Below are positions 1-64,000 of a stretch of DNA of 64,000 nt, piece by piece. Numbering within the stretch: the stretch's first letter is position 1; the number at the start of each line of letters is the position of its first letter. Both the position numbers and the translations under genes were made by a program. The stretch is from NCBI GenBank assembly GCA_900469475.1, contig UBXG01000019.1, positions 186,001 to 250,000 of the forward strand, written 5' to 3'. Origin of the DNA: Hyphomicrobiales bacterium (GTDB taxonomy: Bacteria > Pseudomonadota > Alphaproteobacteria > Rhizobiales > Rhizobiaceae). Below the pieces are notes generated by a model. It worked only from the letters and a program-made list of their open reading frames with translations. It did no database searches and was not told the DNA's origin.

Positions 1-359
1 AAGTCGAGGTGCAGAAGCTGCGGCAGAATGCGGAGCGCGAGAAGGTGCAGGCGCAGATCACCGTAACGCAGGCCCAGGCCGCAGCGGACGCCCGTCGCGC
101 CGATGCGCAGGCGCAGGCCGACGCTGTGAAGCTGCAGGCCGAAGCCGAGGCCGAAGCGATCCAGCTCCGCGGCGACGCCGAAGCGAAGGCAATCAAGGCC
201 CGGGGCGATGCATTGCGCGACAATCCGAACCTGATTTTCCTCACCCAGGCGGAAAAGTGGAATGGTCAATTGCCGACCACCATGCTGCCGAACGCTTCGG
301 TGCCGATGCTTAATCTCGATCAGCGCCAGAGCCCCGCCACGTCGGCGGAGCATGAATAG
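1..359 (+). CDS. SPFH/prohibitin-family protein, C-terminal fragment
   Basis: The frame is open to the window edge (codons begin at base 3), so the N-terminal membrane anchor and SPFH core lie upstream and only about the last 118 residues are visible. These are a long charged helix rich in Ala, Gln, Glu and Lys, with stretches such as EAEAIQLRGDAEAKA, followed by the tail FLTQAEKWNGQLPTTMLP. Such a coiled helix plus tail is typical of prohibitin/band 7 proteins, which form large membrane rings that scaffold or restrain proteases. The stop codon is 29 bp from the stop of the convergent metI. Family assignment rests only on the C-terminal part. Confidence 0.75.
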   Translation, partial: VEVQKLRQNAEREKVQAQITVTQAQAAADARRADAQAQADAVKLQAEAEAEAIQLRGDAEAKAIKARGDALRDNPNLIFLTQAEKWNGQLPTTMLPNASVPMLNLDQRQSPATSAEHE

Positions 360-388
360 CATCGATTGCGCGTGATCAGGGAGCCGAG

Positions 389-1045
389 CTAGCGGCGGTC
401 GAGCCGGTTGGCTAAGCGATCGCCCAGCCATTGCATGCCCCAGACCAGAATGATCAGCACGATGACGACGGCGATCATGACGCCGGTTTCGAAGCGCTGG
501 TAGCCGTAGCGGATCGCAAGGTCGCCGAGGCCGCCGCCGCCGATAGTGCCCGCCATCGCGGAAGCCCCGATCAGAGTCACCAGCGTCACCGTGAAGCCGG
601 CGACGATGCCGGGCATGGCCTCGGGCACCAGTACTTCGCGGATGATCGTCCAGCGATTGCCGCCCATGGCGCGCACCGCATCGATCAAGCCGCGATCGAC
701 TTCACGCAGCGAGACCTCGGCGATACGGGCATAATAAGGGATCGCGGCGATGGTCAGCGGCACGATGGCCGCCGTCGTGCCGAGCGCCGTGCCGACGATC
801 AACCGTGTCAGCGGGATGAGGGCAATCAGCAGGATGACGAAAGGCACGGCGCGGAAGCCGTTGACGAGCGCGGCAAGGACGCTGTTGATTGCAGGCTGCT
901 CGGCAATGCCGCCGCGACCGGTGACGACGAGGGCGAGGCCGAGCGGCAGGCCGATGACCAGGGAGAGGAGGCCGGACGCAGCCGTCATCCAAATCGTCTC
1001 CCAGAAGGAGCGCCAAAGCAGGCCGAGGATCACATCAGTTGTCAT
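389..1045 (-). CDS. metI: Methionine ABC transporter permease MetI
   Basis: A 218-residue inner-membrane permease with about five hydrophobic segments and the conserved cytoplasmic EAA-type loop (DAVRAMGGNRWTIIREVLVPE, about residues 120-140) that contacts the ATPase. Length and the N-terminal TM arrangement fit MetI. It starts inside the end of metN (11 bp overlap), so the two are translationally coupled, and the binding protein gene metQ lies just upstream on the same strand. Together they make a D-/L-methionine importer of the MetNIQ type. It is the last gene of the unit, convergent with the prohibitin-like gene. Confidence 0.93.
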   Translation of the reverse strand: MTTDVILGLLWRSFWETIWMTAASGLLSLVIGLPLGLALVVTGRGGIAEQPAINSVLAALVNGFRAVPFVILLIALIPLTRLIVGTALGTTAAIVPLTIAAIPYYARIAEVSLREVDRGLIDAVRAMGGNRWTIIREVLVPEAMPGIVAGFTVTLVTLIGASAMAGTIGGGGLGDLAIRYGYQRFETGVMIAVVIVLIILVWGMQWLGDRLANRLDRR

Positions 1046-2120
1046 AGCCTAAAACCTCCACCCGGGCGGAGCGGGCTTTCAGAAAATCGCTGACCTGCGC
1101 CGGCAGATCCGAATCGCGCGTCGGGACGGCGACGAAGAAACGGGCAACGGGTTGGTTCTGGATGTGGTCGATGCCACCGTGAACCAGGCGAAAAGAGCGC
1201 GGCAGGGCAGCCGAGAGTTCTGCAAACAGTGCCCCTTGCGCGGCCGGACCGGCAAGATCGACGCTTAGGATCGCTTCGACGCCTGATGTCGGCGACAGAC
1301 GGGCGGCGATGTGCTCGGGAAGCTGCGGGCGGATGCCGCCGAGCAGGCTTGCCGTGATCTCCGTTTCGGGGTTGGCGAAGACCGTCCATACGGAGCCTTC
1401 CTCGACGATCCGTCCGGCATCGATGACCGCGACGCGGTCTGCGATCGAGCGCACCACTTCCATCTCGTGGGTGATGAGTAGGATCGTCAGGCCGAGCTTG
1501 CGATTGATATCCTTCAGCAGTGCGAGGATCGACCGCGTCGTTTCCGGATCGAGCGCCGACGTTGCTTCGTCCGACAGCAGAAGCGCCGGGCGGGCGGCTA
1601 GTGCGCGGGCAATACCGACACGCTGTTTCTGGCCGCCGGAGAGGGCGGCGGGATAGGCTTTTGCCTTATCGGCGAGGCCGACAAGATCAAGCAGCTCGCG
1701 CGCCCGTTGCAGCCGTTCGGCCTTGGCCACCCCCTCGATCTTCAGCGGTAGGGCGATGTTTTCCTCGACGGTCTTTGCGGACAACAGATTGAAATGCTGG
1801 AAGACCATGCCGATGCGGCGACGTAGCGGCTGCAGTTCCTTTTCCGAGAGGCGTGCGATGTCGCGGCCTTCGATATGGATCTCGCCGCTATCGGCGCGCT
1901 CCAGCCCGTTCAGGCAACGGATCAGCGTCGATTTACCGGCGCCACTGCGGCCGATGATGCCGACGATCTCGCCACGGCGCGCGGTCAGTGAAATTCCATC
2001 AAGCGCGGGCGTCGTGCCGAACCGGCGGCGGACATCGACCAGGCGGACGATTTCGTCGCCCACCGCTCGTTCGGGCGGCGCCTGTCCGTCGATTGATGTG
2101 GCCGGGATGAAGGAATTCAT
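1035..2120 (-). CDS. metN: Methionine ABC transporter ATP-binding protein MetN
   Basis: A 361-residue ATPase. Walker A GRSGAGKS is at about residues 57-64, the signature LSGGQKQR and Walker B LLLSDEATSALD follow, and the C-terminal roughly 90 residues form a NIL domain, the allosteric methionine-sensing domain of MetN that inhibits transport when intracellular methionine is high. The start at 2120 (MNSFIP) is chosen because longer in-frame starts run back into metQ and are not family-like, while this ATG has an AAGAAG/GGGAAG stretch upstream. It overlaps metI by 11 bp. The gap to metQ is about 125 bp. Confidence 0.92.
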   Translation of the reverse strand: MNSFIPATSIDGQAPPERAVGDEIVRLVDVRRRFGTTPALDGISLTARRGEIVGIIGRSGAGKSTLIRCLNGLERADSGEIHIEGRDIARLSEKELQPLRRRIGMVFQHFNLLSAKTVEENIALPLKIEGVAKAERLQRARELLDLVGLADKAKAYPAALSGGQKQRVGIARALAARPALLLSDEATSALDPETTRSILALLKDINRKLGLTILLITHEMEVVRSIADRVAVIDAGRIVEEGSVWTVFANPETEITASLLGGIRPQLPEHIAARLSPTSGVEAILSVDLAGPAAQGALFAELSAALPRSFRLVHGGIDHIQNQPVARFFVAVPTRDSDLPAQVSDFLKARSARVEVLGYDN

Positions 2121-2245
2121 GTCTGCTTCCCAATCTTCTTTTTGCGTTCGGCGCGGGTTGAGCGTGGCTTTAAACATCAAAGGCGGCCCGGGCAAGATAC
2201 CCCGACCGCCTCGCCGCTCAGCGCGGTCCCCGCGCCGCCCTGACA

Positions 2246-3094
2246 TCAATAGGCGCTGATGCCCGTTCCCTTGTAAACCTTGTCGAACTCTGCCTTGACG
2301 GCGTCATTCTGGTAAGCCGCAACCAGCGTCTTAACCCAGGCCTCGTTCTCGCTGCCCTGCTTGACGGCGATAAAGTTGCGGTAGGGGTTGCCGTCGATCG
2401 GCTCCTGCGCAATGCGATCCTTCGGGGTCAGGCCGCTCTTCAGCGCCCAGTCGGTGTTGACGACGGCTGCGTCCAGGTCGTCGATCGAGCGGCCGACGAT
2501 GCCGGCGTCCAGTTCCTTGATCTCGACGTTCTTGGGGTTTTCAACGATGTCGGCGGTCGTGGCGAGAATGCCGGTGCCATCCTTGAGCTTGATCACGCCT
2601 TCGTTCTGCAGCACGCGCAGTGCACGGCCCTCGTTGGACGGATCGTTCGGTACGCCGATGACCGCACCCTTCGGAAGCTCTGCCACGGTCTTGTATTTCT
2701 TGGTGTAGAGGCCGATCGGCCAGACGCCGGTATAGCCGACGCTGACAATGTGGTAGCCGTGCTGCTTGATCTGATTGTCGAGGTAAGGCTTGTGCTGGAA
2801 AGCGTTGGCATCGATTTCGCCGCGCTCAAGGGCTTCGTTCGGCTGGGTGTAGTCGTTGAAGACAACCGTCTCGATCTTCAATCCTTTCTTGGCGGCTTCA
2901 GCAGTCACGACACGCCAGACATCTTCGTCTTCACCGCTGATGATGCCGACCTTGATTGTCTTGTCTGCCGCGAAAGATGGCGTAGAAGTCGCCGTCCAGC
3001 CGAAAACGGCGACAGCAGAGGCGAGGATGGCAGCAAGGCCGGCGCGGCGGGAAAGGCGCAGCGCGTCGAAACCTCTAGAAAGCTTTTCAGTCAT
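2246..3094 (-). CDS. metQ: Methionine-binding periplasmic protein MetQ
   Basis: A 282-residue NLPA-family substrate-binding protein. Residues 1 to about 42 form a Sec-type signal (basic start, hydrophobic core, cleavage near SFAADK). There is no lipobox cysteine, so unlike the E. coli protein it is probably soluble in the periplasm. The mature part begins TIKVGIISGEDEDVW and contains the NEALERGEIDANAFQHKPYLD block characteristic of MetQ/NLPA. It is the first gene of the metQ-metN-metI unit. About 209 bp of AT-rich DNA with an inverted repeat (3193-3223) lies upstream and probably holds its promoter. Confidence 0.92.
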   Translation of the reverse strand: MTEKLSRGFDALRLSRRAGLAAILASAVAVFGWTATSTPSFAADKTIKVGIISGEDEDVWRVVTAEAAKKGLKIETVVFNDYTQPNEALERGEIDANAFQHKPYLDNQIKQHGYHIVSVGYTGVWPIGLYTKKYKTVAELPKGAVIGVPNDPSNEGRALRVLQNEGVIKLKDGTGILATTADIVENPKNVEIKELDAGIVGRSIDDLDAAVVNTDWALKSGLTPKDRIAQEPIDGNPYRNFIAVKQGSENEAWVKTLVAAYQNDAVKAEFDKVYKGTGISAY

Positions 3095-3192
3095 GGGAAA
3101 TCCTGTTCCTGATGATCGAGATCAATATCTCGTGACGGCTTAATCATCTCAGACGCGTGTTCGCGCTGCCAAGCAGGATCATGCGTTGTGCG

Positions 3193-3223
3193 CCGCACTT
3201 CTGAAAAACTCTTTTCAGTGCGG
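3193..3223. promoter_or_regulatory. Inverted repeat upstream of metQ
   Basis: CCGCA and CTGAAAA on the left pair with TTTTCAG and TGCGG on the right, with a 3-nt bulge and a 4-nt loop. It sits 99-129 bp upstream of the metQ start and about 80 bp past the cupin stop. There is no T-tract after the stem in the direction of transcription, so an operator or a structured leader is more likely than a terminator. It does not match a SAM riboswitch that I can recognise. Confidence 0.4.
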
Positions 3224-3303
3224 TGCAAAGCGCAAACTAATTTTCTATAAATATTGTGGATTATTTATGCGGCAAATGAGATTTTGCCTGAAAAATGTGC
3301 AGA

Positions 3304-3807
3304 TTAACGATGGATCGGGTCTTTCCAGAGGACTTCTTCCGGTTTTTCCACCGGTTCGATATCCAGATTGACAACGACCGGTTCCTGCCCGGAGCGAACG
3401 AGAACACATTCCAGCGTTTCATCGCGGCTGGCATTGATTTCCTGATGCGGCACATAGGGCGGCACGAAGATGAAATCGCCGGGGCCGGCTTCGGCGACGA
3501 ATTCGAGGTTGTCACCCCAGCGCATCCGGGCCTTGCCCTTGACGACGTAGATGATGCTTTCGAGGTCGCCGTGATGGTGAGCGCCGGTCTTGGCATTGGC
3601 GTGGATCGTCACGGTTCCCGCCCAGATCTTTTCAGCGCCGGCGCGCGCATGATTGATCGCGGTCGCGCGGTTCATGCCGGGGGTTTGTGCGGTATTCGGA
3701 TCCAGCGCATTGCCGGGAATGATCTTGATGCCGTGTTCGCGCCAATCGATGGGCTGAGGGTCGTGATCATGCCCGTCGTGATGCTGATGTTCATGATCGC
3801 CGCACAT
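3304..3807 (-). CDS. Cupin-domain metal-binding protein
   Basis: A single-domain cupin of 167 residues. The first cupin motif gives HHH at 77-79 and Glu83, and His121 in VPPYVPHQEI comes from the second, a complete three-His/one-Glu metal site. The N-terminus is unusually His/Asp-rich (HEHQHHDGHDHD, about residues 5-16) and could bind extra metal. An in-frame ATG at 3885 exists, but the ATG at 3807 has AAGGGA correctly spaced before it and is preferred. Substrate unknown; cupins of this shape are often dioxygenases, isomerases or sensor-like proteins. It is divergent from the unknown gene at 4139. Confidence 0.8.
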   Translation of the reverse strand: MCGDHEHQHHDGHDHDPQPIDWREHGIKIIPGNALDPNTAQTPGMNRATAINHARAGAEKIWAGTVTIHANAKTGAHHHGDLESIIYVVKGKARMRWGDNLEFVAEAGPGDFIFVPPYVPHQEINASRDETLECVLVRSGQEPVVVNLDIEPVEKPEEVLWKDPIHR

Positions 3808-3974
3808 GGCGTTCCCTTTGCTCTTGGGAGAGAGATTCGCGCGCCTTTCCTCGGCACCCGGTAATTTCATACTACGCGAAGTCATTCAAAAATAAAGAGA
3901 ATTACAGAAAATTCTTAAAGAGGCTTTTCAAGTCGAGATTAATCTATAGACTTGATCAAGTTAAATGACCGGTG

Positions 3975-4000
3975 GGAACATTTCGTGTGTGTCCCGCGTT
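3975..4000 (+). promoter_or_regulatory. EcfG-type general stress promoter
   Basis: GGAAC at 3975-3979 and CGTT at 3997-4000 are separated by exactly 17 bases. This is an exact match to the GGAAC-N16/17-CGTT consensus of the alphaproteobacterial general stress sigma factor EcfG (RpoE2 in Sinorhizobium). It points at the gene starting at 4139, leaving a leader of about 130 nt. A strict match at the right spacing, on the right strand and in an intergenic region makes it credible. Confidence 0.72.
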
Positions 4001-4138
4001 GCGCCGGTCACGAGATGGTTTGCCGCGCCACGCCCCGTTCTTCCGGCGCGCCAAGCTGACGAAGCAGCGCTTGGGTCTCGGAGGAGAGACCATCCAATTT
4101 CATACATGCGCCGGACTTCCAATTGAAAGGAGACAGAC

Positions 4139-4528
4139 ATGTCGAATGCCTTGCCGCCCCTTCATGAGGGTCATGCACCCATCACCCTGCAGCAGCTCTT
4201 CCGCGAAGCGCTCTATGCCTTCGAGGAATGGGACAGCGAAGTAACCGAACCGATCGTGACGTTCGAAGGACGCATCCATCCCATCAGCGTTGTGTTCGAA
4301 GCGATGCGCGAATGCACAGACATTGTGCCCAACAACATTGTCTCGGCCGTAACCGAGCGGCTAACCAAGCCCTGGGAGGGCGAAGGCCCGCTTGACACGA
4401 TGACCTTTTCGACGGCTGCTCGCGTAATGGGCGTTCTCGTTCGCAAAAGGCTGCTCGCCGTGAATAACGGCCTCAACGTTGCCGCCCTTGCTGCAGACGC
4501 TCAGACGACGGAAAAATCCGATCGCTGA
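4139..4528 (+). CDS. Conserved hypothetical protein under a stress promoter
   Basis: I do not recognise a domain in this 129-residue protein. It is soluble, slightly acidic at the N-terminus (FEEWDSEVTEP), with no signal peptide, membrane segment or cysteine cluster; about residues 66-115 look helical. The start is firm, with AAAGGAGACAGAC directly before ATG. Upstream is an exact EcfG-type promoter, so expression in stationary phase or under general stress is the best clue. A strong hairpin follows the gene and separates it from the convergent AhpD-like gene. The leader (4001-4138) also holds a seven-codon reading frame (ATG at about 4105) of unknown significance. Confidence 0.75.
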   Translation: MSNALPPLHEGHAPITLQQLFREALYAFEEWDSEVTEPIVTFEGRIHPISVVFEAMRECTDIVPNNIVSAVTERLTKPWEGEGPLDTMTFSTAARVMGVLVRKRLLAVNNGLNVAALAADAQTTEKSDR

Positions 4529-4548
4529 AAAGCGAAAGACCGTTTAAG

Positions 4549-4578
4549 GAAGGCCCGCCGGCACGCCCGCGGGCCTTC
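4549..4578. terminator. Bidirectional terminator hairpin
   Basis: A perfect 10-bp stem (GAAGGCCCGC with GCGGGCCTTC) and 10-nt loop lie between the convergent genes ending at 4528 and 4586. The plus-strand side is followed by a short T-rich stretch (TGCATTTT). It probably serves both genes. Confidence 0.75.
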
Positions 4579-4585
4579 TGCATTT

Positions 4586-4999
4586 TCAGCGTTTGCGGAC
4601 ATCGAATTCCGGATCGACAGGGATCTGCATCGCCGTGACCAGATGGTTCGTTTGTCCGGCAAGGCCGATCACCGCCAGCAGCTCCGCATGCTGGGCATCG
4701 GTCATCCCTTTCGCCTTCGCGGCAGCCGTATGGGAATGGATGCAATAGCTGCAGCCATTGGCAGTGGAGACGGCAATGTAGATCATCTCGCGCACCAGCG
4801 GATCGAGCGCGCCTTCCGTCATCATGACAGCTTTCAGCCCTTCCCAGGTGCGCTTCAGCAGTGCCGGGTCGTTCGCCAGGCCGCGCCAGAAATTATTGAC
4901 GAAATCGGATTTTCTCACTGCGCGAATATCGTCGAACACCGCCTTCACGGCCGGGATCGCCTCTGCCTCCGCATCATCGAGCAATTTAACCGTTGCCAT
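4586..4999 (-). CDS. AhpD-like carboxymuconolactone decarboxylase-family protein
   Basis: A 137-residue all-alpha CMD-fold protein with the AhpD peroxidase motif E-x11-C-x2-C-x3-H seen exactly: Glu71, Cys83, Cys86 (CSYCIHSH) and His90. Proteins with this motif use the cysteine pair for thiol-dependent peroxidase or disulfide reductase chemistry. The start at 4999 (MATVKLL) is chosen because AAGGAG sits 9 nt upstream; an ATG 48 bp earlier has no good ribosome site. It is divergent from the fuconate dehydratase across 331 bp that contain an inverted repeat. Physiological partner unknown. Confidence 0.85.
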   Translation of the reverse strand: MATVKLLDDAEAEAIPAVKAVFDDIRAVRKSDFVNNFWRGLANDPALLKRTWEGLKAVMMTEGALDPLVREMIYIAVSTANGCSYCIHSHTAAAKAKGMTDAQHAELLAVIGLAGQTNHLVTAMQIPVDPEFDVRKR

Positions 5000-5113
5000 T
5001 CCCTGCATCTCCTTCAGCAAATCCATTTGGGTCGGACAATAGCGCATTTTGTGGCGCTGGCGGCAGCATAGAGCCCGAATTCATGCTGTCTTTTCGATTG
5101 CAAAAATCATGCA

Positions 5114-5136
5114 TATGTGAAAAAACTATTCACATA
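5114..5136. promoter_or_regulatory. Candidate operator between divergent genes
   Basis: A perfect 8-bp inverted repeat, TATGTGAA and TTCACATA, with a 7-nt A-rich spacer. It lies between the AhpD-like gene (start 4999, minus) and the fuconate dehydratase (start 5331, plus), in the only strongly AT-rich part of that gap. Shape and position suit a dimeric regulator; no regulator is adjacent, so its owner is unknown. Confidence 0.45.
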
Positions 5137-5330
5137 AGAAAATAAGGGTTCTCTGCAGAAACGACGGCAGGGTTAGGAGGAGAGGCGCTTTGAGGACGCA
5201 TCCGCCTATCCGCATCGAGAGGTGATTGCTGAAATTCGAATGTGCAGCTCGCATAATGTGGCCCTCTGGGAGGAGTTCGACCTCGGGTTAGAGGTTGAGA
5301 GGTCGCGATGGATTTAGAAGGAGTTTTCCA

Positions 5331-6608
5331 ATGACGCGCATCACCAATCTTCGCGTTTTCGATTTGCGCTTCCCGACATCGCAGAGCCTCGATGGTTCGG
5401 ACGCGATGAATCCAGATCCGGATTATTCGGCAGCTTATGTCATCCTCGACACCGACAAGCCGGGCCTTGCCGGCCACGGCCTGACCTTCACCATCGGCCG
5501 CGGCAATGACATTTGCTGCATGGCAATCGAGGCGATGCGGCATCTGGTCGTCGGCACCGAACTTGCGACGGTTCTGGAAAACCCCGGCAAATACTGGCGG
5601 CATCTGACCAGCGACAGTCAGCTGCGCTGGATCGGCCCAGAGAAGGGCGCGATGCATCTGGCAACCGGCGCTGTCGTCAATGCCGTCTGGGATCTGCTCG
5701 CGAAGGAGGCCGGCAAGCCGGTCTGGCGGCTGGTTTCGGAGATGAATGCCGAACAGATCGCCGATATCGTCGACTATCGTTACCTGACCGATGTGCTGAC
5801 CCGCGATGAGGCCGTTGCCATCCTGAAGAAGGCGGAAGCCGGCAAGGCCGATCGTATCGCTACGCTCGAGCGTGAGGGCTATGCCTGCTACACGACATCA
5901 GCCGGTTGGCTTGGCTATGACGACGCCAAGCTGCGCCGCCTGTGCCAGGAGGCGATCGATGCCGGCTTCAACCATGTGAAGATGAAGGTCGGCCGTGATC
6001 TCGAAGACGATATTCGCCGTCTCACCATTGCCCGCGAGGTGATCGGCCCCGATCGTTACCTCATGATCGACGCCAACCAGGTCTGGGAGGTCAATCAGGC
6101 GATCGACTGGGTGAAGAAGCTCGCCTTCGCCAAGCCCTTCTTCATCGAAGAACCCACTAGCCCTGACGATGTTGCCGGACACCGCAAGATCCGCCAGGCC
6201 ACCGGCCCGGTGAAGGTCGCCACCGGCGAGATGTGCCAGAACCGCATCATGTTCAAGCAGTTCATCGCCGAGGGCGCGATCGACATCGTGCAGATCGATT
6301 CCTGCCGCATGGGCGGTCTCAACGAAGTGCTGGCGGTGCTGCTGATCGCCGCCAAGTATGGGTTGCCGGTCTGGCCGCATGCCGGTGGCGTCGGGCTTTG
6401 CGAATATGTGCAGCACCTGTCGATGATTGATTACATCGCCGTATCCGGCACCAAGGATGGCCGCGTCATCGAATATGTCGATCACCTGCACGAGCATTTC
6501 ATCGACCCCTGCATCATCCGCGATGCAGCCTACATGCCGCCGAGCCTGCCGGGCTTCTCGATCGAGATGAAGCCGGAATCGATCGCGGAATATACGTTCG
6601 GGGGTTGA
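5331..6608 (+). CDS. L-fuconate dehydratase (enolase superfamily)
   Basis: A 425-residue enolase-superfamily protein of the mandelate racemase group, predicted to dehydrate L-fuconate to 2-keto-3-deoxy-L-fuconate. Visible catalytic residues are the KxK pair Lys217/Lys219 (HVKMKVG), metal ligands Asp247 (IDAN), Glu273 (IEEP) and Glu300 (TGEMC), and His350 (WPHAGG). The N-terminal capping domain YVILDTDKPGLAGHG and the overall length match characterised fuconate dehydratases. The start is set by AGAAGGAG 6-9 nt before ATG. Other fucose pathway genes are not in the window, so it appears solitary. A terminator follows directly. Confidence 0.86.
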   Translation: MTRITNLRVFDLRFPTSQSLDGSDAMNPDPDYSAAYVILDTDKPGLAGHGLTFTIGRGNDICCMAIEAMRHLVVGTELATVLENPGKYWRHLTSDSQLRWIGPEKGAMHLATGAVVNAVWDLLAKEAGKPVWRLVSEMNAEQIADIVDYRYLTDVLTRDEAVAILKKAEAGKADRIATLEREGYACYTTSAGWLGYDDAKLRRLCQEAIDAGFNHVKMKVGRDLEDDIRRLTIAREVIGPDRYLMIDANQVWEVNQAIDWVKKLAFAKPFFIEEPTSPDDVAGHRKIRQATGPVKVATGEMCQNRIMFKQFIAEGAIDIVQIDSCRMGGLNEVLAVLLIAAKYGLPVWPHAGGVGLCEYVQHLSMIDYIAVSGTKDGRVIEYVDHLHEHFIDPCIIRDAAYMPPSLPGFSIEMKPESIAEYTFGG

Positions 6609-6630
6609 GCCCCAGCTGTATTCGTCAACG

Positions 6631-6658
6631 CAAAAGCCCGCCAGATCGCGGGCTTTTG
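6631..6658. terminator. Terminator after fuconate dehydratase
   Basis: An 11-bp perfect stem, CAAAAGCCCGC with GCGGGCTTTTG, and a 6-nt loop, followed by TCTTTCT. It lies 22 bp after the dehydratase stop and 23 bp before the stop of the convergent gene. The A and T runs in the arms let it work in both directions. Confidence 0.85.
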
Positions 6659-6680
6659 TCTTTCTGCTCAAGAGGTCGTT

Positions 6681-8234
6681 TCAGGCGGACTTGTTGAGCC
6701 ACTCTTGAATGACCGGCACATCGGCATCGTCAAACTCATGACCGGCGGGAACGGTTGCAAGTTCGACCTTTGCGTCGCCATCGCGCAGGCGTTCGGCCAA
6801 TAGCTGAGCGTATGGGCCATACAGATCCTTCTCGCCGGCGACCACCAGCACATTGGCATCCGACATATCAGCCGCCGGCGGATTTTCGAGCACGGCCATA
6901 GAGCGCAGCAGCACGGCGCGGCGGATGAGATGCGGGTGCAGCGACAGCATGGCGTTCAGCAGGTTGGCGCCGTTCGAATAGCCGATATAGACGATGCGAT
7001 CTGGATCGAGGCCATAGGCATGGATCGCGCCGTCGATGAAGGCAGCAAAGGCTTCGGCCTCGCTGGCGATATCCGTCTGATCGAAGGACATCGGCCCATT
7101 GCGGCGGAACCAGCGCGGCGCTCCTTCCTCCAGCGCACGGCCACGCACGCTGAGCAAGGTCGCATTGGGATCGATCTCGTGACCAAGCGGCAGCATTGTC
7201 GTTTCGTTGGCGCCGGAACCGTGCAGCAGAATGAAGACATTGCCGTTCGGCTCATCGGGCGTGAAGAAACGATGGATGAAGGGCAGGTCGCGATAGATGA
7301 CGCGCGGCTCTCCGGGCATGGAGAACTGCGGCAGGATCACGTTCAGCTCGGCCAAAAGCTTGGGACTGTCGCCGGGAGCGAAGAGGCGCGTGCCAAGCGT
7401 CGTTTCGTCCTCGTCGATCAACATGCCAGGCGCATCCGTGGCGAGTTCGAACAGGATCTGGCCAGGTTCGCGGACATAGAGCGAGCGGAAATATTTGCGG
7501 TCATGCATCGTCGTCGGCCCGGAATCGATCGCCTGCAGGGCGGTGTGGACCGACTGCAATTCCGCATCGTCGGCGGCGCGAAAGGCGACATGATCGATCG
7601 TACCCGTACCCGGGGCGCTCGCCCAGAAGCCGCGGGCATCGCGGATGTCGAGGATATCGCCAGGCTCCGAGACGAGTCGGCTGATCGCGCCATTGGTGGC
7701 AAGGGGCCGGTAGTCGAAATGGTCGATCAAAATGGCCTGGGTTTCATCAGGCGTTTCGCTGAATAGCGTCGCGCCACGGATACGTCGGACTGCGTGTTCC
7801 TGCGGAATGGTGTCGCTTGTCCATGGAGCCGCCGCCTGCAGCGCGTTCGTTCCCACCAATTTGACGATGACGCCGTCCGGATCCTTCAGCCGAAGCACAG
7901 GCTCACCGAATTCGTCGGAGGGGCCTTCGGGCTTGAGGCCGGCACTCAGGGCACGCGTCAGCCAGAAACCGATGCTTGCGGGATCGATGGCGAGAGAGAT
8001 TTCGCCGATCTGCCCGACGCCGGCGCGGCCGGGCGAACCATCCTCCCAGACAAGGAAAGTAATCAGCGAGCCGGGCGAGCCCTTGGCGTCGCCATAGAGG
8101 AGATGAAGCTGGGTGGCGTCTTCAAAGCCACCGGTGCGCTTGACTAGGCGCAGGCCGAGGAAGCCGACGTAGAAATCGACATTCGCCTGGACCTTGCGGG
8201 TGATCAGCGTGATGTGATGGATGCCGGCGACCAT
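6681..8234 (-). CDS. Fused VOC dioxygenase-like / alpha-beta hydrolase
   Basis: A 517-residue two-part protein. Residues 1 to about 310 are two vicinal-oxygen-chelate (glyoxalase) modules, starting GIHHITLITRKVQANVDFY, of the type in hydroquinone ring-cleaving dioxygenases (MhqA/MhqO, LinE/PcpA-like). Residues about 335-517 are a carboxylesterase/phospholipase-type alpha/beta hydrolase with HGSGANET near the oxyanion position and the nucleophile motif GYSNGAN; a C-terminal GHEFDD gives the histidine. Bacillus subtilis encodes MhqO-type dioxygenases and MhqD-type esterases separately in quinone-response operons, so this looks like the fused equivalent. A DHA2 exporter lies 127 bp upstream on the same strand. 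A role in quinone or hydroquinone detoxification is inferred. Confidence 0.85.
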   Translation of the reverse strand: MVAGIHHITLITRKVQANVDFYVGFLGLRLVKRTGGFEDATQLHLLYGDAKGSPGSLITFLVWEDGSPGRAGVGQIGEISLAIDPASIGFWLTRALSAGLKPEGPSDEFGEPVLRLKDPDGVIVKLVGTNALQAAAPWTSDTIPQEHAVRRIRGATLFSETPDETQAILIDHFDYRPLATNGAISRLVSEPGDILDIRDARGFWASAPGTGTIDHVAFRAADDAELQSVHTALQAIDSGPTTMHDRKYFRSLYVREPGQILFELATDAPGMLIDEDETTLGTRLFAPGDSPKLLAELNVILPQFSMPGEPRVIYRDLPFIHRFFTPDEPNGNVFILLHGSGANETTMLPLGHEIDPNATLLSVRGRALEEGAPRWFRRNGPMSFDQTDIASEAEAFAAFIDGAIHAYGLDPDRIVYIGYSNGANLLNAMLSLHPHLIRRAVLLRSMAVLENPPAADMSDANVLVVAGEKDLYGPYAQLLAERLRDGDAKVELATVPAGHEFDDADVPVIQEWLNKSA

Positions 8235-8361
8235 GGGATGCTCCAGACTGTTATTCGTTCTGGTCGCTATTTAGGTCGCCGCCACTGTTCAATGCAATGC
8301 ACCGCCCGTGGAGGCACTGTTCACAAAAGACGTTATTGCCGCAGTTGGCGAGAGGCGAGCA

Positions 8362-9816
8362 TCAGTGCTCGGCGAGGCTGTCTTCCGGTGATTTGCGGCG
8401 GTGGCCGCTGATTTCCGAACCGGCTGTGCGCGAGAAGCTGGCGTTCCAGATGACAGCGAGAAGCGCAATGGCCGTGACGACGATGAAGGCGACGGAGAAG
8501 TCGACCATCTCCGGCTTGGCGTGACCAAGGAACTGTGTCGAGCCATGCAGCGCCAAGGCGGCGACGCAGATGCCCAGAGACAGCATCAGTTGCTGGAAGG
8601 TCGAGTAGAAACTCGTCGCAATGCTCATGCGGTCGCGCTCGATCTCGTCATAGGCAATCGTGTTGTAGGCCGTGAACTGGAACGACATGAAGAAGCCGCA
8701 GAAGAACAGGATCACGAAGATGACAGGCAGCGGCCAATCCGGCTTGAAGATGGCGCACATGCCATAGCCGAGCGTGCCGATGAGGCCGAAGATGATAAGG
8801 GCGGTGCGGAAGCCGAGCGTGCGCAGGATGCGAACCTGAAGAGGCTTCATCGCCATCGAGCCGAGTGCCGTCGCAATGGCGATCTGGCCGGCGGTAGCGG
8901 CCGAAAGACCGAAACCGAGCTGCAGCATCAGCGGGATCAGGAAGGGATGGGCGCCCTGGCTGATGCGCGTCAGCGAACCGGCGATGACCGAGGTGCGGAA
9001 CGTCGGCACCTTCATCAAGGAGAAATCCATGATCGGCGAGGGGTGCTTGCGGGCATGGCGCAGATAGGCGATGCCGAACAAGAGGCCGATAGAGATGAGG
9101 AAGACCGCGAGATAGCCTTCGCCCTCGCGGCTCGACATTTCGAAGCCGAAGAGCAGCGATCCCAGCGAAATGCCTGAGAGGATAAAGCCGGAGAGATCGA
9201 AGCGGCCGGTGCGCGGGCCTTTCACCTCCTCGATGAACATCGTCACCAGGATGAAGCCGATAATGCCGATCGGCACGTTGATGTAGAAGATCCAGCGCCA
9301 GTCGAGATAGGTGACGAACATGCCGCCGACCGGCGGGCCGAGAATGGGGCCGACGAGCGCCGGGATCAGCAGCCAGGACATGGCATTGACCATATCCTTG
9401 CGGGCGACGCTGCGCATCAGCACGAGGCGACCCACGGGCAGCATCATCGCGCCGCCGAGACCCTGAAGGAGGCGCGCGATCACGAGGAAGAACAGGTTCG
9501 GCGCCTGCGCGCAGAGAAGCGAGCCAACAACGAAGACCGCGATGGCGGATCGGAAGACGGTGCGCGACCCGAAGCGGTCTGCAATAGCGCCGCTGGCGGG
9601 AATGAAGATCGCGAGGCTGAGGAGATAGGATGTCAGCGAGATACTCATGGCCGGCGCGCTGACGCCGAAGTCTCTCGCCATGGTCGGAAGGGCTGTTGCG
9701 AGCACGGTCGCGTCGAGCTGTTCCATGAACATCGCGCTTGCTACGATAAGCGCTACTACACGAAAATTGGGTGCGGCCCGCCTGATGGGGGCGGCCTGAA
9801 ATATCTGATCCGACAT
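8362..9816 (-). CDS. DHA2-family MFS drug/quinone exporter
   Basis: A 484-residue major facilitator protein with about 14 hydrophobic segments, beginning VVALIVASAMFMEQLDATVLATALPTM (about residues 18-44), which contains the LDATVL block typical of the EmrB/QacA (DHA2) group. Motif C-like LVGPILGPPVGG follows in TM5. The start at 9816 (MSDQIF) is preferred over an upstream ATG at 9867, which would add an unrelated tail; the ribosome site is weak. Probably exports a toxic organic compound by proton antiport. The downstream dioxygenase/esterase suggests aromatic or quinone substrates. Confidence 0.88.
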   Translation of the reverse strand: MSDQIFQAAPIRRAAPNFRVVALIVASAMFMEQLDATVLATALPTMARDFGVSAPAMSISLTSYLLSLAIFIPASGAIADRFGSRTVFRSAIAVFVVGSLLCAQAPNLFFLVIARLLQGLGGAMMLPVGRLVLMRSVARKDMVNAMSWLLIPALVGPILGPPVGGMFVTYLDWRWIFYINVPIGIIGFILVTMFIEEVKGPRTGRFDLSGFILSGISLGSLLFGFEMSSREGEGYLAVFLISIGLLFGIAYLRHARKHPSPIMDFSLMKVPTFRTSVIAGSLTRISQGAHPFLIPLMLQLGFGLSAATAGQIAIATALGSMAMKPLQVRILRTLGFRTALIIFGLIGTLGYGMCAIFKPDWPLPVIFVILFFCGFFMSFQFTAYNTIAYDEIERDRMSIATSFYSTFQQLMLSLGICVAALALHGSTQFLGHAKPEMVDFSVAFIVVTAIALLAVIWNASFSRTAGSEISGHRRKSPEDSLAEH

Positions 9817-9949
9817 TGTCGGGGATCGCTCTCGATGGTGCGGTGGGGTCGTAAGACAGAACCGCAAGTCTGGTCATGGCGCGAAGGCCTATTTGAACGG
9901 CGGTTTGTATACTCCTGCTTGCACGCGATTGCTATATCAGAAATCGCAA

Positions 9950-9965
9950 ATCCCATTCATGGGAT
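9950..9965. promoter_or_regulatory. Palindrome upstream of the DHA2 exporter
   Basis: ATCCCAT-TC-ATGGGAT, perfect 7-bp arms, about 134 bp upstream of the exporter start. A second inverted repeat (GCGATT...AATCGC, about 9925-9947) adjoins it. Positions 9817-10109 hold no gene; it is the promoter region of the exporter and the downstream flank of ggt. No linked regulator. Confidence 0.35.
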
Positions 9966-10109
9966 GAAAAAAATGATGCACATGCAGGGGCAAACGGCAT
10001 CAAATGAACGTGAGGTGAATGAATAGGCGCGATATCGCACCGAAATGCTCACGCTTGGTTTTTTCGCGTAAGATAATGTGCTCCTTCCGCCGGATGCTAT
10101 AGGCAAAAA

Positions 10110-10139
10110 GACCGGTGCCAATTGGTGGTGGCACCGGTC
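10110..10139 (-). terminator. Rho-independent terminator of ggt
   Basis: An 11-bp perfect stem (GACCGGTGCCA with TGGCACCGGTC) and 8-nt loop. Read on the minus strand it is followed at once by TTTTTG, the classical layout, about 32 bp past the ggt stop. Confidence 0.9.
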
Positions 10140-10171
10140 CGAGTCGTCGTTTTCGGCAGGCACCGAGGCGA

Positions 10172-11914
10172 TCAGTAGCCTTCGGCAAGCCCTGAGCCGG
10201 CACGGCTGTCCACGGCGCCGTTATAGCGGGCGCCACCGCCCTTGGCGATGTCGCTGAGGCTCTTGCCCCCGACAAGTATGCCGGCCGCCTGGCCCCAGAT
10301 CGGCCAGCTGTTGTCCACCTGAACCGTGTAGCCCATGCCGGTCAGAAGCTTGATCGTATCGGGCGAGAGCGCGCGCGGCTCCATGTAGACCTTGTCGGGC
10401 AGCCATTGGTGATGGATGCGCGGCGCGTCGATCGCTTCCTGGATGTTCATGCCGAAATCGATGACGTTGATGATCGCTTCCAGCGTGATGGTGATGATGC
10501 GCGAGCCGCCGGGACTGCCGATCACCATGAAGGGCTTGCCATCCTTGGTGACGATCGTCGGGCTCATGGAGGAGAGCGGCGTCTTCTTTGGCTGGATGGC
10601 ATTGGCCTCGCCCTGCACCAGGCCGTAAAGGTTGGGCACGCCGGGCTTGGAGGTGAAGTCATCCATCTCGTTGTTCAAGAGGATGCCAGTGCCGGGCGCA
10701 ACGACGCCGGCACCGAAGGAGCCGTTCAGCGTATAGGTGACGGCGACGGCATTGCCGTCATTGTCGATGATCGAATAATGCGTTGTTTCGTGGCTTTCGC
10801 CGAGGCCCTTGGGCATCAGATCCTTGGAGATGCCAGCCTTGTAGGGCGAGATGCCGTCACGGATCTTCTGGGCATAGGCCTTATCGAGCAGCTTGCTGAC
10901 GGGGTTGTCAACGAAGTCGGGATCGCCGAGCGCCGAATTGCGGTCGACATAGGCGTAGCGCATGGCTTCGACCATGTAGTGGACCGTGTCGGCCGAGGCG
11001 TAGCCGGTATAGGAGAGCGGATAGCCTTCCAGCACATTGAGGATTTCGCAGATGATGACGCCGCCGGAGGAGGGTGGCGGCGAGGAGATGATCTCGTAGC
11101 CGCGATAATTGCACTTCACGGGCTCGAGCTCGCGGACTTTGTATTGTTCGAAATCCTGGTTTGCGAGAATGCCGCCCTTGTCCTGGCTTGCCTTGACGAT
11201 GGCATTGGCGACCGGTCCCTTGTAGAAACCATCCGGTCCCTGATCGGAAATGCCGGATAGGGCATTGGCGAGATCCGGCTGCATCAGCTTGTCGCCTGTC
11301 GCGAAGGGTTTTCCATCCGCTTTGGTGAAGATCGCCGCGGTGGCCGGATCGCGCGAAAGCCATGCCTTGCCCCCGTTCAGTTCGGCAGCATCGGCCTGGT
11401 TCAGCGTGAAGCCTTCCTTGGCATAACGAATGGCCGGCGCGATCAGATCCTGGCGGGACTTGGTGCCGTATTTCTCGCGGGCCGTCTCGAAGCCCATGAC
11501 TGAGCCCGGAACGCCGACGGCGAGATAGCCGTCCGTGCTGGCGCCTTTGACGATATTGCCCTTGTCGTCGAGATACATGCCTTTGGTCGCCGCCAGGGGC
11601 GCGCGCTCGCGGAAGTCGAGGAAGGTCGTCTTGCCGTCGCGCATGCGGATGGTCATGAAGCCGCCGCCGCCGATATTACCGGCGGTCGGGTACACCACGG
11701 CCAGCGCATAGCCGACCGCAACGGCGGCATCGACGGCATTGCCGCCATTCTTCAGCACTTCGACGCCGACATCGGTGGCGAGATGCTGAGCCGTGACCAC
11801 CATGCCATGCTCCGCCTCGACCGGCGGCGGCGCGGCAGCTCTGGCGGTGACGGAAAAGAGAGCAAATGTGACCAGGGTTACCGACGAAATCGCCCGCTGG
11901 CGGAAGTGGCGCAT
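10172..11914 (-). CDS. ggt: Gamma-glutamyltransferase
   Basis: A 580-residue periplasmic gamma-glutamyltransferase precursor. Residues 1 to about 27 are a signal peptide (AISSVTLVTFALFSVTARA). The autocleavage and catalytic threonine is Thr377 in TTHYSIIDNDGNAVAVTYTL, which becomes the N-terminus of the small subunit. The large subunit carries the NAVDAAVAVGYAL and GNIGGGGF blocks of the family. The start at 11914 has GGGAGG about 10 nt upstream; longer in-frame starts lack signal-peptide character. It hydrolyses or transfers gamma-glutamyl groups from glutathione and related compounds. Single-gene unit with its own terminator. Confidence 0.93.
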   Translation of the reverse strand: MRHFRQRAISSVTLVTFALFSVTARAAAPPPVEAEHGMVVTAQHLATDVGVEVLKNGGNAVDAAVAVGYALAVVYPTAGNIGGGGFMTIRMRDGKTTFLDFRERAPLAATKGMYLDDKGNIVKGASTDGYLAVGVPGSVMGFETAREKYGTKSRQDLIAPAIRYAKEGFTLNQADAAELNGGKAWLSRDPATAAIFTKADGKPFATGDKLMQPDLANALSGISDQGPDGFYKGPVANAIVKASQDKGGILANQDFEQYKVRELEPVKCNYRGYEIISSPPPSSGGVIICEILNVLEGYPLSYTGYASADTVHYMVEAMRYAYVDRNSALGDPDFVDNPVSKLLDKAYAQKIRDGISPYKAGISKDLMPKGLGESHETTHYSIIDNDGNAVAVTYTLNGSFGAGVVAPGTGILLNNEMDDFTSKPGVPNLYGLVQGEANAIQPKKTPLSSMSPTIVTKDGKPFMVIGSPGGSRIITITLEAIINVIDFGMNIQEAIDAPRIHHQWLPDKVYMEPRALSPDTIKLLTGMGYTVQVDNSWPIWGQAAGILVGGKSLSDIAKGGGARYNGAVDSRAGSGLAEGY

Positions 11915-12189
11915 GATGAATATGCCTCCCATTGTTATCTTGATGGAAAATCGCCAACGAATGACATGGCGTCGCGCGCGAAAATGGCGATATCCGCTGT
12001 CACAATTTTTTAATGGAGCGATCCCGCCGCGGCCGGAAGCCGGCGCACTATGTCTTCCATGCACTACTACGGATAATTTCGGTCCTCCTGCCGCGCGGAA
12101 AATCGCTTCGCACTTGCAATATTTCTTTTATTAGTTGAATCTATTTTAGATTATTGCTTGTCGAAGCGAGTATTGCGTGGAGGGTAATC

Positions 12190-12372
12190 ATGGCCGTGAC
12201 GAAGCTCGAGCAATGGAAGAGCGAGCGCAGGATCAAGACCAGGCCATTCATCGTTGGCGAAAGGACGCATGTCGTGGAAATCGAATGCGACCATTGCAGC
12301 CGACGTTTTCTTCGATGGGCATCGACGGCAGCCGCCTACTGGCGCTGTGACGATTGCACCGCAATTATTTAA
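12190..12372 (+). CDS. Small zinc-ribbon-like hypothetical protein
   Basis: A 60-residue basic protein with two CxxC pairs, CDHC (about 37-40) and CDDC (about 54-57), spaced as in a zinc ribbon. The start at 12190 has GGAGGG a few bases upstream, so translation is likely. The AT-rich 12100-12180 region probably carries its promoter. It ends 18 bp before the convergent glycerate kinase stop. No known family recognised; small zinc ribbons may bind nucleic acid or protein. Confidence 0.7.
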   Translation: MAVTKLEQWKSERRIKTRPFIVGERTHVVEIECDHCSRRFLRWASTAAAYWRCDDCTAII

Positions 12373-12390
12373 GCTTACCCGTTCCGGGGG

Positions 12391-13656
12391 TTACGCGATC
12401 AGGATGGCGCGGAAGTCGTTGACGTTCGTTCCCGTAGGGCCGGGGACGAAGAGATCTCCGATCGCGTTGAAGGCCGTCCACGCATCGTTGTTTGCCAGCA
12501 TCTCAGCCGGAACCATTCCAGCCTTGCGCAGCCGTGCCACAGTGCTCGCATCTGCAAAGGCGCCGGCATTGTCCTCGCTGCCGTCGATGCCATCCGTGTC
12601 GGCGGCCATGGCGTGAATGCCGGCATGGCCGTCGAGATCGATGGCCAGCGACAGCAGGAACTCCGAGTTTCGCCCGCCCTTGCCCTTGCCTTTCAAGGTC
12701 ACCGTGGTTTCGCCGCCTGACAGTAGCACGATCGGCTTGACGAAGGGCCGGTTGCGATGAAGCACCTCGCGGGCAATCGCGGCGTGGACATGAGCAGCTT
12801 CGCGGGCCTCGCCCTCGACGGCGTCGGAGAGGATGGCCGCTTCGACGCCGGCAGAACGCGCCACCTCAGCAGCAGCTTCCAGCGAGACACCGGCAGAGGC
12901 GATGACATGCACTTCATTGCCGGCGAAACGAGGATCCTCCGGGCGGGGCGCATCCGCTTCAACTTTCTCCATATGGGCGAGAACCGCCGGCGGCAGTTCG
13001 ATGCGGTAGAGGCGGATGAGATCGAGCGCTTCGGCGCGCGTGCCGAGGCCGGGTACGGTCGGGCCGGAGGCCACGAGGGCAGGATCGTCGCCGGGAATGT
13101 CCGAGACGACGAGCGAGACGACCTTGGCGGGATGGGCTGCGGCAGCCAGCCGGCCACCCTTGATGGTCGACAGATGCTTGCGAATGACATTCATCGCCGA
13201 GATCGGCGCGCCGGAGGCGAGCAGCGCCTTGTTGACCGCGATTTCGTCCGCAAGGCCCAGGCCGTCCGCTGGCGAGGGAAGCAGCGCCGAGCCGCCGCCT
13301 GATATCAGTGCGATCACCAGATCGTCCTCCGTCAGGCCCTCGACAAGTTTCAGAAGCCGACGGGAAGCGACGAGGCCTGCTTCGTCCGGCACGGGATGGG
13401 CGGCTTCGATGATCTCGATCCGGCGGCAGGGGGCGGAAAATCCGTATCGCGTCACGACAAGGCCTTGCAGTGGGCCATCCCAGCATTGCTCCAGCGCGGC
13501 CGCCATCTGGGCAGATCCTTTGCCGGCGCCGATAACGATCGTGCGGCCCTTCGGTTTGGCCGGCAGATGCGTGCGAATGCCGGTCAACGGATCTGCTGCA
13601 CGAACCGCGGCATCGAACAGCGAGGTCAGGAAGGCGCGGGGATCGGTAACGGTCAT
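12391..13656 (-). CDS. Glycerate 2-kinase, MOFRL family
   Basis: A 421-residue protein of the DUF4147/MOFRL type, which phosphorylates D-glycerate to 2-phosphoglycerate. In rhizobia such genes have also been named ttuD, hydroxypyruvate reductase. Visible are the N-terminal nucleotide-binding VIGAGKGSAQMA, the ALISGGGSALLPSP loop, and the C-terminal MOFRL domain with GKGGRNSEFLLSLAIDLDG. The start at 13656 (MTVTDP) is where family similarity begins; the frame stays open upstream but through repeat DNA. Divergent from the OsmC gene. Confidence 0.86.
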   Translation of the reverse strand: MTVTDPRAFLTSLFDAAVRAADPLTGIRTHLPAKPKGRTIVIGAGKGSAQMAAALEQCWDGPLQGLVVTRYGFSAPCRRIEIIEAAHPVPDEAGLVASRRLLKLVEGLTEDDLVIALISGGGSALLPSPADGLGLADEIAVNKALLASGAPISAMNVIRKHLSTIKGGRLAAAAHPAKVVSLVVSDIPGDDPALVASGPTVPGLGTRAEALDLIRLYRIELPPAVLAHMEKVEADAPRPEDPRFAGNEVHVIASAGVSLEAAAEVARSAGVEAAILSDAVEGEAREAAHVHAAIAREVLHRNRPFVKPIVLLSGGETTVTLKGKGKGGRNSEFLLSLAIDLDGHAGIHAMAADTDGIDGSEDNAGAFADASTVARLRKAGMVPAEMLANNDAWTAFNAIGDLFVPGPTGTNVNDFRAILIA

Positions 13657-13683
13657 ATCGAACTGCCTGTCTTCTAGAGCGTT

Positions 13684-13738
13684 TGTACGCAATTCTGGAC
13701 GGAAAACCACTACGCATTTTTCCTGAAATTGCTTCTCA
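13684..13738. repeat. Rhizobial intergenic repeat, copy 1
   Basis: GTACGCAATTCTGGACGGAA and the following bases to TCCTGAAATTGCTTCTCAGA resemble the copy at about 24779-24828, sharing CGCAATTC-GGACGGAAAACC and a closing TCCTG-AATTGCT. The ends form an imperfect inverted repeat (GCAATTC...GAAATTGC). Elements of this kind are scattered between genes in rhizobial genomes. It lies just upstream of the glycerate kinase start. Confidence 0.7.
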
Positions 13739-13867
13739 GAGCGTGTAACCATTTGGTGGCTTAACTGGCTGGAAGACGCAAGGGCCACGAACTGCAATTG
13801 TGTCCTGCGCGATGAATCCCTATGTAGAAGGAAAGGGTTTCCCGCTTTTATTTCAAGGATTTTCGAC

Positions 13868-14296
13868 ATGGCCGAACTGAAAGTGAAGACGAGGCAGACG
13901 GGCGCGACCGCTACGGTCGGCCGCACCGGCTTTCCGCATGTGATATCCGTGACGGGGGGCGAAATCGACATCGTCACTTCACCATCGCAGCCAGGTTTCA
14001 ATCCTCTCGACCTGCTCTATTCGTCGCTCTCGGCCTGCCTGGTCTTGAGCGCCCGCATGGCAGCCAGCAGCCTCGGCGTGCTCGACAAGCTCACGGAAGT
14101 GACTGCTGTCGTGACAGGGGAAAAGGCGGCGGAGGGTCTTTCTCGCGTGGAGAAATTCAACATCGCCTTCACCATCAAGGGCGATTTCAGTGATGAGGTG
14201 CGTAATGCGATCGCGCACGCCGCCGAAGATGAAATCTGCACCGTGAGCAACACTATCCGCGGCAATCCGCAGTTTTCGACAACGATTTCGGGGTGA
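13868..14296 (+). CDS. OsmC/Ohr-family peroxidase-like protein
   Basis: A 142-residue OsmC-fold protein. The two redox cysteines are visible, one in SSLSACLVLSAR (about residue 57) and one in EDEICTVSN (about 121), matching the layout of OsmC/Ohr organic hydroperoxide reductases. The N-terminal TGATATVGRTGFPH and GFNPLDLLYSSL blocks are also family-typical. It is more like the general OsmC group than Ohr. Probably reduces organic hydroperoxides using thiols. Single-gene unit, divergent from glycerate kinase and followed by a mosaic repeat. Confidence 0.87.
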   Translation: MAELKVKTRQTGATATVGRTGFPHVISVTGGEIDIVTSPSQPGFNPLDLLYSSLSACLVLSARMAASSLGVLDKLTEVTAVVTGEKAAEGLSRVEKFNIAFTIKGDFSDEVRNAIAHAAEDEICTVSNTIRGNPQFSTTISG

Positions 14297-14317
14297 GTTT
14301 TGGATTGGGTGGTGAAA

Positions 14318-14512
14318 GCCCCTCATCCGCCCTGTCGGGCCCCTTCTCCCCGTCTTGACGGGGAGAAGGGGATGGCCGCGCCACCACCGTTCCATCTCAT
14401 CGCCAATATGCGCGAAGTATGAAAATTGCCTTTTCCCCAAGCGAGCGTTTGAGGTTGTCACGAGGTCGCTCCCTCTCCCCGTGAGAACGCGGAGAGGGCT
14501 GGGGTGAGGGGC
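14318..14512. repeat. RIME-like mosaic repeat, copy 1
   Basis: A 195-bp element whose ends are inverted (GCCCCTCA and TGAGGGGC). Each end carries a G+C palindrome: the left has CTTCTCCCCGT...ACGGGGAGAAG, the right CTCTCCCCGT...ACGCGGAGAG. The same arrangement occurs at 36212-36367. It resembles the Rhizobium-specific intergenic mosaic elements (RIME) described in rhizobia. It fills the gap between the osmC gene and the convergent CMD-fold gene and could act as a transcription stop for both. Confidence 0.75.
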
Positions 14513-14552
14513 CATTTTCCCCATCAACTCTGTATAATGAGTCTGACGACCG

Positions 14553-15095
14553 TCACTTCGCCGGAAACTTAAACCCCTCAAGATAAGGCCCTAGCTCCGG
14601 ATCGATATCCACCTTCACGGCATTGTTGTAGATCGCCGTTGCGATCGTGATGCCGGCGAAGGCGACCAGGTTGGCAAGCGTCGGCTCGTCATAGCGGGCT
14701 TTTAGCCGCGACCAGACGTCTTCAGGAATCGCGTTGGAATCCCTGACGATCGCCTTGCCGAATTCGATCAGCAGCGCCTCGTCGTCTGTCGGCACAATCG
14801 TTTCGGGCGTCAAGCCGACATTCATCAGCGCACGCCGGAAGAAACCGACCGGGATGATCGAGCGGCATTCGAGTGCGATGGCATGGCAAAGGAGCCAGAC
14901 GGCGCGATCGTCCAGCTCAGGGCGTAGCTCTTCGCGTAGAGGAAACCATTCCGCATAGATGCGATGCGCGACCGGCGAGTGCAGCAATGTCCGCTTCATA
15001 TTCGTCATGCGGCCGCGCAGCTGCACTTCGCGATCATGCTCGGTGCGCACGGCCTCGGAAGCGGTCTCATAGTCGATCGGCGTGATATGGCTCAT
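14553..15095 (-). CDS. CMD-fold protein without the AhpD cysteine pair
   Basis: A 180-residue helical protein of the carboxymuconolactone decarboxylase superfamily (for example DRAVWLLCHAIALECRS and PTLANLVAFAGITIATAIYNNAV). The CxxC-x3-H peroxidase motif is absent: the candidate region reads CHAIALEC, so AhpD-type chemistry is unlikely. It lies 24 bp downstream of the flavin monooxygenase on the same strand, and pairs like this recur beside LLM-class monooxygenases. Substrate unknown. Confidence 0.75.
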   Translation of the reverse strand: MSHITPIDYETASEAVRTEHDREVQLRGRMTNMKRTLLHSPVAHRIYAEWFPLREELRPELDDRAVWLLCHAIALECRSIIPVGFFRRALMNVGLTPETIVPTDDEALLIEFGKAIVRDSNAIPEDVWSRLKARYDEPTLANLVAFAGITIATAIYNNAVKVDIDPELGPYLEGFKFPAK

Positions 15096-15119
15096 ATCAG
15101 TCTCTTATCGCGGGCTCTG

Positions 15120-16466
15120 TTACTGCGCTGCCGCAGCCGGTTTCGTGAAGAAGCGGTTTTCCGGGCGCGGCAGGCCGAGGTGTTCGCGCAAGGTCGTGCC
15201 TTCGTAATCGCGGCGGAAGATGCCGCGGCGCTGCAGCTCTGGAACGACGCTGGTGGTCACGTCAAGCAGGCCCTGGGGCAGGAAGGGGAAGACGACATTG
15301 AAACCGTCGGAGCCTTCCTCGTACAGCCACTGCTCCATCTCGTCAGCGATGCTCTCAGGTGTGCCGACAAAGGCGAGGCCGGCATAGCCGCCGAGGCGCT
15401 GGGCAAGCTGGCGCACGGTCAGTTTCTCCGATTCGGCAAGCGCGATGACGCGCTCGCGGCCGCTCTTGCTGGCATTGGTTTCTGGAATTTCCGGCAGCGG
15501 GCCATCGGGATCGAATTTGGAGGCGTCATGCCCTAATGCGATCGACAGGGATGCGATGGCGCTATCGTAATGGACGAGGCTATCGAGCTTTGCCCGCTTG
15601 GCCTTTGCTTCCTCGATCGTGTCGCCCACAACGATGAAGGCGGCGGGCAGGATCTTCAGATGATCCGGATTGCGGCCGATCGCCTTCATCCGTCCCTTGA
15701 TATCGGCGAAGATCGACTTGCCGTCCGCCAGGTTACGCGGCGCGGCGAAGACCGCCTCGGCCGTTTCTGCGGCAAGCTGGCGGCCGGCATCCGATTGCCC
15801 GGCTTGGACGATGACGGGCCAGCCCTGCGGCGGTCGCGCGATGTTAAGAGGCCCGCGGACGCTCAGTTCCTCGCCCTTGTGCCCGAGGACATGCATCCGC
15901 TCGGGATCGAAGAAGATGCCGCTTTCGGGATCGCGGAGAAAGGCATCGTCGGCGAAGCTATCCCAGAGGCCGGTGACGACATCATAGAATTCGCGGGCGC
16001 GATGATAGCGCTCGCCATGTTCCATATGTTCTTCGAGGCCGAAATTAAGCGCGGCATCGGGATTGGATGTGGTGACTATATTCCAGCCGGCGCGACCGCC
16101 GCTGATGTGATCGAGGGAGGCGAAGCGACGGGCGATGTGATAGGGCAGATCAAAGGTGGTCGACGCCGTGGCGACGAGGCCGATCCTGTCAGTCACGGCG
16201 GCGAGCGCCGAAAGCAGGGTGAAGGGCTCGAAAGACGTCACCGTCTGGCTGCGCTTCAAAGCTTCGATCGGCATGTTGAGAACCGCCAAGTGATCGGCCA
16301 TGAAGAAGGCGTCGAATTTCGCCTTTTCCAGCTCCTGCGCAAAGCTCTTGATGTGCTGGAAATTGAAGTTGGCGTCCGGATAGGCGCCGGGATAACGCCA
16401 GGCGCCGGTATGCAGGCTGACGGGACGCATGAAGGCCCCGAGCTTCAATTGCTTCTGTTCGGTCAT
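15120..16466 (-). CDS. LLM-class FMN-dependent monooxygenase (NtaA/DszA type)
   Basis: A 448-residue flavin-dependent monooxygenase of the bacterial luciferase-like superfamily, NtaA/SnaA/DszA subgroup. Typical blocks are MADHLAVLN, TASTTFDLPYHIARRFASLDHISGGRAGWNIVTT (about residues 105-140) and VQAGQSDAGRQLAAETAEAVF. These enzymes use FMNH2 delivered by a separate reductase to oxidise nitrilotriacetate, dibenzothiophene sulfone, sulfonates and similar compounds. No reductase is adjacent. The start at 16466 is set by GAGAGAG before ATG. Upstream and divergently placed is a LysR-regulated SDR, but its link to this gene is unclear. Confidence 0.86.
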   Translation of the reverse strand: MTEQKQLKLGAFMRPVSLHTGAWRYPGAYPDANFNFQHIKSFAQELEKAKFDAFFMADHLAVLNMPIEALKRSQTVTSFEPFTLLSALAAVTDRIGLVATASTTFDLPYHIARRFASLDHISGGRAGWNIVTTSNPDAALNFGLEEHMEHGERYHRAREFYDVVTGLWDSFADDAFLRDPESGIFFDPERMHVLGHKGEELSVRGPLNIARPPQGWPVIVQAGQSDAGRQLAAETAEAVFAAPRNLADGKSIFADIKGRMKAIGRNPDHLKILPAAFIVVGDTIEEAKAKRAKLDSLVHYDSAIASLSIALGHDASKFDPDGPLPEIPETNASKSGRERVIALAESEKLTVRQLAQRLGGYAGLAFVGTPESIADEMEQWLYEEGSDGFNVVFPFLPQGLLDVTTSVVPELQRRGIFRRDYEGTTLREHLGLPRPENRFFTKPAAAAQ

Positions 16467-16603
16467 CGGCTCTCTCTCGAAAATCGCCAGGCTGTCATGA
16501 AGTAGCGACGGCATTGCCCGTAGAGTAATGCACTACGACGTAGGCGTGCCGGCCGCGCATTCAAAGAGCCGATTTCATTTATTTGATCGCTTTTGCGGAA
16601 TAT

Positions 16604-17515
16604 TCATCCGGCCGGGCTTTCAGCCACGTTCTGTCCGGCAAAAACCTTCACAAGCCAATCTATGAAGACGCGGACCCTCGGCGAAAGCTGGCGGCTGCGC
16701 GGATAGAGCATCGAGACGGGCGTTCGAGTCGGTGGATAGTCCTCAAGGACATGCAGCAGTTCGCCCGATCGTAAGGCTTCCTCTGCGTGGTAGCGCGGGA
16801 CCTGGATCAGGCCGAGACCGAGCTTGGCCGCCGCGAAGTAACTCTCGGCCGCATTGACCGAGATGGTGGCCGGCAGGGTAATTTCGCGCACGGCGCCATC
16901 GATCTGGAATTCCAGCGGCAGCAATCCGCCTGTTGCGGAAGAGCGGAAGCCGATCATCCGATGCCCGTCGAGCTTCTCCGGATGGGCGGGCATGCCGAAC
17001 CGTTCGACATAGGCGGGCGCTGCAAGCGTCACCTCCTCCAGCATAGCGACGCGGCGACCGATCATGTCGCTATCCTGCAGCGTGCCGACGCGCAGCACGC
17101 AGTCGATCCCTTCTCGGATCAGATCGACGAACCGGTCGCCCTCGGTGATCTGCAGTTCGATATCGGGATAGGTTTCGAGGAAGGAAGGCAAGTTCGGCAG
17201 GACGAAGTGCCGCGCCAGCGTTCCGTGCACGTCGACGCGCAGGACACCTTTCGGCTTTGCCCCGGCAAAGGCGCCTTCGGCATCCTCGATATCGGAGAGG
17301 ATACGCAGGCAGCGCTGATAATAGGCTTCGCCGTCGAGCGTCGGGCTGACATGCCGCGTCGTGCGCTGCAGCAGGCGCACGCCAAGGCGGGTCTCGAGCT
17401 GCTTAATCGCGTCCGTCACCGTCGAGCGCGGCAGGCCGGTGTCTTCGGCCGCCAGCGTGAAGCTGCGTCGTTCTACCACTCGGCAAAACACCCGCATGGC
17501 GTCGAATCTGTCCAT
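16604..17515 (-). CDS. LysR-family transcriptional regulator
   Basis: A 303-residue LysR protein with the N-terminal winged helix-turn-helix (FCRVVERRSFTLAAEDTGLPRSTVTDAIKQLE, about residues 10-41) and a C-terminal periplasmic-binding-like effector domain. It is divergent from the SDR gene at 17638 across about 120 bp, the usual arrangement for regulator and target. It is of the AaeR/DhcR-like group common in rhizobia; effector unknown. Confidence 0.9.
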   Translation of the reverse strand: MDRFDAMRVFCRVVERRSFTLAAEDTGLPRSTVTDAIKQLETRLGVRLLQRTTRHVSPTLDGEAYYQRCLRILSDIEDAEGAFAGAKPKGVLRVDVHGTLARHFVLPNLPSFLETYPDIELQITEGDRFVDLIREGIDCVLRVGTLQDSDMIGRRVAMLEEVTLAAPAYVERFGMPAHPEKLDGHRMIGFRSSATGGLLPLEFQIDGAVREITLPATISVNAAESYFAAAKLGLGLIQVPRYHAEEALRSGELLHVLEDYPPTRTPVSMLYPRSRQLSPRVRVFIDWLVKVFAGQNVAESPAG

Positions 17516-17637
17516 CTTATTTGTTCGCCTATTTCGGATAGTGATGCCGATTAATGGTCGATTATCCGCCTCATGAAAAGAGGCATCTTCTCCTCATCGA
17601 AACGCGCTACGGCGCAAAGCAACGAAGGATGAGGAAA

Positions 17638-18378
17638 ATGAGCAGCAATTCCAAAAAGGTAGCAATCGTCACCGGCGCATCGCGCGGCATCGGTGCCGCC
17701 ATTGCAGAGCGTTTGGCCGAAGACGGCCTCACTGTTGTCATCAACTATTCCGGCAGCGAAGCAGCCGCCGAGGAACTCGCTCGCAAGATCGAGGAAAAGG
17801 GCGGCAAGGCGCTGACCGCCAAAGCCGATGTTTCCGATGCCGAGGCTGTGCGCCGCATGTTCGATGCGGCGGAAACTGCCTTCGGCGGTGTCGATATCCT
17901 CGTCAACAATGCCGGCATCATGCAGCTTGCCAAGATCGCCGATGCCGACGACGCGCATTTCGACCGCCATATCGCCATCAACCTCAAGGGCACGTTCAAT
18001 ACGCTGCGCGAAGCCGGCAGGCGCCTGCGTGACGGCGGGCGTATCGTCAATTTCTCGACCAGCATCGTCGGCCTCAAGCTGGAAACCTACGGCGTCTATG
18101 CCGCGACGAAGGCGGGGGTCGAGCTTCTGACCGGCATCATGGCGAAGGAGCTGCGCGGCCGCTCGATAACGGTCAATGCCGTCGCACCCGGCCCGACGGC
18201 CACCGATCTCTTTTTGAACGGCAAGAGCGACGAGCTCATCGACCGCATGGCCAAGATGAACCCGCTGGAGCGCTTGGGCACTCCGCGGGATATCGCCGCC
18301 GCCGTTTCCTTCCTCGTCGGCCCGGACGGCGGCTGGATCAACGGCCAGACGCTACGCGCCAATGGCGGCATGATCTGA
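17638..18378 (+). CDS. SDR-family oxidoreductase
   Basis: A 246-residue classical short-chain dehydrogenase. The NAD(P)-binding TGASRGIGAA is at about residues 13-22, NNAG follows near 87, and the catalytic YAATK (Tyr-x3-Lys) is near 152-156. The start at 17638 has GGATGAGG ahead of it. It is divergent from the LysR gene and followed, after a hairpin, by a second SDR on the same strand, so the pair may be a regulated two-gene unit. Substrate unknown. Confidence 0.87.
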   Translation: MSSNSKKVAIVTGASRGIGAAIAERLAEDGLTVVINYSGSEAAAEELARKIEEKGGKALTAKADVSDAEAVRRMFDAAETAFGGVDILVNNAGIMQLAKIADADDAHFDRHIAINLKGTFNTLREAGRRLRDGGRIVNFSTSIVGLKLETYGVYAATKAGVELLTGIMAKELRGRSITVNAVAPGPTATDLFLNGKSDELIDRMAKMNPLERLGTPRDIAAAVSFLVGPDGGWINGQTLRANGGMI

Positions 18379-18386
18379 GCCAACTT

Positions 18387-18410
18387 GGCGGCAGGGCAAT
18401 TCCTGCCGCC
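18387..18410 (+). other. Intercistronic hairpin
   Basis: A 9-bp perfect stem, GGCGGCAGG with CCTGCCGCC, and a 6-nt loop between two SDR genes. There is no T-run after it, so mRNA stabilisation or partial attenuation is more likely than full termination. Confidence 0.5.
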
Positions 18411-18457
18411 CTCCAATTCATCGTCAACAACAGCCAATCCTCTGAAGGAACAGGATC

Positions 18458-19348
18458 ATGAGCAAGCAAGTCATCGTAATCACTGGCGCATCGAGCGGCT
18501 TCGGGGCTCTGACGGCACGCGCTCTCGCCAAGGCAGGCCATACGGTCTATGCCGGCATCCGCGAAACCAAGGGGCGTAATGCGGCGCAGGTCGAGGCAGC
18601 GGCGGCTTTCGCCAAGGAGAACGGCGTCGATCTCAGAACCGTCGAACTCGATGTTGGCTCGGATGCTTCGGTCGAAGCCGGTATTGCCGCCGTCATCGCC
18701 GAGCAAGGCCGCATCGATACCATCATCCACAATGCCGGCCACATGTCCTTCGGCCCGGCAGAAGCCTTTACGCCCGAACAGTTCGCCGAACTCTACGACA
18801 TCAACGTGCTTAGCACCCAGCGCGTCAATCGGGCCGTGCTGCCTCACATGCGCAGGCAAGGAAAGGGGCTGGTCGTTTGGCTTTCCTCGTCGAGCACGCC
18901 GCCGTACCTCTCGCCTTATTTCGCAGCGAAAGCGGCCATGGATTCGCTTGCCGTTTCCTATGCTTCGGAGCTGACACGCTGGGGCATCGAGACCGCCATC
19001 ATCGTGCCGGGTGCCTTCACGAAAGGCACCAACCATTTTGCCCATTCCGGCTCGCCGGCCGATAAGGCTCGTGCCACCGAATACGACAATGGTCCCTATG
19101 CAGGTGTTCCCGATCAGGCACTGAAGGGGCTCGCCTCGCTGGAGCCGGCCGACGCAGATGCAGCCTCGGTTGCGACCGCGATCGTCGATGTGATCGACAT
19201 GCCGTTTGGAACACGCCCGTTCCGCACCCATATAGACCCCTCGGAAGATGGTGCTGAAATCGTCAATGGCGTTGCCGATCGGGTGAGGGCAGAACTCTTC
19301 CGGCGTATCGGCTTGGAGGATTTGCTGAGGCCTGTCGTCAAGGGCTGA
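18458..19348 (+). CDS. SDR-family oxidoreductase
   Basis: A 296-residue SDR with TGASSGFGA at the N-terminus, NAG (HNAGHMSF) and catalytic YFAAK (about residues 155-159). It belongs to the longer group that acts on larger hydrophobic substrates, with an extended C-terminal part. The ribosome site GAAGGAACAGG before ATG is good. It follows the first SDR by about 80 bp and precedes a strong hairpin. Substrate unknown. Confidence 0.86.
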   Translation: MSKQVIVITGASSGFGALTARALAKAGHTVYAGIRETKGRNAAQVEAAAAFAKENGVDLRTVELDVGSDASVEAGIAAVIAEQGRIDTIIHNAGHMSFGPAEAFTPEQFAELYDINVLSTQRVNRAVLPHMRRQGKGLVVWLSSSSTPPYLSPYFAAKAAMDSLAVSYASELTRWGIETAIIVPGAFTKGTNHFAHSGSPADKARATEYDNGPYAGVPDQALKGLASLEPADADAASVATAIVDVIDMPFGTRPFRTHIDPSEDGAEIVNGVADRVRAELFRRIGLEDLLRPVVKG

Positions 19349-19375
19349 GACCGCATTGCCATCTCCCAGCGTCAA

Positions 19376-19406
19376 ATCGCCGCTTCTGTGCCACAGGAGC
19401 GGCGAT
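19376..19406. terminator. Strong hairpin after the SDR pair
   Basis: A 14-bp stem including one G-U pair: ATCGCCGCT-T-CTGT with ACAG-G-AGCGGCGAT around a 3-nt loop. It separates the SDR unit from the cyclase gene. No U-tract follows, so it may slow transcription or protect the mRNA end rather than terminate fully. Confidence 0.5.
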
Positions 19407-19501
19407 GACTGACGTGCATCGAAACTATTTTGTGCAGGACGGCATTCCAAGCCTTAGAGTTTCGTACTAAAGCGAATCCTTCAGAGGGTCGGGAGATATC
19501 C

Positions 19502-20713
19502 ATGGACGCGAAGGACATTGGCGAAATTGCCAGCTGGCTCATGCAGGCCGGCCTCAAGGGAATGACGGAAGTCGATATCCTCTCCGGCTTCTGCGAGCAG
19601 TGCCGTCAGCATGGTCTCAACATCGATCGAGCCATGGCGCTGATGGATACGCTGCACCCGGTCTATGAAGGGCGCGCCTTCCGCTGGGACGGCAATCAGA
19701 TCATCGAGCGCGAGTTCGAATATGGCCCGACGCAACAGGGGATCGCCTCTGAAAACTGGCAGCGTTCCGCCTTCTATCATATGCTGACCACGGGCGGAGA
19801 CGAGGTGCGCCGGCGCATCGGCTTCGGCGACCCGACCGATTTCTACGGGCTCGATACGCTACTGGCCGACGGTCACACCGACTATATCGCCATGATCCAC
19901 CGTTTCGAAGAGGGCGGCACGATAGGTGAGATGGATTGCTTCTATTCCAACTTTGCCACCGCGCATGAGGTCGGCTTTCCGGAGGAAGATTTGCGCGTGC
20001 TGCGCAAGTTGACGCCCGCGCTGGCTTTGGCGATCAAATGTACCGGCATGAGCCGAATCGCCCGCACCATTGCCGAAGTCTATCTCGGCGAGGATGCCGC
20101 CCGGCATGTGCTTGAGGGCAAGATTACCCGCGGCAAGACCGAGCGGATTTCGGCGGCACTCTGGTTTTCCGATCTCGCCAACTACACGCGCATTTCCGAT
20201 ACGGCCGAGCCGGATGAAATCATCCCGATGCTGAATGCCTATGCCGACGCGGTCATCTCCTCGATCCATGAGGCCGGCGGCAACGTGCTGAAGCTGATCG
20301 GTGATGGCACGCTGGCGATCTTCAAGGCTCGTAATTCCGCCGATGCCTGCGCTGCCGCCCTGATGGCGGAATCGCTGCTGCGCCAGCGGCTGCGCGACCT
20401 CAACTCGCAGCGGCAGATCGAGGGCCGGCCGGTGACGGACGTCTATCTCGGCCTGCATATCGGCGATGTCTTCTACGGGAATATCGGCAGCATGGACCGG
20501 CTGGATTTCACGGTGATCGGGCCGGCCGTCAACGAGGTCAGCCGCATCGCCTCGATGTGCCGGTCGGCCGACCGCAACGTCCTGATGTCGTCGAATTTCG
20601 TCGAGGCGCTGTCAGGCCAGCAGAGCAACGATCTCGTTTCCGTCGGCCGCTATGCGCTGCGTGGCGTCAACCGGCCGCAGGAATTGTTCACGCTGCTCTC
20701 TTCGGCGGCCTGA
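19502..20713 (+). CDS. Class III adenylate/guanylate cyclase
   Basis: A 403-residue protein. Residues about 215-400 are a class III nucleotide cyclase domain. Asp in ALWFSDLANYT and Asp in KLIGDGTLAIF are the two metal-binding aspartates, and the tail TVIGPAVNEVSRIASMC is family-typical. Residues 1 to about 210 are a soluble domain of the kind found in many rhizobial cyclases, with no predicted membrane segment. The start at 19502 has GGGAGAT ahead of ATG. It probably makes cAMP in response to a cytoplasmic signal sensed by the N-terminal part. It ends 20 bp from the convergent FadJ-like gene, with no terminator between. Confidence 0.87.
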   Translation: MDAKDIGEIASWLMQAGLKGMTEVDILSGFCEQCRQHGLNIDRAMALMDTLHPVYEGRAFRWDGNQIIEREFEYGPTQQGIASENWQRSAFYHMLTTGGDEVRRRIGFGDPTDFYGLDTLLADGHTDYIAMIHRFEEGGTIGEMDCFYSNFATAHEVGFPEEDLRVLRKLTPALALAIKCTGMSRIARTIAEVYLGEDAARHVLEGKITRGKTERISAALWFSDLANYTRISDTAEPDEIIPMLNAYADAVISSIHEAGGNVLKLIGDGTLAIFKARNSADACAAALMAESLLRQRLRDLNSQRQIEGRPVTDVYLGLHIGDVFYGNIGSMDRLDFTVIGPAVNEVSRIASMCRSADRNVLMSSNFVEALSGQQSNDLVSVGRYALRGVNRPQELFTLLSSAA

Positions 20714-20733
20714 CCCGTCTGCGGTGACTGCTT

Positions 20734-22701
20734 TCAGCGACGGCCGGCCGCAAACATCGGGCCGCCCTTGCTGGGCGGAAAGCCATAGCCATTGATCATG
20801 ACGAGATCGATATCGCTGGCGCGCGCGGCAACGCCTTCCAAAAGCAACGCCTCGCCTTCGTCAACCATGGCTTTCAGCAGGCGGCTGACGATCTCTTCTG
20901 GGGTGAAGCTCTTCGGCACAATGGCTTTTTCGGTGCGCGCGGCTTCGATCATGGCCGTTACCTCGGGATCAACAGTCCGTTTGCCATCGCGGTAGACATA
21001 CCAGCCGCGGCCCGTCTTCTGGCCGAAGCGTCCCGCTTCGCAGAGCCGGTCGGCGATGACGACGTAGCGCTCTGAGGGATCGCGTGTCGCGGCCTGCCGC
21101 TTGCGGCGCGCCCAGGCGATTTCCAAACCCGCCATGTCGAACACGGCAAAAGGCCCCATCGGAAAGCCGTAGGCCTCCAGTGCTGCGTCGATTTCCTGCG
21201 GCGAGGCGCCATCCTCGACCATGTATTCCGCTTCGCGGCGATAGGCGGAAAAGATGCGGTTGCCGATGAAGCCTTCGGTGACGCCCGACACCACAGGCAA
21301 CTTGCCGAGCCGTTTTGCCAGGGCAATGGCTGTCGCCAGCACATCCGGCGCCGTCTGCTTGCAATTCACCACCTCCAGGAGCCGCATGATATTGGCGGGC
21401 GAGAAGAAGTGCAGCCCGACAATCCGCTCTGGCCGTTGTGTTGCGGCAGCGATCACGTCGGGGTCGAGATAGCTCGTATTGGTGGCAAGAATCGCGTCGG
21501 CGCGAACGATCGTATCGAGGCGCTGGAACAGCTCGGTCTTGACTGTGAGATCGTCGAAGACAGCTTCGATGACGAGATCGGCCTGCACCAGCTGCTGCAT
21601 GTCGGCGGTGACGGTCAGCCGGCCCAAGCGATCTTCTCGCCCCGCAGCATCGAGGCGGCCGGACTGCACGGCCTTGTCGAGGAGGCCGGTGATGCGCTCG
21701 CGTCCCTTTTCCGCGACCTCTGTACTCTGCTCGACGCCGATGACCCGGTAGCCGCCATTGAGGGCGGAGACGGCAATGCCCGATCCCATCAGGCCAGTGC
21801 CGATGATACCGATGGTTTCGATCTTGCGCGGAGCGACTGTCTCCAGCCCCTCGACTTTGCCGGCGGCTCGCTCGGCGAAGAAGACATGCCGCAGGGCTGC
21901 GGCCTCTTCGCTGTCGCGGAGGGCAATAAATGTGCGGCGTTCCTCGGCCAGTCCTTCTGATAAAGAGACGGTCTCCGTCAGGCGCACAAGGCGGACGGCT
22001 TCGGCCGGTGCACGCTGGCCGCGTGCCTTGCGCAATGCGTCCGATGCCGCCTTGTCGATCGCATCTGTAGCTTCCGGAGGAACCGTCAGCGATCCCGTGC
22101 GGCGCAACGATGCGGCGTTGGTCATCTTGGCGTCGGCGATAGCTTCGGCGATCAGTTCGCCCTTGGTCACGCCATCGACGATGCCAAGCTTCAACGCTTC
22201 TGCGGCGGAGACCACACGGCCATTGGCGATCATATCGATGGCGGCGGCGATGCCTGTCAGGCGCGGCAGGCGCTGCGTACCGCCGGCGCCAGGTACGATG
22301 CCGAGTTTAACTTCGGGAAGGCCGAGTTTCGCGGCTGGCGTGGCAAGTCGTCGGTGGCAGGCGAGTGCCACTTCCAGGCCGCCGCCGAGCGCAACACCGT
22401 TGACAGCGGCGGCAACCGGCTTCCCAAAGTCTTCGATGCGGGAGATGACATCAGGTAGATGCGGCTGGACCGGCGGCTTGCCGAATTCCTTGATATCGGC
22501 GCCGCCGATGAAATTGTTGCCCGCTCCGGTCAGTACGACGCCGGCGACTGTGTCATCTTTCTCGGCACGATCCAAAGCGGCCATCAGGCCGGCCCGGACA
22601 TCGGCGGACAATGCGTTGACCGGTGCATTGTCGATGGTGACGACGAGGATCCCGTCGGCCAGCGCCGCCGAGATGGTGTCCGAAAAGCGCAATGCCGACA
22701 T
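20734..22701 (-). CDS. Bifunctional enoyl-CoA hydratase/3-hydroxyacyl-CoA dehydrogenase
   Basis: A 655-residue FadB/FadJ-type protein. Residues about 10-190 are a crotonase domain (NNFIGGADIKEF oxyanion hole; LPEVKLGIVPGAGGTQRLPR active-site loop). Residues about 293-480 are the NAD-binding dehydrogenase domain (IGIIGTGLMGSGIA), and the 3HCDH C-terminal domains follow. The protein stops at GFPPSKGGPMFAAGRR, about 40 residues earlier than usual for this family, where it meets the convergent cyclase gene. It is the last gene of the aromatic operon and should hydrate and oxidise the ring-derived acyl-CoA. Confidence 0.87.
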   Translation of the reverse strand: MSALRFSDTISAALADGILVVTIDNAPVNALSADVRAGLMAALDRAEKDDTVAGVVLTGAGNNFIGGADIKEFGKPPVQPHLPDVISRIEDFGKPVAAAVNGVALGGGLEVALACHRRLATPAAKLGLPEVKLGIVPGAGGTQRLPRLTGIAAAIDMIANGRVVSAAEALKLGIVDGVTKGELIAEAIADAKMTNAASLRRTGSLTVPPEATDAIDKAASDALRKARGQRAPAEAVRLVRLTETVSLSEGLAEERRTFIALRDSEEAAALRHVFFAERAAGKVEGLETVAPRKIETIGIIGTGLMGSGIAVSALNGGYRVIGVEQSTEVAEKGRERITGLLDKAVQSGRLDAAGREDRLGRLTVTADMQQLVQADLVIEAVFDDLTVKTELFQRLDTIVRADAILATNTSYLDPDVIAAATQRPERIVGLHFFSPANIMRLLEVVNCKQTAPDVLATAIALAKRLGKLPVVSGVTEGFIGNRIFSAYRREAEYMVEDGASPQEIDAALEAYGFPMGPFAVFDMAGLEIAWARRKRQAATRDPSERYVVIADRLCEAGRFGQKTGRGWYVYRDGKRTVDPEVTAMIEAARTEKAIVPKSFTPEEIVSRLLKAMVDEGEALLLEGVAARASDIDLVMINGYGFPPSKGGPMFAAGRR

Positions 22702-22718
22702 AATCTTAATCGCCTATA

Positions 22719-23114
22719 TTATTCCGGGATAACTGCCGTCGCCTGGATCTCGATCTTGGCACGATCTTCGACGAGGGCGACGACCTGCACGGCGGCCATG
22801 GCCGGGAAGTGCCGGCCGATGATTTCGCGGTAAGCCTGGCCGAGACCCTTCAGATTGCCGAGATATTCCTGCTTGTCAGTGAAATACCAGGTCATCGATG
22901 TGATGTGCTTCGGCTCGGCGCCTCCCTCGGCAAGGATGGCGACGACATTCTTCAGCGTCTGGCGCACCTGTTCGACGAAATCGTCGCTTTCGAATTCGCA
23001 GGCGGCATTCCAGCCGACCTGGCCGCCGACGAACACCATGCGGCCCGTCGCCGCCATGCCATTGGCATAGCCGATCGGCTTGGCCCAGCCCTCAGGTTGC
23101 AGGATGGTGTGCAT
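22719..23114 (-). CDS. RidA-family enamine/imine deaminase
   Basis: A 131-residue YjgF/YER057c/UK114 (RidA) protein with the typical blocks GRMVFVGGQVGW, EQVRQTLKNVVAIL and RHFPAMAAVQVVALVEDRAKIEIQATA; the conserved arginine before FPA... is absent and reads His-Phe-Pro. RidA proteins hydrolyse reactive enamines and imines to ketones plus ammonia. It overlaps the thioesterase gene by 23 bp. In an anthranilate CoA pathway the ring product is itself a 2-amino-enoyl-CoA, so this could be the dedicated deaminase step. That role is inferred from position. Confidence 0.87.
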   Translation of the reverse strand: MHTILQPEGWAKPIGYANGMAATGRMVFVGGQVGWNAACEFESDDFVEQVRQTLKNVVAILAEGGAEPKHITSMTWYFTDKQEYLGNLKGLGQAYREIIGRHFPAMAAVQVVALVEDRAKIEIQATAVIPE

Positions 23115-23523
23115 CGGTCGTCTCCAGATGAGAGGTCAGTGCGGCGCGGAGATCATCCGGCCATTCAATGGATCTATGCGTATCGAGCGACGTGGCGACG
23201 ACGCGGTGTTTGGCCGTCCACAGCACATGGCCGTTCGCCGAGACCTGATGTTCGAGATCGAGCGAGGAGCGGCCGACACCATGGACGGCAAGGACGAATT
23301 CGAGATCGTCACCCTGCAGGCCCGGCTTGATGAAAGTCAGATCGAGCCGCACGGTGGGGACACCGATGCGGCGGTCGTCGATCAATTTTCGCCAGGAAAA
23401 GTCGATCGAGGCGAAATAGTCTTCCAGCACTCCGACGAGGATGTTCAGGTACGAGGGGAAATAGGCGATCCCGGAGGGATCGCAATCTCCGAAGCGCAGG
23501 GGTCTGGTGGTTCTAAATGCCAC
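23092..23523 (-). CDS. 4HBT-type acyl-CoA thioesterase
   Basis: A 143-residue hot-dog-fold thioesterase with the 4-hydroxybenzoyl-CoA thioesterase motif FGDCDPSGIAYFPSY (about residues 11-25), containing the catalytic aspartate. Translation starts at GTG (23521-23523) with TGAGG upstream, 8 bp from the gcdH stop. In an aryl-CoA pathway it may release CoA from dead-end aryl-CoA esters or act on a ring-opened product. Within the operon it is coupled to RidA by overlap. Confidence 0.87.
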   Translation of the reverse strand: MAFRTTRPLRFGDCDPSGIAYFPSYLNILVGVLEDYFASIDFSWRKLIDDRRIGVPTVRLDLTFIKPGLQGDDLEFVLAVHGVGRSSLDLEHQVSANGHVLWTAKHRVVATSLDTHRSIEWPDDLRAALTSHLETTDAHHPAT

Positions 23524-23531
23524 GGCCGGCC

Positions 23532-24713
23532 TCAGTTCGAAAAGGCGGCGATGCCGGTGATGGCGCGGCCGAGGATGAGGGCGTGGATGTCGTGGGTGCC
23601 CTCATAGGTGTTGACCACTTCGAGGTTGACGAGGTGGCGCGCGATGCCGAACTCATCCGAGATACCGTTGCCGCCAAGCATGTCGCGGGCGGCGCGGGCG
23701 ATATCAAGCGCCTTACCGCAGCTATTGCGCTTGAGGATGGAGGTGAGTTCGACCGGCGGATGGCCTTCTTCCTTCATGCGGCCAAGACGCAGGCAGCCCT
23801 GCAGGCCGAGCGTGATCTCGGTCACCATGTCGGCAAGCTTCTTCTGGATCAGCTGATTGGCGGCAAGGGGACGGCCGAACTGCTTGCGGTCGAGCACATA
23901 CTGGCGTGCCTTGGCATAGCAATCCTCCGCCGCGCCGAGCGCACCCCAGGCAATGCCGAAGCGTGCGGAGTTGAGGCAGGTGAAGGGGCCCTTGAGGCCG
24001 GATACGTTCGGCATCAGGTTTTCTTCCGGCACGAAGACATTCTCCATCACGACTTCGCCGGTGATAGATGCGCGCAGCCCCACCTTGCCGTGGATGGCGG
24101 GCGCGGAAAGGCCTTTCCAGCCCTTTTCGAGGATGAAGCCGCGGATGAGGCCATCCTCGGTCTTAGCCCAGACGACAAAGACATCGGCGATCGGCGCGTT
24201 CGAAATCCAGGTCTTGGCGCCGGTGAGGCTGTAGCCGCCATCGACCTTCTTTGCACGGGTGACCATCGAGCCGGGATCGGAGCCGTGGTTCGGTTCGGTG
24301 AGGCCGAAGCAGCCGATCCATTCACCGGTCGCGAGCTTCGGCAGGTACTTCTGTTTCTGTGCATCCGACCCGAAGGTTTCGATCGGCACCATGACCAAGG
24401 AAGACTGAACGCTCATCATCGAGCGATAGCCGCTATCGACACGTTCGACTTCGCGGGCGATGAGACCATAGGCAACGTAGCTCAGGCCGGCGCCGCCATA
24501 TTCCGGCGAGATTGTTGGGCCGAGCAGGCCGAGCTCACCCATTTCGCGGAAGATCGCCGGATCGGTTTTTTCGTGGCGGAAGGCTTCCAGCACGCGGGGT
24601 GCGAGCTTTTCCTGCGCGTAGGAATGCGCGGTATCCAGCACCATTCGCTCGTCGTCGCTCAGCTGCTCCGTCAGCCGGAACGGGTCGGCCCAGTCGAAAA
24701 TCTCGCGGCTCAT
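23532..24713 (-). CDS. gcdH: Glutaryl-CoA dehydrogenase
   Basis: A 393-residue acyl-CoA dehydrogenase with the marks of glutaryl-CoA dehydrogenase: Arg97 in [15 protein letters not shown], which binds the glutaryl carboxylate, and the catalytic base Glu371 in [19 protein letters not shown]. It converts glutaryl-CoA to crotonyl-CoA and CO2, passing electrons to ETF. The start at 24713 has AAAGGGAG 10 nt upstream; an ATG two codons earlier is too close to it. Its presence in this operon implies that the ring pathway ends in glutaryl-CoA. A repeat separates it from the other acyl-CoA dehydrogenase. Confidence 0.92.
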
Positions 24714-24730
24714 GTGCATATCTCCCTTTG

Positions 24731-24829
24731 GAGCGGTTCAGTTTTACAGAGCGACTGAACCGCTCAATTTGTTTGTTCTACGCAATTCCGGACGGAAAAC
24801 CGTTTCACACAATTCCTGGAATTGCTCTA
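24731..24829. repeat. Rhizobial intergenic repeat, copy 2
   Basis: Two parts. AGCGGTTCAGT and ACTGAACCGCT (about 24732-24765) form an inverted repeat. This is followed by CGCAATTCCGGACGGAAAACC and TTCCTGGAATTGCTCTA, matching the element at 13684-13738. The right edge supplies the TAG stop of the acyl-CoA dehydrogenase gene (24827-24829). It lies inside the aromatic operon. Confidence 0.75.
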
Positions 24830-26005
24830 TGCCTTCAAAAGTTCGCGCGCGACGATGAGTTTCTGAACTTCGGTCGCACCTTCATAGATGCGAAGCGCGC
24901 GGATCTCCCGATAGAGTTTTTCCGTTATCTCGCCCGATTTCACGCCGCGCCCGCCAAAGAGCTGAACGGCGCGGTCGATGACGTTCTGCGCGGTTTCCGT
25001 CGCCGTCATCTTCGCCATGGCCGCCTCGCGCGTCGTCGGCAACCGCTGCACGTCGCGGCGCCAAGCTGCCCGATAGGTGAGCAGCGCCGCCGCGTCGATG
25101 CCGGTCGCCATATCGCCGAGGGCGGCCTGCGTCAACTGAAGGTCGGCAAGAGTGGCACCGAACATCGGGCGCGACCGCGCGTGGGCAAGCGATTCATCGA
25201 GCGCGCGGCGGGCAAAGCCGAGGCCGGCAGCCGCCACCGAGGCGCGGAAAATATCGAGCGTGCGCATGGCGATCTTGAAGCCTTCGCCCGGTGCGCCGAG
25301 GCGGCGCGAAGCAGGAATGCGGCAATTGTCGAAACGGATCGTCGCCAGCGGATGCGGCGCAATGACCTCGATGCGTTCGGCAATCGAGAAGCCGGGATCG
25401 TCGGCAAAGACGATGAAGGCCGAAATGCCGCGTGTTCCAGGCGCTTCGCCAGTGCGCGCGAAGACGGTGTAGACGTCGGCTATGCCGCCATTGGAAATCC
25501 AGGTCTTCTCGCCGTCGAGAACATAGTGGTCGCCGTCGAGGCGTGCGGCGCAGCTCATCGCGGCCACATCGGAGCCGGCGTCCTTTTCCGATAGCGCGAA
25601 GGCGGCGAGCCAGTCACCCGAGCGTACCTTGGGCAACACGGCGGCCCGCAATTCGGGCGAGCCGGAGAGGCCGATGGCGCCGGTGCCGAGCCCCTGCATG
25701 GCAAAGGCAAAATCGGCAAGGCCGTCATGCCAGGCCAGCGTTTCGCGGGCGAGGCAGACCATGCGGGAATCGATCAGCGGTTCGCTATCGGAAGATCCAG
25801 TGGCGGCGGTGAGAAGCCCGGCTTCGCCCAGCGCCTTGACCAGCTTCCGGCATGCGCCATCGACATCGGCGTGACCGATCGAGGCCATGGCGGCGGACCT
25901 GGCGAAGGCATCGACTTCGGTCGCGAAACGGTGATGGCGCTCTTCGAAGAAGGGCCACTCCAAATGATCGCGGGTCGGGCCGGCGAGGCTACTTGCCGTG
26001 GACAT
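24827..26005 (-). CDS. Acyl-CoA dehydrogenase
   Basis: A 392-residue flavoprotein of the acyl-CoA dehydrogenase family. [16 protein letters not shown] and [18 protein letters not shown] are the FAD-binding signature, [12 protein letters not shown] follows, and Glu375 in [16 protein letters not shown] is the predicted catalytic base. It starts 4 bp after the enoyl-CoA hydratase stop, so it is tightly coupled. Unlike gcdH it lacks the glutaryl-binding arginine block. It probably oxidises a cyclic or ring-opened acyl-CoA intermediate. Its stop codon falls at the edge of a repeat, but the protein looks complete. Confidence 0.88.
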
Positions 26006-26009
26006 CCTC

Positions 26010-26861
26010 TTAATCCCCCTGGAATTCCGGCCGGCGCTTAGCGGCGAAAGCCTCGAAGGCGCGGCGGAAATCCTGCGTTGCCATGCAGATCGCCTGCGCC
26101 TGCGCCTCGGATTCGATCATTTCGTCGATACCCATCGCCCATTCCTGGTTCAGCATGGTCTTGGTCATGCCATGGGCGAACCAGGGACCATCGGCGAGCG
26201 AACGGGCGAGCTTAACCGCTTCGCTCTCGAGGTCGGCGCTCGCGTGCAGTCCGTTATAGAAGCCCCAGGCCTGTCCTTCCGCTGCCGCCATCGAGCGGCC
26301 GGTAAAGAGAAGCTCGGCGGCACGGCCCTGGCCGACAATGCGGGGCAGGATGCCGCAAGCACCCATATCCGCACCGGCGAGGCCGACACGGGTGAAGAGG
26401 AAGGCGGTCTTTGCCTGGGGCGTCGCGAGCCGCAGATCGGAGGCCATGGCGAGGATGGCGCCAGCGCCGGCGCAGATGCCATCGACTGCCGAGATGATCG
26501 GCTGTGGACATTTGCGCATCGCCTTGACGAGATCGCCGGTCATGCGGGTGAAGGCCAGAAGCTCGGGCATCGCCATGCGGGTCAAGGGCTCGATGATCTC
26601 GAAGACATCGCCGCCGGAGGAGAAATTGCCGCCGGCGCCGGTCAACACGATGGCGCGGATATCCGATGCATAGGCTAGATCGCGGAAGAGATCGCGCAGC
26701 TCGGCATAGCTGTCGAAGGTCAGCGGGTTCTTACGTTCCGGGCGGTTGAGGCGGATGGTGGCGACGCGGCCATCTTCACTGACATCCCAGAGGAAGTGCT
26801 CAGGCTTGTAATCCTTGAGGGGCTTCAAATGCCCCTTCATCGTCATGTCCCGATCGCTCAT
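26010..26861 (-). CDS. Enoyl-CoA hydratase/isomerase-family protein
   Basis: A 283-residue crotonase-fold protein: [15 protein letters not shown] is the first oxyanion-hole loop and [19 protein letters not shown] with [17 protein letters not shown] the second. The catalytic glutamates of classical hydratases are replaced here (Ala-Gly-Ala-Asp-Met), so it may act as a different crotonase, for example a ring-cleaving hydrolase or isomerase. It is separated from the SDR by 3 bp and from the dehydrogenase by 4 bp. GGGGAG precedes the start. Confidence 0.87.
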
Positions 26862-26864
26862 CCC

Positions 26865-27644
26865 TCAAATCTCCCCACCGGCAACCGCGATTGCCTGTCC
26901 ATTGATCGATGCCGCGGCCGGCGAGGCCAGCCATAGCACGGTGTCGGCGACTTCTTCCGGCGTGACGAGCCGTCCCTGCGGATTGGACTTCGTGAACTCG
27001 GCAAGGGTCTGCTCAGCCGTCCGACCGGTCTTGGCGACGATCGTCTCGATCGAGCGCTGGATGATCGGCGTGTCGGTGAAGCCGGGGCAGACAGCGTTGA
27101 CGGTGATGCCGGTTTTCGCCAGTTCCAGCGCCAGCGAGCGGGTCAGGCCGACGACGCCGTGCTTGGCGGCGACGTAAGCCGAGACGTAACCATAGCCCTT
27201 CAGACCGGCCGTCGAGGCGATGTTGATGATGCGTGCGCCGTGGCCACGAGCCTTTAGGTCGGGGAGGGCAGCCTGCGTCACCACGAAAACGCCGGTGAGG
27301 TCGACGGAGAGGACATGGTTCCAAGCCTCCAGCGTCGTCTTCTCGAAAGAGGCGCTCGGCGCTTCTCCGGCATTGTTGACGAGGATATCGACCGGGCCGA
27401 ACTTCTCACGCACCTTGGCAAGGCCCTGGGCAACGGCGTCGGGGCTGGTGACATCGAAGCCATCGACGACAAAAGCGTGCACGCCGATTTCGGCGGCAAC
27501 CGCTTCCAGCGGCTCGCGGCGGCGACCGGCGAGACTGACGCGCGCACCCTCGGCGGCAAGCGCCTTGGCGATCGCGGCACCTATGCCGCTGCCGGCCCCG
27601 GTGACGAGGGCGTGACGGCCGCTGAGTTTGCCCGAAGTCGTCAT
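26865..27644 (-). CDS. SDR-family dehydrogenase of the aromatic operon
   Basis: A 259-residue SDR with TGAGSGIGAA near residues 13-22, NNAGEAPSA and the catalytic YVAAK. The start at 27644 is chosen because GAGGAAG precedes it and it lies 7 bp after the monooxygenase stop. It resembles 3-hydroxyacyl-CoA or 3-hydroxybutyrate-type dehydrogenases, which would suit reduction or oxidation of the 5-oxo group of the ring intermediate. The exact step is inferred. Confidence 0.87.
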   Translation of the reverse strand: MTTSGKLSGRHALVTGAGSGIGAAIAKALAAEGARVSLAGRRREPLEAVAAEIGVHAFVVDGFDVTSPDAVAQGLAKVREKFGPVDILVNNAGEAPSASFEKTTLEAWNHVLSVDLTGVFVVTQAALPDLKARGHGARIINIASTAGLKGYGYVSAYVAAKHGVVGLTRSLALELAKTGITVNAVCPGFTDTPIIQRSIETIVAKTGRTAEQTLAEFTKSNPQGRLVTPEEVADTVLWLASPAAASINGQAIAVAGGEI

Positions 27645-27651
27645 ATCTTCC

Positions 27652-29970
27652 TCACTTAGCCGGTGCTGCCGTGGCTGCGCGGGCAAGGTTGGTTTCATAT
27701 TGCGTCTTGCCGGAAAGATATTGCTTCGGCCAGGGAATGGAAGTCAGCCCGATCTTGGCGGCTTCGTGCAGTGACCAGGCGGGGTCCGCCAGATGCGGGC
27801 GGGCAATGGCGCAAAGATCGGCGCGGCCCGCCGCAATGATCGAATTGGCGTGATCGGCCTCGGAGATTGCACCGACGGCGATCGTCGGGATGCCGATCTC
27901 ATTGCGGATCTTGTCGGAGAAGGGCGTCTGGAACAGGCGGCCGTAAACCGGCTTTTCCTGTTTCGATACCTGGCCTGATGAGCAGTCGATCAGGTCGGCG
28001 CCCGCTTCCTTGAACATGCGCGCGAAGATGGCCGCATCTTCCGGTGTGTTACCGCCGTCAGTCCAGTCATGGCAGGAGAGGCGGATCGAGATCGGCTTGC
28101 CCGCCGGCCAGATCGCGCGCATTGCCCTGAAGATCTCCAGGGGATAGCGGGCGCGGTTTTCATGGCTGCCGCCATACTCGTCATCGCGCAGATTGGTCAG
28201 CGGCGACAGGAAGCTCGACAACAGATAGCCGTGGGCGCAATGCAATTCCAGCCAATCGGCGCCAGTCTCGACCGCCAGTTCGGTCGAGCGGATGAAGTCG
28301 GCCTTGACGCGCTCCATATCGGCGCGATCCATGGTCTTCGGCACTTGACTGTTCTTGAGATAAGGGATTGAGGATGCCGAAACCAGCGGCCACCCGCCTT
28401 CGGCAAGCGGCTGATCGATGCCTTCCCAGGCAAGTTTCGTCGCACCCTTACGGCCGGCATGGCCGAGCTGGATGCCGACCTTGGCGGCGCTGTTCATGTG
28501 AACGAAGTCGATGAGCCGCTTCCACTGCGCCACCTGCTCTTCGTTCCAGAGGCCGAGGCATCCGGGCGTGATGCGGGCATCGGGCGTGACGCAGGTCATT
28601 TCCGCGAAGATCAGCCCTGCGCCGCCAAGGGCGCGAGAGCCGAGATGGACGATATGGAAATCGTTCATCACGCCGTCTTCAGCCGAGTACATGGCCATCG
28701 GCGAGACCACGATACGGTTGACGAGCTGGACCTCGCGCAGACGATAGGGCGTGAACATCGGCGGCAGGCAGCGGTCGTTACCGACCTCAAGGCCGGATTT
28801 TTCGGCAAACCAGCGCTCATAGCCTTCAAGCCAGGTCTTGTCGCGCAATCGAAGATTTTCGTGGCTGATGCGCTGGGAGCGCGTCAACATCGAATACATG
28901 AATTGCGGCGGCTCGAGCGTATCGGCATAGCGGCGGCCGACGACTTCGAACCATTCCATCGCATTGCGGGCGGCGTTCTGGATGCGGGCGACGTCGACGC
29001 GGCGGATTTCTTCATAGGTCTCGAGGACTGCCGGGATTTTGTCCTTCTCGTGCCCGTGGATCTGGAACTGGCGGGTGAGCTCGATGGCATCGTCAATGGC
29101 AAGCTTGGTGCCGGAGCCGATCGCGAAATGTGCGGTATGGGCGGCATCACCCATCAGCACGACATGGGAGTTGCCGTTGAAATGGCTCCACTTGCCGCAG
29201 ATCAGGCGGTTGAAATTCAGCCAGGCCGAACCGCGGATATGGCGGGCATTGGTCATCAGCGAAGCGCCTTCGAGCACTTCGGAAAACAGGTTTTCGCAGA
29301 AGGCGATGGAGCCGTCCTGATCCATCTTGTCAAGGCCGTGGGCGAGATAGGCTTCTTCCGTCGTCTCGACGATGAAGGTCGAGGTCTTGTCGTCGAACTT
29401 GTAGATATGCGCCTGGAACCAGCCGTGATCGGTGCGGCGGAAATCGAAGGTGAAGGCGTCGAAAAGCTTGTTGGTGCCGAGCCAGATATAGCGGTTCGGC
29501 CGCGTGATCATGTCAGGCTGAAAGATCTCCGGATAATGATTGCGGATCTTGGAATTGAGGCCGTCGGAACCGATGACCAGATCGGCATCCGGATAGTCGA
29601 GATCGGAATTGACGTCCGTTTCGAAGATAAGCTCCACGCCGAGCGCCTCGCAGCGGCGCTGCAGGATGTTCAAAAGCTTCTTGCGGCCGATGCCGACGAA
29701 GCCGTGGCCCGATGTGCGCTGGCGCGTGCCCTTGAAGAGGACTTCGATATCGTCCCAATGGTTAAAGGCGTCCTCGATTTCGGCGGCACTTTCCGGGTCC
29801 CATTCCCGCATCGAAACCATGGTCGCATCGGAAAAGACGACACCCCAGCCGAAAGTATCATAGGGGCGGTTGCGCTCGACGACGCGGATGGAGTGCTCGG
29901 GATGGAGCTTCTTCATCAGAAGCGCGAAGTAAAGCCCTGCGGGGCCGCCGCCGATACAGACGATGCGCAT
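27652..29970 (-). CDS. Fused aryl-CoA monooxygenase/reductase (ACMR type)
   Basis: A 772-residue two-domain flavoprotein. Residues 1 to about 395 are a class A FAD monooxygenase ([19 protein letters not shown] dinucleotide fold; [20 protein letters not shown] motif). Residues about 405-765 are an Old Yellow Enzyme-type FMN reductase ([39 protein letters not shown]). This fusion is 2-aminobenzoyl-CoA monooxygenase/reductase of the Azoarcus/Aromatoleum evansii abm pathway; databases often call it salicylyl-CoA 5-hydroxylase/oxidoreductase. It hydroxylates and then dearomatises 2-aminobenzoyl-CoA. It is the first gene of the minus operon and divergent from the CoA ligase. Confidence 0.9.
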
Positions 29971-30011
29971 CGCTTTTCCCTCCTCGTCAGACCGAAGCCG
30001 ACCTCAAAATC

Positions 30012-30155
30012 ATTTAAACTTAAAATATCTTGTCGATGCCATTCGTCAAGGCTTTTCCTGTTCGGATTTGCGGAGGGCTGATGGTCATAACATCGTGAAA
30101 ATTGAGAATTTTCTTTCTAAATCAATGGGAATTTAAAAATAGTTTATACTTAAAA
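30012..30155. promoter_or_regulatory. Paired operator sites between monooxygenase and CoA ligase
   Basis: ATTTAAACTTAAAA at 30012-30025 and GTTTATACTTAAAA at 30142-30155 are near-identical and each extends into a shared tail (ATNTCTTG). Site one is about 42 bp from the monooxygenase start and site two about 112 bp from the ligase start. Both match the palindrome TTTTAAGCTTAAAA (12 and 11 of 14). The 297-bp gap has no gene. Probably one operator per divergent promoter. Confidence 0.6.
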
Positions 30156-30267
30156 TTTCTTGCTTGAACATTGCGGGCTTCGGTGCGATCTTTTTTAGCA
30201 ACGCCACATGCGCCGCGGGGAAACGGCTGTCGTGGCGATTGATCGACAAGAATGCGGGAGCAAGGCG

Positions 30268-31881
30268 ATGCTGGGACCAACCGGTCATACCGATACATTC
30301 ACGCGAGACAATCTGCCGCCTTTCGACGAATGGCCCGAGCTACGGATGGAGGGTTTCGACTATCCGGAATGGCTGAATGCCGGCTTCGAACTCAGCGACC
30401 GGATGGTGGAGAAGGGTTTCGCCGATCACGTTGCCCTGATCGGCAACGGCCGCCGCCGCACCTACAAGGAGCTGGCGGACTGGACCAACCGCATCGCGCA
30501 CGCGCTCGTCGAGAACTTCGGCGTCAAGCCCGGCAATCGCGTTCTCATCCGCTCCGGCAACAATCCCGCCATGATCGCCTGCTGGCTGGCGGTGACGAAG
30601 GTCGGCGCTGTTGCCGTCAATACGATGCCGATGCTGCGGGCAGGCGAGCTTTCGAAGATCATCGACAAGGCGGAAATCTCGTTTGCGCTTTGCGATACAA
30701 GGCTGCTGGAAGAGCTTGTCACTGCGGCCAAGGACAGCCAGTTTTTGAAGCAGGTTGTCGGCTTCGACGGCACCGCCAACCACGATGCGGAACTCGACCG
30801 CATTGCGCTCAACAAGCCCGTTCGCTTCGAGCCGGTGAAGACCGGGCGGGATGATGTGGCGCTGCTCGGTTTCACCTCCGGATCGACGGGCGTGCCCAAG
30901 GCGACCATGCATTTCCATCGCGATATCCTGATTATCGCCGATGCCTATGCCAAGGAAGTGCTGCAGGTGACGCCGGATGACGTCTTCATCGGCTCGCCAC
31001 CGATTGCCTTCACCTTCGGACTCGGAGGTCTGGTCATCTTCCCCTTGCGCTTCGGCGCATCGACGGCGCTGCTGGAAAACGCTTCGCCGAAGAACATGGT
31101 CGAGATCATCCAGGAATATGGAGCGACCATCAGCTTCACCGCACCGACGGCCTATCGTGCCATGCTGGCGGCGATGGAGGAGGGGGCGGATCTGTCTTCG
31201 CTTCGCATTGCCGTTTCCGCCGGCGAGACGCTGCCGGGGCCGATTTTTGAGGAATGGACGCGCAAGACCGGCAAGCCGATCCTCGACGGCATCGGCTCGA
31301 CCGAGATGCTGCATATCTTCATCTCCAATCATCTCTCCGACGCCAAGCCGAATTGCACGGGCAAGCCGCTGAAGGGCTATGAGGCCCGTGTCGTCGATGA
31401 CGGGATGAACGAGGTTCCGCGCGGGACCATCGGCAAACTCGTCGTTCGCGGGCCGATCGGCTGCCGTTATCTCGCCGACCACAGGCAGGCCGATTACGTG
31501 CGAGATGGCTGGAACCTGACGGGCGACAGCTTCATTCAGGATGAGGACGGTTATTTCCATTTCGCCGCCCGTTCCGACGACATCATTCTTTCGGCCGGTT
31601 ACAATATTGCCGGGCCGGAAGTCGAGGCAGCCCTTCTTTCGCATGCCGACGTGCTCGAATGCGCTGTGATCGGCAAACCGGACGAGGAACGGGGTTATAT
31701 CGTGCAGGCGCATGTCGTGCTGGTGCCTGGGGTCACAGGGTCGGATCTACTGGCTAAGGCGCTGCAGGATCACGTCAAGGCCGTCATCGCGCCTTATAAA
31801 TATCCGCGCTCCATCGTCTTCGTCGACGCTTTGCCGAAGACAGAATCCGGCAAGATACAGCGCTTCCGCCTGCGGAACTAG
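30268..31881 (+). CDS. Aryl-CoA ligase, probably 2-aminobenzoate-CoA ligase
   Basis: A 537-residue AMP-forming acyl/aryl-CoA synthetase of the benzoate-CoA ligase type. P-loop FTSGSTGVPKATMHFH, the substrate-loop motif DGIGSTEMLHIFIS (about residues 345-358), the hinge region TGDSF and the C-terminal catalytic lysine in PKTESGKIQRF are all present. The start at 30268 has GGAGCAAGG ahead of it; an ATG at 30208 is less likely. Divergent from the ACMR-type enzyme, it should activate the aromatic acid (anthranilate favoured over salicylate because a RidA gene is in the operon). Confidence 0.88.
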   Translation: MLGPTGHTDTFTRDNLPPFDEWPELRMEGFDYPEWLNAGFELSDRMVEKGFADHVALIGNGRRRTYKELADWTNRIAHALVENFGVKPGNRVLIRSGNNPAMIACWLAVTKVGAVAVNTMPMLRAGELSKIIDKAEISFALCDTRLLEELVTAAKDSQFLKQVVGFDGTANHDAELDRIALNKPVRFEPVKTGRDDVALLGFTSGSTGVPKATMHFHRDILIIADAYAKEVLQVTPDDVFIGSPPIAFTFGLGGLVIFPLRFGASTALLENASPKNMVEIIQEYGATISFTAPTAYRAMLAAMEEGADLSSLRIAVSAGETLPGPIFEEWTRKTGKPILDGIGSTEMLHIFISNHLSDAKPNCTGKPLKGYEARVVDDGMNEVPRGTIGKLVVRGPIGCRYLADHRQADYVRDGWNLTGDSFIQDEDGYFHFAARSDDIILSAGYNIAGPEVEAALLSHADVLECAVIGKPDEERGYIVQAHVVLVPGVTGSDLLAKALQDHVKAVIAPYKYPRSIVFVDALPKTESGKIQRFRLRN

Positions 31882-31915
31882 GAATGCCGCAAGGCGAACG
31901 TCATGACGCGTTGAT

Positions 31916-32479
31916 TTATTTGCCCGGATCTTTCGGGCTCCACAGCACGGTTTCGGCGTCCTTTTCGTAAGCCATGCCCTTGGGGTAGCTGATAGCCTCG
32001 AACTGCAGGCCCCAGGGTGCCTGGAAATAGAGGATCGAGTGGCCAGCTGCTGGACCGTCTGTAATGTACAATGGCCCTAAGCGCGTCGCAACGTTTCTGC
32101 TGTTCAGATAAGCTTTTGCGGCGTCGATATCGTCGACATAAAGCGAGATGTGAAACGCGCCGATATCGCTGTTCTTCTGCTTGAGGTCCCGCTGATCGGG
32201 CGCCGAATATTCGAACAGTTCGATGTTCGATCCGAAACCGCATCGCACCTGGGTTATCTGCTTGATTTCAGCCTTGGGATCGACACCAAGCAAATCGGTC
32301 ATGAATGTGCCCGTATCATCGGCAAACGGGCCGAACGACATAACGACCTCGCAGCCGAGCACGTTTTCGAAGAAATCGACCGCCTGCTTCATATCCGACA
32401 CCGTCAGTCCTGTATGGTCGTGGCCACGAAGACCGGGCAAGCCCGTGGTTTTTGTTGCTGCTGAAACAGGATCCGTCAT
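31916..32479 (-). CDS. VOC-family (glyoxalase-fold) protein
   Basis: A 187-residue protein with a single clear VOC module: HDHTGLTVSDMKQAVDFFENVLGCEVVMSF at the start, and IELFEY and GAFHISLYVDDIDAAKAYL later. The potential metal ligands are His near 29, Glu in IELFEY and His in AFHISLYV. The start at 32479 has AAAGG/GGAAAG upstream. It lies 69 bp after the last ABC ATPase gene on the same strand, so it is probably the last gene of the importer operon, and is convergent with the CoA ligase. Might be a ring-cleaving dioxygenase, isomerase or epimerase of the imported compound. Confidence 0.8.
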   Translation of the reverse strand: MTDPVSAATKTTGLPGLRGHDHTGLTVSDMKQAVDFFENVLGCEVVMSFGPFADDTGTFMTDLLGVDPKAEIKQITQVRCGFGSNIELFEYSAPDQRDLKQKNSDIGAFHISLYVDDIDAAKAYLNSRNVATRLGPLYITDGPAAGHSILYFQAPWGLQFEAISYPKGMAYEKDAETVLWSPKDPGK

Positions 32480-32548
32480 AGGGTCTTTCCTTTCCATATG
32501 CCGATGTTGTTGCAGTCTCGCTAACACCTGCAGCACAATTAATAACCT

Positions 32549-33399
<851 letters not shown>

Positions 33400-33403
<4 letters not shown>

Positions 33404-34272
33404 CGGCTTCCCTCCGGGATGCCGATCTCGCGACGCAATTGTTCGAAAACGGCTTGCGGCACCGGCGTCAGCCCGGCATCCGGCCGGTCGTAGCGCGGCC
33501 CGGCCGATATCAAGGATTTTGTATAGATGTGCTGAGGATGCGCCAGCACGTCGCTCGTGCGCCCCTCTTCGATCACCTTGCCGGCGTAAAGCAGGGTCAC
33601 ACTGTCGCAGATCTGGGCGACGACGCCGAGATCATGCGTGACGAAGATGACGGCGGTGCCGTGCGCTTCCTGCAGGCCGCGGATCAGCCGCAGGATCTGC
33701 TTCTGCACGGTGACGTCGAGCGCCGTGGTCGGCTCGTCGGCGACGACCAATTTCGGCTCGAGAGCGAAGGCGGCGGCGATCAAGATGCGCTGGCGCATGC
33801 CGCCCGACAATTCGTGGGGATAGGCGCGCAATACACGCTCGGGATCGCGAATATGCACTTCTTCCAGCAGCTTCAGCGCACGCTGGCGGGCGTCGCCTGA
33901 TGACATGCCCCGCTTCAACCGTAGTCCGTCGGTCAACTGGGCCTCGATGCGGCGACCGGGATTGAGTGCCGTCTGCGGGTCCTGCGGGATCAGCGAGATC
34001 TCGCTGCCCATGATGTCTCGCAATTCCTTGGCGGAAAGCGTGAGTAGATCGCGGTTTTCGAACAGGATCGAGCCGTTCGTGACGCGGACGCCGCGCGGCA
34101 GGATGCCGAGCAGGGCCTTGGCGATGGTCGATTTTCCGGCGCCACTTTCGCCGACGAGCCCGCGCACTTCGCCGCGTTCCAACGTCAGGGAAACATCGCG
34201 CAGGATCGGTGCGCCGCCGTCGCGGTCGGATACGGCGTTGAGGCCGGTAATGGAGAGGAGTGGAGATGTCAT
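33400..34272 (-). CDS. Peptide-type ABC transporter ATPase (OppD-like)
   Basis: A 290-residue ATPase with Walker A GESGAGKST, signature ELSGGMRQRILIAAA, Walker B VVADEPTTALDVTVQ and H-loop FVTHDLGVV. The start at 34272 overlaps the OppC stop by the ATGA pattern; the frame is open much further upstream but that is inside oppC. C-terminus GLTPVPQAVFEQLRRE is typical of the family. Together with the OppF-like protein it makes the ATPase heterodimer. Confidence 0.9.
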
Positions 34273-35162
34273 CGGCGCATTACCGGATCGAGGGCGCGGC
34301 GCAGGCCGTCGCCGAGTTGATTGAAGGCAAGCACCGTCGCAAAGAGCGCGATCAGCGGCACGACCAGCACCCACCAGCCCTGATAGATCATCTGCCGACC
34401 CTCGGCGATCATGCCGCCCCAGGTCGGCGTATCGGATGCGACCGACAGGCCGACAAAGGACAGGATGGCTTCGACGATGACGGCAATTCCCATTTCCAGG
34501 CTGACGAGGGCGATCAGCACCGGCGTTACATTGGGCAGGATTTCGCTGAAGAGGATTCTCACTCGTGAAAAACCGATCGTGTGGGCAGCGGTCACATAAT
34601 CCATCCGCGCCTGCGCCTGTGTTTCCGAGCGCACGACGCGACAGAAGCGTGTCCAGTCGATGATGACGATGGCCGCGATGACCGAATGCACGCCGGAGCC
34701 GAAGACGGCGACGAGGAGGATCGACAGCAATACAGGCGGAAACGCCATCCAGATATCGACGAGGCGGGAGATCACCTTGTCGATCCAGCCGCCGTACCAG
34801 CCGGCGAGAAGGCCGAGCAGCGTGCCGATGAACGCCGCGAGCCCGGCCGCGACGAAGGCGACCGTAAGCGCGATGCGCGTGCCGAAGATGGCGCGGGAGA
34901 GCACATCGCGGCCGAGATCGTCCGTGCCCAGCAGAAAGCCGGGATCGGAGCCTTCGATCCATGCCGGCGGCAGAGTGCCGGACATCAGATCCTGCTCCAG
35001 CGGGTCCTTCGGCGCGATATAGGGCGCGAAGATCGCGAGGATGAGGAGAATGAGAACAAAGCCGCCGCTGAAGATCACCTTCGGCTCGGACAGCAGCGCC
35101 CGGATGCGTTTCGCGATTTTGGAGGGCGGGCGCCGTATGGCGGGCGAGGTGACGTCAGCCAT
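34269..35162 (-). CDS. Peptide-type ABC transporter permease (OppC-like)
   Basis: A 297-residue inner-membrane protein with a cytoplasmic N-terminus, about six TM segments and the GTDDLGRDVLSRAIFGTRI block typical of OppC/DppC. It overlaps oppB by 8 bp and the oppD-like gene by 4 bp. Second permease of the importer. Confidence 0.9.
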   Translation of the reverse strand: MADVTSPAIRRPPSKIAKRIRALLSEPKVIFSGGFVLILLILAIFAPYIAPKDPLEQDLMSGTLPPAWIEGSDPGFLLGTDDLGRDVLSRAIFGTRIALTVAFVAAGLAAFIGTLLGLLAGWYGGWIDKVISRLVDIWMAFPPVLLSILLVAVFGSGVHSVIAAIVIIDWTRFCRVVRSETQAQARMDYVTAAHTIGFSRVRILFSEILPNVTPVLIALVSLEMGIAVIVEAILSFVGLSVASDTPTWGGMIAEGRQMIYQGWWVLVVPLIALFATVLAFNQLGDGLRRALDPVMRR

Positions 35163-36162
35163 GCGCGAGCCTCGGATTGAAGGCCGCGACGAGAAGGTCG
35201 ACCGCCAGATTGACGAGAATGAAGAGGGCGCTGAAGACCAGTACCAGTCCCTGGATCAGCGGCAGGTCGCGGTTGATGACGGCATCGATCGCCATGTTGC
35301 CAATGCCAGGATAGGCGAAGATGCGCTCGACGATGACGCTGCCGCCGATCAGGAAGGTGAATTGCACGCCGGTGAGCGCGATCGTCGGGCCTACGGCATT
35401 GCGCAGCGCCTCCTGCAGCACCAGTCGCAGCTCTGACATTCCTTTCAATTTGGCGAGCAGGATATAGTCCTGCACCATGGCCTCGGAGAGTGCGGCCTTC
35501 AGCACGCGGGCGATGATGGCGGCCAGCGGCAGACCGAGCGCCAGGACCGGCATGACCATATGGGCGCAGATATCGGCGAAGATACCGAAGCGAAGCGTCA
35601 GCAGGCTTTCAATAAGGTAGAAGGGGGTCGCGAATTGTGCGTCGATGCTCGGATCGATGCGTCCGGAGAGCGGGAAAAGCGGAAAAAGAACGCCGAGGAC
35701 CAACACAAGAGCTAGCGCCCAGACGAAATCCGGAACCGCCAGGAAAAGACCGTTCAAGCTATCGATCATAGGCTCGAAAATCGTGCGGCGGGCAAGCGTG
35801 CCGATGATGGCGACCGCGCTGCCGAGAAGAATAGCCAACGCCAACGCGGCAAAGGCAAGCTCCAGCGTTGCGGGGAGGCGCTCGCCGAGCAGGGAGAGCA
35901 CATCGCGCTTCAAGGAAATCGATGTCCCAAAATCGCCCGTCAGAACCGCTTTCAGCCAGAGCCAGAATTGCATGGTCAGGCTCGCATCGAGACCGTAATG
36001 GGCGCGCAGTGCGGCGATATCGGCAGGGCTTGCGCCCGGCGAGATCATCATCGCGATCGGATCTCCGGGTACGACGCGCAGCAGGACGAAGACAATCACC
36101 GCCACGCCGAAGAGGGTGATTGCGGCCATGATGAGGCGGTTCAATATGGAGACTGCTATCAT
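35155..36162 (-). CDS. Peptide-type ABC transporter permease (OppB-like)
   Basis: A 335-residue inner-membrane permease: the N-terminal hydrophobic segment FGVAVIVFVLLRVVPGDP, then about five more TM segments and an EAA loop near ILLAKLKGMSELRLVLQEAL. It is the first permease gene after the binding protein, from which it is separated by 230 bp containing a RIME-like repeat. C-terminus overlaps oppC. Confidence 0.9.
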   Translation of the reverse strand: MIAVSILNRLIMAAITLFGVAVIVFVLLRVVPGDPIAMMISPGASPADIAALRAHYGLDASLTMQFWLWLKAVLTGDFGTSISLKRDVLSLLGERLPATLELAFAALALAILLGSAVAIIGTLARRTIFEPMIDSLNGLFLAVPDFVWALALVLVLGVLFPLFPLSGRIDPSIDAQFATPFYLIESLLTLRFGIFADICAHMVMPVLALGLPLAAIIARVLKAALSEAMVQDYILLAKLKGMSELRLVLQEALRNAVGPTIALTGVQFTFLIGGSVIVERIFAYPGIGNMAIDAVINRDLPLIQGLVLVFSALFILVNLAVDLLVAAFNPRLAHG

Positions 36163-36211
36163 GCGTTATGAGTTCCGATCGCATGTGCTGACTGTAACAT
36201 GGAGAGTACAG

Positions 36212-36367
36212 GCCCCTCATCCGGCCTATCGGCCACCTTCTTCCCGTTTTGACGGGGAGAAGGGGATAGAAGCACCCGGAGCCTTCCTTCCGACCGTTTT
36301 TCCAGACGAGGGTACAGAGGTCGCCCCCTCTCCCCGTCAGAACGGGGAGTGGGCTAGGGTGAGGGGC
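36212..36367. repeat. RIME-like mosaic repeat, copy 2
   Basis: A 156-bp element with inverted ends (GCCCCTCA...TGAGGGGC) and two internal palindromes (CTTCCCGTTTTGACGGGGAG and CTCCCCGTCAGAACGGGGAG-type). Same layout as 14318-14512. It sits inside the ABC importer operon, between the binding protein and the first permease, where it may fold in the mRNA and reduce downstream expression relative to the binding protein. The 36163-36392 gap holds nothing else. Confidence 0.75.
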
Positions 36368-36392
36368 AGCCACATACTCAAAGCCTGATGCA

Positions 36393-37928
36393 TCAAGCCT
36401 TCGAAACGAGCGTCGGCTGCAGGGCGCCGGAGACATTCGGCGTGACCTTGAGGCTCGATTTGTAGACGATCGGCTGGGCATATTGCAGCAGCGGGATCAC
36501 ATAACCCTGCTCGGCAATATATTTGATCGCCGCCTTCCAGCCGGCAATGCGCTTCGTTTCGTCCTTTTCCACCCAGAGCGGTCCCAGCATGTCGTCGACA
36601 TCCTTGGTCTTCCAGGCAGAGTGCGGCGAGGGTCCGAACATGGCGAAGCCGGTCGATGTCGTCGGATCGCCGATGGCGTTGCCCCAGTTGTAAAAGGCGG
36701 CCGGTCCGAGCTGGTGGGCGGCGCGCAGTTCGTAGTGCTTGGCGATTTCGTAGACTTCGATTTCAGCCTCAATGCCGACCTTACGCCACATGCCGACGAT
36801 CGCCTGGATCATCTCGTAATCCTTCGGCTTGAAGCCGCGGGTCGTCTTGATGGTGAATTTCACCGGCTTTTCCGGCGAATAGCCGCTGGCGGCCAGGAGC
36901 TTCTTGGCCTGCTCCGGATCGTAAGGGGTTTTGACGGAGGCGTCGTAGGCCTCATATTCCGGCGCTTCCAGCGTCGATAGCGGCTTGCCGTAGCCGCGCA
37001 GCAGCCGCTTAATGATCGCTTCCTTGTCGATCGCCATATTGGCGGCAAGACGGACGTTCTTATCGAGCATCGGGTCGACATTGCTGATGAAGATCATGCC
37101 GATGTCGGAGATGGGGGTGGCGACGCCGGCGAGACCTGACTTCTTCTTCAGCCGGTCGAAATCCTCATAGGGTATTTCCAGCGTCACGTCGGATGAACCG
37201 GACTCGATTTCGGCCACGCGGCTCGTCGTATCCGGTACGAACTTGAAGATGACAGTGTCGAAGGCGGGCTTGCCGCCGAAATAGTTCGGGTTTGCCTTCA
37301 GGCGCAGATAGGAATTGCCCTCATAGGCGTCGACCATATAGGGGCCAGTGCCGATCGGCTTCTTTTCGAAGCCCTGCGCGCCTACCTTGGTGTAATAGTC
37401 CTTCGGCAGGACGTAGCCGGTGAGGAAGGCCATCCATTTGAAATAGGTCGGCTCGAAGCGAACGACATCGCCAGTGATGCGGTTGCCTTCCACCTTGTAA
37501 TTATTGGCGGTCGACCAGATGAACTGGATCGGGTTGCCGGTGTCCTGCTTGGCGGCGCGCTCCAGCGACCAGACGATGTCGTCGGGTGTAAACTTGGAGC
37601 CGTCATGCCAGGTCACCCCTTCGCGGACATCCATCCAGACCTTTGTCTTGTCGTCGTTCCAGCCCCAGGCCGTCAACAGGCCCGGCTGGAATTTCAGGTC
37701 CGGTCCCTGGCCGATATACTGGTCGAAGACCGAGCGGTAGATTGCCTGGATCGTCGGGTTGACGGCGGATGGGCCTGTCGTCGGATCGAAAGAAGGCAAA
37801 TTGACGTTGAAGGCGATGGTCAGCGTGCCGGCTTCCGCTGCTTCGACAGGCGTCCTGCCGGCTAAAATCCCAGTCATGAATGCGGCCGCGCCGAGGCTGA
37901 GTGCCTCGCGCCGAGTAAGCTTAGTCAT
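36393..37928 (-). CDS. Peptide-type ABC transporter substrate-binding protein
   Basis: An SBP_bac_5 (DppA/OppA) protein of 511 residues. The N-terminus MTKLTRREALSLGAAAFM carries a twin-arginine motif, so it may be exported folded by Tat. The mature part has the class blocks VWMDVREGVTWHDGSKFTPDDIVWSLERA and PIGTGPYMVDAY. ATG at 37928 is preferred to a GTG two codons earlier; GGGGAA and GGAG lie just upstream. The binding-protein gene leads the importer operon and has an operator-like site at 38003-38016. Substrate unknown; the neighbourhood suggests an aromatic or amino-acid-derived compound. Confidence 0.88.
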   Translation of the reverse strand: MTKLTRREALSLGAAAFMTGILAGRTPVEAAEAGTLTIAFNVNLPSFDPTTGPSAVNPTIQAIYRSVFDQYIGQGPDLKFQPGLLTAWGWNDDKTKVWMDVREGVTWHDGSKFTPDDIVWSLERAAKQDTGNPIQFIWSTANNYKVEGNRITGDVVRFEPTYFKWMAFLTGYVLPKDYYTKVGAQGFEKKPIGTGPYMVDAYEGNSYLRLKANPNYFGGKPAFDTVIFKFVPDTTSRVAEIESGSSDVTLEIPYEDFDRLKKKSGLAGVATPISDIGMIFISNVDPMLDKNVRLAANMAIDKEAIIKRLLRGYGKPLSTLEAPEYEAYDASVKTPYDPEQAKKLLAASGYSPEKPVKFTIKTTRGFKPKDYEMIQAIVGMWRKVGIEAEIEVYEIAKHYELRAAHQLGPAAFYNWGNAIGDPTTSTGFAMFGPSPHSAWKTKDVDDMLGPLWVEKDETKRIAGWKAAIKYIAEQGYVIPLLQYAQPIVYKSSLKVTPNVSGALQPTLVSKA

Positions 37929-38002
37929 GGTCACTCCGTTCCCCTGTTAAGCGGCAGAAAAGCATGACGCCCAACTGCTGCTGGCGATTTATTGTCGGAA
38001 TG

Positions 38003-38016
38003 CTTTAATCTTAAAA
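38003..38016. promoter_or_regulatory. Operator-like site upstream of the importer operon
   Basis: CTTTAATCTTAAAA, 12 of 14 positions as in TTTTAAGCTTAAAA, about 75 bp upstream of the binding-protein start on the minus side. The 37929-38285 gap between the importer and iorA otherwise holds two promoters and the palindrome at 38091. Confidence 0.5.
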
Positions 38017-38090
38017 TACATATTTTGGAGCGGCAAGCGCTTTCTCTAGTGCTTGTAAAGAATCCGATGCTTTTTTGGCATCCATATTAA

Positions 38091-38102
38091 ATGCGTACGC
38101 AT
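38091..38102. promoter_or_regulatory. Perfect palindrome upstream of iorA
   Basis: ATGCGTACGCAT, a perfect 12-bp palindrome with a central GTAC, flanked by AT-rich DNA between the divergent importer and iorA genes. Palindromes of this type are typical GntR-family sites; a GntR gene lies 15 kb away (53021-53749). Link not shown. Confidence 0.35.
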
Positions 38103-38285
38103 ATATCTGCGCTGCAATCCGGGGAGCGAAAATTCCGATGTGGAAGAAGTAAGGCAATGGCTCGCCGCTTCGAACTTACTCCATCGAGCCGGATTTCATA
38201 TTTGTTCGTTGACAGTTCAATGAAGTTCAAAATATGATTTTGCAAATGATTTAAAACAAGCCCACAAGGGCAAAGGGGTAACGTC

Positions 38286-40439
38286 ATGGCCGAGCGATCG
38301 TTTGCGCGCGAGGTCGAGGATCTGAAGCTCGGGGAAGGCGACATCTTCCGCGGCGAGGGTATTCTCGCGATCACCAAGGCACTTCTGCAATCCGGTGTTT
38401 CCTATGTCGGCGGCTATCAGGGCTCGCCGATTTCCCATCTCATGGATGTATTGGCCGACGCCAAGGATGTGATGCAGGATCTGGGCGTCCACTTCGAGAC
38501 ATCAGCCTCGGAAGCGGCTGCGGCCGCCATGCTGTCTGCCTCCGTCATGTATCCGGTGCGCGGCGCCGTCACCTGGAAATCGACGGCCGGTACCAATGTC
38601 GCCTCCGATGCGCTTTCCAACCTGTCTTCGGGCGGGGTCACGGGCGGCGCACTGATCATCATCGGTGAGGATTACGGCGAAGGCTCCTCCATCATGCAGG
38701 AGCGCAGCCATGCCTATGCGATGAAATCACAGATGTGGCTGCTCAATCCGCGCCCGAACCTGCCGTCGATCGTGCAGGCGGTGGAAGAGGGCTTTGAGCT
38801 TTCGGAAGTCTCGAACACGCCGGTCATGCTGCAGGTCGGCATCCGCAGCTGTCATGTGCACGGCCAGTTCGTCGCCAAGGATAACAAGCGACCGCCCTAT
38901 ACGCTGAAGCAGGCGCTGGAAAATCCTGTTCGCGACGTCAACCGCATCGTGCTGCCGCCGGCATCCTTCCTGCATGAGAAGGAGAAGCTGGAGAAGCGTT
39001 GGCCTGCTGCGGTCGATTTCATCAGGAAGCGGCAGCTCAACGAGTATTTCGGACCCTCCGAGGGTGATGTCGGCATCATCCTGCTCGGCGGCATGTATAA
39101 TGGCGTGCTGCGCGCACTGCAGCAGCTCGGACTTGCCGATGTCTACGGCAATTCCGCCGTACCGCTTTACGTCCTCAACGTCGCCTATCCGCTTGTTGAC
39201 GACCAGATCGCCGAATTCTGCGCCAGCAAGAAGGCGGTGCTGATGGTCGAGGAGGGGGCGCCCGAATATATCGAGCAGTCCCTGAACACCATCCTGCGCC
39301 GCCGCGATATTCAGACCAAGGTCGCGGGCAAGGACGTGCTGCCGATGGGCGGCGAATATACCGCGCCGGTGCTGATGAAGGGCATTAAGAATTTCCTCGA
39401 AGTCCATCAGCGCGTGCTGCTCGGCAACCAGCCGCCGCTGCCGGACCCGACACCTATCCTCAACGATCCCAAGATCAAGGCGCTCGCCGAAGTCGTGCCG
39501 CCGCGGCCACCGGGTTTCTGCATCGGCTGTCCCGAGCGGCCGATCTTCGCTGCCATGAAGATGGTGGAGAGCGAACTCGGCCAGCATCACATATCAGGCG
39601 ACATCGGTTGCCACCTCTTCTCGATCCTGCCGCCCTTCAATATCGGCAGCACGACCATGGGCTACGGGCTCGGGCCGGCGGCCGCTTCGGCCTTCAATGT
39701 CGCGGCGGATAAGCGCGTGATCTCCGTCATGGGCGATGGCGGCTTCTGGCACAACGGCCTGGCGACCTCTGTCGGTAATGCCGTCTTCAACAAGCAGGAT
39801 GGTGTCATCCTCGTCGTCGACAACTATTATTCGGCAGCGACGGGCGGGCAGGACATACCGTCGTCGCGTGCGCTCAACCCACGCCGCAAGACCAACAATT
39901 CCATCGTCAATGCCGTCAAGGGCATTGGTGCGACCTGGGTGCGCCAGATCGACCGGACCTATGATGTCGCCAAGATGCGCGATACGCTGCGCGAGGCCCT
40001 GACCTCGAAGGAGCCGGGGCCGAAGATTATCGTCGCTTCCTCGGAGTGCATGCTCAACAAGCAGCGTCGCGTGAAGCCGCAATTCGCCAAGGCGGTGAAG
40101 GACGGCAAGCGTATGGTCAAGGAGCGCTTCGGCGTCGATGAGGATGTCTGCACCGGCGATCACGCCTGCATCCGCCTTTCCGGCTGTCCTTCACTGTCGG
40201 TCAAGCATACCGACGATCCGCTGAAGGACGATCCGGTGGCGGCGATCGATAATAATTGCGTCGGCTGCGGCAATTGCGGCGAGGTTTCCGAGGCGGCGGT
40301 GCTTTGTCCCTCCTTTTATCGTGCCGATATCATCCATAACCCTACGGGTTGGGATCGCTTCGTCGCTCGCATGCGCTCGAGCATCATCGGCTGGCTGCAG
40401 GCGCGTCGCCGCGCCGGCCGCATCGTCTTCGCAGATTGA
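38286..40439 (+). CDS. iorA: Indolepyruvate ferredoxin oxidoreductase, alpha subunit
   Basis: A 717-residue IorA-type protein. The N-terminal pyruvate-ferredoxin-type domain contains YVGGYQGSPISHLMDVLADA. A TPP-binding domain around residues 410-560 has GDIGCHLFSILPP and GDGGFWHNGL. A C-terminal 2x[4Fe-4S] ferredoxin domain has cysteines in CTGDHACIRLSGCP and NCVGCGNCGEVSEAAVLCP. It oxidatively decarboxylates aryl-pyruvates to aryl-acetyl-CoA. AAAGGGG precedes ATG. iorB follows by 9 bp. Such enzymes are best known from anaerobes and archaea but also occur in aerobic proteobacteria. Confidence 0.9.
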   Translation: MAERSFAREVEDLKLGEGDIFRGEGILAITKALLQSGVSYVGGYQGSPISHLMDVLADAKDVMQDLGVHFETSASEAAAAAMLSASVMYPVRGAVTWKSTAGTNVASDALSNLSSGGVTGGALIIIGEDYGEGSSIMQERSHAYAMKSQMWLLNPRPNLPSIVQAVEEGFELSEVSNTPVMLQVGIRSCHVHGQFVAKDNKRPPYTLKQALENPVRDVNRIVLPPASFLHEKEKLEKRWPAAVDFIRKRQLNEYFGPSEGDVGIILLGGMYNGVLRALQQLGLADVYGNSAVPLYVLNVAYPLVDDQIAEFCASKKAVLMVEEGAPEYIEQSLNTILRRRDIQTKVAGKDVLPMGGEYTAPVLMKGIKNFLEVHQRVLLGNQPPLPDPTPILNDPKIKALAEVVPPRPPGFCIGCPERPIFAAMKMVESELGQHHISGDIGCHLFSILPPFNIGSTTMGYGLGPAAASAFNVAADKRVISVMGDGGFWHNGLATSVGNAVFNKQDGVILVVDNYYSAATGGQDIPSSRALNPRRKTNNSIVNAVKGIGATWVRQIDRTYDVAKMRDTLREALTSKEPGPKIIVASSECMLNKQRRVKPQFAKAVKDGKRMVKERFGVDEDVCTGDHACIRLSGCPSLSVKHTDDPLKDDPVAAIDNNCVGCGNCGEVSEAAVLCPSFYRADIIHNPTGWDRFVARMRSSIIGWLQARRRAGRIVFAD

Positions 40440-40448
40440 GAGGGCGAT

Positions 40449-42008
40449 ATGAACGAGCATGTGAGCATGAGCGATCTCGGCGCCAACAGGCTTTCGACAG
40501 ACAAGCCGCTGTCGCTTGCCATCCTCGCCATGGGCGGGCAGGGCGGCGGCGTCCTGGCCGACTGGATCGTCGGCCTTGCCGAAGCCGAAGGCTGGATGGC
40601 CCAGACGACGTCTGTGCCGGGCGTTGCCCAGCGCACGGGCGCGACGATCTATTATATCGAGATGCTGCCGGCGAAGGATGGTCACGAGCCAATCTTCTCT
40701 CTGATGCCGACGCCTGGTGATGTCGATGTCGTCATGGCGGCGGAGCTGATGGAGGCTGGCCGTTCGGTGCTGCGCGGCCTCGTCACGCCGGACAAGACGC
40801 TGCTGATCGCCTCGACGCACCGCTCCTTTGCCGTTGCGGAAAAGGAAAAGCCGGGCGATGGCATCGGCAATGCCGAGGTGGTGGTCGATGCTACGGATTT
40901 TGCCGCCAAGCGCACCATCGCTTTCGACATGGAAACGATGGCCGTCAGGAACGGCAGCGTGATTTCGGCCTCCATGTTCGGCGCTTTGGCCGGCTCGGGT
41001 GCACTGCCGTTCGGCAAGCAGGCTTTCGAGGCGATGATCCGCGCCGGCGGCAAGGGTATCGAGCCCAGCCTGAAGGCGTTCAATGCCGCCTTCGACAGGG
41101 TCAAGGAAAAGCCGCGCGATGCGGTTTCCGCGACGCCGCCGAAGCATTTCGATGCGCTGCCTGAAACCGCCGGTCATCCGGCGCTGGACCGGCTTGTTAA
41201 TCGCATCCGATCCGAATTTCCCGAAGTTGCCTGGCCGCTGCTGTTTGCCGGTGTCAAGAAGCTGACCGATTATCAGGATCCGGCCTATACCGATGAATAT
41301 CTGTGCCGTGTCGCGGCACTTCATGCGCTGGATCGAAAGGCTGGCGGCGCGAATAAGGATTTCGCCTTCACCGTGCAGGCGGCGAAATATGTCGCGGTCG
41401 CTATGGCTTACGATGATGTCATCCGCGTTGCCGATCTGAAGGTGCGTAGCTCGCGTTTCGAGCGCGTCCGTAAGGAAGTCGGCGCCAAGGACGACCAGAT
41501 CGTTTACATGACCGAATACATGCATCCGCGCATGGATGAGGTCTGCGGCACGATGCCGAAGGCGATGGGCCTATGGATAGAAAACAGGCCGCGGCTGTTT
41601 GCCCGGCTGAACCGCTTCGTCAATAAGGGGCGGCGCGTTCAGACCGGCACGCTGTTCTGGTTCCTCGGCCTTTACATGGTCTCGGCGCTGCGCCGTATCC
41701 GTCGCGGCACGCTGCGGCACGCACGCGAGGTGGAACATCGCGAGGCTTGGCTTGCGGCGGCCTCCAACCTGCTGGCCGCGAATTACGATCTCGCCGTCGA
41801 GGTGCTCGGCAACCGCCGCCTCGTCAAAGGCTATTCCGATACGCATGCGCGCGGGCTTTCCAAGTTCGATCGCGTCATGTCGGCGCTGCCGCTTCTTCGC
41901 GACCGCGAGGATGGAGCTGCGTGGATGCGGCGGTTGCGGCAAGCGGCATTGCTGGACGAGAAGGGGACGGCGCTCGATGGCGCTTTGAAGACTATGGAGA
42001 CGCTGTGA
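40449..42008 (+). CDS. iorB: Indolepyruvate ferredoxin oxidoreductase, beta subunit, long form
   Basis: A 519-residue protein, about twice the length of a classical IorB (near 200). The N-terminal part (ILAMGGQGGGVLADWIVGLAE; TTSVPGVAQRTGATIYYIEM) is the pyruvate-ferredoxin gamma-type domain. From about residue 225 a further domain of roughly 290 residues follows, found in the fused beta subunits of proteobacteria. GAGAGGG precedes ATG. It should form a complex with IorA. No separate ferredoxin is nearby. Confidence 0.88.
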   Translation: MNEHVSMSDLGANRLSTDKPLSLAILAMGGQGGGVLADWIVGLAEAEGWMAQTTSVPGVAQRTGATIYYIEMLPAKDGHEPIFSLMPTPGDVDVVMAAELMEAGRSVLRGLVTPDKTLLIASTHRSFAVAEKEKPGDGIGNAEVVVDATDFAAKRTIAFDMETMAVRNGSVISASMFGALAGSGALPFGKQAFEAMIRAGGKGIEPSLKAFNAAFDRVKEKPRDAVSATPPKHFDALPETAGHPALDRLVNRIRSEFPEVAWPLLFAGVKKLTDYQDPAYTDEYLCRVAALHALDRKAGGANKDFAFTVQAAKYVAVAMAYDDVIRVADLKVRSSRFERVRKEVGAKDDQIVYMTEYMHPRMDEVCGTMPKAMGLWIENRPRLFARLNRFVNKGRRVQTGTLFWFLGLYMVSALRRIRRGTLRHAREVEHREAWLAAASNLLAANYDLAVEVLGNRRLVKGYSDTHARGLSKFDRVMSALPLLRDREDGAAWMRRLRQAALLDEKGTALDGALKTMETL

Positions 42009-42030
42009 GGTTGCTGAGAGCATAAGCCGC

Positions 42031-42537
42031 TCAGATTTCATGCTTCCTGATATTGTGCAGCACCTTGTGCAGGGTCGAGATGAAGGTGCGATATTCGGCC
42101 TCGTCGACGCCGTCGAACATTTGTAGGAAGAGGTCGTACATGGTCGGCCACACCTTCTCGAAGGCGGCGCGGCCTTCCTCGGTGATGGAGACATCGCGGA
42201 TGCGCATGTCTTCGGCGCGGGGCTGGCGGCGGATGTAACCCTGTTGTTCGAGCGAGTCCAAAGTGCGGCTCATCGTCGATTGCTCGGTCACGGCGAAGAC
42301 GGAGAGCTCGTTGATGGTGACGCTGGAGGAGACGCTGAGGACGGCAAGCGCACGCATCTTGGCGGTCGTCATATCGTATTCGCGCAGCTCTTCCGAAAGA
42401 TTGGCGTTCCAACGCGCCATCAGCCGGTTCATGAGATAGGGCGCGAAGTGATTGAGGCCGATTTCGCCCATGGTCGGGCGCTTCGCGTTCTCATCCCGCG
42501 TGCGCCTCAAAACGGTGCCTGAAAACCGTTCCTCCAT
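42031..42537 (-). CDS. MarR-family transcriptional regulator
   Basis: A 168-residue MarR protein with the wHTH segment VTINELSVFAVTEQSTMSRTLDSLEQQGYIRRQ (about residues 72-104) and the wing AEDMRIRDVSITEEG. GGAGGAG precedes the start. It lies just downstream of iorB and is the downstream neighbour of the first flavoprotein gene on the same strand. A candidate controller of the TTTTAAGCTTAAAA sites, although this rests on position only. Confidence 0.9.
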   Translation of the reverse strand: MEERFSGTVLRRTRDENAKRPTMGEIGLNHFAPYLMNRLMARWNANLSEELREYDMTTAKMRALAVLSVSSSVTINELSVFAVTEQSTMSRTLDSLEQQGYIRRQPRAEDMRIRDVSITEEGRAAFEKVWPTMYDLFLQMFDGVDEAEYRTFISTLHKVLHNIRKHEI

Positions 42538-42564
42538 CGACGAAACTCCTCCTTCGGAAACGTG

Positions 42565-44154
42565 TTACTTCAGTGATGATGCGAGCAGGAAGCCGGAGCC
42601 CCCACCAAGGCCCGCACCGGGATGCGCCGATGCGCCGATGTGGTAAAGGCCTGATATGTGGGTGCGGTGGTTAACAGATGACTTGAAGGGACGCCAGATG
42701 AAAAGCTGGTCGATGCCGCAATAGCCGCCATAGGGGTCGCCACCAACCAAGTTCACGTTCATCGCTTCCAGGTCGCCAGGAGAATAGGTGCGGCGCGCGA
42801 GTTTTATGCCGGAGAAGTTCTCGATATGGCTGGATAGAAGCGCCTCTATGCGGTCGGCATAGCGCTCGCGCACCTCTTCCGTCCAGCGGCCGTCTCTTGG
42901 CGTTTCAATCTCGCCGGCGGCATCGCCCTTGATATGGCGTGGCGCTTCGGGAAGCTGCAGCCAGAGGATCGACTTTCCTTCCGGTGCGCGGCTGGGATCT
43001 AGCGCGACAGGCTGCCCGACGCAGACTGTAGGTTCGGCCGGCAGAAGCCCGCGTTCGCATTCATTGGCGGCGCGCGAGACGCCGTCGAGACCTGGGGTCA
43101 GGTGCAGCAGCGCCACCTTGCCGAGTTCGGCATTGGCTTTCCAGCGCGGCGGCTCGGAAAGCGCGTAGTGGATCTGCATATCGCCCTTGCCGTAGCGGTA
43201 GCTGGCAACGCCCGATTTAACTTCCGGCGGCAGCGGATCCGGCCAATCCTTCATCAGCCGCTCGTAGAGCTGGTTCGGCGTTACCGAGCAGATCACGCCG
43301 GCTTTCGCTTTCAACGTTTCGCCATTCGCAAGACGCACGCCATCGGCGCTGCGATTGTGGTCTGGAATGATGGCCGCGACATCGGCACTCACACGAATTT
43401 CACCGCCATGATCGGCAATCAATCGTTCGAAGGCCTTCAGCAGCTTCTCGGCGCCGCCCTTGACGATCGGCGCGCCACCCAATTCCAATGCAAAGCCGAT
43501 CACCTTCAGCATTTCGGCGGAATAGGCGCTTTCAGGCCCGAGGCCGCAATGAAGCACCCACGGCGCCCAGAGTGCATGGATATCCTCGGACCTGTAGCTG
43601 GTTTCGAGATAGCCGCGTGCCGGCGTCAAAGCATCGCCAAACCAGGCGGCGAGCTTGCGCAGCCCGCGGTTCCAGCCCTGCTTTGCAACAGTCTTCAGGG
43701 TCGATCCTGACCATAGCGCACCGCCAAGCAGGGAAAACAGGAATGGCGCGTCGGCCGCAAGTGCTTCCATCTCACGGGAAAAGGTCTGCCCGTCGCCGGG
43801 CGACAATTTGTCGAAAGCGGCGATATTGCGCTGCCTGTTCTTGGAAAAGATCACATGCGAACCGTCGGGACGGAGCACGCCCGTGGGGAGCTCGGCATGG
43901 GCGAATTCCAGGCCTCGCGCCTCGAGATCCTTGCCGATGGCGCCATAGGCCGGCGAGGTGAGGAACAGCACCATGGTCGTTGCCATGACGTCGTGGATGA
44001 AGCCGGGCTGGGTGATCTCCTCGGTGCGCAGACAACCGCCGATGCGGTCGTTGCGCTCGAGGACGAGCACCTTGTGGCCCTTTTTGCCGAGCATGGCGGC
44101 TGCGACGAGCGCATTTATGCCGCTGCCGACGATGATGTAGTCATGATCGCCCAT
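42565..44154 (-). CDS. Phytoene-desaturase-like FAD oxidoreductase
   Basis: A 529-residue flavoprotein. DYIIVGSGINALVAAAMLGKKGHKVLVLE is the Rossmann FAD site, GGCLRTEEITQPGFIHDV follows, and the C-terminal GLYHIGASAHPGAGLGGGSGF is the second FAD-contact block of the phytoene desaturase/PYROXD2-like group. The genome context lacks carotenoid genes, so the substrate is probably a small amine or indole-type compound. It is followed by MarR and preceded, after a hairpin, by the cyclase gene. A paralogue lies at 45407-46975. Confidence 0.85.
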   Translation of the reverse strand: MGDHDYIIVGSGINALVAAAMLGKKGHKVLVLERNDRIGGCLRTEEITQPGFIHDVMATTMVLFLTSPAYGAIGKDLEARGLEFAHAELPTGVLRPDGSHVIFSKNRQRNIAAFDKLSPGDGQTFSREMEALAADAPFLFSLLGGALWSGSTLKTVAKQGWNRGLRKLAAWFGDALTPARGYLETSYRSEDIHALWAPWVLHCGLGPESAYSAEMLKVIGFALELGGAPIVKGGAEKLLKAFERLIADHGGEIRVSADVAAIIPDHNRSADGVRLANGETLKAKAGVICSVTPNQLYERLMKDWPDPLPPEVKSGVASYRYGKGDMQIHYALSEPPRWKANAELGKVALLHLTPGLDGVSRAANECERGLLPAEPTVCVGQPVALDPSRAPEGKSILWLQLPEAPRHIKGDAAGEIETPRDGRWTEEVRERYADRIEALLSSHIENFSGIKLARRTYSPGDLEAMNVNLVGGDPYGGYCGIDQLFIWRPFKSSVNHRTHISGLYHIGASAHPGAGLGGGSGFLLASSLK

Positions 44155-44191
44155 TGCTGCCGCCCCTCATTGGCTAGATGAACAGAAAGGA

Positions 44192-44210
44192 GGAGCCTAC
44201 CCCAGGCTCC
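44192..44210. other. Hairpin between cyclase and flavoprotein genes
   Basis: GGAGCCT and AGGCTCC with a 5-nt loop. On the minus strand it is followed by TCCTTTCTGTT, a weak T-rich tract, so partial termination after the cyclase gene is possible. Confidence 0.4.
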
Positions 44211-44225
44211 CGCCTCTCCAGCCTA

Positions 44226-45008
44226 TCACGCGATCAATGCCAGTGCGCGAATTGGCGAGCCGGTGCCCTTGACGAACTTCAACGGCGCGGCGATCAGCAC
44301 AGCGCCCTTGGCCGGAAGCTGGTCGAGGTTCGAGAGGCTCGCCAGACCATAGCGATTGGCCTTGTGCATGAGGTTGTGCGCCGGGAAGGGCGGGTTCATG
44401 CCACCGGCGGAACCGGCATCGGTGCCGATCGTTTCGGAACCCCAGCCGATGATACCCTTGGTGAGCAGGTATTCGATCGCTTCTGCGGTCGGGCCGGGAG
44501 AATGCGGGCCGTTTTCATCAGCGTTCAGGAAGGTTTCGGTCGAACCGTTCCGCTTGTACCAGTCTGTGCGCAGCAGCACCCAGCTGCCGGGCTCGATCGC
44601 GCCGTTCTCAGCTTCCCATTCCTTGATGCTTTCGACCGTCAGCAGATAATCAGGATTGGCGGCGGCTTCCTTGGAGCGGTCGATGACATTGACCGGCGCC
44701 ACGAAGTTCTGCGGCGGGATGGTGTCGGTCGTGTTGTTCGGATTATCCTTGCCGGTAATCCAGTGGCAGGGCGCATCGAAATGTGTGCCGGTGTGCTCGC
44801 CGAGCTCCAGCCAGTTCCAGGCCCAGAACGGGCCGTCCTGGTTGTATTCCGAGATCGTATGGACCTTGACGTTCGGCGTGTTCTTGCCGAACTGTGGCGG
44901 CAGGTAGAGCACTGGAGTATCCGGACCGAGCGGTGCGGTGAGATCGACGACCTTGACGGAGCCCGAAAGCAGGGCCGAGGCGAGGCTGGCGAGTGTGGTA
45001 GCGGTCAT
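44226..45008 (-). CDS. Cyclase-family metal hydrolase (isatin hydrolase/KynB type)
   Basis: A 260-residue protein of the cyclase superfamily, with the metal motif HxGTHxDxPxH present exactly: His72, His76, Asp78 and His82 in HTGTHFDAPCH. Members hydrolyse isatin to isatinate or N-formylkynurenine to kynurenine. The length fits isatin hydrolase better than bacterial KynB (near 210 residues), but sequence alone cannot decide. AGGGGA lies about 10 nt before the ATG at 45008. Flanked by two phytoene-desaturase-like genes, one on each side. Confidence 0.85.
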   Translation of the reverse strand: MTATTLASLASALLSGSVKVVDLTAPLGPDTPVLYLPPQFGKNTPNVKVHTISEYNQDGPFWAWNWLELGEHTGTHFDAPCHWITGKDNPNNTTDTIPPQNFVAPVNVIDRSKEAAANPDYLLTVESIKEWEAENGAIEPGSWVLLRTDWYKRNGSTETFLNADENGPHSPGPTAEAIEYLLTKGIIGWGSETIGTDAGSAGGMNPPFPAHNLMHKANRYGLASLSNLDQLPAKGAVLIAAPLKFVKGTGSPIRALALIA

Positions 45009-45167
45009 TTTTTTGAGTTCCCCTTGTTGTTGCAGGATCCCGTGCGAAGAGCCTTTTTGCAGGGTCTTTTGTTCAGGATCAGGCATGAAATCGACATCGC
45101 CAGACGCGGGTGCCTTTCCTCCTGGCACCGGGTCCGCGTGGCGGCGGAATGAAGGGAGCCTATGTCA

Positions 45168-45182
45168 CAATATATGATATTG
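45168..45182. promoter_or_regulatory. Palindrome upstream of the cyclase gene
   Basis: CAATAT-ATG-ATATTG, perfect 6-bp arms, 160-174 bp upstream of the cyclase start. It lies in a 395-bp gap between divergent transcription units (45009-45406) that also holds the site at 45340-45353. No gene in the gap. Confidence 0.35.
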
Positions 45183-45339
45183 CAAGCATTCGGCTGGGGT
45201 TCTCGACGCCATTTTTGACATAAAATCGGCGGCCATCATGAGTTTGTAAGCTACTGAAGTAGAACGGCATTCCTCGATGTAATTCGATGAAATGCCATCA
45301 ATGGTTGCTTACGTCTCCTGTGGTTCGCGCCAACAGATA

Positions 45340-45353
45340 CTTGAAGCTTAAAA
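45340..45353. promoter_or_regulatory. Operator-like site upstream of the second flavoprotein
   Basis: CTTGAAGCTTAAAA, 12 of 14 positions as in TTTTAAGCTTAAAA, 53 bp upstream of the flavoprotein start at 45407. Close enough to overlap a promoter. Confidence 0.5.
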
Positions 45354-45406
45354 CTCAAAATGTATGCATGTGATAATAATAATCGCAAACCAAAAAGGGG
45401 CAGATG

Positions 45407-46975
45407 ATGAGCTATGATGCGATCGTAGTGGGGGCCGGTCACAATGGCCTGGCGGCGGCAGTGCATCTGGCTTCCAAGGGCTGGAAGGTCGCCGTCATCG
45501 AGGGAAATGCGGAGCCCGGCGGTGCGGTCAAGACGCGTGAGGTGACGCTGCCCGGTTTTCGGCACGATCTGTGCGCCATGAACCTTTCGATGTTCGCCGG
45601 CTCGGCCTTCTTTGCGCAGTATAAGAACGAGCTTCTGGCCGAAGGGCTGGGCTTCGTGCCCGCCGCGGATTGCTTCGCCAGCGTCTTTCGCGACAACACC
45701 TATCTCGGCGTCAGCACCGATCTGGAAAAGACCGCGGGCGCCATCGCCGAGATCTCACCGCAGGATGCAGCCGCCTGGCGCAATATGCTCTCTACATTCG
45801 GTGCGGATGCGCCGCATATTTTCGGCTTGCTCGGCTCGCCTATGCCTTCGATGGCCGCCGCCAGGGTCGTGTGGAAGGCATGGCGCGAAAAGGGAATGGG
45901 CTGGATTTATGAGACCGCGCGCATGCTCTTTGCATCTCCACGCGATTTTCTCGATGCCCGTTTCCAGAATACGAAGCTCAAGACGATGATGGCCGCCTGG
46001 GGGCTGCATCTCGACTTCGCGCCCGACGTCGCCGGCGGTGCGCTGTTTCCCTATCTCGAATCCATGGCTAATCAGGCATTCGGCATGGTGATCGGCAAGG
46101 GCGGAGCCGATACGATCATCAAGGCGATGGCGGCCGTGCTGAAGGGCAAGGGCGGCGAGCTGATACTCGGCACGCGCGTGGACAAGATCACGACCTCGGG
46201 CGGCAAAGCGACGGGCGTTGTGCTGGCCGATGGACGACGTTACGAAGCGAAGCGTGCGGTCATCGCCAATGTCCATCCGCAGATCCTGTTCGGCAAGCTT
46301 CTGGATCAGGATCCGGCGCGCCAGGAGTTTGACGGCAAGATCAAGCGCTTCCGCGCCGGACCGGGTACGATGATGATCCATCTGGCGCTGTCGGGCCTTC
46401 CGGATTGGACGGCGGGCAAGGCGCTCCAGAATTTTGCCTATGTGCATATCGCGCCGGATCTCGAAATGATGTCGCGTGTCTATGCCGAGGCCATGGGCGG
46501 GCTGCTGCCGGCTGAACCTGCCCTGGTGGTAGGCCAACCGACAGCCATCGACCCGTCGCGCGCGCCCGACGGGCAGCATGTGCTTTGGATACAGGTGCGC
46601 GTCCTGCCGGCGGAATTCCATGGCGACGCTGCCGGTCAAATCAGCGGCGCGCGTTGGGATGAGATCAAGGATATCTATGCCGAGCGCGTTTTCGATATCG
46701 TCGAACGTTATGCGCCCGGCTTGCGCGGCAAGATATTGGGGCGCTCGGTCTTTTCGCCCGTCGACCTGGAGCGCGAGAACCCGAATCTCATCGGCGGCGA
46801 CAACCTCTCTGGCAGTCATCATCTCGACCAGAATTTCCTGTTCCGCCCGGTTGCCGGCTATTCGCGATACAAGACGCCCGTGGCATCGCTTTACATGTGC
46901 GGGGCCTCGACATGGCCGGGTGCGGGGACGGGCGCAGGTTCCGGTTTCATGCTGGGGAAAATGCTGGCCAAGTGA
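45407..46975 (+). CDS. Phytoene-desaturase-like FAD oxidoreductase (paralogue)
   Basis: A 522-residue flavoprotein, related to that at 42565-44154: N-terminal YDAIVVGAGHNGLAAAVHLASKG, GGAVKTREVTLPGFRHDL, and C-terminal SLYMCGASTWPGAGTGAGSGF. The ATG at 45407 is preferred to the ATG one codon earlier because AGGGG then lies at normal spacing. It is divergent from the cyclase and preceded by an operator-like site. Role unknown; two paralogues may act on consecutive or stereo-related intermediates. Confidence 0.85.
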   Translation: MSYDAIVVGAGHNGLAAAVHLASKGWKVAVIEGNAEPGGAVKTREVTLPGFRHDLCAMNLSMFAGSAFFAQYKNELLAEGLGFVPAADCFASVFRDNTYLGVSTDLEKTAGAIAEISPQDAAAWRNMLSTFGADAPHIFGLLGSPMPSMAAARVVWKAWREKGMGWIYETARMLFASPRDFLDARFQNTKLKTMMAAWGLHLDFAPDVAGGALFPYLESMANQAFGMVIGKGGADTIIKAMAAVLKGKGGELILGTRVDKITTSGGKATGVVLADGRRYEAKRAVIANVHPQILFGKLLDQDPARQEFDGKIKRFRAGPGTMMIHLALSGLPDWTAGKALQNFAYVHIAPDLEMMSRVYAEAMGGLLPAEPALVVGQPTAIDPSRAPDGQHVLWIQVRVLPAEFHGDAAGQISGARWDEIKDIYAERVFDIVERYAPGLRGKILGRSVFSPVDLERENPNLIGGDNLSGSHHLDQNFLFRPVAGYSRYKTPVASLYMCGASTWPGAGTGAGSGFMLGKMLAK

Positions 46976-47001
46976 ACGCCATATGACTTGACGTTCAAAC
47001 C

Positions 47002-47015
47002 TTTGACATTTCAAA
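47002..47015. promoter_or_regulatory. Palindrome upstream of MarR gene 2
   Basis: TTTGACATTTCAAA, arms TTTGA and TCAAA with 4 nt between, 58 bp upstream of the MarR gene. It has the same length and AT-rich arms as TTTTAAGCTTAAAA but only 9 of 14 identities. A possible autoregulatory site. Confidence 0.35.
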
Positions 47016-47072
47016 TATCGTCCCCTAGATCGCTGGGATTAGCGATGCGGAACGATAGGCCGAGGCGACGTT

Positions 47073-47588
47073 ATGACAGAGTCCGAGAGTGCAAGCGTTG
47101 ATCTGGAGATCATCGTTCAGGGCGCGCAGGAAGGCAAGAAGCTCGAACTGCGGCTCTGGCTGCGGATGTTGTCGACGACCAAGCTGATTTCGCAGGAAAT
47201 CCGCCGTCGGCTGCGCAATGAGTTCGGAGCGACTTTGCCGCAGTTCGACCTGATGGCGCAGCTCTATCGCGAGCGAGAGGGATTGCGCCTTGGAGAGTTG
47301 TCGAAGCGCACCATGGTCACCAACGGCAACGTCACCGGTCTTGTCGAGCGGCTGGAGGCGGATGGCCTCGTGCTGCGCGTAACACCCGATGGCGACCGGC
47401 GCGTCACGGTCGCGAAGCTGACGGAAAAGGGCGAGACCCAGTTCAGCGCCATGGCCGCCGCCCATGAAGGCTGGCTGCGCGACATGATGGCGGATGTAGA
47501 GCCCGCGATCATCAGCGAGTTGTGGCGGGATATCGGCGAGGTGAAGTCATCGGTGAGCAACCATCTTTCCGGCGCCGATTTCGATTGA
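47073..47588 (+). CDS. MarR-family transcriptional regulator
   Basis: A 171-residue MarR protein: FDLMAQLYREREGLRLGELSKRTMVTNGNVTGLVERLEADGLV (about residues 58-100) is the winged helix region and TPDGDRRVTVAKLTEKG the wing. The start has only a weak ribosome site. It follows the second flavoprotein on the same strand and faces the ABC permease gene at 47653. MarR proteins of this group often sense aryl-CoA thioesters, and 2-aminobenzoyl-CoA would be a natural effector here. That is inference. Confidence 0.9.
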   Translation: MTESESASVDLEIIVQGAQEGKKLELRLWLRMLSTTKLISQEIRRRLRNEFGATLPQFDLMAQLYREREGLRLGELSKRTMVTNGNVTGLVERLEADGLVLRVTPDGDRRVTVAKLTEKGETQFSAMAAAHEGWLRDMMADVEPAIISELWRDIGEVKSSVSNHLSGADFD

Positions 47589-47652
47589 TGGTAAAGCATG
47601 TCACGCAAAAGTGTGTAGCGGTTTTGCGGTAGCGACATGCGTCAACGAGGAA

Positions 47653-48327
47653 CTATCTCGCCCGCTCGTCCTTGAACTTCTTTTCGAGCACGCTGACGAG
47701 GCGGACCATTGGCCAGAGCAGGATGATGTAGATCAACGCGGCCATGATGAGCGGCGAGGGGTTGGCGTAGAAGCCTTGAGCGTTCTGTCCTTCCTTGAGC
47801 AATTCGGGAAGGGCCACAGTCGAAGCGAGCGACGTATCCTTGAACATCGACACGCAGTTGCTCGTCGTCGGCGGGATGACGATACGCACCGCCTGCGGCA
47901 GCACAACCTTGTAGAGGGTGATCAGGAAGGGGATGCCGAGGGCTGCGGCCGCCTCGAATTGCCCGCGCGGCACACTTTCGATCCCTGAGCGAAAGACTTC
48001 CGCCGAATAGGCGGCAAGCACGATCGAGAAGCCGAGGATCGCCGACCACCACGCGGAAAAGCTGATGCCGACAAAGGGTAGCGCGTAATAGATCAGGATC
48101 AGCACGACCAGCATGGGCATGGCGCGCATGATGTCGATATAGGCGATCGTCAGGAGCTGCAAAGGCTTGGGGGCATAGAGGCGGATGAGGCTGATAATGA
48201 GGCCGCCGGTCACGCCGATCAGGATGCTGACGACGCCGAGCGCGATGGTCATCCAAAGCCCGCGCAGCAGCTGTGGAAAGGCCGAGATCATGACGTCGGA
48301 GTTAAGGAAGGTGTCGACGAAAGACAT
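47653..48327 (-). CDS. Polar amino acid ABC transporter permease
   Basis: A 224-residue HisM/GlnP-type permease: VDTFLNSDVMISAFPQLLRGLWMTIALG near the start, the amino-acid permease loop EVFRSGIESVPRGQFEAAAALG (about residues 100-121) and about five TM segments. The start at 48327 has GGGAG ahead of it. It follows the binding-protein gene by about 90 bp on the same strand. No ATPase gene lies next to it. Confidence 0.9.
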   Translation of the reverse strand: MSFVDTFLNSDVMISAFPQLLRGLWMTIALGVVSILIGVTGGLIISLIRLYAPKPLQLLTIAYIDIMRAMPMLVVLILIYYALPFVGISFSAWWSAILGFSIVLAAYSAEVFRSGIESVPRGQFEAAAALGIPFLITLYKVVLPQAVRIVIPPTTSNCVSMFKDTSLASTVALPELLKEGQNAQGFYANPSPLIMAALIYIILLWPMVRLVSVLEKKFKDERAR

Positions 48328-48420
48328 TGGCACTCCCGCGTGTGAAACGAAGACGAGGTTTCTTGCATCCACGCCGGTCGTTGCGACCGGCGTGGTTTCA
48401 TTTCAATAATGATCTTTTGA

Positions 48421-49218
48421 TCACGCTTTAGGGATGGGCAATTCAGTAACGGTCGAGGAGCCTGCCGGCGCCTTGCCGCCGAACCACTTCTCGTGGATCT
48501 TTTCCAGCGTGCCATCCTTCTTCATCGCGGTGATCGCATCGTTGATCTTGGCGACGAGTGGCGAATCCTTGGTCATCATCAGGCCGTATTGTTCGCCGGT
48601 CTTGATGCGATCCTTGATGGCGAAGCCCTTGGTCTTGACGAAGAGATACTGCATGCCGGGAATATCGCTGACGACGGCATCGATGCGACCGGCGCCGAGA
48701 TCGAGGAACATATCCTGCTGCGAATTGTAGCCCTTGACGTCGGCAAAGCCCTGGGCGGCCTTGTTGTCATTGACCCATTTTTCACCCGTCGAGCCCGAAA
48801 GCACGCCGATGGTTTTGCCCTTGAGATCGGCAAGCGCCTTGATCGAGCTGCCGTCCTTGGCGGCGACGCCCATATCGGAGTCGTAATAGGGCTGGGTGAA
48901 AGACTGCGACTTCAGGCGTTCCGGCGTAATCGTGATGGACGAGATCGCCACGTCGATGCGCTTGGAACTGGTTGCGGCAAACAGGGCCTGAAAGCCGTAG
49001 TCTGCGATATTGGTCGTCATGCCGGCGCGCTTGGCCGCTTCGTTGACGATATCGACCTCGAAGCCTTCGAAGCCGCCATTCGCGGTCTTATATTCGAAGG
49101 GCGGGTTGTTTGGATAAGAGCCGACGTTCAAGACATCGGCGGCATAGGCAAAATGGCTTCCGCCGGCGAGGCCGACGGCGGTCGCCAGGATCAGCAGACC
49201 GCGACGAGTAATGGACAT
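48421..49218 (-). CDS. Polar amino acid ABC transporter substrate-binding protein
   Basis: A 265-residue SBP_bac_3 protein. The signal MSITRRGLLILATAVGLAGGSHFAYA has a twin arginine. The mature part shows the family blocks VLNVGSYPNNPPFEYKTANG and GFEGFEVDIVNEAAKRAGM. GAGGGAG precedes ATG. It lies 79 bp after the aminotransferase on the same strand, and probably in one unit with it and the permease (50506 down to 47653). It probably captures an amino acid that the aminotransferase uses. Confidence 0.9.
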   Translation of the reverse strand: MSITRRGLLILATAVGLAGGSHFAYAADVLNVGSYPNNPPFEYKTANGGFEGFEVDIVNEAAKRAGMTTNIADYGFQALFAATSSKRIDVAISSITITPERLKSQSFTQPYYDSDMGVAAKDGSSIKALADLKGKTIGVLSGSTGEKWVNDNKAAQGFADVKGYNSQQDMFLDLGAGRIDAVVSDIPGMQYLFVKTKGFAIKDRIKTGEQYGLMMTKDSPLVAKINDAITAMKKDGTLEKIHEKWFGGKAPAGSSTVTELPIPKA

Positions 49219-49297
49219 TATTTAGTCTCCCTCTGGTTATGGCCACGGGCTTTTCCTCTCACCCGCGGTGTTCCCGTCCGCCCGACCGGCGGCCGTA

Positions 49298-50506
49298 TCA
49301 TGTCATCGCGTTGACCATACGATCGAGCGCGATGCGCATCTGTTCGGTTTCGCGGAAGGTGCACATACGCAGGAATGCGCGGGATGCCTCGCCGAAATGG
49401 TATCCGGGCGCCAGGCCGACGCGGGCCGTTTCGAGAATGCGCTCGCAAAGCGCCGTCGCATCGGGCTCGCCCTGCAGCGCGAAGAAGGCATACATGCCGC
49501 CGCGCGGCTTTTCGGGCAGGATGATGCCCGGTATCTTCGGCAGCTTCTCATAGGCCAGATCGAGGCCGGCCTTGATGCGTTCGCGGATTTCTAAAACCAG
49601 CGGCTCGCCTTCGCGCAGAGCGGCAGCGGCACCCGCCTGAACCATGGCCGAGGTGCCGCTGTTGATATACTGCGTCATGGCGCCGAGCTGATCGGCGACG
49701 GCAGAGGGGTGCGTCAGCCAGCCGACCCGCCAGCCAGTCATCGCCCAGGCCTTCGAGAAGCTGTTGATCGCGATCACGCGATCGCCGTCCTCGGCCACCT
49801 GCAGGATCGAAGGGGCGATGTCGCCATCGAAATAGAGGCGGGCATAGACCTCGTCGGAGATGATCCAGATGCCGGTGCGGCGGCTGAAATCGAGTAGCGC
49901 CCGCATCTCTTCGCGCGAGGCCGTCCAGCCCGTGGGATTGGAGGGCGTCGACAGGAAGATGGCTCGGGTGCGGGCATCGCAGCGGGCGAAGAGCTTGTCG
50001 AAGTCGAGGCGCCAGTCGGTATCGAAATCGAGTGGCACGGCGCGCGGCTCGCCGCCGATCAGGTGGATGGCGTTATGGATATTCGGCCATTGCGGGGCGA
50101 CGTAGACAACATTGGTGCCGACATCGACGAGCAGTTCAAGCGCCATATAGAGCGCCTGCATACCGCCGGGGGCGACTGTGGTGCGCTCGATCGGGATGGG
50201 GCGGCCATGCCAGTGTGTCTGATAGTCGGACAGCGCTTCGTTCAGCGTCGCCAATCCGCGCATATTCGGGACGTAGAAGGTTGCCCCATCGTCGAGCGCC
50301 TTCTTCGCAGCATCCCGGACGAACTCCGGGGTCACGATATCCCCTTCGCCGAACCAGAGCGGAATGACGCCGCCGAGTTCGCGGGCGCGCTTGGCAAGCA
50401 CGGCGATATTGTCGGTGCGCATGTCGCGGATCTGGGCGCGAATGCCTTCGAGAGCATCGCGGCCCGTCATCACGTTCGGCAGGTTATGCTGCGGTAGAAG
50501 AGACAA
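49298..50506 (-). CDS. PLP-dependent class I aminotransferase
   Basis: A 402-residue fold-type I aminotransferase. FSTPSNPTGW-type (LSTPSNPTGWTAS) and SFSKAWAMTGWRVGW with the PLP lysine in the SFSKAW block are clear, and the C-terminal arginine region EASRAFLRMCTF is present. Translation probably begins at TTG (50504-50506), because AGGGG lies 7 nt upstream; an ATG 36 bp later has no ribosome site. It leads an amino acid uptake unit, and an exact TTTTAAGCTTAAAA palindrome lies 116 bp upstream. Conversion of an aromatic amino acid to its 2-oxo acid is the likely role beside iorAB. Confidence 0.88.
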   Translation of the reverse strand: MSLLPQHNLPNVMTGRDALEGIRAQIRDMRTDNIAVLAKRARELGGVIPLWFGEGDIVTPEFVRDAAKKALDDGATFYVPNMRGLATLNEALSDYQTHWHGRPIPIERTTVAPGGMQALYMALELLVDVGTNVVYVAPQWPNIHNAIHLIGGEPRAVPLDFDTDWRLDFDKLFARCDARTRAIFLSTPSNPTGWTASREEMRALLDFSRRTGIWIISDEVYARLYFDGDIAPSILQVAEDGDRVIAINSFSKAWAMTGWRVGWLTHPSAVADQLGAMTQYINSGTSAMVQAGAAAALREGEPLVLEIRERIKAGLDLAYEKLPKIPGIILPEKPRGGMYAFFALQGEPDATALCERILETARVGLAPGYHFGEASRAFLRMCTFRETEQMRIALDRMVNAMT

Positions 50507-50621
50507 GAAATTTCCCCTGGGAATTCTGCATTGGAGGGTTCAAACGGCTGCGGCAACTTTCGCTTTTGCAACCCCTCAATTTCGAATGGTTATCCAAAAA
50601 CAACGGCATTTCAAGGACAAA

Positions 50622-50635
50622 TTTTAAGCTTAAAA
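50622..50635. promoter_or_regulatory. Perfect palindrome TTTTAAGCTTAAAA
   Basis: A perfect 14-bp palindrome, arms TTTTAAG and CTTAAAA, 116 bp upstream of the aminotransferase start and the best version of the family seen in this window. The 50507-50694 gap holds no gene. Confidence 0.6.
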
Positions 50636-50694
50636 AGTCTACCTTCCTGCTCAATTTCGCTTTGCCCTTTGAAATGGTAACGCACTGATAGAAA

Positions 50695-51477
50695 TTAGCT
50701 TTCCTTGTTCCATGGCACATGCTTGCCTTGTTTTGCGGCATCGACGCCGGCAGCCAGGCTGACGCCCAGAAACATCGTATCGCTTGCCAGTATGAAGAAG
50801 CTGATGCCGGCTTCCGACCATGCGCCGACATCGTCTGCTGAAGGTCGAAAGATGCCGACCGCGCGACCGGCGGACAGTGCGGCTTGCGTGATGGTTCTGA
50901 TCGCCGCATCGAGCCTGTCCTTGCCAGCAGGACCCATGGCGTCGATCGAAACGGAGAGATCGCCAGGACCGATGAAGATGAGGTCGACGCCATCGACGGC
51001 GGCGATCTCGGCGATATTGGCAAGCCCTTCGGCTGTTTCGACCTGGATGGCAAGCACGAGTTCGGCATTGGCCTTGGCGAGGTAATCCGGAATACGGTAG
51101 CCATAGGCGGCCGCACGACCCGGACCGACGCCGCGGGCGCCGAGCGGGGGATAGCGGGTGGCCTTGACGACTGAGCGCGCCTGCTCCGCCGTCGAAACAC
51201 GGGGCACGAGAACGCCTGCCGCACCTGCATCCAGAACGGCTGCAATATCCTCCGCCGCATGCCCGGGCACGCGGACCATGGCCGGAACGCGATGGACATC
51301 GGCGGCGCGGATCAGATCCTCGATGCGCTCGCGGCCGATCTGCGAATGCTCCCAGTCGATGCAGAGGAAATCGACGCCTGAGGCTGCCGTGACTTCAATG
51401 GCGACGGGATGCGGAATGGCCGCAAATGTACCGACGAGCAGCTTCTGCTCGATACAATTCCGGCGGAAATCGCTCAT
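50695..51477 (-). CDS. HpcH/HpaI-family aldolase
   Basis: A 260-residue HpcH/HpaI-type class II aldolase. VDFLCIDWEHSQIGRERIEDLIRA (His near 44), GVLVPRVSTAEQARSVVKATRYPPLGARGVGPGRA (Arg and Gly loop near 110-125) and DLIFIGPGDLSVSID (metal site) are family blocks. It splits or forms 4-hydroxy-2-oxo acids, releasing pyruvate. The start at 51477 has GAGGAAG ahead of it. It may cleave a side chain to pyruvate plus an aldehyde in the cluster; the substrate is not known. Confidence 0.86.
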   Translation of the reverse strand: MSDFRRNCIEQKLLVGTFAAIPHPVAIEVTAASGVDFLCIDWEHSQIGRERIEDLIRAADVHRVPAMVRVPGHAAEDIAAVLDAGAAGVLVPRVSTAEQARSVVKATRYPPLGARGVGPGRAAAYGYRIPDYLAKANAELVLAIQVETAEGLANIAEIAAVDGVDLIFIGPGDLSVSIDAMGPAGKDRLDAAIRTITQAALSAGRAVGIFRPSADDVGAWSEAGISFFILASDTMFLGVSLAAGVDAAKQGKHVPWNKES

Positions 51478-51558
51478 CGTCTTCCTCATTCTGGCGGTCT
51501 CTCAACGAGGTATGGACCGAAAGATACAACTGCGAAACAGCAATCTACTCTGCGTTCA

Positions 51559-51579
51559 AAACAGCGTTCCGTGCTGTTT
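51559..51579 (-). terminator. Possible terminator after the class V PLP gene
   Basis: AAACAGC and GCTGTTT with a 7-nt loop; on the minus strand the stem is followed by TTGAA after a run of four T. It lies about 70 bp past the class V stop. A GC-rich stem (51602-51630) precedes it. Confidence 0.45.
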
Positions 51580-51645
51580 GGCGGCAGCACGGAGGCATTG
51601 CGGTGGCGGAGTTGTTCGGGCGCCGCCACCGCTCACAGGCACGGT

Positions 51646-52926
51646 TTACTTGCGCCGCGCCATGATCTCGGTCAGGACCGCGTCAAACCGGGCGATCTCC
51701 TCGACTTTGTTATAATGCACCAGCGACACGCGGATGGCACCCGTTTCCATGGAAAGGCCGAGGCGTTTCATCAGGCGCGGTGCGAACATGTGGCCGTCGC
51801 GCAGGCCGATGCGCTGCTTGCCCATCTCATCGGCAAATTCCTGCGGCGTGATGCCGGGCATGTTGAAGCAGATGGTGGGCACGCGCTGTTCCAGGCGGGT
51901 CTCGTCGGAGATGCCGTATATGGTGGCGCCGTGGTGCTTCAAAACGGCAATCATCTCACGCGAGAGCATAAGTTCGTACTGACGGATCGCGCCCATGGCG
52001 GCGGCAAGCGCCTCGCGGCGGCTATGGTTACCGGCAGGCAGGAAACGGCGGCCGAGACCTTCCAGATATTTGACCGCGGCATTCATGCCGGCGACGTTCT
52101 CGTAGGTGAAGGTGCCGACTTCGATCTTGTAGGGCGGCACGTCCGGAATGAAGTCTTCCTTGAAGGTGGGAAGCTTGACCAGCGCGTCATAGCGGCCCCA
52201 GAGGAAGCCCATATGCGGCGAGAAATTCTTGTAGCCGGAGCAGACGAGATAGTCGCAGCCCCAGGCCTGCACGTCGATCAGGCCATGCGGGCCGTAATGG
52301 ACGCAATCGAGGAAGGTTTCGGCGCCGGCAGCTTGTGCCAGTTTGCAGACACTAGCGACATCGACGATCGTGCCGATCGAATGCGCCGTGACGGTGCAGG
52401 CGACGAGGCGGGTCTTGTCGTTCAGCAGCGGCTTCAGGTCTTCCACATGCAGCGTGCCGTCCTCGCGCATGCGCCACCAGACGATCTTCGCGCCATCGGC
52501 TTCCAGCGCCATCCAGGTGGCGATGTTGGCATCGTGATCCATGTCTGTGACGACGATCTCGTTGCGCTCGCCCAGCAGCTTGGCAATGCCGAGGCTGACA
52601 AGCCGAATGAAGGAGGTGGCGTTCTGGCCGAACGAAATTTCCTCCGGGCGATAGGCGTTGACCAGCATGGCGACGCTTTCGCGCGCTTCTTCCAGATTGC
52701 GGTCGACGCCCTGGCTGTGCTGGTATTTCGCCATGCGCTGGACGTTGAAATCGATGAGGTGGTTGGCAACCGCATCGACGACCGCTTGCGGCACCTGCGC
52801 GCCGCCCGCATTGTCGAGAAAGACGAAATCGCCAGCCTTCCGGATGGCCGGGAACATGGCGCGGATCTCGTCAACCGGGAAGCTGTTGTGGCCGGCAAAT
52901 TGCGATGCGGAAGGGGCGGAGCTCAT
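51646..52926 (-). CDS. Class V PLP enzyme (cysteine desulfurase-like)
   Basis: A 426-residue fold-type I PLP protein of the cysteine-desulfurase-like (VC1184-type) group. [20 protein letters not shown] near the start, [11 protein letters not shown] before the PLP-contacting His, and the PLP lysine in [13 protein letters not shown] are clear. The cysteine-containing active-site loop of true SufS/IscS was not found, so sulfur transfer is doubtful. Preceded by a weak operator-like site (52987-53000). Role in the cluster unknown. Confidence 0.85.
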
Positions 52927-52986
52927 GGGGATCTCGCTCTGAATATTGGGATTGAAATCTGATTTTGATCATTTGATCACAAAATA

Positions 52987-53000
52987 CTTTAAGGTTCAAC
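52987..53000. promoter_or_regulatory. Weak operator-like site upstream of the class V PLP gene
   Basis: On the minus strand it reads GTTGAACCTTAAAG, 10 of 14 positions as in TTTTAAGCTTAAAA, sharing the TTGAA half with the site at 45340. It lies about 61 bp upstream of the gene start. Confidence 0.35.
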
Positions 53001-53020
53001 CAAATTTCTCGGTCTCTTGT

Positions 53021-53749
53021 TTAGGCTTGGCGGCGGCCAGAGCTTGAGCCCTTGCGGGGCTCGTCCTGCGTGGCCGGACAATAATCCTGCAGGATTTCGT
53101 GGGTGCGGCTGATATCAGCGACAATACCGTCGCGGGCGGCGGCGAAGTCCCCCGCCTTCAAAGCATTGACGATGGCAACGTGCTCGCCGGCGGGATCGAG
53201 TTCGCCGCTGCGCATCAAAGGTTCTGCAGAGGCGGAGAGCATGCGCATATAGGGGCCGAAGCGCAGCCACAGGGTCTCGATCAATTGGAGCAGCACCTCG
53301 GAGCCTGAGGCGCGATAGATGGTGAAGTGGAACTGCTGGTTCCTGGCCATGAGATCATAGACATTAGCGCCTCGACCGATCACATGCTGCTCCCCGGCGA
53401 TGCGATCGAGCGTCGCTATGTCGCCGACAGTGAGGTTCGGAAAACCGAGCTCTGCGGCCAGACCTTCGACGGCGATGCGGGCGCGGCAGAGATCGTTCAG
53501 CCGGGCAAGAGTAACGATCGGGATGCGGGCAGAGCCGTTGGCTGCGACCTCCAAAGCATTTTCAGCCGCCAGACGGCGCAGAGCCTCGCGCACCGGCATA
53601 TTGCTGGTTCCAAAGGTTTCAGCAAGCGAGGCGATGGTCAGCGTCTGACCGGGATCGAAATTGCCTACCATGAGCGCGTTCCGCAGCTGCTGATAGACGC
53701 TCTCCTGGATCGTCGTTCTGGAGGACACCGGTTCCAGGGCTATGCGCAC
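53021..53749 (-). CDS. GntR-family (FCD) transcriptional regulator
   Basis: A 242-residue regulator: an N-terminal winged HTH (IASLAETFGTSNMPVREALRRLAAENAL, about residues 41-68) and an all-helical FCD effector domain with metal-ligand type residues (HFTIYRASGS; HVAIVNALKAGDFAAARD). The start is GTG with GGAGAGGAAGC upstream. It could read organic acids of this pathway. It sits downstream of the DMT exporter gene on the same strand. Confidence 0.9.
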   Translation of the reverse strand: MRIALEPVSSRTTIQESVYQQLRNALMVGNFDPGQTLTIASLAETFGTSNMPVREALRRLAAENALEVAANGSARIPIVTLARLNDLCRARIAVEGLAAELGFPNLTVGDIATLDRIAGEQHVIGRGANVYDLMARNQQFHFTIYRASGSEVLLQLIETLWLRFGPYMRMLSASAEPLMRSGELDPAGEHVAIVNALKAGDFAAARDGIVADISRTHEILQDYCPATQDEPRKGSSSGRRQA

Positions 53750-53832
53750 GCTTGCTTCCTCTCCGCTTCTCGGGACTCGTTCATGGTAGAACGAAGGGCG
53801 AGCGAAAGGAAAGAGGCCTCTCGGAGTGGCGG

Positions 53833-54780
53833 TCAGGCTTCCTCGGTTTCCCAGCTTTCGTCATCGGCCGGATCATTCTTCGCCCGAGGCTTGTGTAAGC
53901 CGAGCCCAACGCCGATGAGGGCAAGCGCACCGCCGATCGCATGATAGGAATGCAGCTGTTCTCCAAGCAGCGCCCAGGCCAGCGCTGCAACGACGATTGG
54001 CAGGAGATTGATCAACAGCGAGGTGCGGCTCGCGCCGAGCCTCTGGATACCGATCATCCAGCAAAGCGGCGCGAGGAGGGAGGTCGGGATTGCAGCATAA
54101 AGGATCAGCGGCAGGTTGGCGGTAGTGATCGGTGAGATATCGCCCATCAGGAAAATCGGGATCAGCAGCAAGGTTGAAAAGCCGATCTGCCAGAAAAGCT
54201 GCTGCCACATGGGAAGCGGCATCGCCCAGCGTCTCAGCATGACCCCATAGAGCGCATTTGAGAGAACGGCGATGATCATCAGGCCGTCGCCAATGTGGAA
54301 GCCGCCATTCACAAGGCGCATCGGATCACCCTGCGATGTCAAATAGACGAGCCCAATCAGCGAGATGGTGCCGCCTGCTAGGCTCGCCACGGTGAGCTTT
54401 TCGCCCGCCAGCAGGCCGGCTAGCACCGTCGAAAGAAGCGGCATTAGAGCGATCGTCACACCCATATTGATAGCTGATGTCGTCTTGGCCGCCTCGTAGG
54501 CGAGGCTCTGATAGATCACCATGCCGAGGGCACCGAGGGTGGCGAGCTTCAGCCAGTGCTGCCGTAGCAGGGAACGATTGCGCCATGCCGCGCGGCCGAC
54601 AAAGGGCATGAGCACGAGAAAGGCCAGCAGCCAGCGATAGAAGGAAATCGAGCCCGGCGAAATCAAGCCCGCCGATGCCTTGGTGACGATGGTGTTGCCG
54701 GACCAGATCAGCACCGTCAGCAAGGGCGCAAGGCCGGCCGTGCTGACGATGGATGCGGAAGCATTCTGCTCGGTGCTCAT
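53833..54780 (-). CDS. DMT-superfamily (EamA) exporter
   Basis: A 315-residue membrane protein of two EamA repeats with about ten TM segments (GLAPLLTVLIWSGNTIVTKASAG at the start; the second repeat begins near residue 155). EamA proteins export amino acids and metabolites. It is divergent from the AraC-family gene, which probably controls it. A basic tail, KPRAKNDPADDESW, ends the protein. Confidence 0.88.
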   Translation of the reverse strand: MSTEQNASASIVSTAGLAPLLTVLIWSGNTIVTKASAGLISPGSISFYRWLLAFLVLMPFVGRAAWRNRSLLRQHWLKLATLGALGMVIYQSLAYEAAKTTSAINMGVTIALMPLLSTVLAGLLAGEKLTVASLAGGTISLIGLVYLTSQGDPMRLVNGGFHIGDGLMIIAVLSNALYGVMLRRWAMPLPMWQQLFWQIGFSTLLLIPIFLMGDISPITTANLPLILYAAIPTSLLAPLCWMIGIQRLGASRTSLLINLLPIVVAALAWALLGEQLHSYHAIGGALALIGVGLGLHKPRAKNDPADDESWETEEA

Positions 54781-54919
54781 GTGAATGGTCTCTCGTCGTC
54801 TTGTGGCTTGGGGCGAAACGAAGGAGGGCGGATTGGGTTCGCCATCCCAAAGGCTTTGTACTGCCTGTCCGAATTCTGGTATATAGCGAGAATAAGACAG
54901 TCAGTAGCGAAATGAGGAC

Positions 54920-55681
54920 ATGTCCAGCAGGCCTCCACGCATCGAGGGTGATCCACCCAACCCGGTTTCCTTCCGAACCGAGAATTACAGAGCGGGTACG
55001 GTTTTCCCCAAAAAGAGCCAGCCGTGGGGCGAGCTTAATTATGCGATTACCGGCATCTGTGAGTTCGATATCGAAGGCATGCGCTATCTCTCGCCGCCAC
55101 ATTATGCCATCTGGCTGCCGCCGCAGACGATGCACGGCGCCGCGATCCAGCACGATCTGCGCTATGCGACCGTCTATGTCGAACGCGCTCTTTGCGCGAA
55201 CTTGCCTGACAAGCCATCGACGCTCAGCATCAGTCCGCTGCTTAAGGCAATCCTGGCGGATTTTGCTGCGCGTGATGTCACCATACCTGAAACAGCCGAA
55301 GATTTGCGGCTCGCACAGGTTCTGGTCGATCAGATTCGCCTGGCGCCGCGGTGCGAGAGCTACTTGCCGCTCTCCGACGATCCGTTGCTCGGCCCGTTAC
55401 TGAGCGCCTTGCAAGCCGATCCCGGCGACCGGCATTCCCTTGCGGAATGGGCGCGCCGGATGGGGACGACCGAGCGCACGCTGTCGCGCCGGTGCCAGGA
55501 TGATCTCGGCCTTTCCTTCAATGAGTGGCGGCTGCGACTGAAGCTTGTTGCTGCACTGTCGATGATCGAGGCCGGAGAGCCCGTGCACCGGATTGCAACG
55601 CAGCTGGGTTACAGCAACGCGTCGGCCTTCATTGCGATGTTCCGTCGGCTCACAGGCACGAGCCCGACGCAGATGCGCTAA
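54920..55681 (+). CDS. AraC-family transcriptional regulator
   Basis: A 253-residue protein: an N-terminal cupin-type sensing domain (NYAITGICEFDIEGMRYLSPPHYAIWLPP, about residues 40-68) and a C-terminal pair of helix-turn-helix motifs (EWARRMGTTERTLSRRCQDDLGLSFNEWRLRLKL; RIATQLGYSNASAFIAMFRRLTGTSP). GAGGAC precedes ATG. It is divergent from the EamA exporter, whose expression it probably regulates. Ends 2 bp from the convergent sigma factor gene. Confidence 0.9.
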   Translation: MSSRPPRIEGDPPNPVSFRTENYRAGTVFPKKSQPWGELNYAITGICEFDIEGMRYLSPPHYAIWLPPQTMHGAAIQHDLRYATVYVERALCANLPDKPSTLSISPLLKAILADFAARDVTIPETAEDLRLAQVLVDQIRLAPRCESYLPLSDDPLLGPLLSALQADPGDRHSLAEWARRMGTTERTLSRRCQDDLGLSFNEWRLRLKLVAALSMIEAGEPVHRIATQLGYSNASAFIAMFRRLTGTSPTQMR

Positions 55682-55683
55682 TC

Positions 55684-56568
55684 TCAGGCTTCAATCAAAA
55701 CGATCTCCAGCTTGCGCAGTTCTTCCGGATCGGCCATCGCGTCGATGACGGCAATCATGCCATCTGCATTGAGGGTGCAACGAAGGGCGATGCGTAGCTG
55801 TCCGTCGATGACGACGATGGCACCGACCGCGCCGTTGATGACCGCCAATCGGGCTCCCCGCGCACGGCCCTGGAAGGTCTTGGCGACATCCATACGTCCG
55901 CGGATTTCGCCAGCGGCCCCCATGCGTGCGGCAACCGCATCCGGACGGAAGACGGCTTCGGGATCGAGGACAGCGAGCAGCGCCTGCAGGTCGCCGTCAC
56001 GCGAGGCTGTGAAGAACGCGTCGACGACATGGCGCTGGCGGGTGAGATCGGCCTCCGTCGTTGATGGCGTGTCCTGCACGCGGCGGCGGGCGCGGCTCGC
56101 TAGCTGGCGTGTCGCGACCGTCGTGCGCCCTAGAATCGGGGCAATGTCATCGAAAGGGACGTCGAACATATCGTGCAGGACGAAGGCAAGCCGCTCGGCC
56201 GGGTTCAGCCTTTCCAACACCACCAGAAGAGCGAGGCCGACGGAGTCCGCGAGCAAGGCATCCTGCTCCGGGTCGGTGCCGTTGCCAGCCTCGTGCACCA
56301 CGATCGGCTCTGGAACATGGACGGTCAACGGCTCCTCGCGACGGGATTTGCGTGATCGCAGCAGATCAAGACAGATGCGCGCCGTGACAGTCGTCAGCCA
56401 GCCGCTTAGATTTTCGACGCCGGACGTATCGCTCCTTATCAGGCGCAGCCATGTCTCCTGCACCGCATCTTCGGCCTCAGCGCGCGAGCCGAGCATGCGG
56501 TAGGCAACGGCGCGCAAATGCGGCCGGTTCGCCTCGAATTTCTCTGCCTGCCACTTTTTTTCGTCCAT
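55684..56568 (-). CDS. ECF41-type sigma factor with SnoaL-like extension
   Basis: A 294-residue sigma factor: sigma2 (LRAVAYRMLGSRAEAEDAVQETWLRL, about residues 17-42), sigma4 (FDDIAPILGRTTVATRQLASRARRRV), and a C-terminal SnoaL-like domain (RDGDLQALLAVLDPEAVFRPD) ending in ADPEELRKL, the counterpart of the NPDKL motif of ECF41. The extension regulates the sigma factor in place of an anti-sigma factor. Divergent from a CMD-fold gene, the usual ECF41 target type. A promoter fitting this class lies between the two. Confidence 0.9.
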   Translation of the reverse strand: MDEKKWQAEKFEANRPHLRAVAYRMLGSRAEAEDAVQETWLRLIRSDTSGVENLSGWLTTVTARICLDLLRSRKSRREEPLTVHVPEPIVVHEAGNGTDPEQDALLADSVGLALLVVLERLNPAERLAFVLHDMFDVPFDDIAPILGRTTVATRQLASRARRRVQDTPSTTEADLTRQRHVVDAFFTASRDGDLQALLAVLDPEAVFRPDAVAARMGAAGEIRGRMDVAKTFQGRARGARLAVINGAVGAIVVIDGQLRIALRCTLNADGMIAVIDAMADPEELRKLEIVLIEA

Positions 56569-56569
56569 T

Positions 56570-56596
56570 GGTCACATCTCCTCATCCTCATCCGTC
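56570..56596 (+). promoter_or_regulatory. ECF41-type promoter
   Basis: GGTCACA (56570-56576) is one base from the reported ECF41 -35 element TGTCACA. Exactly 16 nt later comes CGTC (56593-56596), the -10 element. It starts 2 bp outside the sigma factor start codon and points to the CMD gene at 56702, leaving a leader of about 100 nt. Spacing, strand and neighbours all agree. Confidence 0.7.
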
Positions 56597-56701
56597 AAAC
56601 CCATGACGAACGAAATCCGGCCGGTGTGACATCGGATCGGCGGGAAAATGCATCGTCGGGAAATGAGCCGCAACAGGCTCTGATAAATAGAGGAAAGAAA
56701 C

Positions 56702-57160
56702 ATGCAAGCTCGTATGAAGAACCCAGCCCTCGTTCTGCCTGAAACGCTGCAAGCGCTTCTGACCGTCAGCAATTCGATCAAGGATCAGGGTCTCTCGGAG
56801 AATATCATGGACCTCGTGCATCTTCGCATCAGCCAGATCAACGGCTGCAGCGTCTGCACGGATATGGGCTTTCGCAAGCTCCAGAAGGCCGGCGAGACGA
56901 TGGAACGAATCGTCGGCGTCTCGGCGTGGCGCGAAATGCCCTATTTTTCGGATGCTGAGCGCGCGGCTCTGGCTCTCGGGGAAGCGGCAACCCGGCTTGC
57001 CGACCGGTCCGATGCCGTCAGCGACGAGATCTGGAACGAAGCAGCAAAGCATTTCGACGAAAAGGCTCTGTCGGCTCTGATCGTTTCGATCGCGATCGAC
57101 AATGTCTGGAACCGGCTGAACGCCACGGTCCGGCAGCAGGCAGGCGCATCCTGGAACTGA
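56702..57160 (+). CDS. AhpD-like CMD-family protein, ECF41 target
   Basis: A 152-residue CMD-fold protein with the CxxC-type core: ISQINGCSVCTDMGFRKLQKAG (about residues 42-63), with cysteines in CSVC; the peroxidase histidine is replaced by Met/Gly, so peroxidase activity is uncertain. Preceded by AGAGGAAAG. Carboxymuconolactone decarboxylase-like proteins are one of the three gene types (CMD, oxidoreductase, epimerase) usually linked to ECF41 sigma factors. Confidence 0.88.
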   Translation: MQARMKNPALVLPETLQALLTVSNSIKDQGLSENIMDLVHLRISQINGCSVCTDMGFRKLQKAGETMERIVGVSAWREMPYFSDAERAALALGEAATRLADRSDAVSDEIWNEAAKHFDEKALSALIVSIAIDNVWNRLNATVRQQAGASWN

Positions 57161-57221
57161 TCGTCCGCAATGAGCGCCACCGTCTTCCCACTGCATGGTC
57201 AGAAGACGGTGGTCCGCATTT

Positions 57222-58133
57222 TCAAGCCTCGCCCACTCGCGAGGTCACCAGCAATTTGGCCATCCAGTCCACGAAGACACGCACCTTGTTGCTTAGGTGC
57301 CGGTTGGGCGGATAGACGATATGCAAGGGCAGCGATGGCCGGGTCCAGCCGGAAAGAATGGGGACGAGCTCGCCGCGTGCAAGCGCATCGCGAGCCATGA
57401 AGCTCGGAACTTGCGCGATGCCGAGCCCCATCAAGGCCGCCTGGAGATAGCTGCGGCTGTCATTTACCGAAAGAATATAGCGCGGGCTGATTTCCAATGC
57501 CTCGTTGCCGTGTTCGAACAGAAACGGAATCGTACGGCCGGTTTGCGCGCGGAAATAGCTGACCGCATAGTGGTTGGTCTCAAGATCTTCCGGCCGTTCC
57601 GGCGTCCCATGCTTCTCAATATAAAGAGGGGCTGCGCAGGTGATGAGGTGGATCTCGCCGACGCGGCGGGCGATCAGCGACTGGTCGCTCGGCATGCCGG
57701 CGCGCAGCGCACAATCGACATTTTCGGCGAGATAATCGACAAGCCGGTCGCCGACACCGAGATCGATATGGATGTCGGGATAGCGCTGATGGAAATCGCA
57801 AAGCGCTGGCATGACGATTTTTTCGGCAAAGGCGCCGGCCATTTCCACGCGCAGGCGGCCGCTTGGCAGGCTCTGCGAATTGCTGATGCTGCCGTCCAGC
57901 TCCTCGATCTCCGAGAGGATCTGAATGGCGCGCTCGTAATAGAGCGCGCCATCGGTCGTCACCATGACGCGCCGTGTGGTACGATTGAGAAGCTTGGCGT
58001 GCAGATGCGCCTCAAGCGACTGGATGAGCGTCGTCACCGTCGCTTTCGGCATGGAAAGGGCTGCCGCGGCGCGGGTAAAGTTACCCGTCTCCACCACACG
58101 CGCGAATGCCCGCATTGCTGACAACTGGTCCAT
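57222..58133 (-). CDS. LysR-family transcriptional regulator
   Basis: A 303-residue LysR protein with the wHTH FARVVETGNFTRAAAALSMPKATVTTLIQSLE (about residues 10-41) and an effector-binding C-terminus. It is divergent from the hydrolase gene at 58367 across 233 bp, and may also control the RND pump that follows that gene. Effector unknown. Confidence 0.9.
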   Translation of the reverse strand: MDQLSAMRAFARVVETGNFTRAAAALSMPKATVTTLIQSLEAHLHAKLLNRTTRRVMVTTDGALYYERAIQILSEIEELDGSISNSQSLPSGRLRVEMAGAFAEKIVMPALCDFHQRYPDIHIDLGVGDRLVDYLAENVDCALRAGMPSDQSLIARRVGEIHLITCAAPLYIEKHGTPERPEDLETNHYAVSYFRAQTGRTIPFLFEHGNEALEISPRYILSVNDSRSYLQAALMGLGIAQVPSFMARDALARGELVPILSGWTRPSLPLHIVYPPNRHLSNKVRVFVDWMAKLLVTSRVGEA

Positions 58134-58366
58134 TCCATGATGCCCCTCGGCCGAAAATGAAGAGGCCGATTGTTTGTTATTTTGAATAGTCTGATCGAAT
58201 GTAGGCTACTTATTCTCAGAGCGGAATAACAATATGTTGTTTCGTAAGTTGTTGCAATGCGGCATGGGGGCGCCAAAGACCGCATTTCGAGAATATGGTC
58301 ACAAAGCGTGGTAAACCGCTTTTTGGATTAGGACATATTCGCTCGAGCAGATAGGGATTTGGGTTG

Positions 58367-59179
58367 ATGAGTGCGCCGTGGAAAGATGTTGTGCTGGAAA
58401 ACGTGCCTACGGGCCCGGTGGCAGCTCGGATCTACAACGGTGATGGTTTGAAGAAGGCGGCGCCGCTGGTGCTTTACCTGCACGGGGGAGCCTTTCTCGA
58501 TACCGACCACGCGACCAACAGACCGGTGGCGGCAAGCCTCGCTGAGGCAGGCGCCATCGTGGTTGCAGCGGATTATACGAGCTGCAATCAGAATGCTTTT
58601 CCGAAGGTGCTGGAATGCGCTTACGGACTTCTCGCCTACCTCAGCAACAAGCGGAACATGCTTGCGTTGGGCGGGGCGAAAAAATCGCTGCTGTTTGTCG
58701 CCGGAGAGGAATCGGGTGGCAATGTCGCAGCGGGCGTCGCTTTAAAGGCGCGCGATCAGATGCCCGGTTCGTTGGACGGACAGGTTTTGATATCGCCTTT
58801 GCTTGATCCCTTCATGGGATCGAAATCTTTCCTCCAGGCGGAGGAAAGCGGCATGCGCGAGCGCTGGACGGAGGGTTGGAACCGTTACCTGGGTTTCCTG
58901 GGCGGTGTCTGTCACCCCTATGCAGCGCCTCGATACTGTTCGCGGCTTTCGGGCCTCGCGCCGGCATTGGTGCTCACGGCCGAGGACGACCCGCTCCGCG
59001 ACGAGAGCATGGAATACGGCAGTCGGCTGAAAGCGGCTGGCGTCCGTGTTCGCCAGCAAGTCCTTCCCGCCGGGACAGGCTGGCCCACCCTCTATGGCGG
59101 GCAGTCGAAGGACAAGCCTTCGTGGCAGCAGGATATCTGCTGTTGTTTCAAGGGTTTTGTCGAAGACGTGCAGGCTTGA
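58367..59179 (+). CDS. HSL-family alpha/beta hydrolase, atypical active site
   Basis: A 270-residue alpha/beta hydrolase. The oxyanion motif HGGAF is in YLHGGAFLD (near residue 42), the nucleophile elbow reads GEESGG instead of GDSAGG (Ser near 119), and the acid is in TAEDDPLRDE. The usual HGF histidine near the C-terminus is not seen; that place reads GTGWPTLYGG. Hydrolytic activity is therefore uncertain. Start is ATG at 58367 with a weak GGGATTTGGG before it. It precedes the RND adaptor by 170 bp and is divergent from LysR. Confidence 0.8.
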   Translation: MSAPWKDVVLENVPTGPVAARIYNGDGLKKAAPLVLYLHGGAFLDTDHATNRPVAASLAEAGAIVVAADYTSCNQNAFPKVLECAYGLLAYLSNKRNMLALGGAKKSLLFVAGEESGGNVAAGVALKARDQMPGSLDGQVLISPLLDPFMGSKSFLQAEESGMRERWTEGWNRYLGFLGGVCHPYAAPRYCSRLSGLAPALVLTAEDDPLRDESMEYGSRLKAAGVRVRQQVLPAGTGWPTLYGGQSKDKPSWQQDICCCFKGFVEDVQA

Positions 59180-59349
59180 TCGACTAGGAGATCCCGTCCG
59201 CGAGGGATGAGCGCGGATTAGATTGATGTCGAAGGCATGAGACCGGAGCGATGGTCACGCGGATGCGCGGTGCTTCGGCCCCTGATTTTATTGAGACGAT
59301 AGGAATTTGCGGTCCCGTATCCCAAGACGGGGCCAAAGGAGAGACTGAC

Positions 59350-60540
59350 ATGAAGTCCAACGATAAGCGCTGGGCCCTGTGGGGTGCTGGCATGGGTGTT
59401 GCTGCGGCTGTTGCAGGTGCGGCCTTCTATCTGGATCTGCCGCGCGGCGCCCAGGCAACCGAGGCGGCAAGCCAGGCTGCGAAGCCGGCGATCCCCGTTA
59501 CGGTTGCCGCTGTCGAGCAGCGCGACGTAACCTCCTGGCAGGAATTTTCCGGCCGTCTGGAGGCTATCGACCGTGTCGAGATCCGTCCGCGTGTCGCCGG
59601 GGCGATTCAATCAGTGCATTTCCGCGAAGGCGCGCTGGTCAAGCAAGGCGATCTGCTTGTGACGATCGATCCGGCGCCCTATGAAGCGGTGGTTGCCCAA
59701 GCTCAGGCGCAGGTCGGGGCGGCAAAAGCCAAGCTCGATCTCGCCAAAGTCGAAATCGATCGCGGCCGGAAGCTCTTCGACAACAAGACGATTTCGCAGA
59801 GCGACATGGATACCCGCACCAGCAACTCTGCCGAGGCAGAAGCCAATCTGAAGGCAGCGCAAGCGGCCCTTCAGACTGCGCAGCTGAACCTCGACTATAC
59901 GCAGGTCCGTGCCCCGATCGCCGGTCGGGTCGGCAAGATCGCCGTTACCGTCGGCAATCTCGTGGCGGCCGGCTCGACGTCGCCGGCATTGACGACGCTG
60001 GTTTCGGTCGATCCGATCTATGCGAGCTTCAGCGCCAACGAGCAGACCGTCACCCAGGCTCTGGCCGAACTGCCGACAACCGGAGGCGCTTTTCCGCCGG
60101 TCGAGCAGATCCCGGTTCAGATCGGTACGGCAAGCGACAACGGTACGCCGATCAAGGGCAAGTTGCAGTTGATCGACAACGAGGTCGATGCGGCGAGCGG
60201 CACCGTCAGCGTTCGCGCCGTCTTTGATAATCCGGGCGGCCGTCTTATCCCCGGTCAGTTCGTGCGGGTCCGTATGGGGCAGCCGAAGGCCGAGAATAAG
60301 ATCGTCATCGACGATCGTGCGGTCGGCACCGACCAGGACAAGAAGTTCGTCTTCGTCGTGGATGGCGAGAACAAGGTCAATTACCGGCAGGTCCAGCTCG
60401 GATCGCTGGTCGACGGCCAGAGGGTGATCGAGAACGGCCTGAAAGCCGGCGAAAAGATCGTCGTCAACGGGTTGCAGCGAATCCGTCCCGGTGCAGTCGT
60501 CGCACCGCAGTTGGCCGAGAAGGTTGCGACCGCTCAGTAA
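59350..60540 (+). CDS. RND efflux periplasmic adaptor (MexE/AcrA type)
   Basis: A 396-residue membrane fusion protein. An N-terminal signal/anchor (WALWGAGMGVAAAVAGAAFYL) is followed by the lipoyl half GRLEAIDRVEIRPRVAGAIQSVHFREGALVKQGDLL, a coiled-coil hairpin (about residues 115-185), lipoyl half two LDYTQVRAPIAGRVG and the beta-barrel domain. AAAGGAG precedes ATG. It bridges the inner-membrane pump at 60661 to an outer-membrane channel, which is not encoded here. A near-perfect inverted repeat (GGTCCCGT/ACGGGGCC, 59311-59334) lies just upstream of the ribosome site. Confidence 0.91.
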   Translation: MKSNDKRWALWGAGMGVAAAVAGAAFYLDLPRGAQATEAASQAAKPAIPVTVAAVEQRDVTSWQEFSGRLEAIDRVEIRPRVAGAIQSVHFREGALVKQGDLLVTIDPAPYEAVVAQAQAQVGAAKAKLDLAKVEIDRGRKLFDNKTISQSDMDTRTSNSAEAEANLKAAQAALQTAQLNLDYTQVRAPIAGRVGKIAVTVGNLVAAGSTSPALTTLVSVDPIYASFSANEQTVTQALAELPTTGGAFPPVEQIPVQIGTASDNGTPIKGKLQLIDNEVDAASGTVSVRAVFDNPGGRLIPGQFVRVRMGQPKAENKIVIDDRAVGTDQDKKFVFVVDGENKVNYRQVQLGSLVDGQRVIENGLKAGEKIVVNGLQRIRPGAVVAPQLAEKVATAQ

Positions 60541-60546
60541 GACTTC

Positions 60547-60570
60547 GCCTTCTGCCCGTGGGCAGAAGGC
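60547..60570 (+). other. Hairpin between adaptor and pump genes
   Basis: An 11-bp perfect stem, GCCTTCTGCCC with GGGCAGAAGGC, around a 2-nt centre, 7 bp after the adaptor stop. There is no T-tract. Possibly mRNA stabilisation or partial attenuation that sets the adaptor-to-pump ratio. Confidence 0.55.
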
Positions 60571-60660
60571 CGACATTCCGAAATCACATGATCCGCCGGC
60601 GGCTCTCAAATCGTCGGACAGGAATTTTGCATCCGTTCTCACCCCAGAGGGGGCTTTGAT

Positions 60661-63600
60661 ATGAACATCTCCAGATTCTTTGTCGACCGTCCGGTCTTTG
60701 CCGGTGTTCTTTCGGTCCTCATCGTGGTCGCCGGCCTGATCGGCCTCAGAGCGCTGCCGATCTCCGAATATCCAGAGGTCGTGCCTCCCTCGATTGTCGT
60801 GCACGCCACCTATCCCGGCGCCAACCCGACCGTCATCGCCGAAACGGTGGCGACGCCGCTCGAAGAGCAGATCAACGGCGTCGAGGGCATGCTCTACATG
60901 TCCAGCCAGGCGACATCAGACGGCGCTCTCAACGTGACGGTCACCTTCAAGCTCGGCACCGATCCGGACAAGGCGCAGCAGCTCGTGCAGAACCGCGTTT
61001 CGCAGGCCGAGCCGCGCCTGCCCGCGGAAGTCCGTGCCCTCGGCATTACGACCATCAAGAGCTCGCCCAACTTCATCGTGGTCGTCAACCTCGTCTCGGA
61101 CGGAGCCGACCACGACATCACCTATCTGCGAAACTATGCGACCCTGAACATCAAGGATCGACTCGCCCGGATCGAAGGCGTCGGGCAGGTGCAGGTCTTC
61201 GGCGCCGGCGACTATTCCATGCGCGTGTGGATCGATCCGCAGAAGGCGGCCGAGCATAATCTTGCCGCCAGCGACATCAGCAATGCGATCAGCTCCCAGA
61301 ACGTCCAGGCCGCGGCCGGCATCATCGGTGCCTCACCCAGCCGGCCGGGCGTGGATCTGCAGCTCAACGTCAATGCCCAGGGCCGCCTGCGCACGCCCGA
61401 GGAGTTCGGCAACATCATCGTCAAGACGGGCGCCAATGGCGAAATCACCCGCCTTCGCGACGTTGCCCGCGTCGAGCTCGGCGCGGAAGACTATACGCTG
61501 CGTTCGCTGCTCGACGGCAAGCCGGCCGTCGCCGTCGCCGTTCTCCAGGCGCCTGGTTCGAACGCGATCGAGATCGCGAACAATGTGCGCTCGACCATGG
61601 ACATGCTGCAGCAGGCCATGCCTGCGGGCGTTAAGTACGAGATCGTCTACGACACGACGAAATTCGTCCGCGCCTCGATCGAGAAGGTGATCGACACACT
61701 GCTCGAAGCCATCGCGCTCGTCGTCCTCGTCGTCATCCTGTTCCTGCAGACATGGCGTGCCTCGATCATCCCGCTGATCGCCGTTCCGGTGTCGATCATC
61801 GGCACGTTTGCGGTGATGTATGTCTTCGGCTTCTCGATCAACGCGCTTAGTCTGTTCGGCCTGGTGCTGGCGATCGGCATCGTCGTGGACGACGCGATCG
61901 TGGTGGTCGAGAACGTCGAACGCAATATCGAGAACGGGCTCAGTCCGCGAGACGCCACCTACAAGGCCATGAAGGAAGTCTCCGGTCCGATCATCGCGAT
62001 CGCGCTGGTCCTCGTCGCGGTATTTGTGCCGCTCGCCTTCATCTCCGGCCTGTCCGGCCAGTTCTACCGCCAGTTCGCGCTGACGATCGCCATCTCGACC
62101 GTCATCTCGGCGTTCAACTCGCTCACTCTGTCTCCGGCACTGGCATCCCTGCTCCTGAAGGGTCATCATGCGCCGAAGGATCGGTTGACGCGGATCATGG
62201 ACGCGGTCTTCGGCTGGTTCTTCCGCGGCTTCAACCGGGCGTTCGGAGCCGGTTCGAAATACTACGGTAAGGGCGTCGGCGGCCTGCTGTCGCGCAAGAG
62301 CATCGTCATGGTGGTCTATCTCGCGCTGGTAGGAGCGACCTATAGCCTGTTCACAACGGTTCCAGGCGGTTTCGTGCCGTCGCAGGACAAGCAGTATCTG
62401 ATCGGCTTCGCACAGTTGCCGGATGCCGCAAGCCTCGACCGTACGGAAGACGTGATTAAGCGCATGACGGACATTGCGCTGAAGCAGCCAGGCGTCGCCA
62501 ATGCGATCGCCTTTCCGGGCCTATCGATCAACGGCTTCACCAATTCCTCGAATGCCGGCATTGTTTTCGTGACGCTGAAGGACTTCGAAGAGCGCAAGAC
62601 GCCCGACCTTTCGGGCGGGGCGATCGCCATGGCACTGAACCAGAAGTTCGGCGCCATCCAGGATGCCTTCATCGCCATGTTCCCGCCGCCGCCGGTCAAC
62701 GGTCTCGGTACGACAGGCGGCTTCAAGCTGCAGATCGAGGATCGCGCCGGCCTCGGCAACCATGCGCTCGACCAGGCGGCCAAGGCGGTGATCGGCAAGG
62801 CCTACCAGACACCGGAACTCACCGGCATCTTCTCGAGCTTCCAGATCAACGTGCCGCAGCTCTTTGCTGATCTCGACCGCGCCAAGGCCGAGCAGCTCGG
62901 AGTCTCCGTCACCGACGTCTTCCAGACGCTGCAGATCTATCTCGGTTCGCTCTATGTGAACGACTTCAACGCCTTCGGCCGCACCTACAGCGTCCGCGTG
63001 CAGGCCGATGCCAAGTTCCGCGCTCAGCCGGAAGATATCGGCCAGTTGAAGGTTCGTTCGGCATCGGGTCAGATGATCCCGCTTTCAGCCCTGCTGAAGG
63101 TGGATGCCACGACCGGTCCGGAACGCACGAACCGTTATAACGGCTTCCTGGCGGCTGACATCAATGGCGGCCCGGCGCCCGGTTTCTCGTCCGGCCAGGC
63201 ACAGGCGGCGATCGAGAAGATTCTGCATGAGACGTTGCCCCCCGGTATAGACTTCGAATGGACTGATTTGACCTATCAGCAGATCCTGGCCGGCAATTCC
63301 AGCGTCGTCGTCTTCCCGCTGGCGCTGCTCCTGGTCTTCCTTGTGCTGGCCGCCCAATACGAGAGCCTGACCTTGCCGCTCGCCATTGTCATGATCGTGC
63401 CGATGGGTGTCTTGGCGGCGTTGACCGGCGTCTGGCTCACGGGTGGAGACAACAACATCTTCACTCAGATCGGTCTAGTGGTGCTCGTCGGTCTATCAGC
63501 CAAGAACGCGATCCTGATCGTGGAATTCGCCCGCGAGCTGGAATTCGAGGGTCGCACGCCGGTTCAGGCTGCGATCGAAGCCAGCCGCCTGCGTCTGCGC

Positions 63601-63858
63601 CCGATCCTGATGACCTCCATGGCCTTCATCATGGGTGTCGTGCCGCTGGTCACCTCGACCGGTGCCGGTTCCGAAATGCGTGCTGCCATGGGTGTTGCGG
63701 TGTTCTCTGGCATGATTGGTGTCACCTTCTTCGGCATCTTCATGACGCCGGTCTTCTACGTGCTGATTCGCAGGCTGACAGGCAACCGTCCGCTCAAGCA
63801 GCATCACCACAACGACAACGAACATTCGGCGGAGGTACTCCCGATCGCCGCCGAATAG
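60661..63858 (+). CDS. RND efflux pump (MexF/AcrB type)
   Basis: A 1065-residue HAE1-family proton antiporter: N-terminal [35 protein letters not shown], TM4 [27 protein letters not shown] containing the two intramembrane aspartates, and TM10 [22 protein letters not shown] with the conserved lysine. Twelve TM segments and two large periplasmic loops are expected and fit the length. It is 120 bp downstream of the adaptor and closed by a terminator. Exports drugs or plant aromatics with an unlinked outer-membrane channel. Confidence 0.93.
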   Translation: [1065 protein letters not shown]

Positions 63859-63898
63859 GGGCCGTGCCGAGACTTAACTCCAGTACTCGACATGCCAG

Positions 63899-63925
63899 GG
63901 CGGGGCCGAAAGGTCCCGCCTTTTC
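63899..63925 (+). terminator. Rho-independent terminator after the RND pump
   Basis: A 9-bp stem (GGCGGGGCC with GGTCCCGCC, one G-U) and GAAA loop followed by TTTTCT. It is the end of the adaptor-pump unit. The last 75 bases of the window hold nothing recognisable. Confidence 0.88.
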
Positions 63926-64000
63926 TATGTTCATATTTTCGTTTTAGCTAATTTACCCTTATTTCGAAGAATTTGCTGGTGGTCGCTGATTTCCTTTGCA

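Follow-up and report, generated by a model that had tools for sequence, protein, structure and literature searches.

A putative 2-aminobenzoyl-CoA gene cluster in a Rhizobiaceae genome and its possible link, through a shared operator, to isatin breakdown genes

The window analyzed here is a stretch of 64,000 nt from a Hyphomicrobiales soil bacterium of the Rhizobiaceae (GCA_900469475.1, contig UBXG01000019.1, positions 186,001 to 250,000, forward strand). Its lower cluster comprises eight minus-strand genes (20734 to 29970) and a divergent, plus-strand ligase gene. By ascending coordinate, the minus-strand genes encode a FadJ-like enoyl-CoA hydratase/3-hydroxyacyl-CoA dehydrogenase (20734 to 22701; Pfam ECH_1, 3HCDH_N, and 3HCDH), a RidA-family protein of a Met-type subfamily (22719 to 23114; Pfam Ribonuc_L-PSP), a 4HBT-type acyl-CoA thioesterase (23092 to 23523; Pfam 4HBT_2), a glutaryl-CoA dehydrogenase (GcdH; 23532 to 24719; 728 bits to the solved GcdH 3gnc), an acyl-CoA dehydrogenase (24827 to 26005; Pfam Acyl-CoA_dh), a crotonase-fold enzyme (26010 to 26861; NF006107, 490 bits, cutoff 330), a short-chain dehydrogenase/reductase (SDR)-type oxidoreductase (26865 to 27698; Pfam adh_short), and a 2-aminobenzoyl-CoA monooxygenase/reductase (ACMR) fusion (27652 to 29970; FAD_binding_3 plus Oxidored_FMN). 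The ligase (30208 to 31881; AMP-binding) resembles benzoate-CoA ligases, scoring 363 bits against TIGR02262, just below the cutoff of 375, and is presumed to be a 2-aminobenzoate-CoA ligase. The initial annotation had named these nine genes; all are open frames where it placed them, and Pfam and NCBIfam confirmed the family calls.

That annotation had also described a complete-looking operon with 3- to 8-bp gaps and overlaps, the ligase included. Three joints are indeed 3, 4, and 8 bp, and there is a 23-bp overlap between the frames for the thioesterase and RidA. However, RidA and FadJ are separated by 17 bp and the two acyl-CoA dehydrogenase genes by 107 bp. The SDR and fusion frames overlap by 47 bp, although translation of the SDR from an internal Met19 would leave a gap of 7 bp instead. 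Because the ligase gene is oriented divergently from the fusion gene, at a distance of 237 bp, it falls outside the operon's transcript. "Complete-looking" was too strong, given that neither a thiolase nor a regulator lies within 20734 to 31881; a thiolase, PcaF, is encoded elsewhere in the genome. The clustering of these genes around the fusion nevertheless exceeds chance: a crotonase together with an acyl-CoA dehydrogenase or RidA adjoins the fusion in 83 of 121 mapped fusion loci, and the fusion scores above the NF006101 cutoff in 64 of 398 genomes from the same phylum, compared to 0 of 14 control genomes.

The fusion itself passes NF006101 (1345 bits, cutoff 1078), a family named "bifunctional salicylyl-CoA 5-hydroxylase/oxidoreductase," which raises the alternative that this is a salicylate operon, in which the ligase would form salicylyl-CoA, the fusion gentisyl-CoA, and the thioesterase free gentisate. 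The thioesterase gene in the operon is in keeping with such a route, as are the 5 of 121 ACMR loci where a gentisate-dioxygenase-like gene occurs along with an FAH hydrolase. An annotated sdgC (salicyloyl-CoA 5-hydroxylase) also appears among the salicylate routes of Massilia in a 2026 paper, which, in the portion consulted, gives the main credit to other genes (PMC13215587). However, no gentisate dioxygenase was recognizable anywhere in this genome (best match, 20 bits over 66 residues), and the window-type SDR, crotonase, acyl-CoA dehydrogenase, and RidA, all four of which are present here, are absent from all five dioxygenase-type loci. Even these loci, where full flanks were available (n = 4), carry a C-N hydrolase (4/4) and a racemase of the maleate isomerase kind (3/4), which fit an amino compound. 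Elsewhere, the same operon adjoins kynurenine-pathway genes. An Ensifer plasmid (PDNC004) has the eight minus-strand genes in identical order, followed by PcaF, with kynA, kynU, and a ligase nearby; Aminobacter has a similar operon without GcdH; and 9 of 121 loci have kynU or kynA no more than 11 kb from the fusion. Anthranilate is a product of tryptophan breakdown, and a kynureninase is encoded in this genome. We therefore favor anthranilate over salicylate as the predicted substrate, in line with the earlier proposal of a route via 2-aminobenzoyl-CoA, and consider the salicylate operon very improbable. The lower half is thus very probably a 2-aminobenzoyl-CoA (anthranilate) pathway of the Azoarcus evansii type.

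Two of the accessory enzymes depart from their textbook counterparts. Canonical enoyl-CoA hydratases use two catalytic Glu residues. The FadJ-like protein, our internal control, retains them (in GGGLE and LPEV), whereas the crotonase-fold enzyme lacks both and was rejected as a canonical hydratase. An Asp165 is conserved in 61 of its 62 copies, the other having a gap there; the enzyme is a candidate ring-opening hydrolase. The substrate-binding Arg of canonical RidA, a 2-iminoacid deaminase, is Arg105 in the Escherichia coli protein. Aligned to solved RidA proteins, the window's protein has Met106 at this position, and across 87 copies the residue is Met in 86 and Ile in one; two control Rid proteins carry Arg (Sinorhizobium meliloti) and Trp (R. 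leguminosarum). RidA here is therefore not a standard imine deaminase, and the canonical assignment was set aside.

The RidA and GcdH genes could both be passengers, RidA having a generic housekeeping or chaperone-like function and GcdH serving lysine or tryptophan breakdown, and the missing Arg would agree with this. Against it, the Met-type subfamily has its own set of conserved residues and, counting loci with full flanks, occurs in 60 of 65 of the beta-oxidation type and in all 6 of the cupin/FAH type, versus 0 of 4 of the gentisate-dioxygenase type. The initial annotation had RidA releasing ammonia from the enamine ring product; this gene company suits that role, but not in the form of standard imine deamination. 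A RidA-type "translation inhibitor" gene was reportedly already present in the A. evansii cluster described by Schuhle and colleagues in 2001.

For GcdH, the passenger reading gains from its restriction to 14 of the 65 full-flank beta-oxidation-type loci. Yet GcdH recurs at 15 of 121 loci in several genera, including Rhizobium, Ensifer/Sinorhizobium, Ramlibacter, and Massilia, and the copy here is the only close one in its genome (next best, 33% identical). It contains both GYRS and N[TA]YEG[TS], motifs of glutaryl-CoA dehydrogenase that occur in 15 and 14 of the 15 copies, respectively; by similarity and motifs, it is a genuine GcdH. The identity of the enzyme and its status as sole close copy sustain part of the earlier suggestion that glutaryl-CoA is the exit metabolite, but the known ring product does not imply glutaryl-CoA, and we know of no chemistry that joins the two, a further point for the passenger reading. 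As the published ring product retains an oxygen at C5 (PMC4539516), glutaryl-CoA would need an unexplained deoxygenation. On balance, we consider it unlikely that RidA and GcdH are passengers.

The system appears to reach beyond the reported operon, to 47588. An exact copy of the palindrome TTTAANCTTAAA lies 54 bp upstream of ACMR (30013 to 30024), and a second copy with one mismatch lies on the ligase side of the same gap (30143 to 30154). The palindrome recurs exactly between binding protein and oxidoreductase alpha genes (38004 to 38015) and with one mismatch between the genes for isatin hydrolase and a FAD oxidoreductase (45341 to 45352). A further site (50623 to 50634), of uncertain membership, is perfect on both strands and precedes genes for an aminotransferase and an amino-acid-type ABC transporter. 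The genome (6.35 Mb) holds three exact sites, all inside the window; allowing one mismatch, there are 21 distinct sites, 6 of them within one 23-kb stretch of the window. The reversed-pattern control matched at one place in the window. Genome-wide, the pattern is no commoner than this control (29 versus 49 matches), so that only the clustering of the sites is unusual, not their overall frequency. Among the 15 sites outside the window, most have no evident link to the pathway; the five stretches viewed comprised pcaF, a luciferase-type monooxygenase, a site before a D-arabinitol-dehydrogenase-like gene, a site inside a long frame, and an unannotated region. The pcaF site, with one mismatch, is about 47 bp upstream of the gene and sits inside the pcaIJF gene row.

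At one mismatch or fewer, 45 of 112 loci have the palindrome in the 200 bp upstream of ACMR (reversed control, 1 of 112), as do 24 of the 26 most window-like loci (control, 0 of 26). It lies near 6 of 35 oxidoreductase alpha, 5 of 9 AO2 (see below), 4 of 30 isatin hydrolase, and 5 of 12 binding protein copies, counts in which neighboring genes share one gap. By these counts, the shared site is a feature of some lineages rather than all. In the window, we are confident, if less so than of the pathway class, that the lower and upper halves are under shared regulation. The joint reading of a lower half plus shared regulon, leaving aside the isatinate step discussed below, we regard as likely.

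The genes thus tied by TTTAANCTTAAA to the lower cluster occupy 38004 to 47588. Preceding them, on the minus strand, is an opp/dpp-type ABC transporter (32549 to 37934; two ATPases, two permeases, and an SBP_bac_5 binding protein by Pfam), tentatively included on the basis of position and operator. On the plus strand follow the alpha subunit of a 2-oxoacid:ferredoxin oxidoreductase (IOR/IadA-like; 38286 to 40439), with intact thiamine diphosphate and Fe-S motifs, and its beta subunit (40449 to 42008; POR plus DUF6537 by Pfam; NF006179, 713 bits, cutoff 348). Next come, on the minus strand, a MarR regulator (42031 to 42537; Pfam MarR), a CrtO/CrtI-like FAD oxidoreductase, AO1 (42565 to 44154), and an isatin hydrolase (44226 to 45128) and, on the plus strand, a second CrtO/CrtI-like enzyme, AO2 (45404 to 46975; both Pfam Amino_oxidase and NCBIfam), and a second MarR regulator (47073 to 47588; Pfam MarR). 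The key residues are widely retained: the GDG motif for thiamine diphosphate in 33 of 33 alpha subunits, the C-terminal Fe-S cysteines in 31 of 33 (the remaining two have a gap at that place), and the listed His, Asp, and Glu columns of isatin hydrolase in 29 to 30 of 30 relatives.

Given that the 2-oxoacid:ferredoxin oxidoreductase superfamily converts 2-oxoacids to acyl-CoA and that isatinate is a 2-oxoacid, we propose that the pair at 38286 to 42008 could be an isatinate (2-aminophenylglyoxylate):ferredoxin oxidoreductase, forming 2-aminobenzoyl-CoA and CO2 and bypassing free anthranilate; the same reaction could be the role of IadA/IadB, conserved markers of iad-type auxin degradation. We found no direct step from isatinate to 2-aminobenzoyl-CoA in the literature searched, and we put this proposal at about an even chance. 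Alternatively, the two gene sets may be separate systems, with isatinate reaching anthranilate along a different route and the oxidoreductase acting on indolepyruvate or another arylpyruvate. Its annotation as indolepyruvate oxidoreductase points that way, but the alpha subunit falls well short of the equivalog for that enzyme (TIGR03336, 290 bits, cutoff 651). The window holds both ligase and oxidoreductase, so anthranilate could be the junction, and free anthranilic acid was detected as a product in iad-type auxin degraders (PMC9613470).

Several observations argue against separation, besides the superfamily chemistry and the common operator. The oxidoreductase clade is present in 25 of 398 genomes; a full-length ACMR fusion occurs in all 25 (71/398 overall) and isatin hydrolase in 23. 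Hypergeometric P values for this near-absolute co-occurrence (ACMR, 3e-21; isatin hydrolase, 7e-33; by genus, 2e-12 and 5e-18) make no correction for relatedness or horizontal transfer. They also count the genome from which the window comes and depend on thresholds that were chosen post hoc where the scores showed natural gaps. One locus of Alloyangia pacifica combines an indole monooxygenase, isatin hydrolase, the oxidoreductase pair, both FAD oxidoreductases, MarR, ACMR, SDR, and RidA. Furthermore, the window-type ligase is missing at five oxidoreductase/ACMR loci (L040, L043, L110, L114, and L122). Overall it is absent beside the oxidoreductase in 8 of 12 loci versus 24 of 71 (Fisher P = 0.051, borderline). 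The true contrast is weaker, because Azospirillum L119, counted among the eight, does have an AMP-binding protein by annotation, which fell below the score threshold used. Two separate systems strike us as possible but rather doubtful.

In the isatinate-to-thioester scheme, isatin hydrolase would open isatin to isatinate, an aryl-glyoxylate, and the oxidoreductase pair, needing neither ligase nor ATP, would convert it to 2-aminobenzoyl-CoA and CO2, while the divergent ligase would activate anthranilate to the same thioester. The ACMR fusion would then hydroxylate and reduce it to 2-amino-5-oxocyclohex-1-ene-1-carbonyl-CoA, as established in A. evansii. From there, the Met-type RidA may hydrolyze the enamine and free ammonia, the SDR may adjust the ketone, and the Asp165 crotonase may cleave the ring by hydrolysis, yielding a seven-carbon dicarboxylyl-CoA, which acyl-CoA dehydrogenase, FadJ, and the PcaF thiolase encoded elsewhere could beta-oxidize. 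Both halves would be controlled by a MarR repressor that acts at the TTTAANCTTAAA sites.

Taken by itself, the operon adds one more case of an anthranilate pathway that is known, if uncommon. What is added is a concrete test of the fate of isatinate. If the proposal is true, this step would connect the degradation of indole, isatin, and auxin with the 2-aminobenzoyl-CoA pathway via a CoA thioester and could fill a gap in the bacterial destruction of indole and the plant hormone auxin. Many genes labeled indolepyruvate oxidoreductase or salicylyl-CoA 5-hydroxylase would then carry the wrong name, and a RidA subfamily whose active site is altered would be tied to a possible CoA-thioester enamine.

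Compared by published description, the lower cluster resembles that of Azoarcus/Aromatoleum evansii in its ligase, fused monooxygenase/old yellow enzyme-type reductase, and beta-oxidation-type genes. It differs in uniting GcdH, FadJ, SDR, and thioesterase in one operon, in its divergent ligase, and in having an isatin hydrolase/oxidoreductase arm under the same putative operator. The cluster of Schuhle and colleagues (2001) is said to include a MarR gene. The A. evansii ring product, named above, is said to continue by beta-oxidation (PMC4539516). The transporter here is of the opp type, compared to a branched-chain type at many related loci. In Cupriavidus sp. SHE, where both isatin and isatic acid were detected, indole breakdown was tied to a 2-aminobenzoyl-CoA cluster (Qu et al. 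2017, as cited in PMC6221969); the consulted part of that review gives no isatinate oxidoreductase such as we propose, leaves the role of isatin hydrolase open, calls for its gene to be studied, and mentions doubt over the place of isatin in indole breakdown.

Phenylglyoxylate:acceptor oxidoreductase converts an aryl-glyoxylate to an aroyl-CoA and so provides a model for the isatinate step by reaction type, except that the substrate here would bear an ortho amino group. Our isatin hydrolase matches those with solved structures (410 bits to isatin hydrolase B, 4j0n; 307 bits to A, 5nna), but its gene context includes ACMR and the oxidoreductase. The iad-like indole-3-acetate loci of Variovorax, Bradyrhizobium, and Achromobacter have iadA/iadB as exclusive markers, MarR control, and isatin and isatinic acid as intermediates; the consulted text assigns iadA/iadB no reaction (PMC9613470). 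The window shares with these loci an IOR-type pair and MarR genes, with orthology to Variovorax IadA judged by gene company. It differs from them in that no iadDE-type dioxygenase was mapped in the window (the best IadD-like match in the genome, to an Azospirillum Rieske protein encoded beside the oxidoreductase, was partial and weak, at 96 bits over 103 residues) and in that the oxidoreductase is here coupled to ACMR.

Pfam and NCBIfam searches bore out all nine genes that the initial annotation had placed at 20734 to 31881 of the window. From 29970 down to 20734, the minus strand encodes the ACMR fusion (FAD_binding_3 plus Oxidored_FMN, 27652 to 29970), an SDR, a crotonase, an acyl-CoA dehydrogenase, GcdH, a 4HBT thioesterase, a RidA family protein, and a FadJ-like protein; the ligase (30208 to 31881) is divergent from these eight genes across a gap of 237 bp. 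The fusion scored 1345 bits against NF006101 (cut-off, 1078), and its closest named relatives among the matches listed are in Rhizobium sp. P38BS-XIX (96%) and R. lusitanum (95%). An Rfam scan of the window at gathering thresholds gave no match. Close to the operon end, an NtaA/DmoA-type flavin monooxygenase (15120 to 16514) adjoins a LysR regulator and SDR genes, and an AcrB-type efflux pump (60661 to 63858) with its HlyD-type partner (59251 to 60540) lies outside the locus.

Of 398 genomes from the phylum, 64 had the fusion above the NF006101 cut-off and seven more had full-length matches below it; none of 14 control genomes exceeded the cut-off. We mapped 121 ACMR loci: 80 from named genomes among the matches listed, 12 from plasmids, the window, and 28 from further genomes, some of which may duplicate counted species and 8 of which were chosen for carrying the oxidoreductase pair of the isatin arm. 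By gene content, we assigned 83 loci to a beta-oxidation type, 7 to a cupin/FAH type, and 5 to a gentisate-dioxygenase type, leaving 26 unassigned, many of them short-flanked. Full flanks (at least 7.5 kb on either side) were available for 83 of the 121 (65 beta-oxidation, 6 cupin/FAH, 4 gentisate, 8 unassigned). Among the 65, we counted crotonase in 65 (by definition), acyl-CoA dehydrogenase in 61, RidA in 60, SDR in 54, ligase in 44, FadJ in 15, and GcdH in 14; because neighbors were called by bit score to the window's proteins, unlike enzymes with the same function are missed in these counts. RidA and SDR were each found in all six full-flank cupin/FAH loci, and RidA, SDR, and crotonase in none of the four gentisate ones. 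The seven cupin/FAH-type loci (L041, L044, L046, L123, L124, L145, and L154) keep SDR and RidA, but neither a crotonase nor an acyl-CoA dehydrogenase like those in the window is nearby; in such clusters, an FAH-family protein may open the ring instead. A first, strict clustering of flanking genes returned little beyond MarR and transporters, and an Aromatoleum buckelii locus (L051; ACMR 72% identical) had no other mapped gene within 10 kb at the thresholds used, which counts against a uniform cluster. On a FastTree phylogeny of the 121 ACMR sequences, the window fell within a set of 15 (10 beta-oxidation-type and 5 cupin/FAH-type loci). Three label changes were required for the cupin/FAH type and two for the gentisate type, so the cluster types do not each form a single clade.

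The substrate can be judged from gene company elsewhere. An Ensifer sp. PDNC004 plasmid carries, in order, ligase, kynA, transporter, kynU, MarR, ACMR, SDR, crotonase, acyl-CoA dehydrogenase, a second acyl-CoA dehydrogenase (GcdH by our mapping), thioesterase, RidA, FadJ, and PcaF; this repeats the order seen in the window, with a thiolase and kynurenine genes added. An Aminobacter locus is like it, minus GcdH, and 9 of the 121 loci carry kynU or kynA no more than 11 kb from ACMR. The window's genome has a kynureninase on another contig (75% identical to Ensifer's), and our search of this genome found no gentisate dioxygenase. On these grounds, anthranilate is much more likely than salicylate, which the initial annotation had left possible; we rejected salicylate as the main substrate on genome content and gene company. 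Five loci are of the gentisate-dioxygenase type, four with the oxidoreductase (L114, L122, L211, and L214) and one without (L146). All have thioesterase, FAH hydrolase, and C-N hydrolase genes, and four of the five a racemase of the maleate isomerase kind. We provisionally put aside the reading of these five as salicylate clusters, because genes for a C-N hydrolase and a racemase would suit an amino product. The five resemble a route through 5-hydroxyanthranilate (with ring cleavage, an amidase, and a maleate isomerase), not one for salicylate, and might correspond to the anthranilate-to-gentisate pathway that early indole studies left unexplained. In Ruegeria pomeroyi and Shinella (L149 and L150), the oxidoreductase pair accompanies thioesterase, C-N hydrolase, and gentisate-dioxygenase-like genes, with no ACMR in the stretch examined.

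When the window's RidA was aligned to solved RidA proteins, Met106 occupied the position of the canonical arginine, which we take to bind the substrate carboxylate. Across 87 RidA copies this position was Met in 86 and Ile in 1, a count that could miss unlike RidA genes because we selected the copies for their resemblance to the RidA of the window (at least 60 bits; some in stretches without ACMR). Other residues were kept (Tyr16, Asn18, Trp35, and Glu116 in 86 each, Glu122 in 87), and two control Rid proteins had Arg (S. meliloti) and Trp (R. leguminosarum) at the canonical position. Loss of a carboxylate-binding residue would be expected if the RidA substrate were a CoA thioester. RidA was found in 66 of 71 full-flank loci of the other two types compared with 0 of 4 gentisate-type loci, which are not independent of one another and where the ring probably stays aromatic. 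The A. evansii cluster reportedly includes a "translation inhibitor" gene, and the presence of RidA in such a cluster is already known.

The crotonase lacks both hydratase glutamates; FadJ of the same operon keeps both. The crotonase has Asp165, which is present in 61 of 62 copies (one gap) and aligns with an aspartate of the solved 1,2-epoxyphenylacetyl-CoA isomerase 4fzw. These residues would be in keeping with isomerase activity or with a MenB/BadI-type hydrolase. Accessible parts of PMC4539516 give the ring product as 2-amino-5-oxocyclohex-1-ene-1-carbonyl-CoA, and those of PMC3534580 describe, in anthranilate-grown Arthrobacter, a C7H8O4 acid present as its CoA ester, possibly cyclohexanedione-carboxyl-CoA, which would suit deamination preceding ring opening. 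Ring opening would then yield 4-oxo- or 4-hydroxypimeloyl-CoA and, in turn, a C5 unit at the 2-oxo- or 2-hydroxyglutarate level. Glutaryl-CoA had been proposed as the exit metabolite. The association with GcdH stands; the protein is genuine (728 bits to the solved 3gnc; the second-best in the genome is 33% identical). We did not keep glutaryl-CoA itself, because reaching it would require loss of the C5 oxygen, and on paper we found no way for the ring product to shed this atom unless an extra enzyme took part. Elsewhere in the genome, adjoining pcaI and pcaJ, is the gene for a PcaF thiolase that shares 67% identity with the thiolase closing the Ensifer operon.

Beyond the ligase lies an isatin arm, comprising a 2-oxoacid oxidoreductase pair (38286 to 42008), an isatin hydrolase (44226 to 45128; 410 bits to 4j0n), two CrtO/CrtI-like FAD oxidoreductases (AO1, 42565 to 44154; AO2, 45404 to 46975), and MarR genes (42031 to 42537 and 47073 to 47588). 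In the oxidoreductase alpha subunit, both the thiamine diphosphate motif and the Fe-S cysteines are intact; the subunit scored 290 bits against an indolepyruvate oxidoreductase equivalog cut-off of 651 and matched no solved structure by sequence at E 1e-5. In Alloyangia pacifica, the same set adjoins ACMR, together with an indole monooxygenase and a flavin reductase. Both FAD oxidoreductases accompany the hydrolase and the pair there (L154) and in L110, L203 to L207, and L209; perhaps they serve isatin formation or electron transfer.

Among the same 398 genomes, we counted the oxidoreductase clade in 25 (the window's own included), isatin hydrolase in 25, and the full-length fusion in 71, with clades cut at natural score gaps (1048 to 874 bits and 275 to 137 bits); three oxidoreductases split in two pieces (G019, G225, and G322) were counted in and seven weaker matches (815 to 874 bits) excluded. 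The fusion occurred in all 25 oxidoreductase genomes and the hydrolase in 23 (16 of 16 and 14 of 16 when collapsed to genera), associations whose p values ignore relatedness. G262 and G019 have the oxidoreductase without the hydrolase, and G327 and G237 the reverse. We set aside substitution of the oxidoreductase for the ligase, for which the contrast was borderline only (Fisher p 0.051) and is weaker than this value because L119 carries an uncounted AMP-binding protein.

The 6.35-Mb draft genome contains three exact copies of a candidate operator, TTTAANCTTAAA, all in the window (30013, 38004, and 50623). Allowing up to one mismatch brings the genome-wide total to 21 distinct sites, six of which fall between 30013 and 52999 of the window; a reversed control motif occurs at one place in the window, and genome-wide, on both strands, it gave 49 matches versus 29 for the motif. 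Candidate sites occupy the gaps between the locus's three divergent gene pairs (ACMR/ligase, ABC transporter binding protein/oxidoreductase, and isatin hydrolase/AO2), and a one-mismatch site lies in trans about 47 bp before pcaF. At the same tolerance, of the 112 loci with sufficient sequence, 45 have a site upstream of ACMR and 1 has the control there; among the 26 most window-like loci (at least 1380 bits), the counts are 24 and 0. In 9 of 12 aligned ACMR promoters, selected for having the site, a TTGACG/A element precedes it. Sites were also seen near the oxidoreductase (6 of 35), AO2 (5 of 9), isatin hydrolase (4 of 30), and the binding protein (5 of 12). The perfect copy at 50623 is upstream of genes for an aminotransferase and an ABC transporter of the amino acid type, and a one-mismatch copy at 52988 is upstream of a gene resembling class V aminotransferases (51646 to 52926); these genes, in the stretch from 47653 to 52926, may belong to the regulon.

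The superfamily of the oxidoreductase pair converts 2-oxoacids to acyl-CoA and CO2. Isatinate is a 2-oxoacid, and the acyl-CoA it would yield is the ACMR substrate. The most interesting claim for the locus, that the pair converts isatinate to 2-aminobenzoyl-CoA, seems to us about evenly balanced. For the iad-type auxin degrader Variovorax, accessible parts of PMC9613470 report detection of dioxindole, isatin, isatinic acid, and anthranilic acid, and they name iadA/iadB, an oxidoreductase pair of this kind, as exclusive markers of iad loci, with no reaction stated. Isatin and aminobenzoyl-CoA are both mentioned in PMC6221969, PMC9613470, and PMC8271443. No oxidoreductase step from isatinate to aminobenzoyl-CoA was found in the literature searched, outside which subscription papers mostly lay, nor in the available sections of PMC6221969, PMC9613470, or the auxin papers PMC8383072 and PMC11630574. 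Compared with known systems, the operon is a further member of the A. evansii-type pathway, and the locus as a whole is a departure from it, because the isatin arm shares the same candidate operator.
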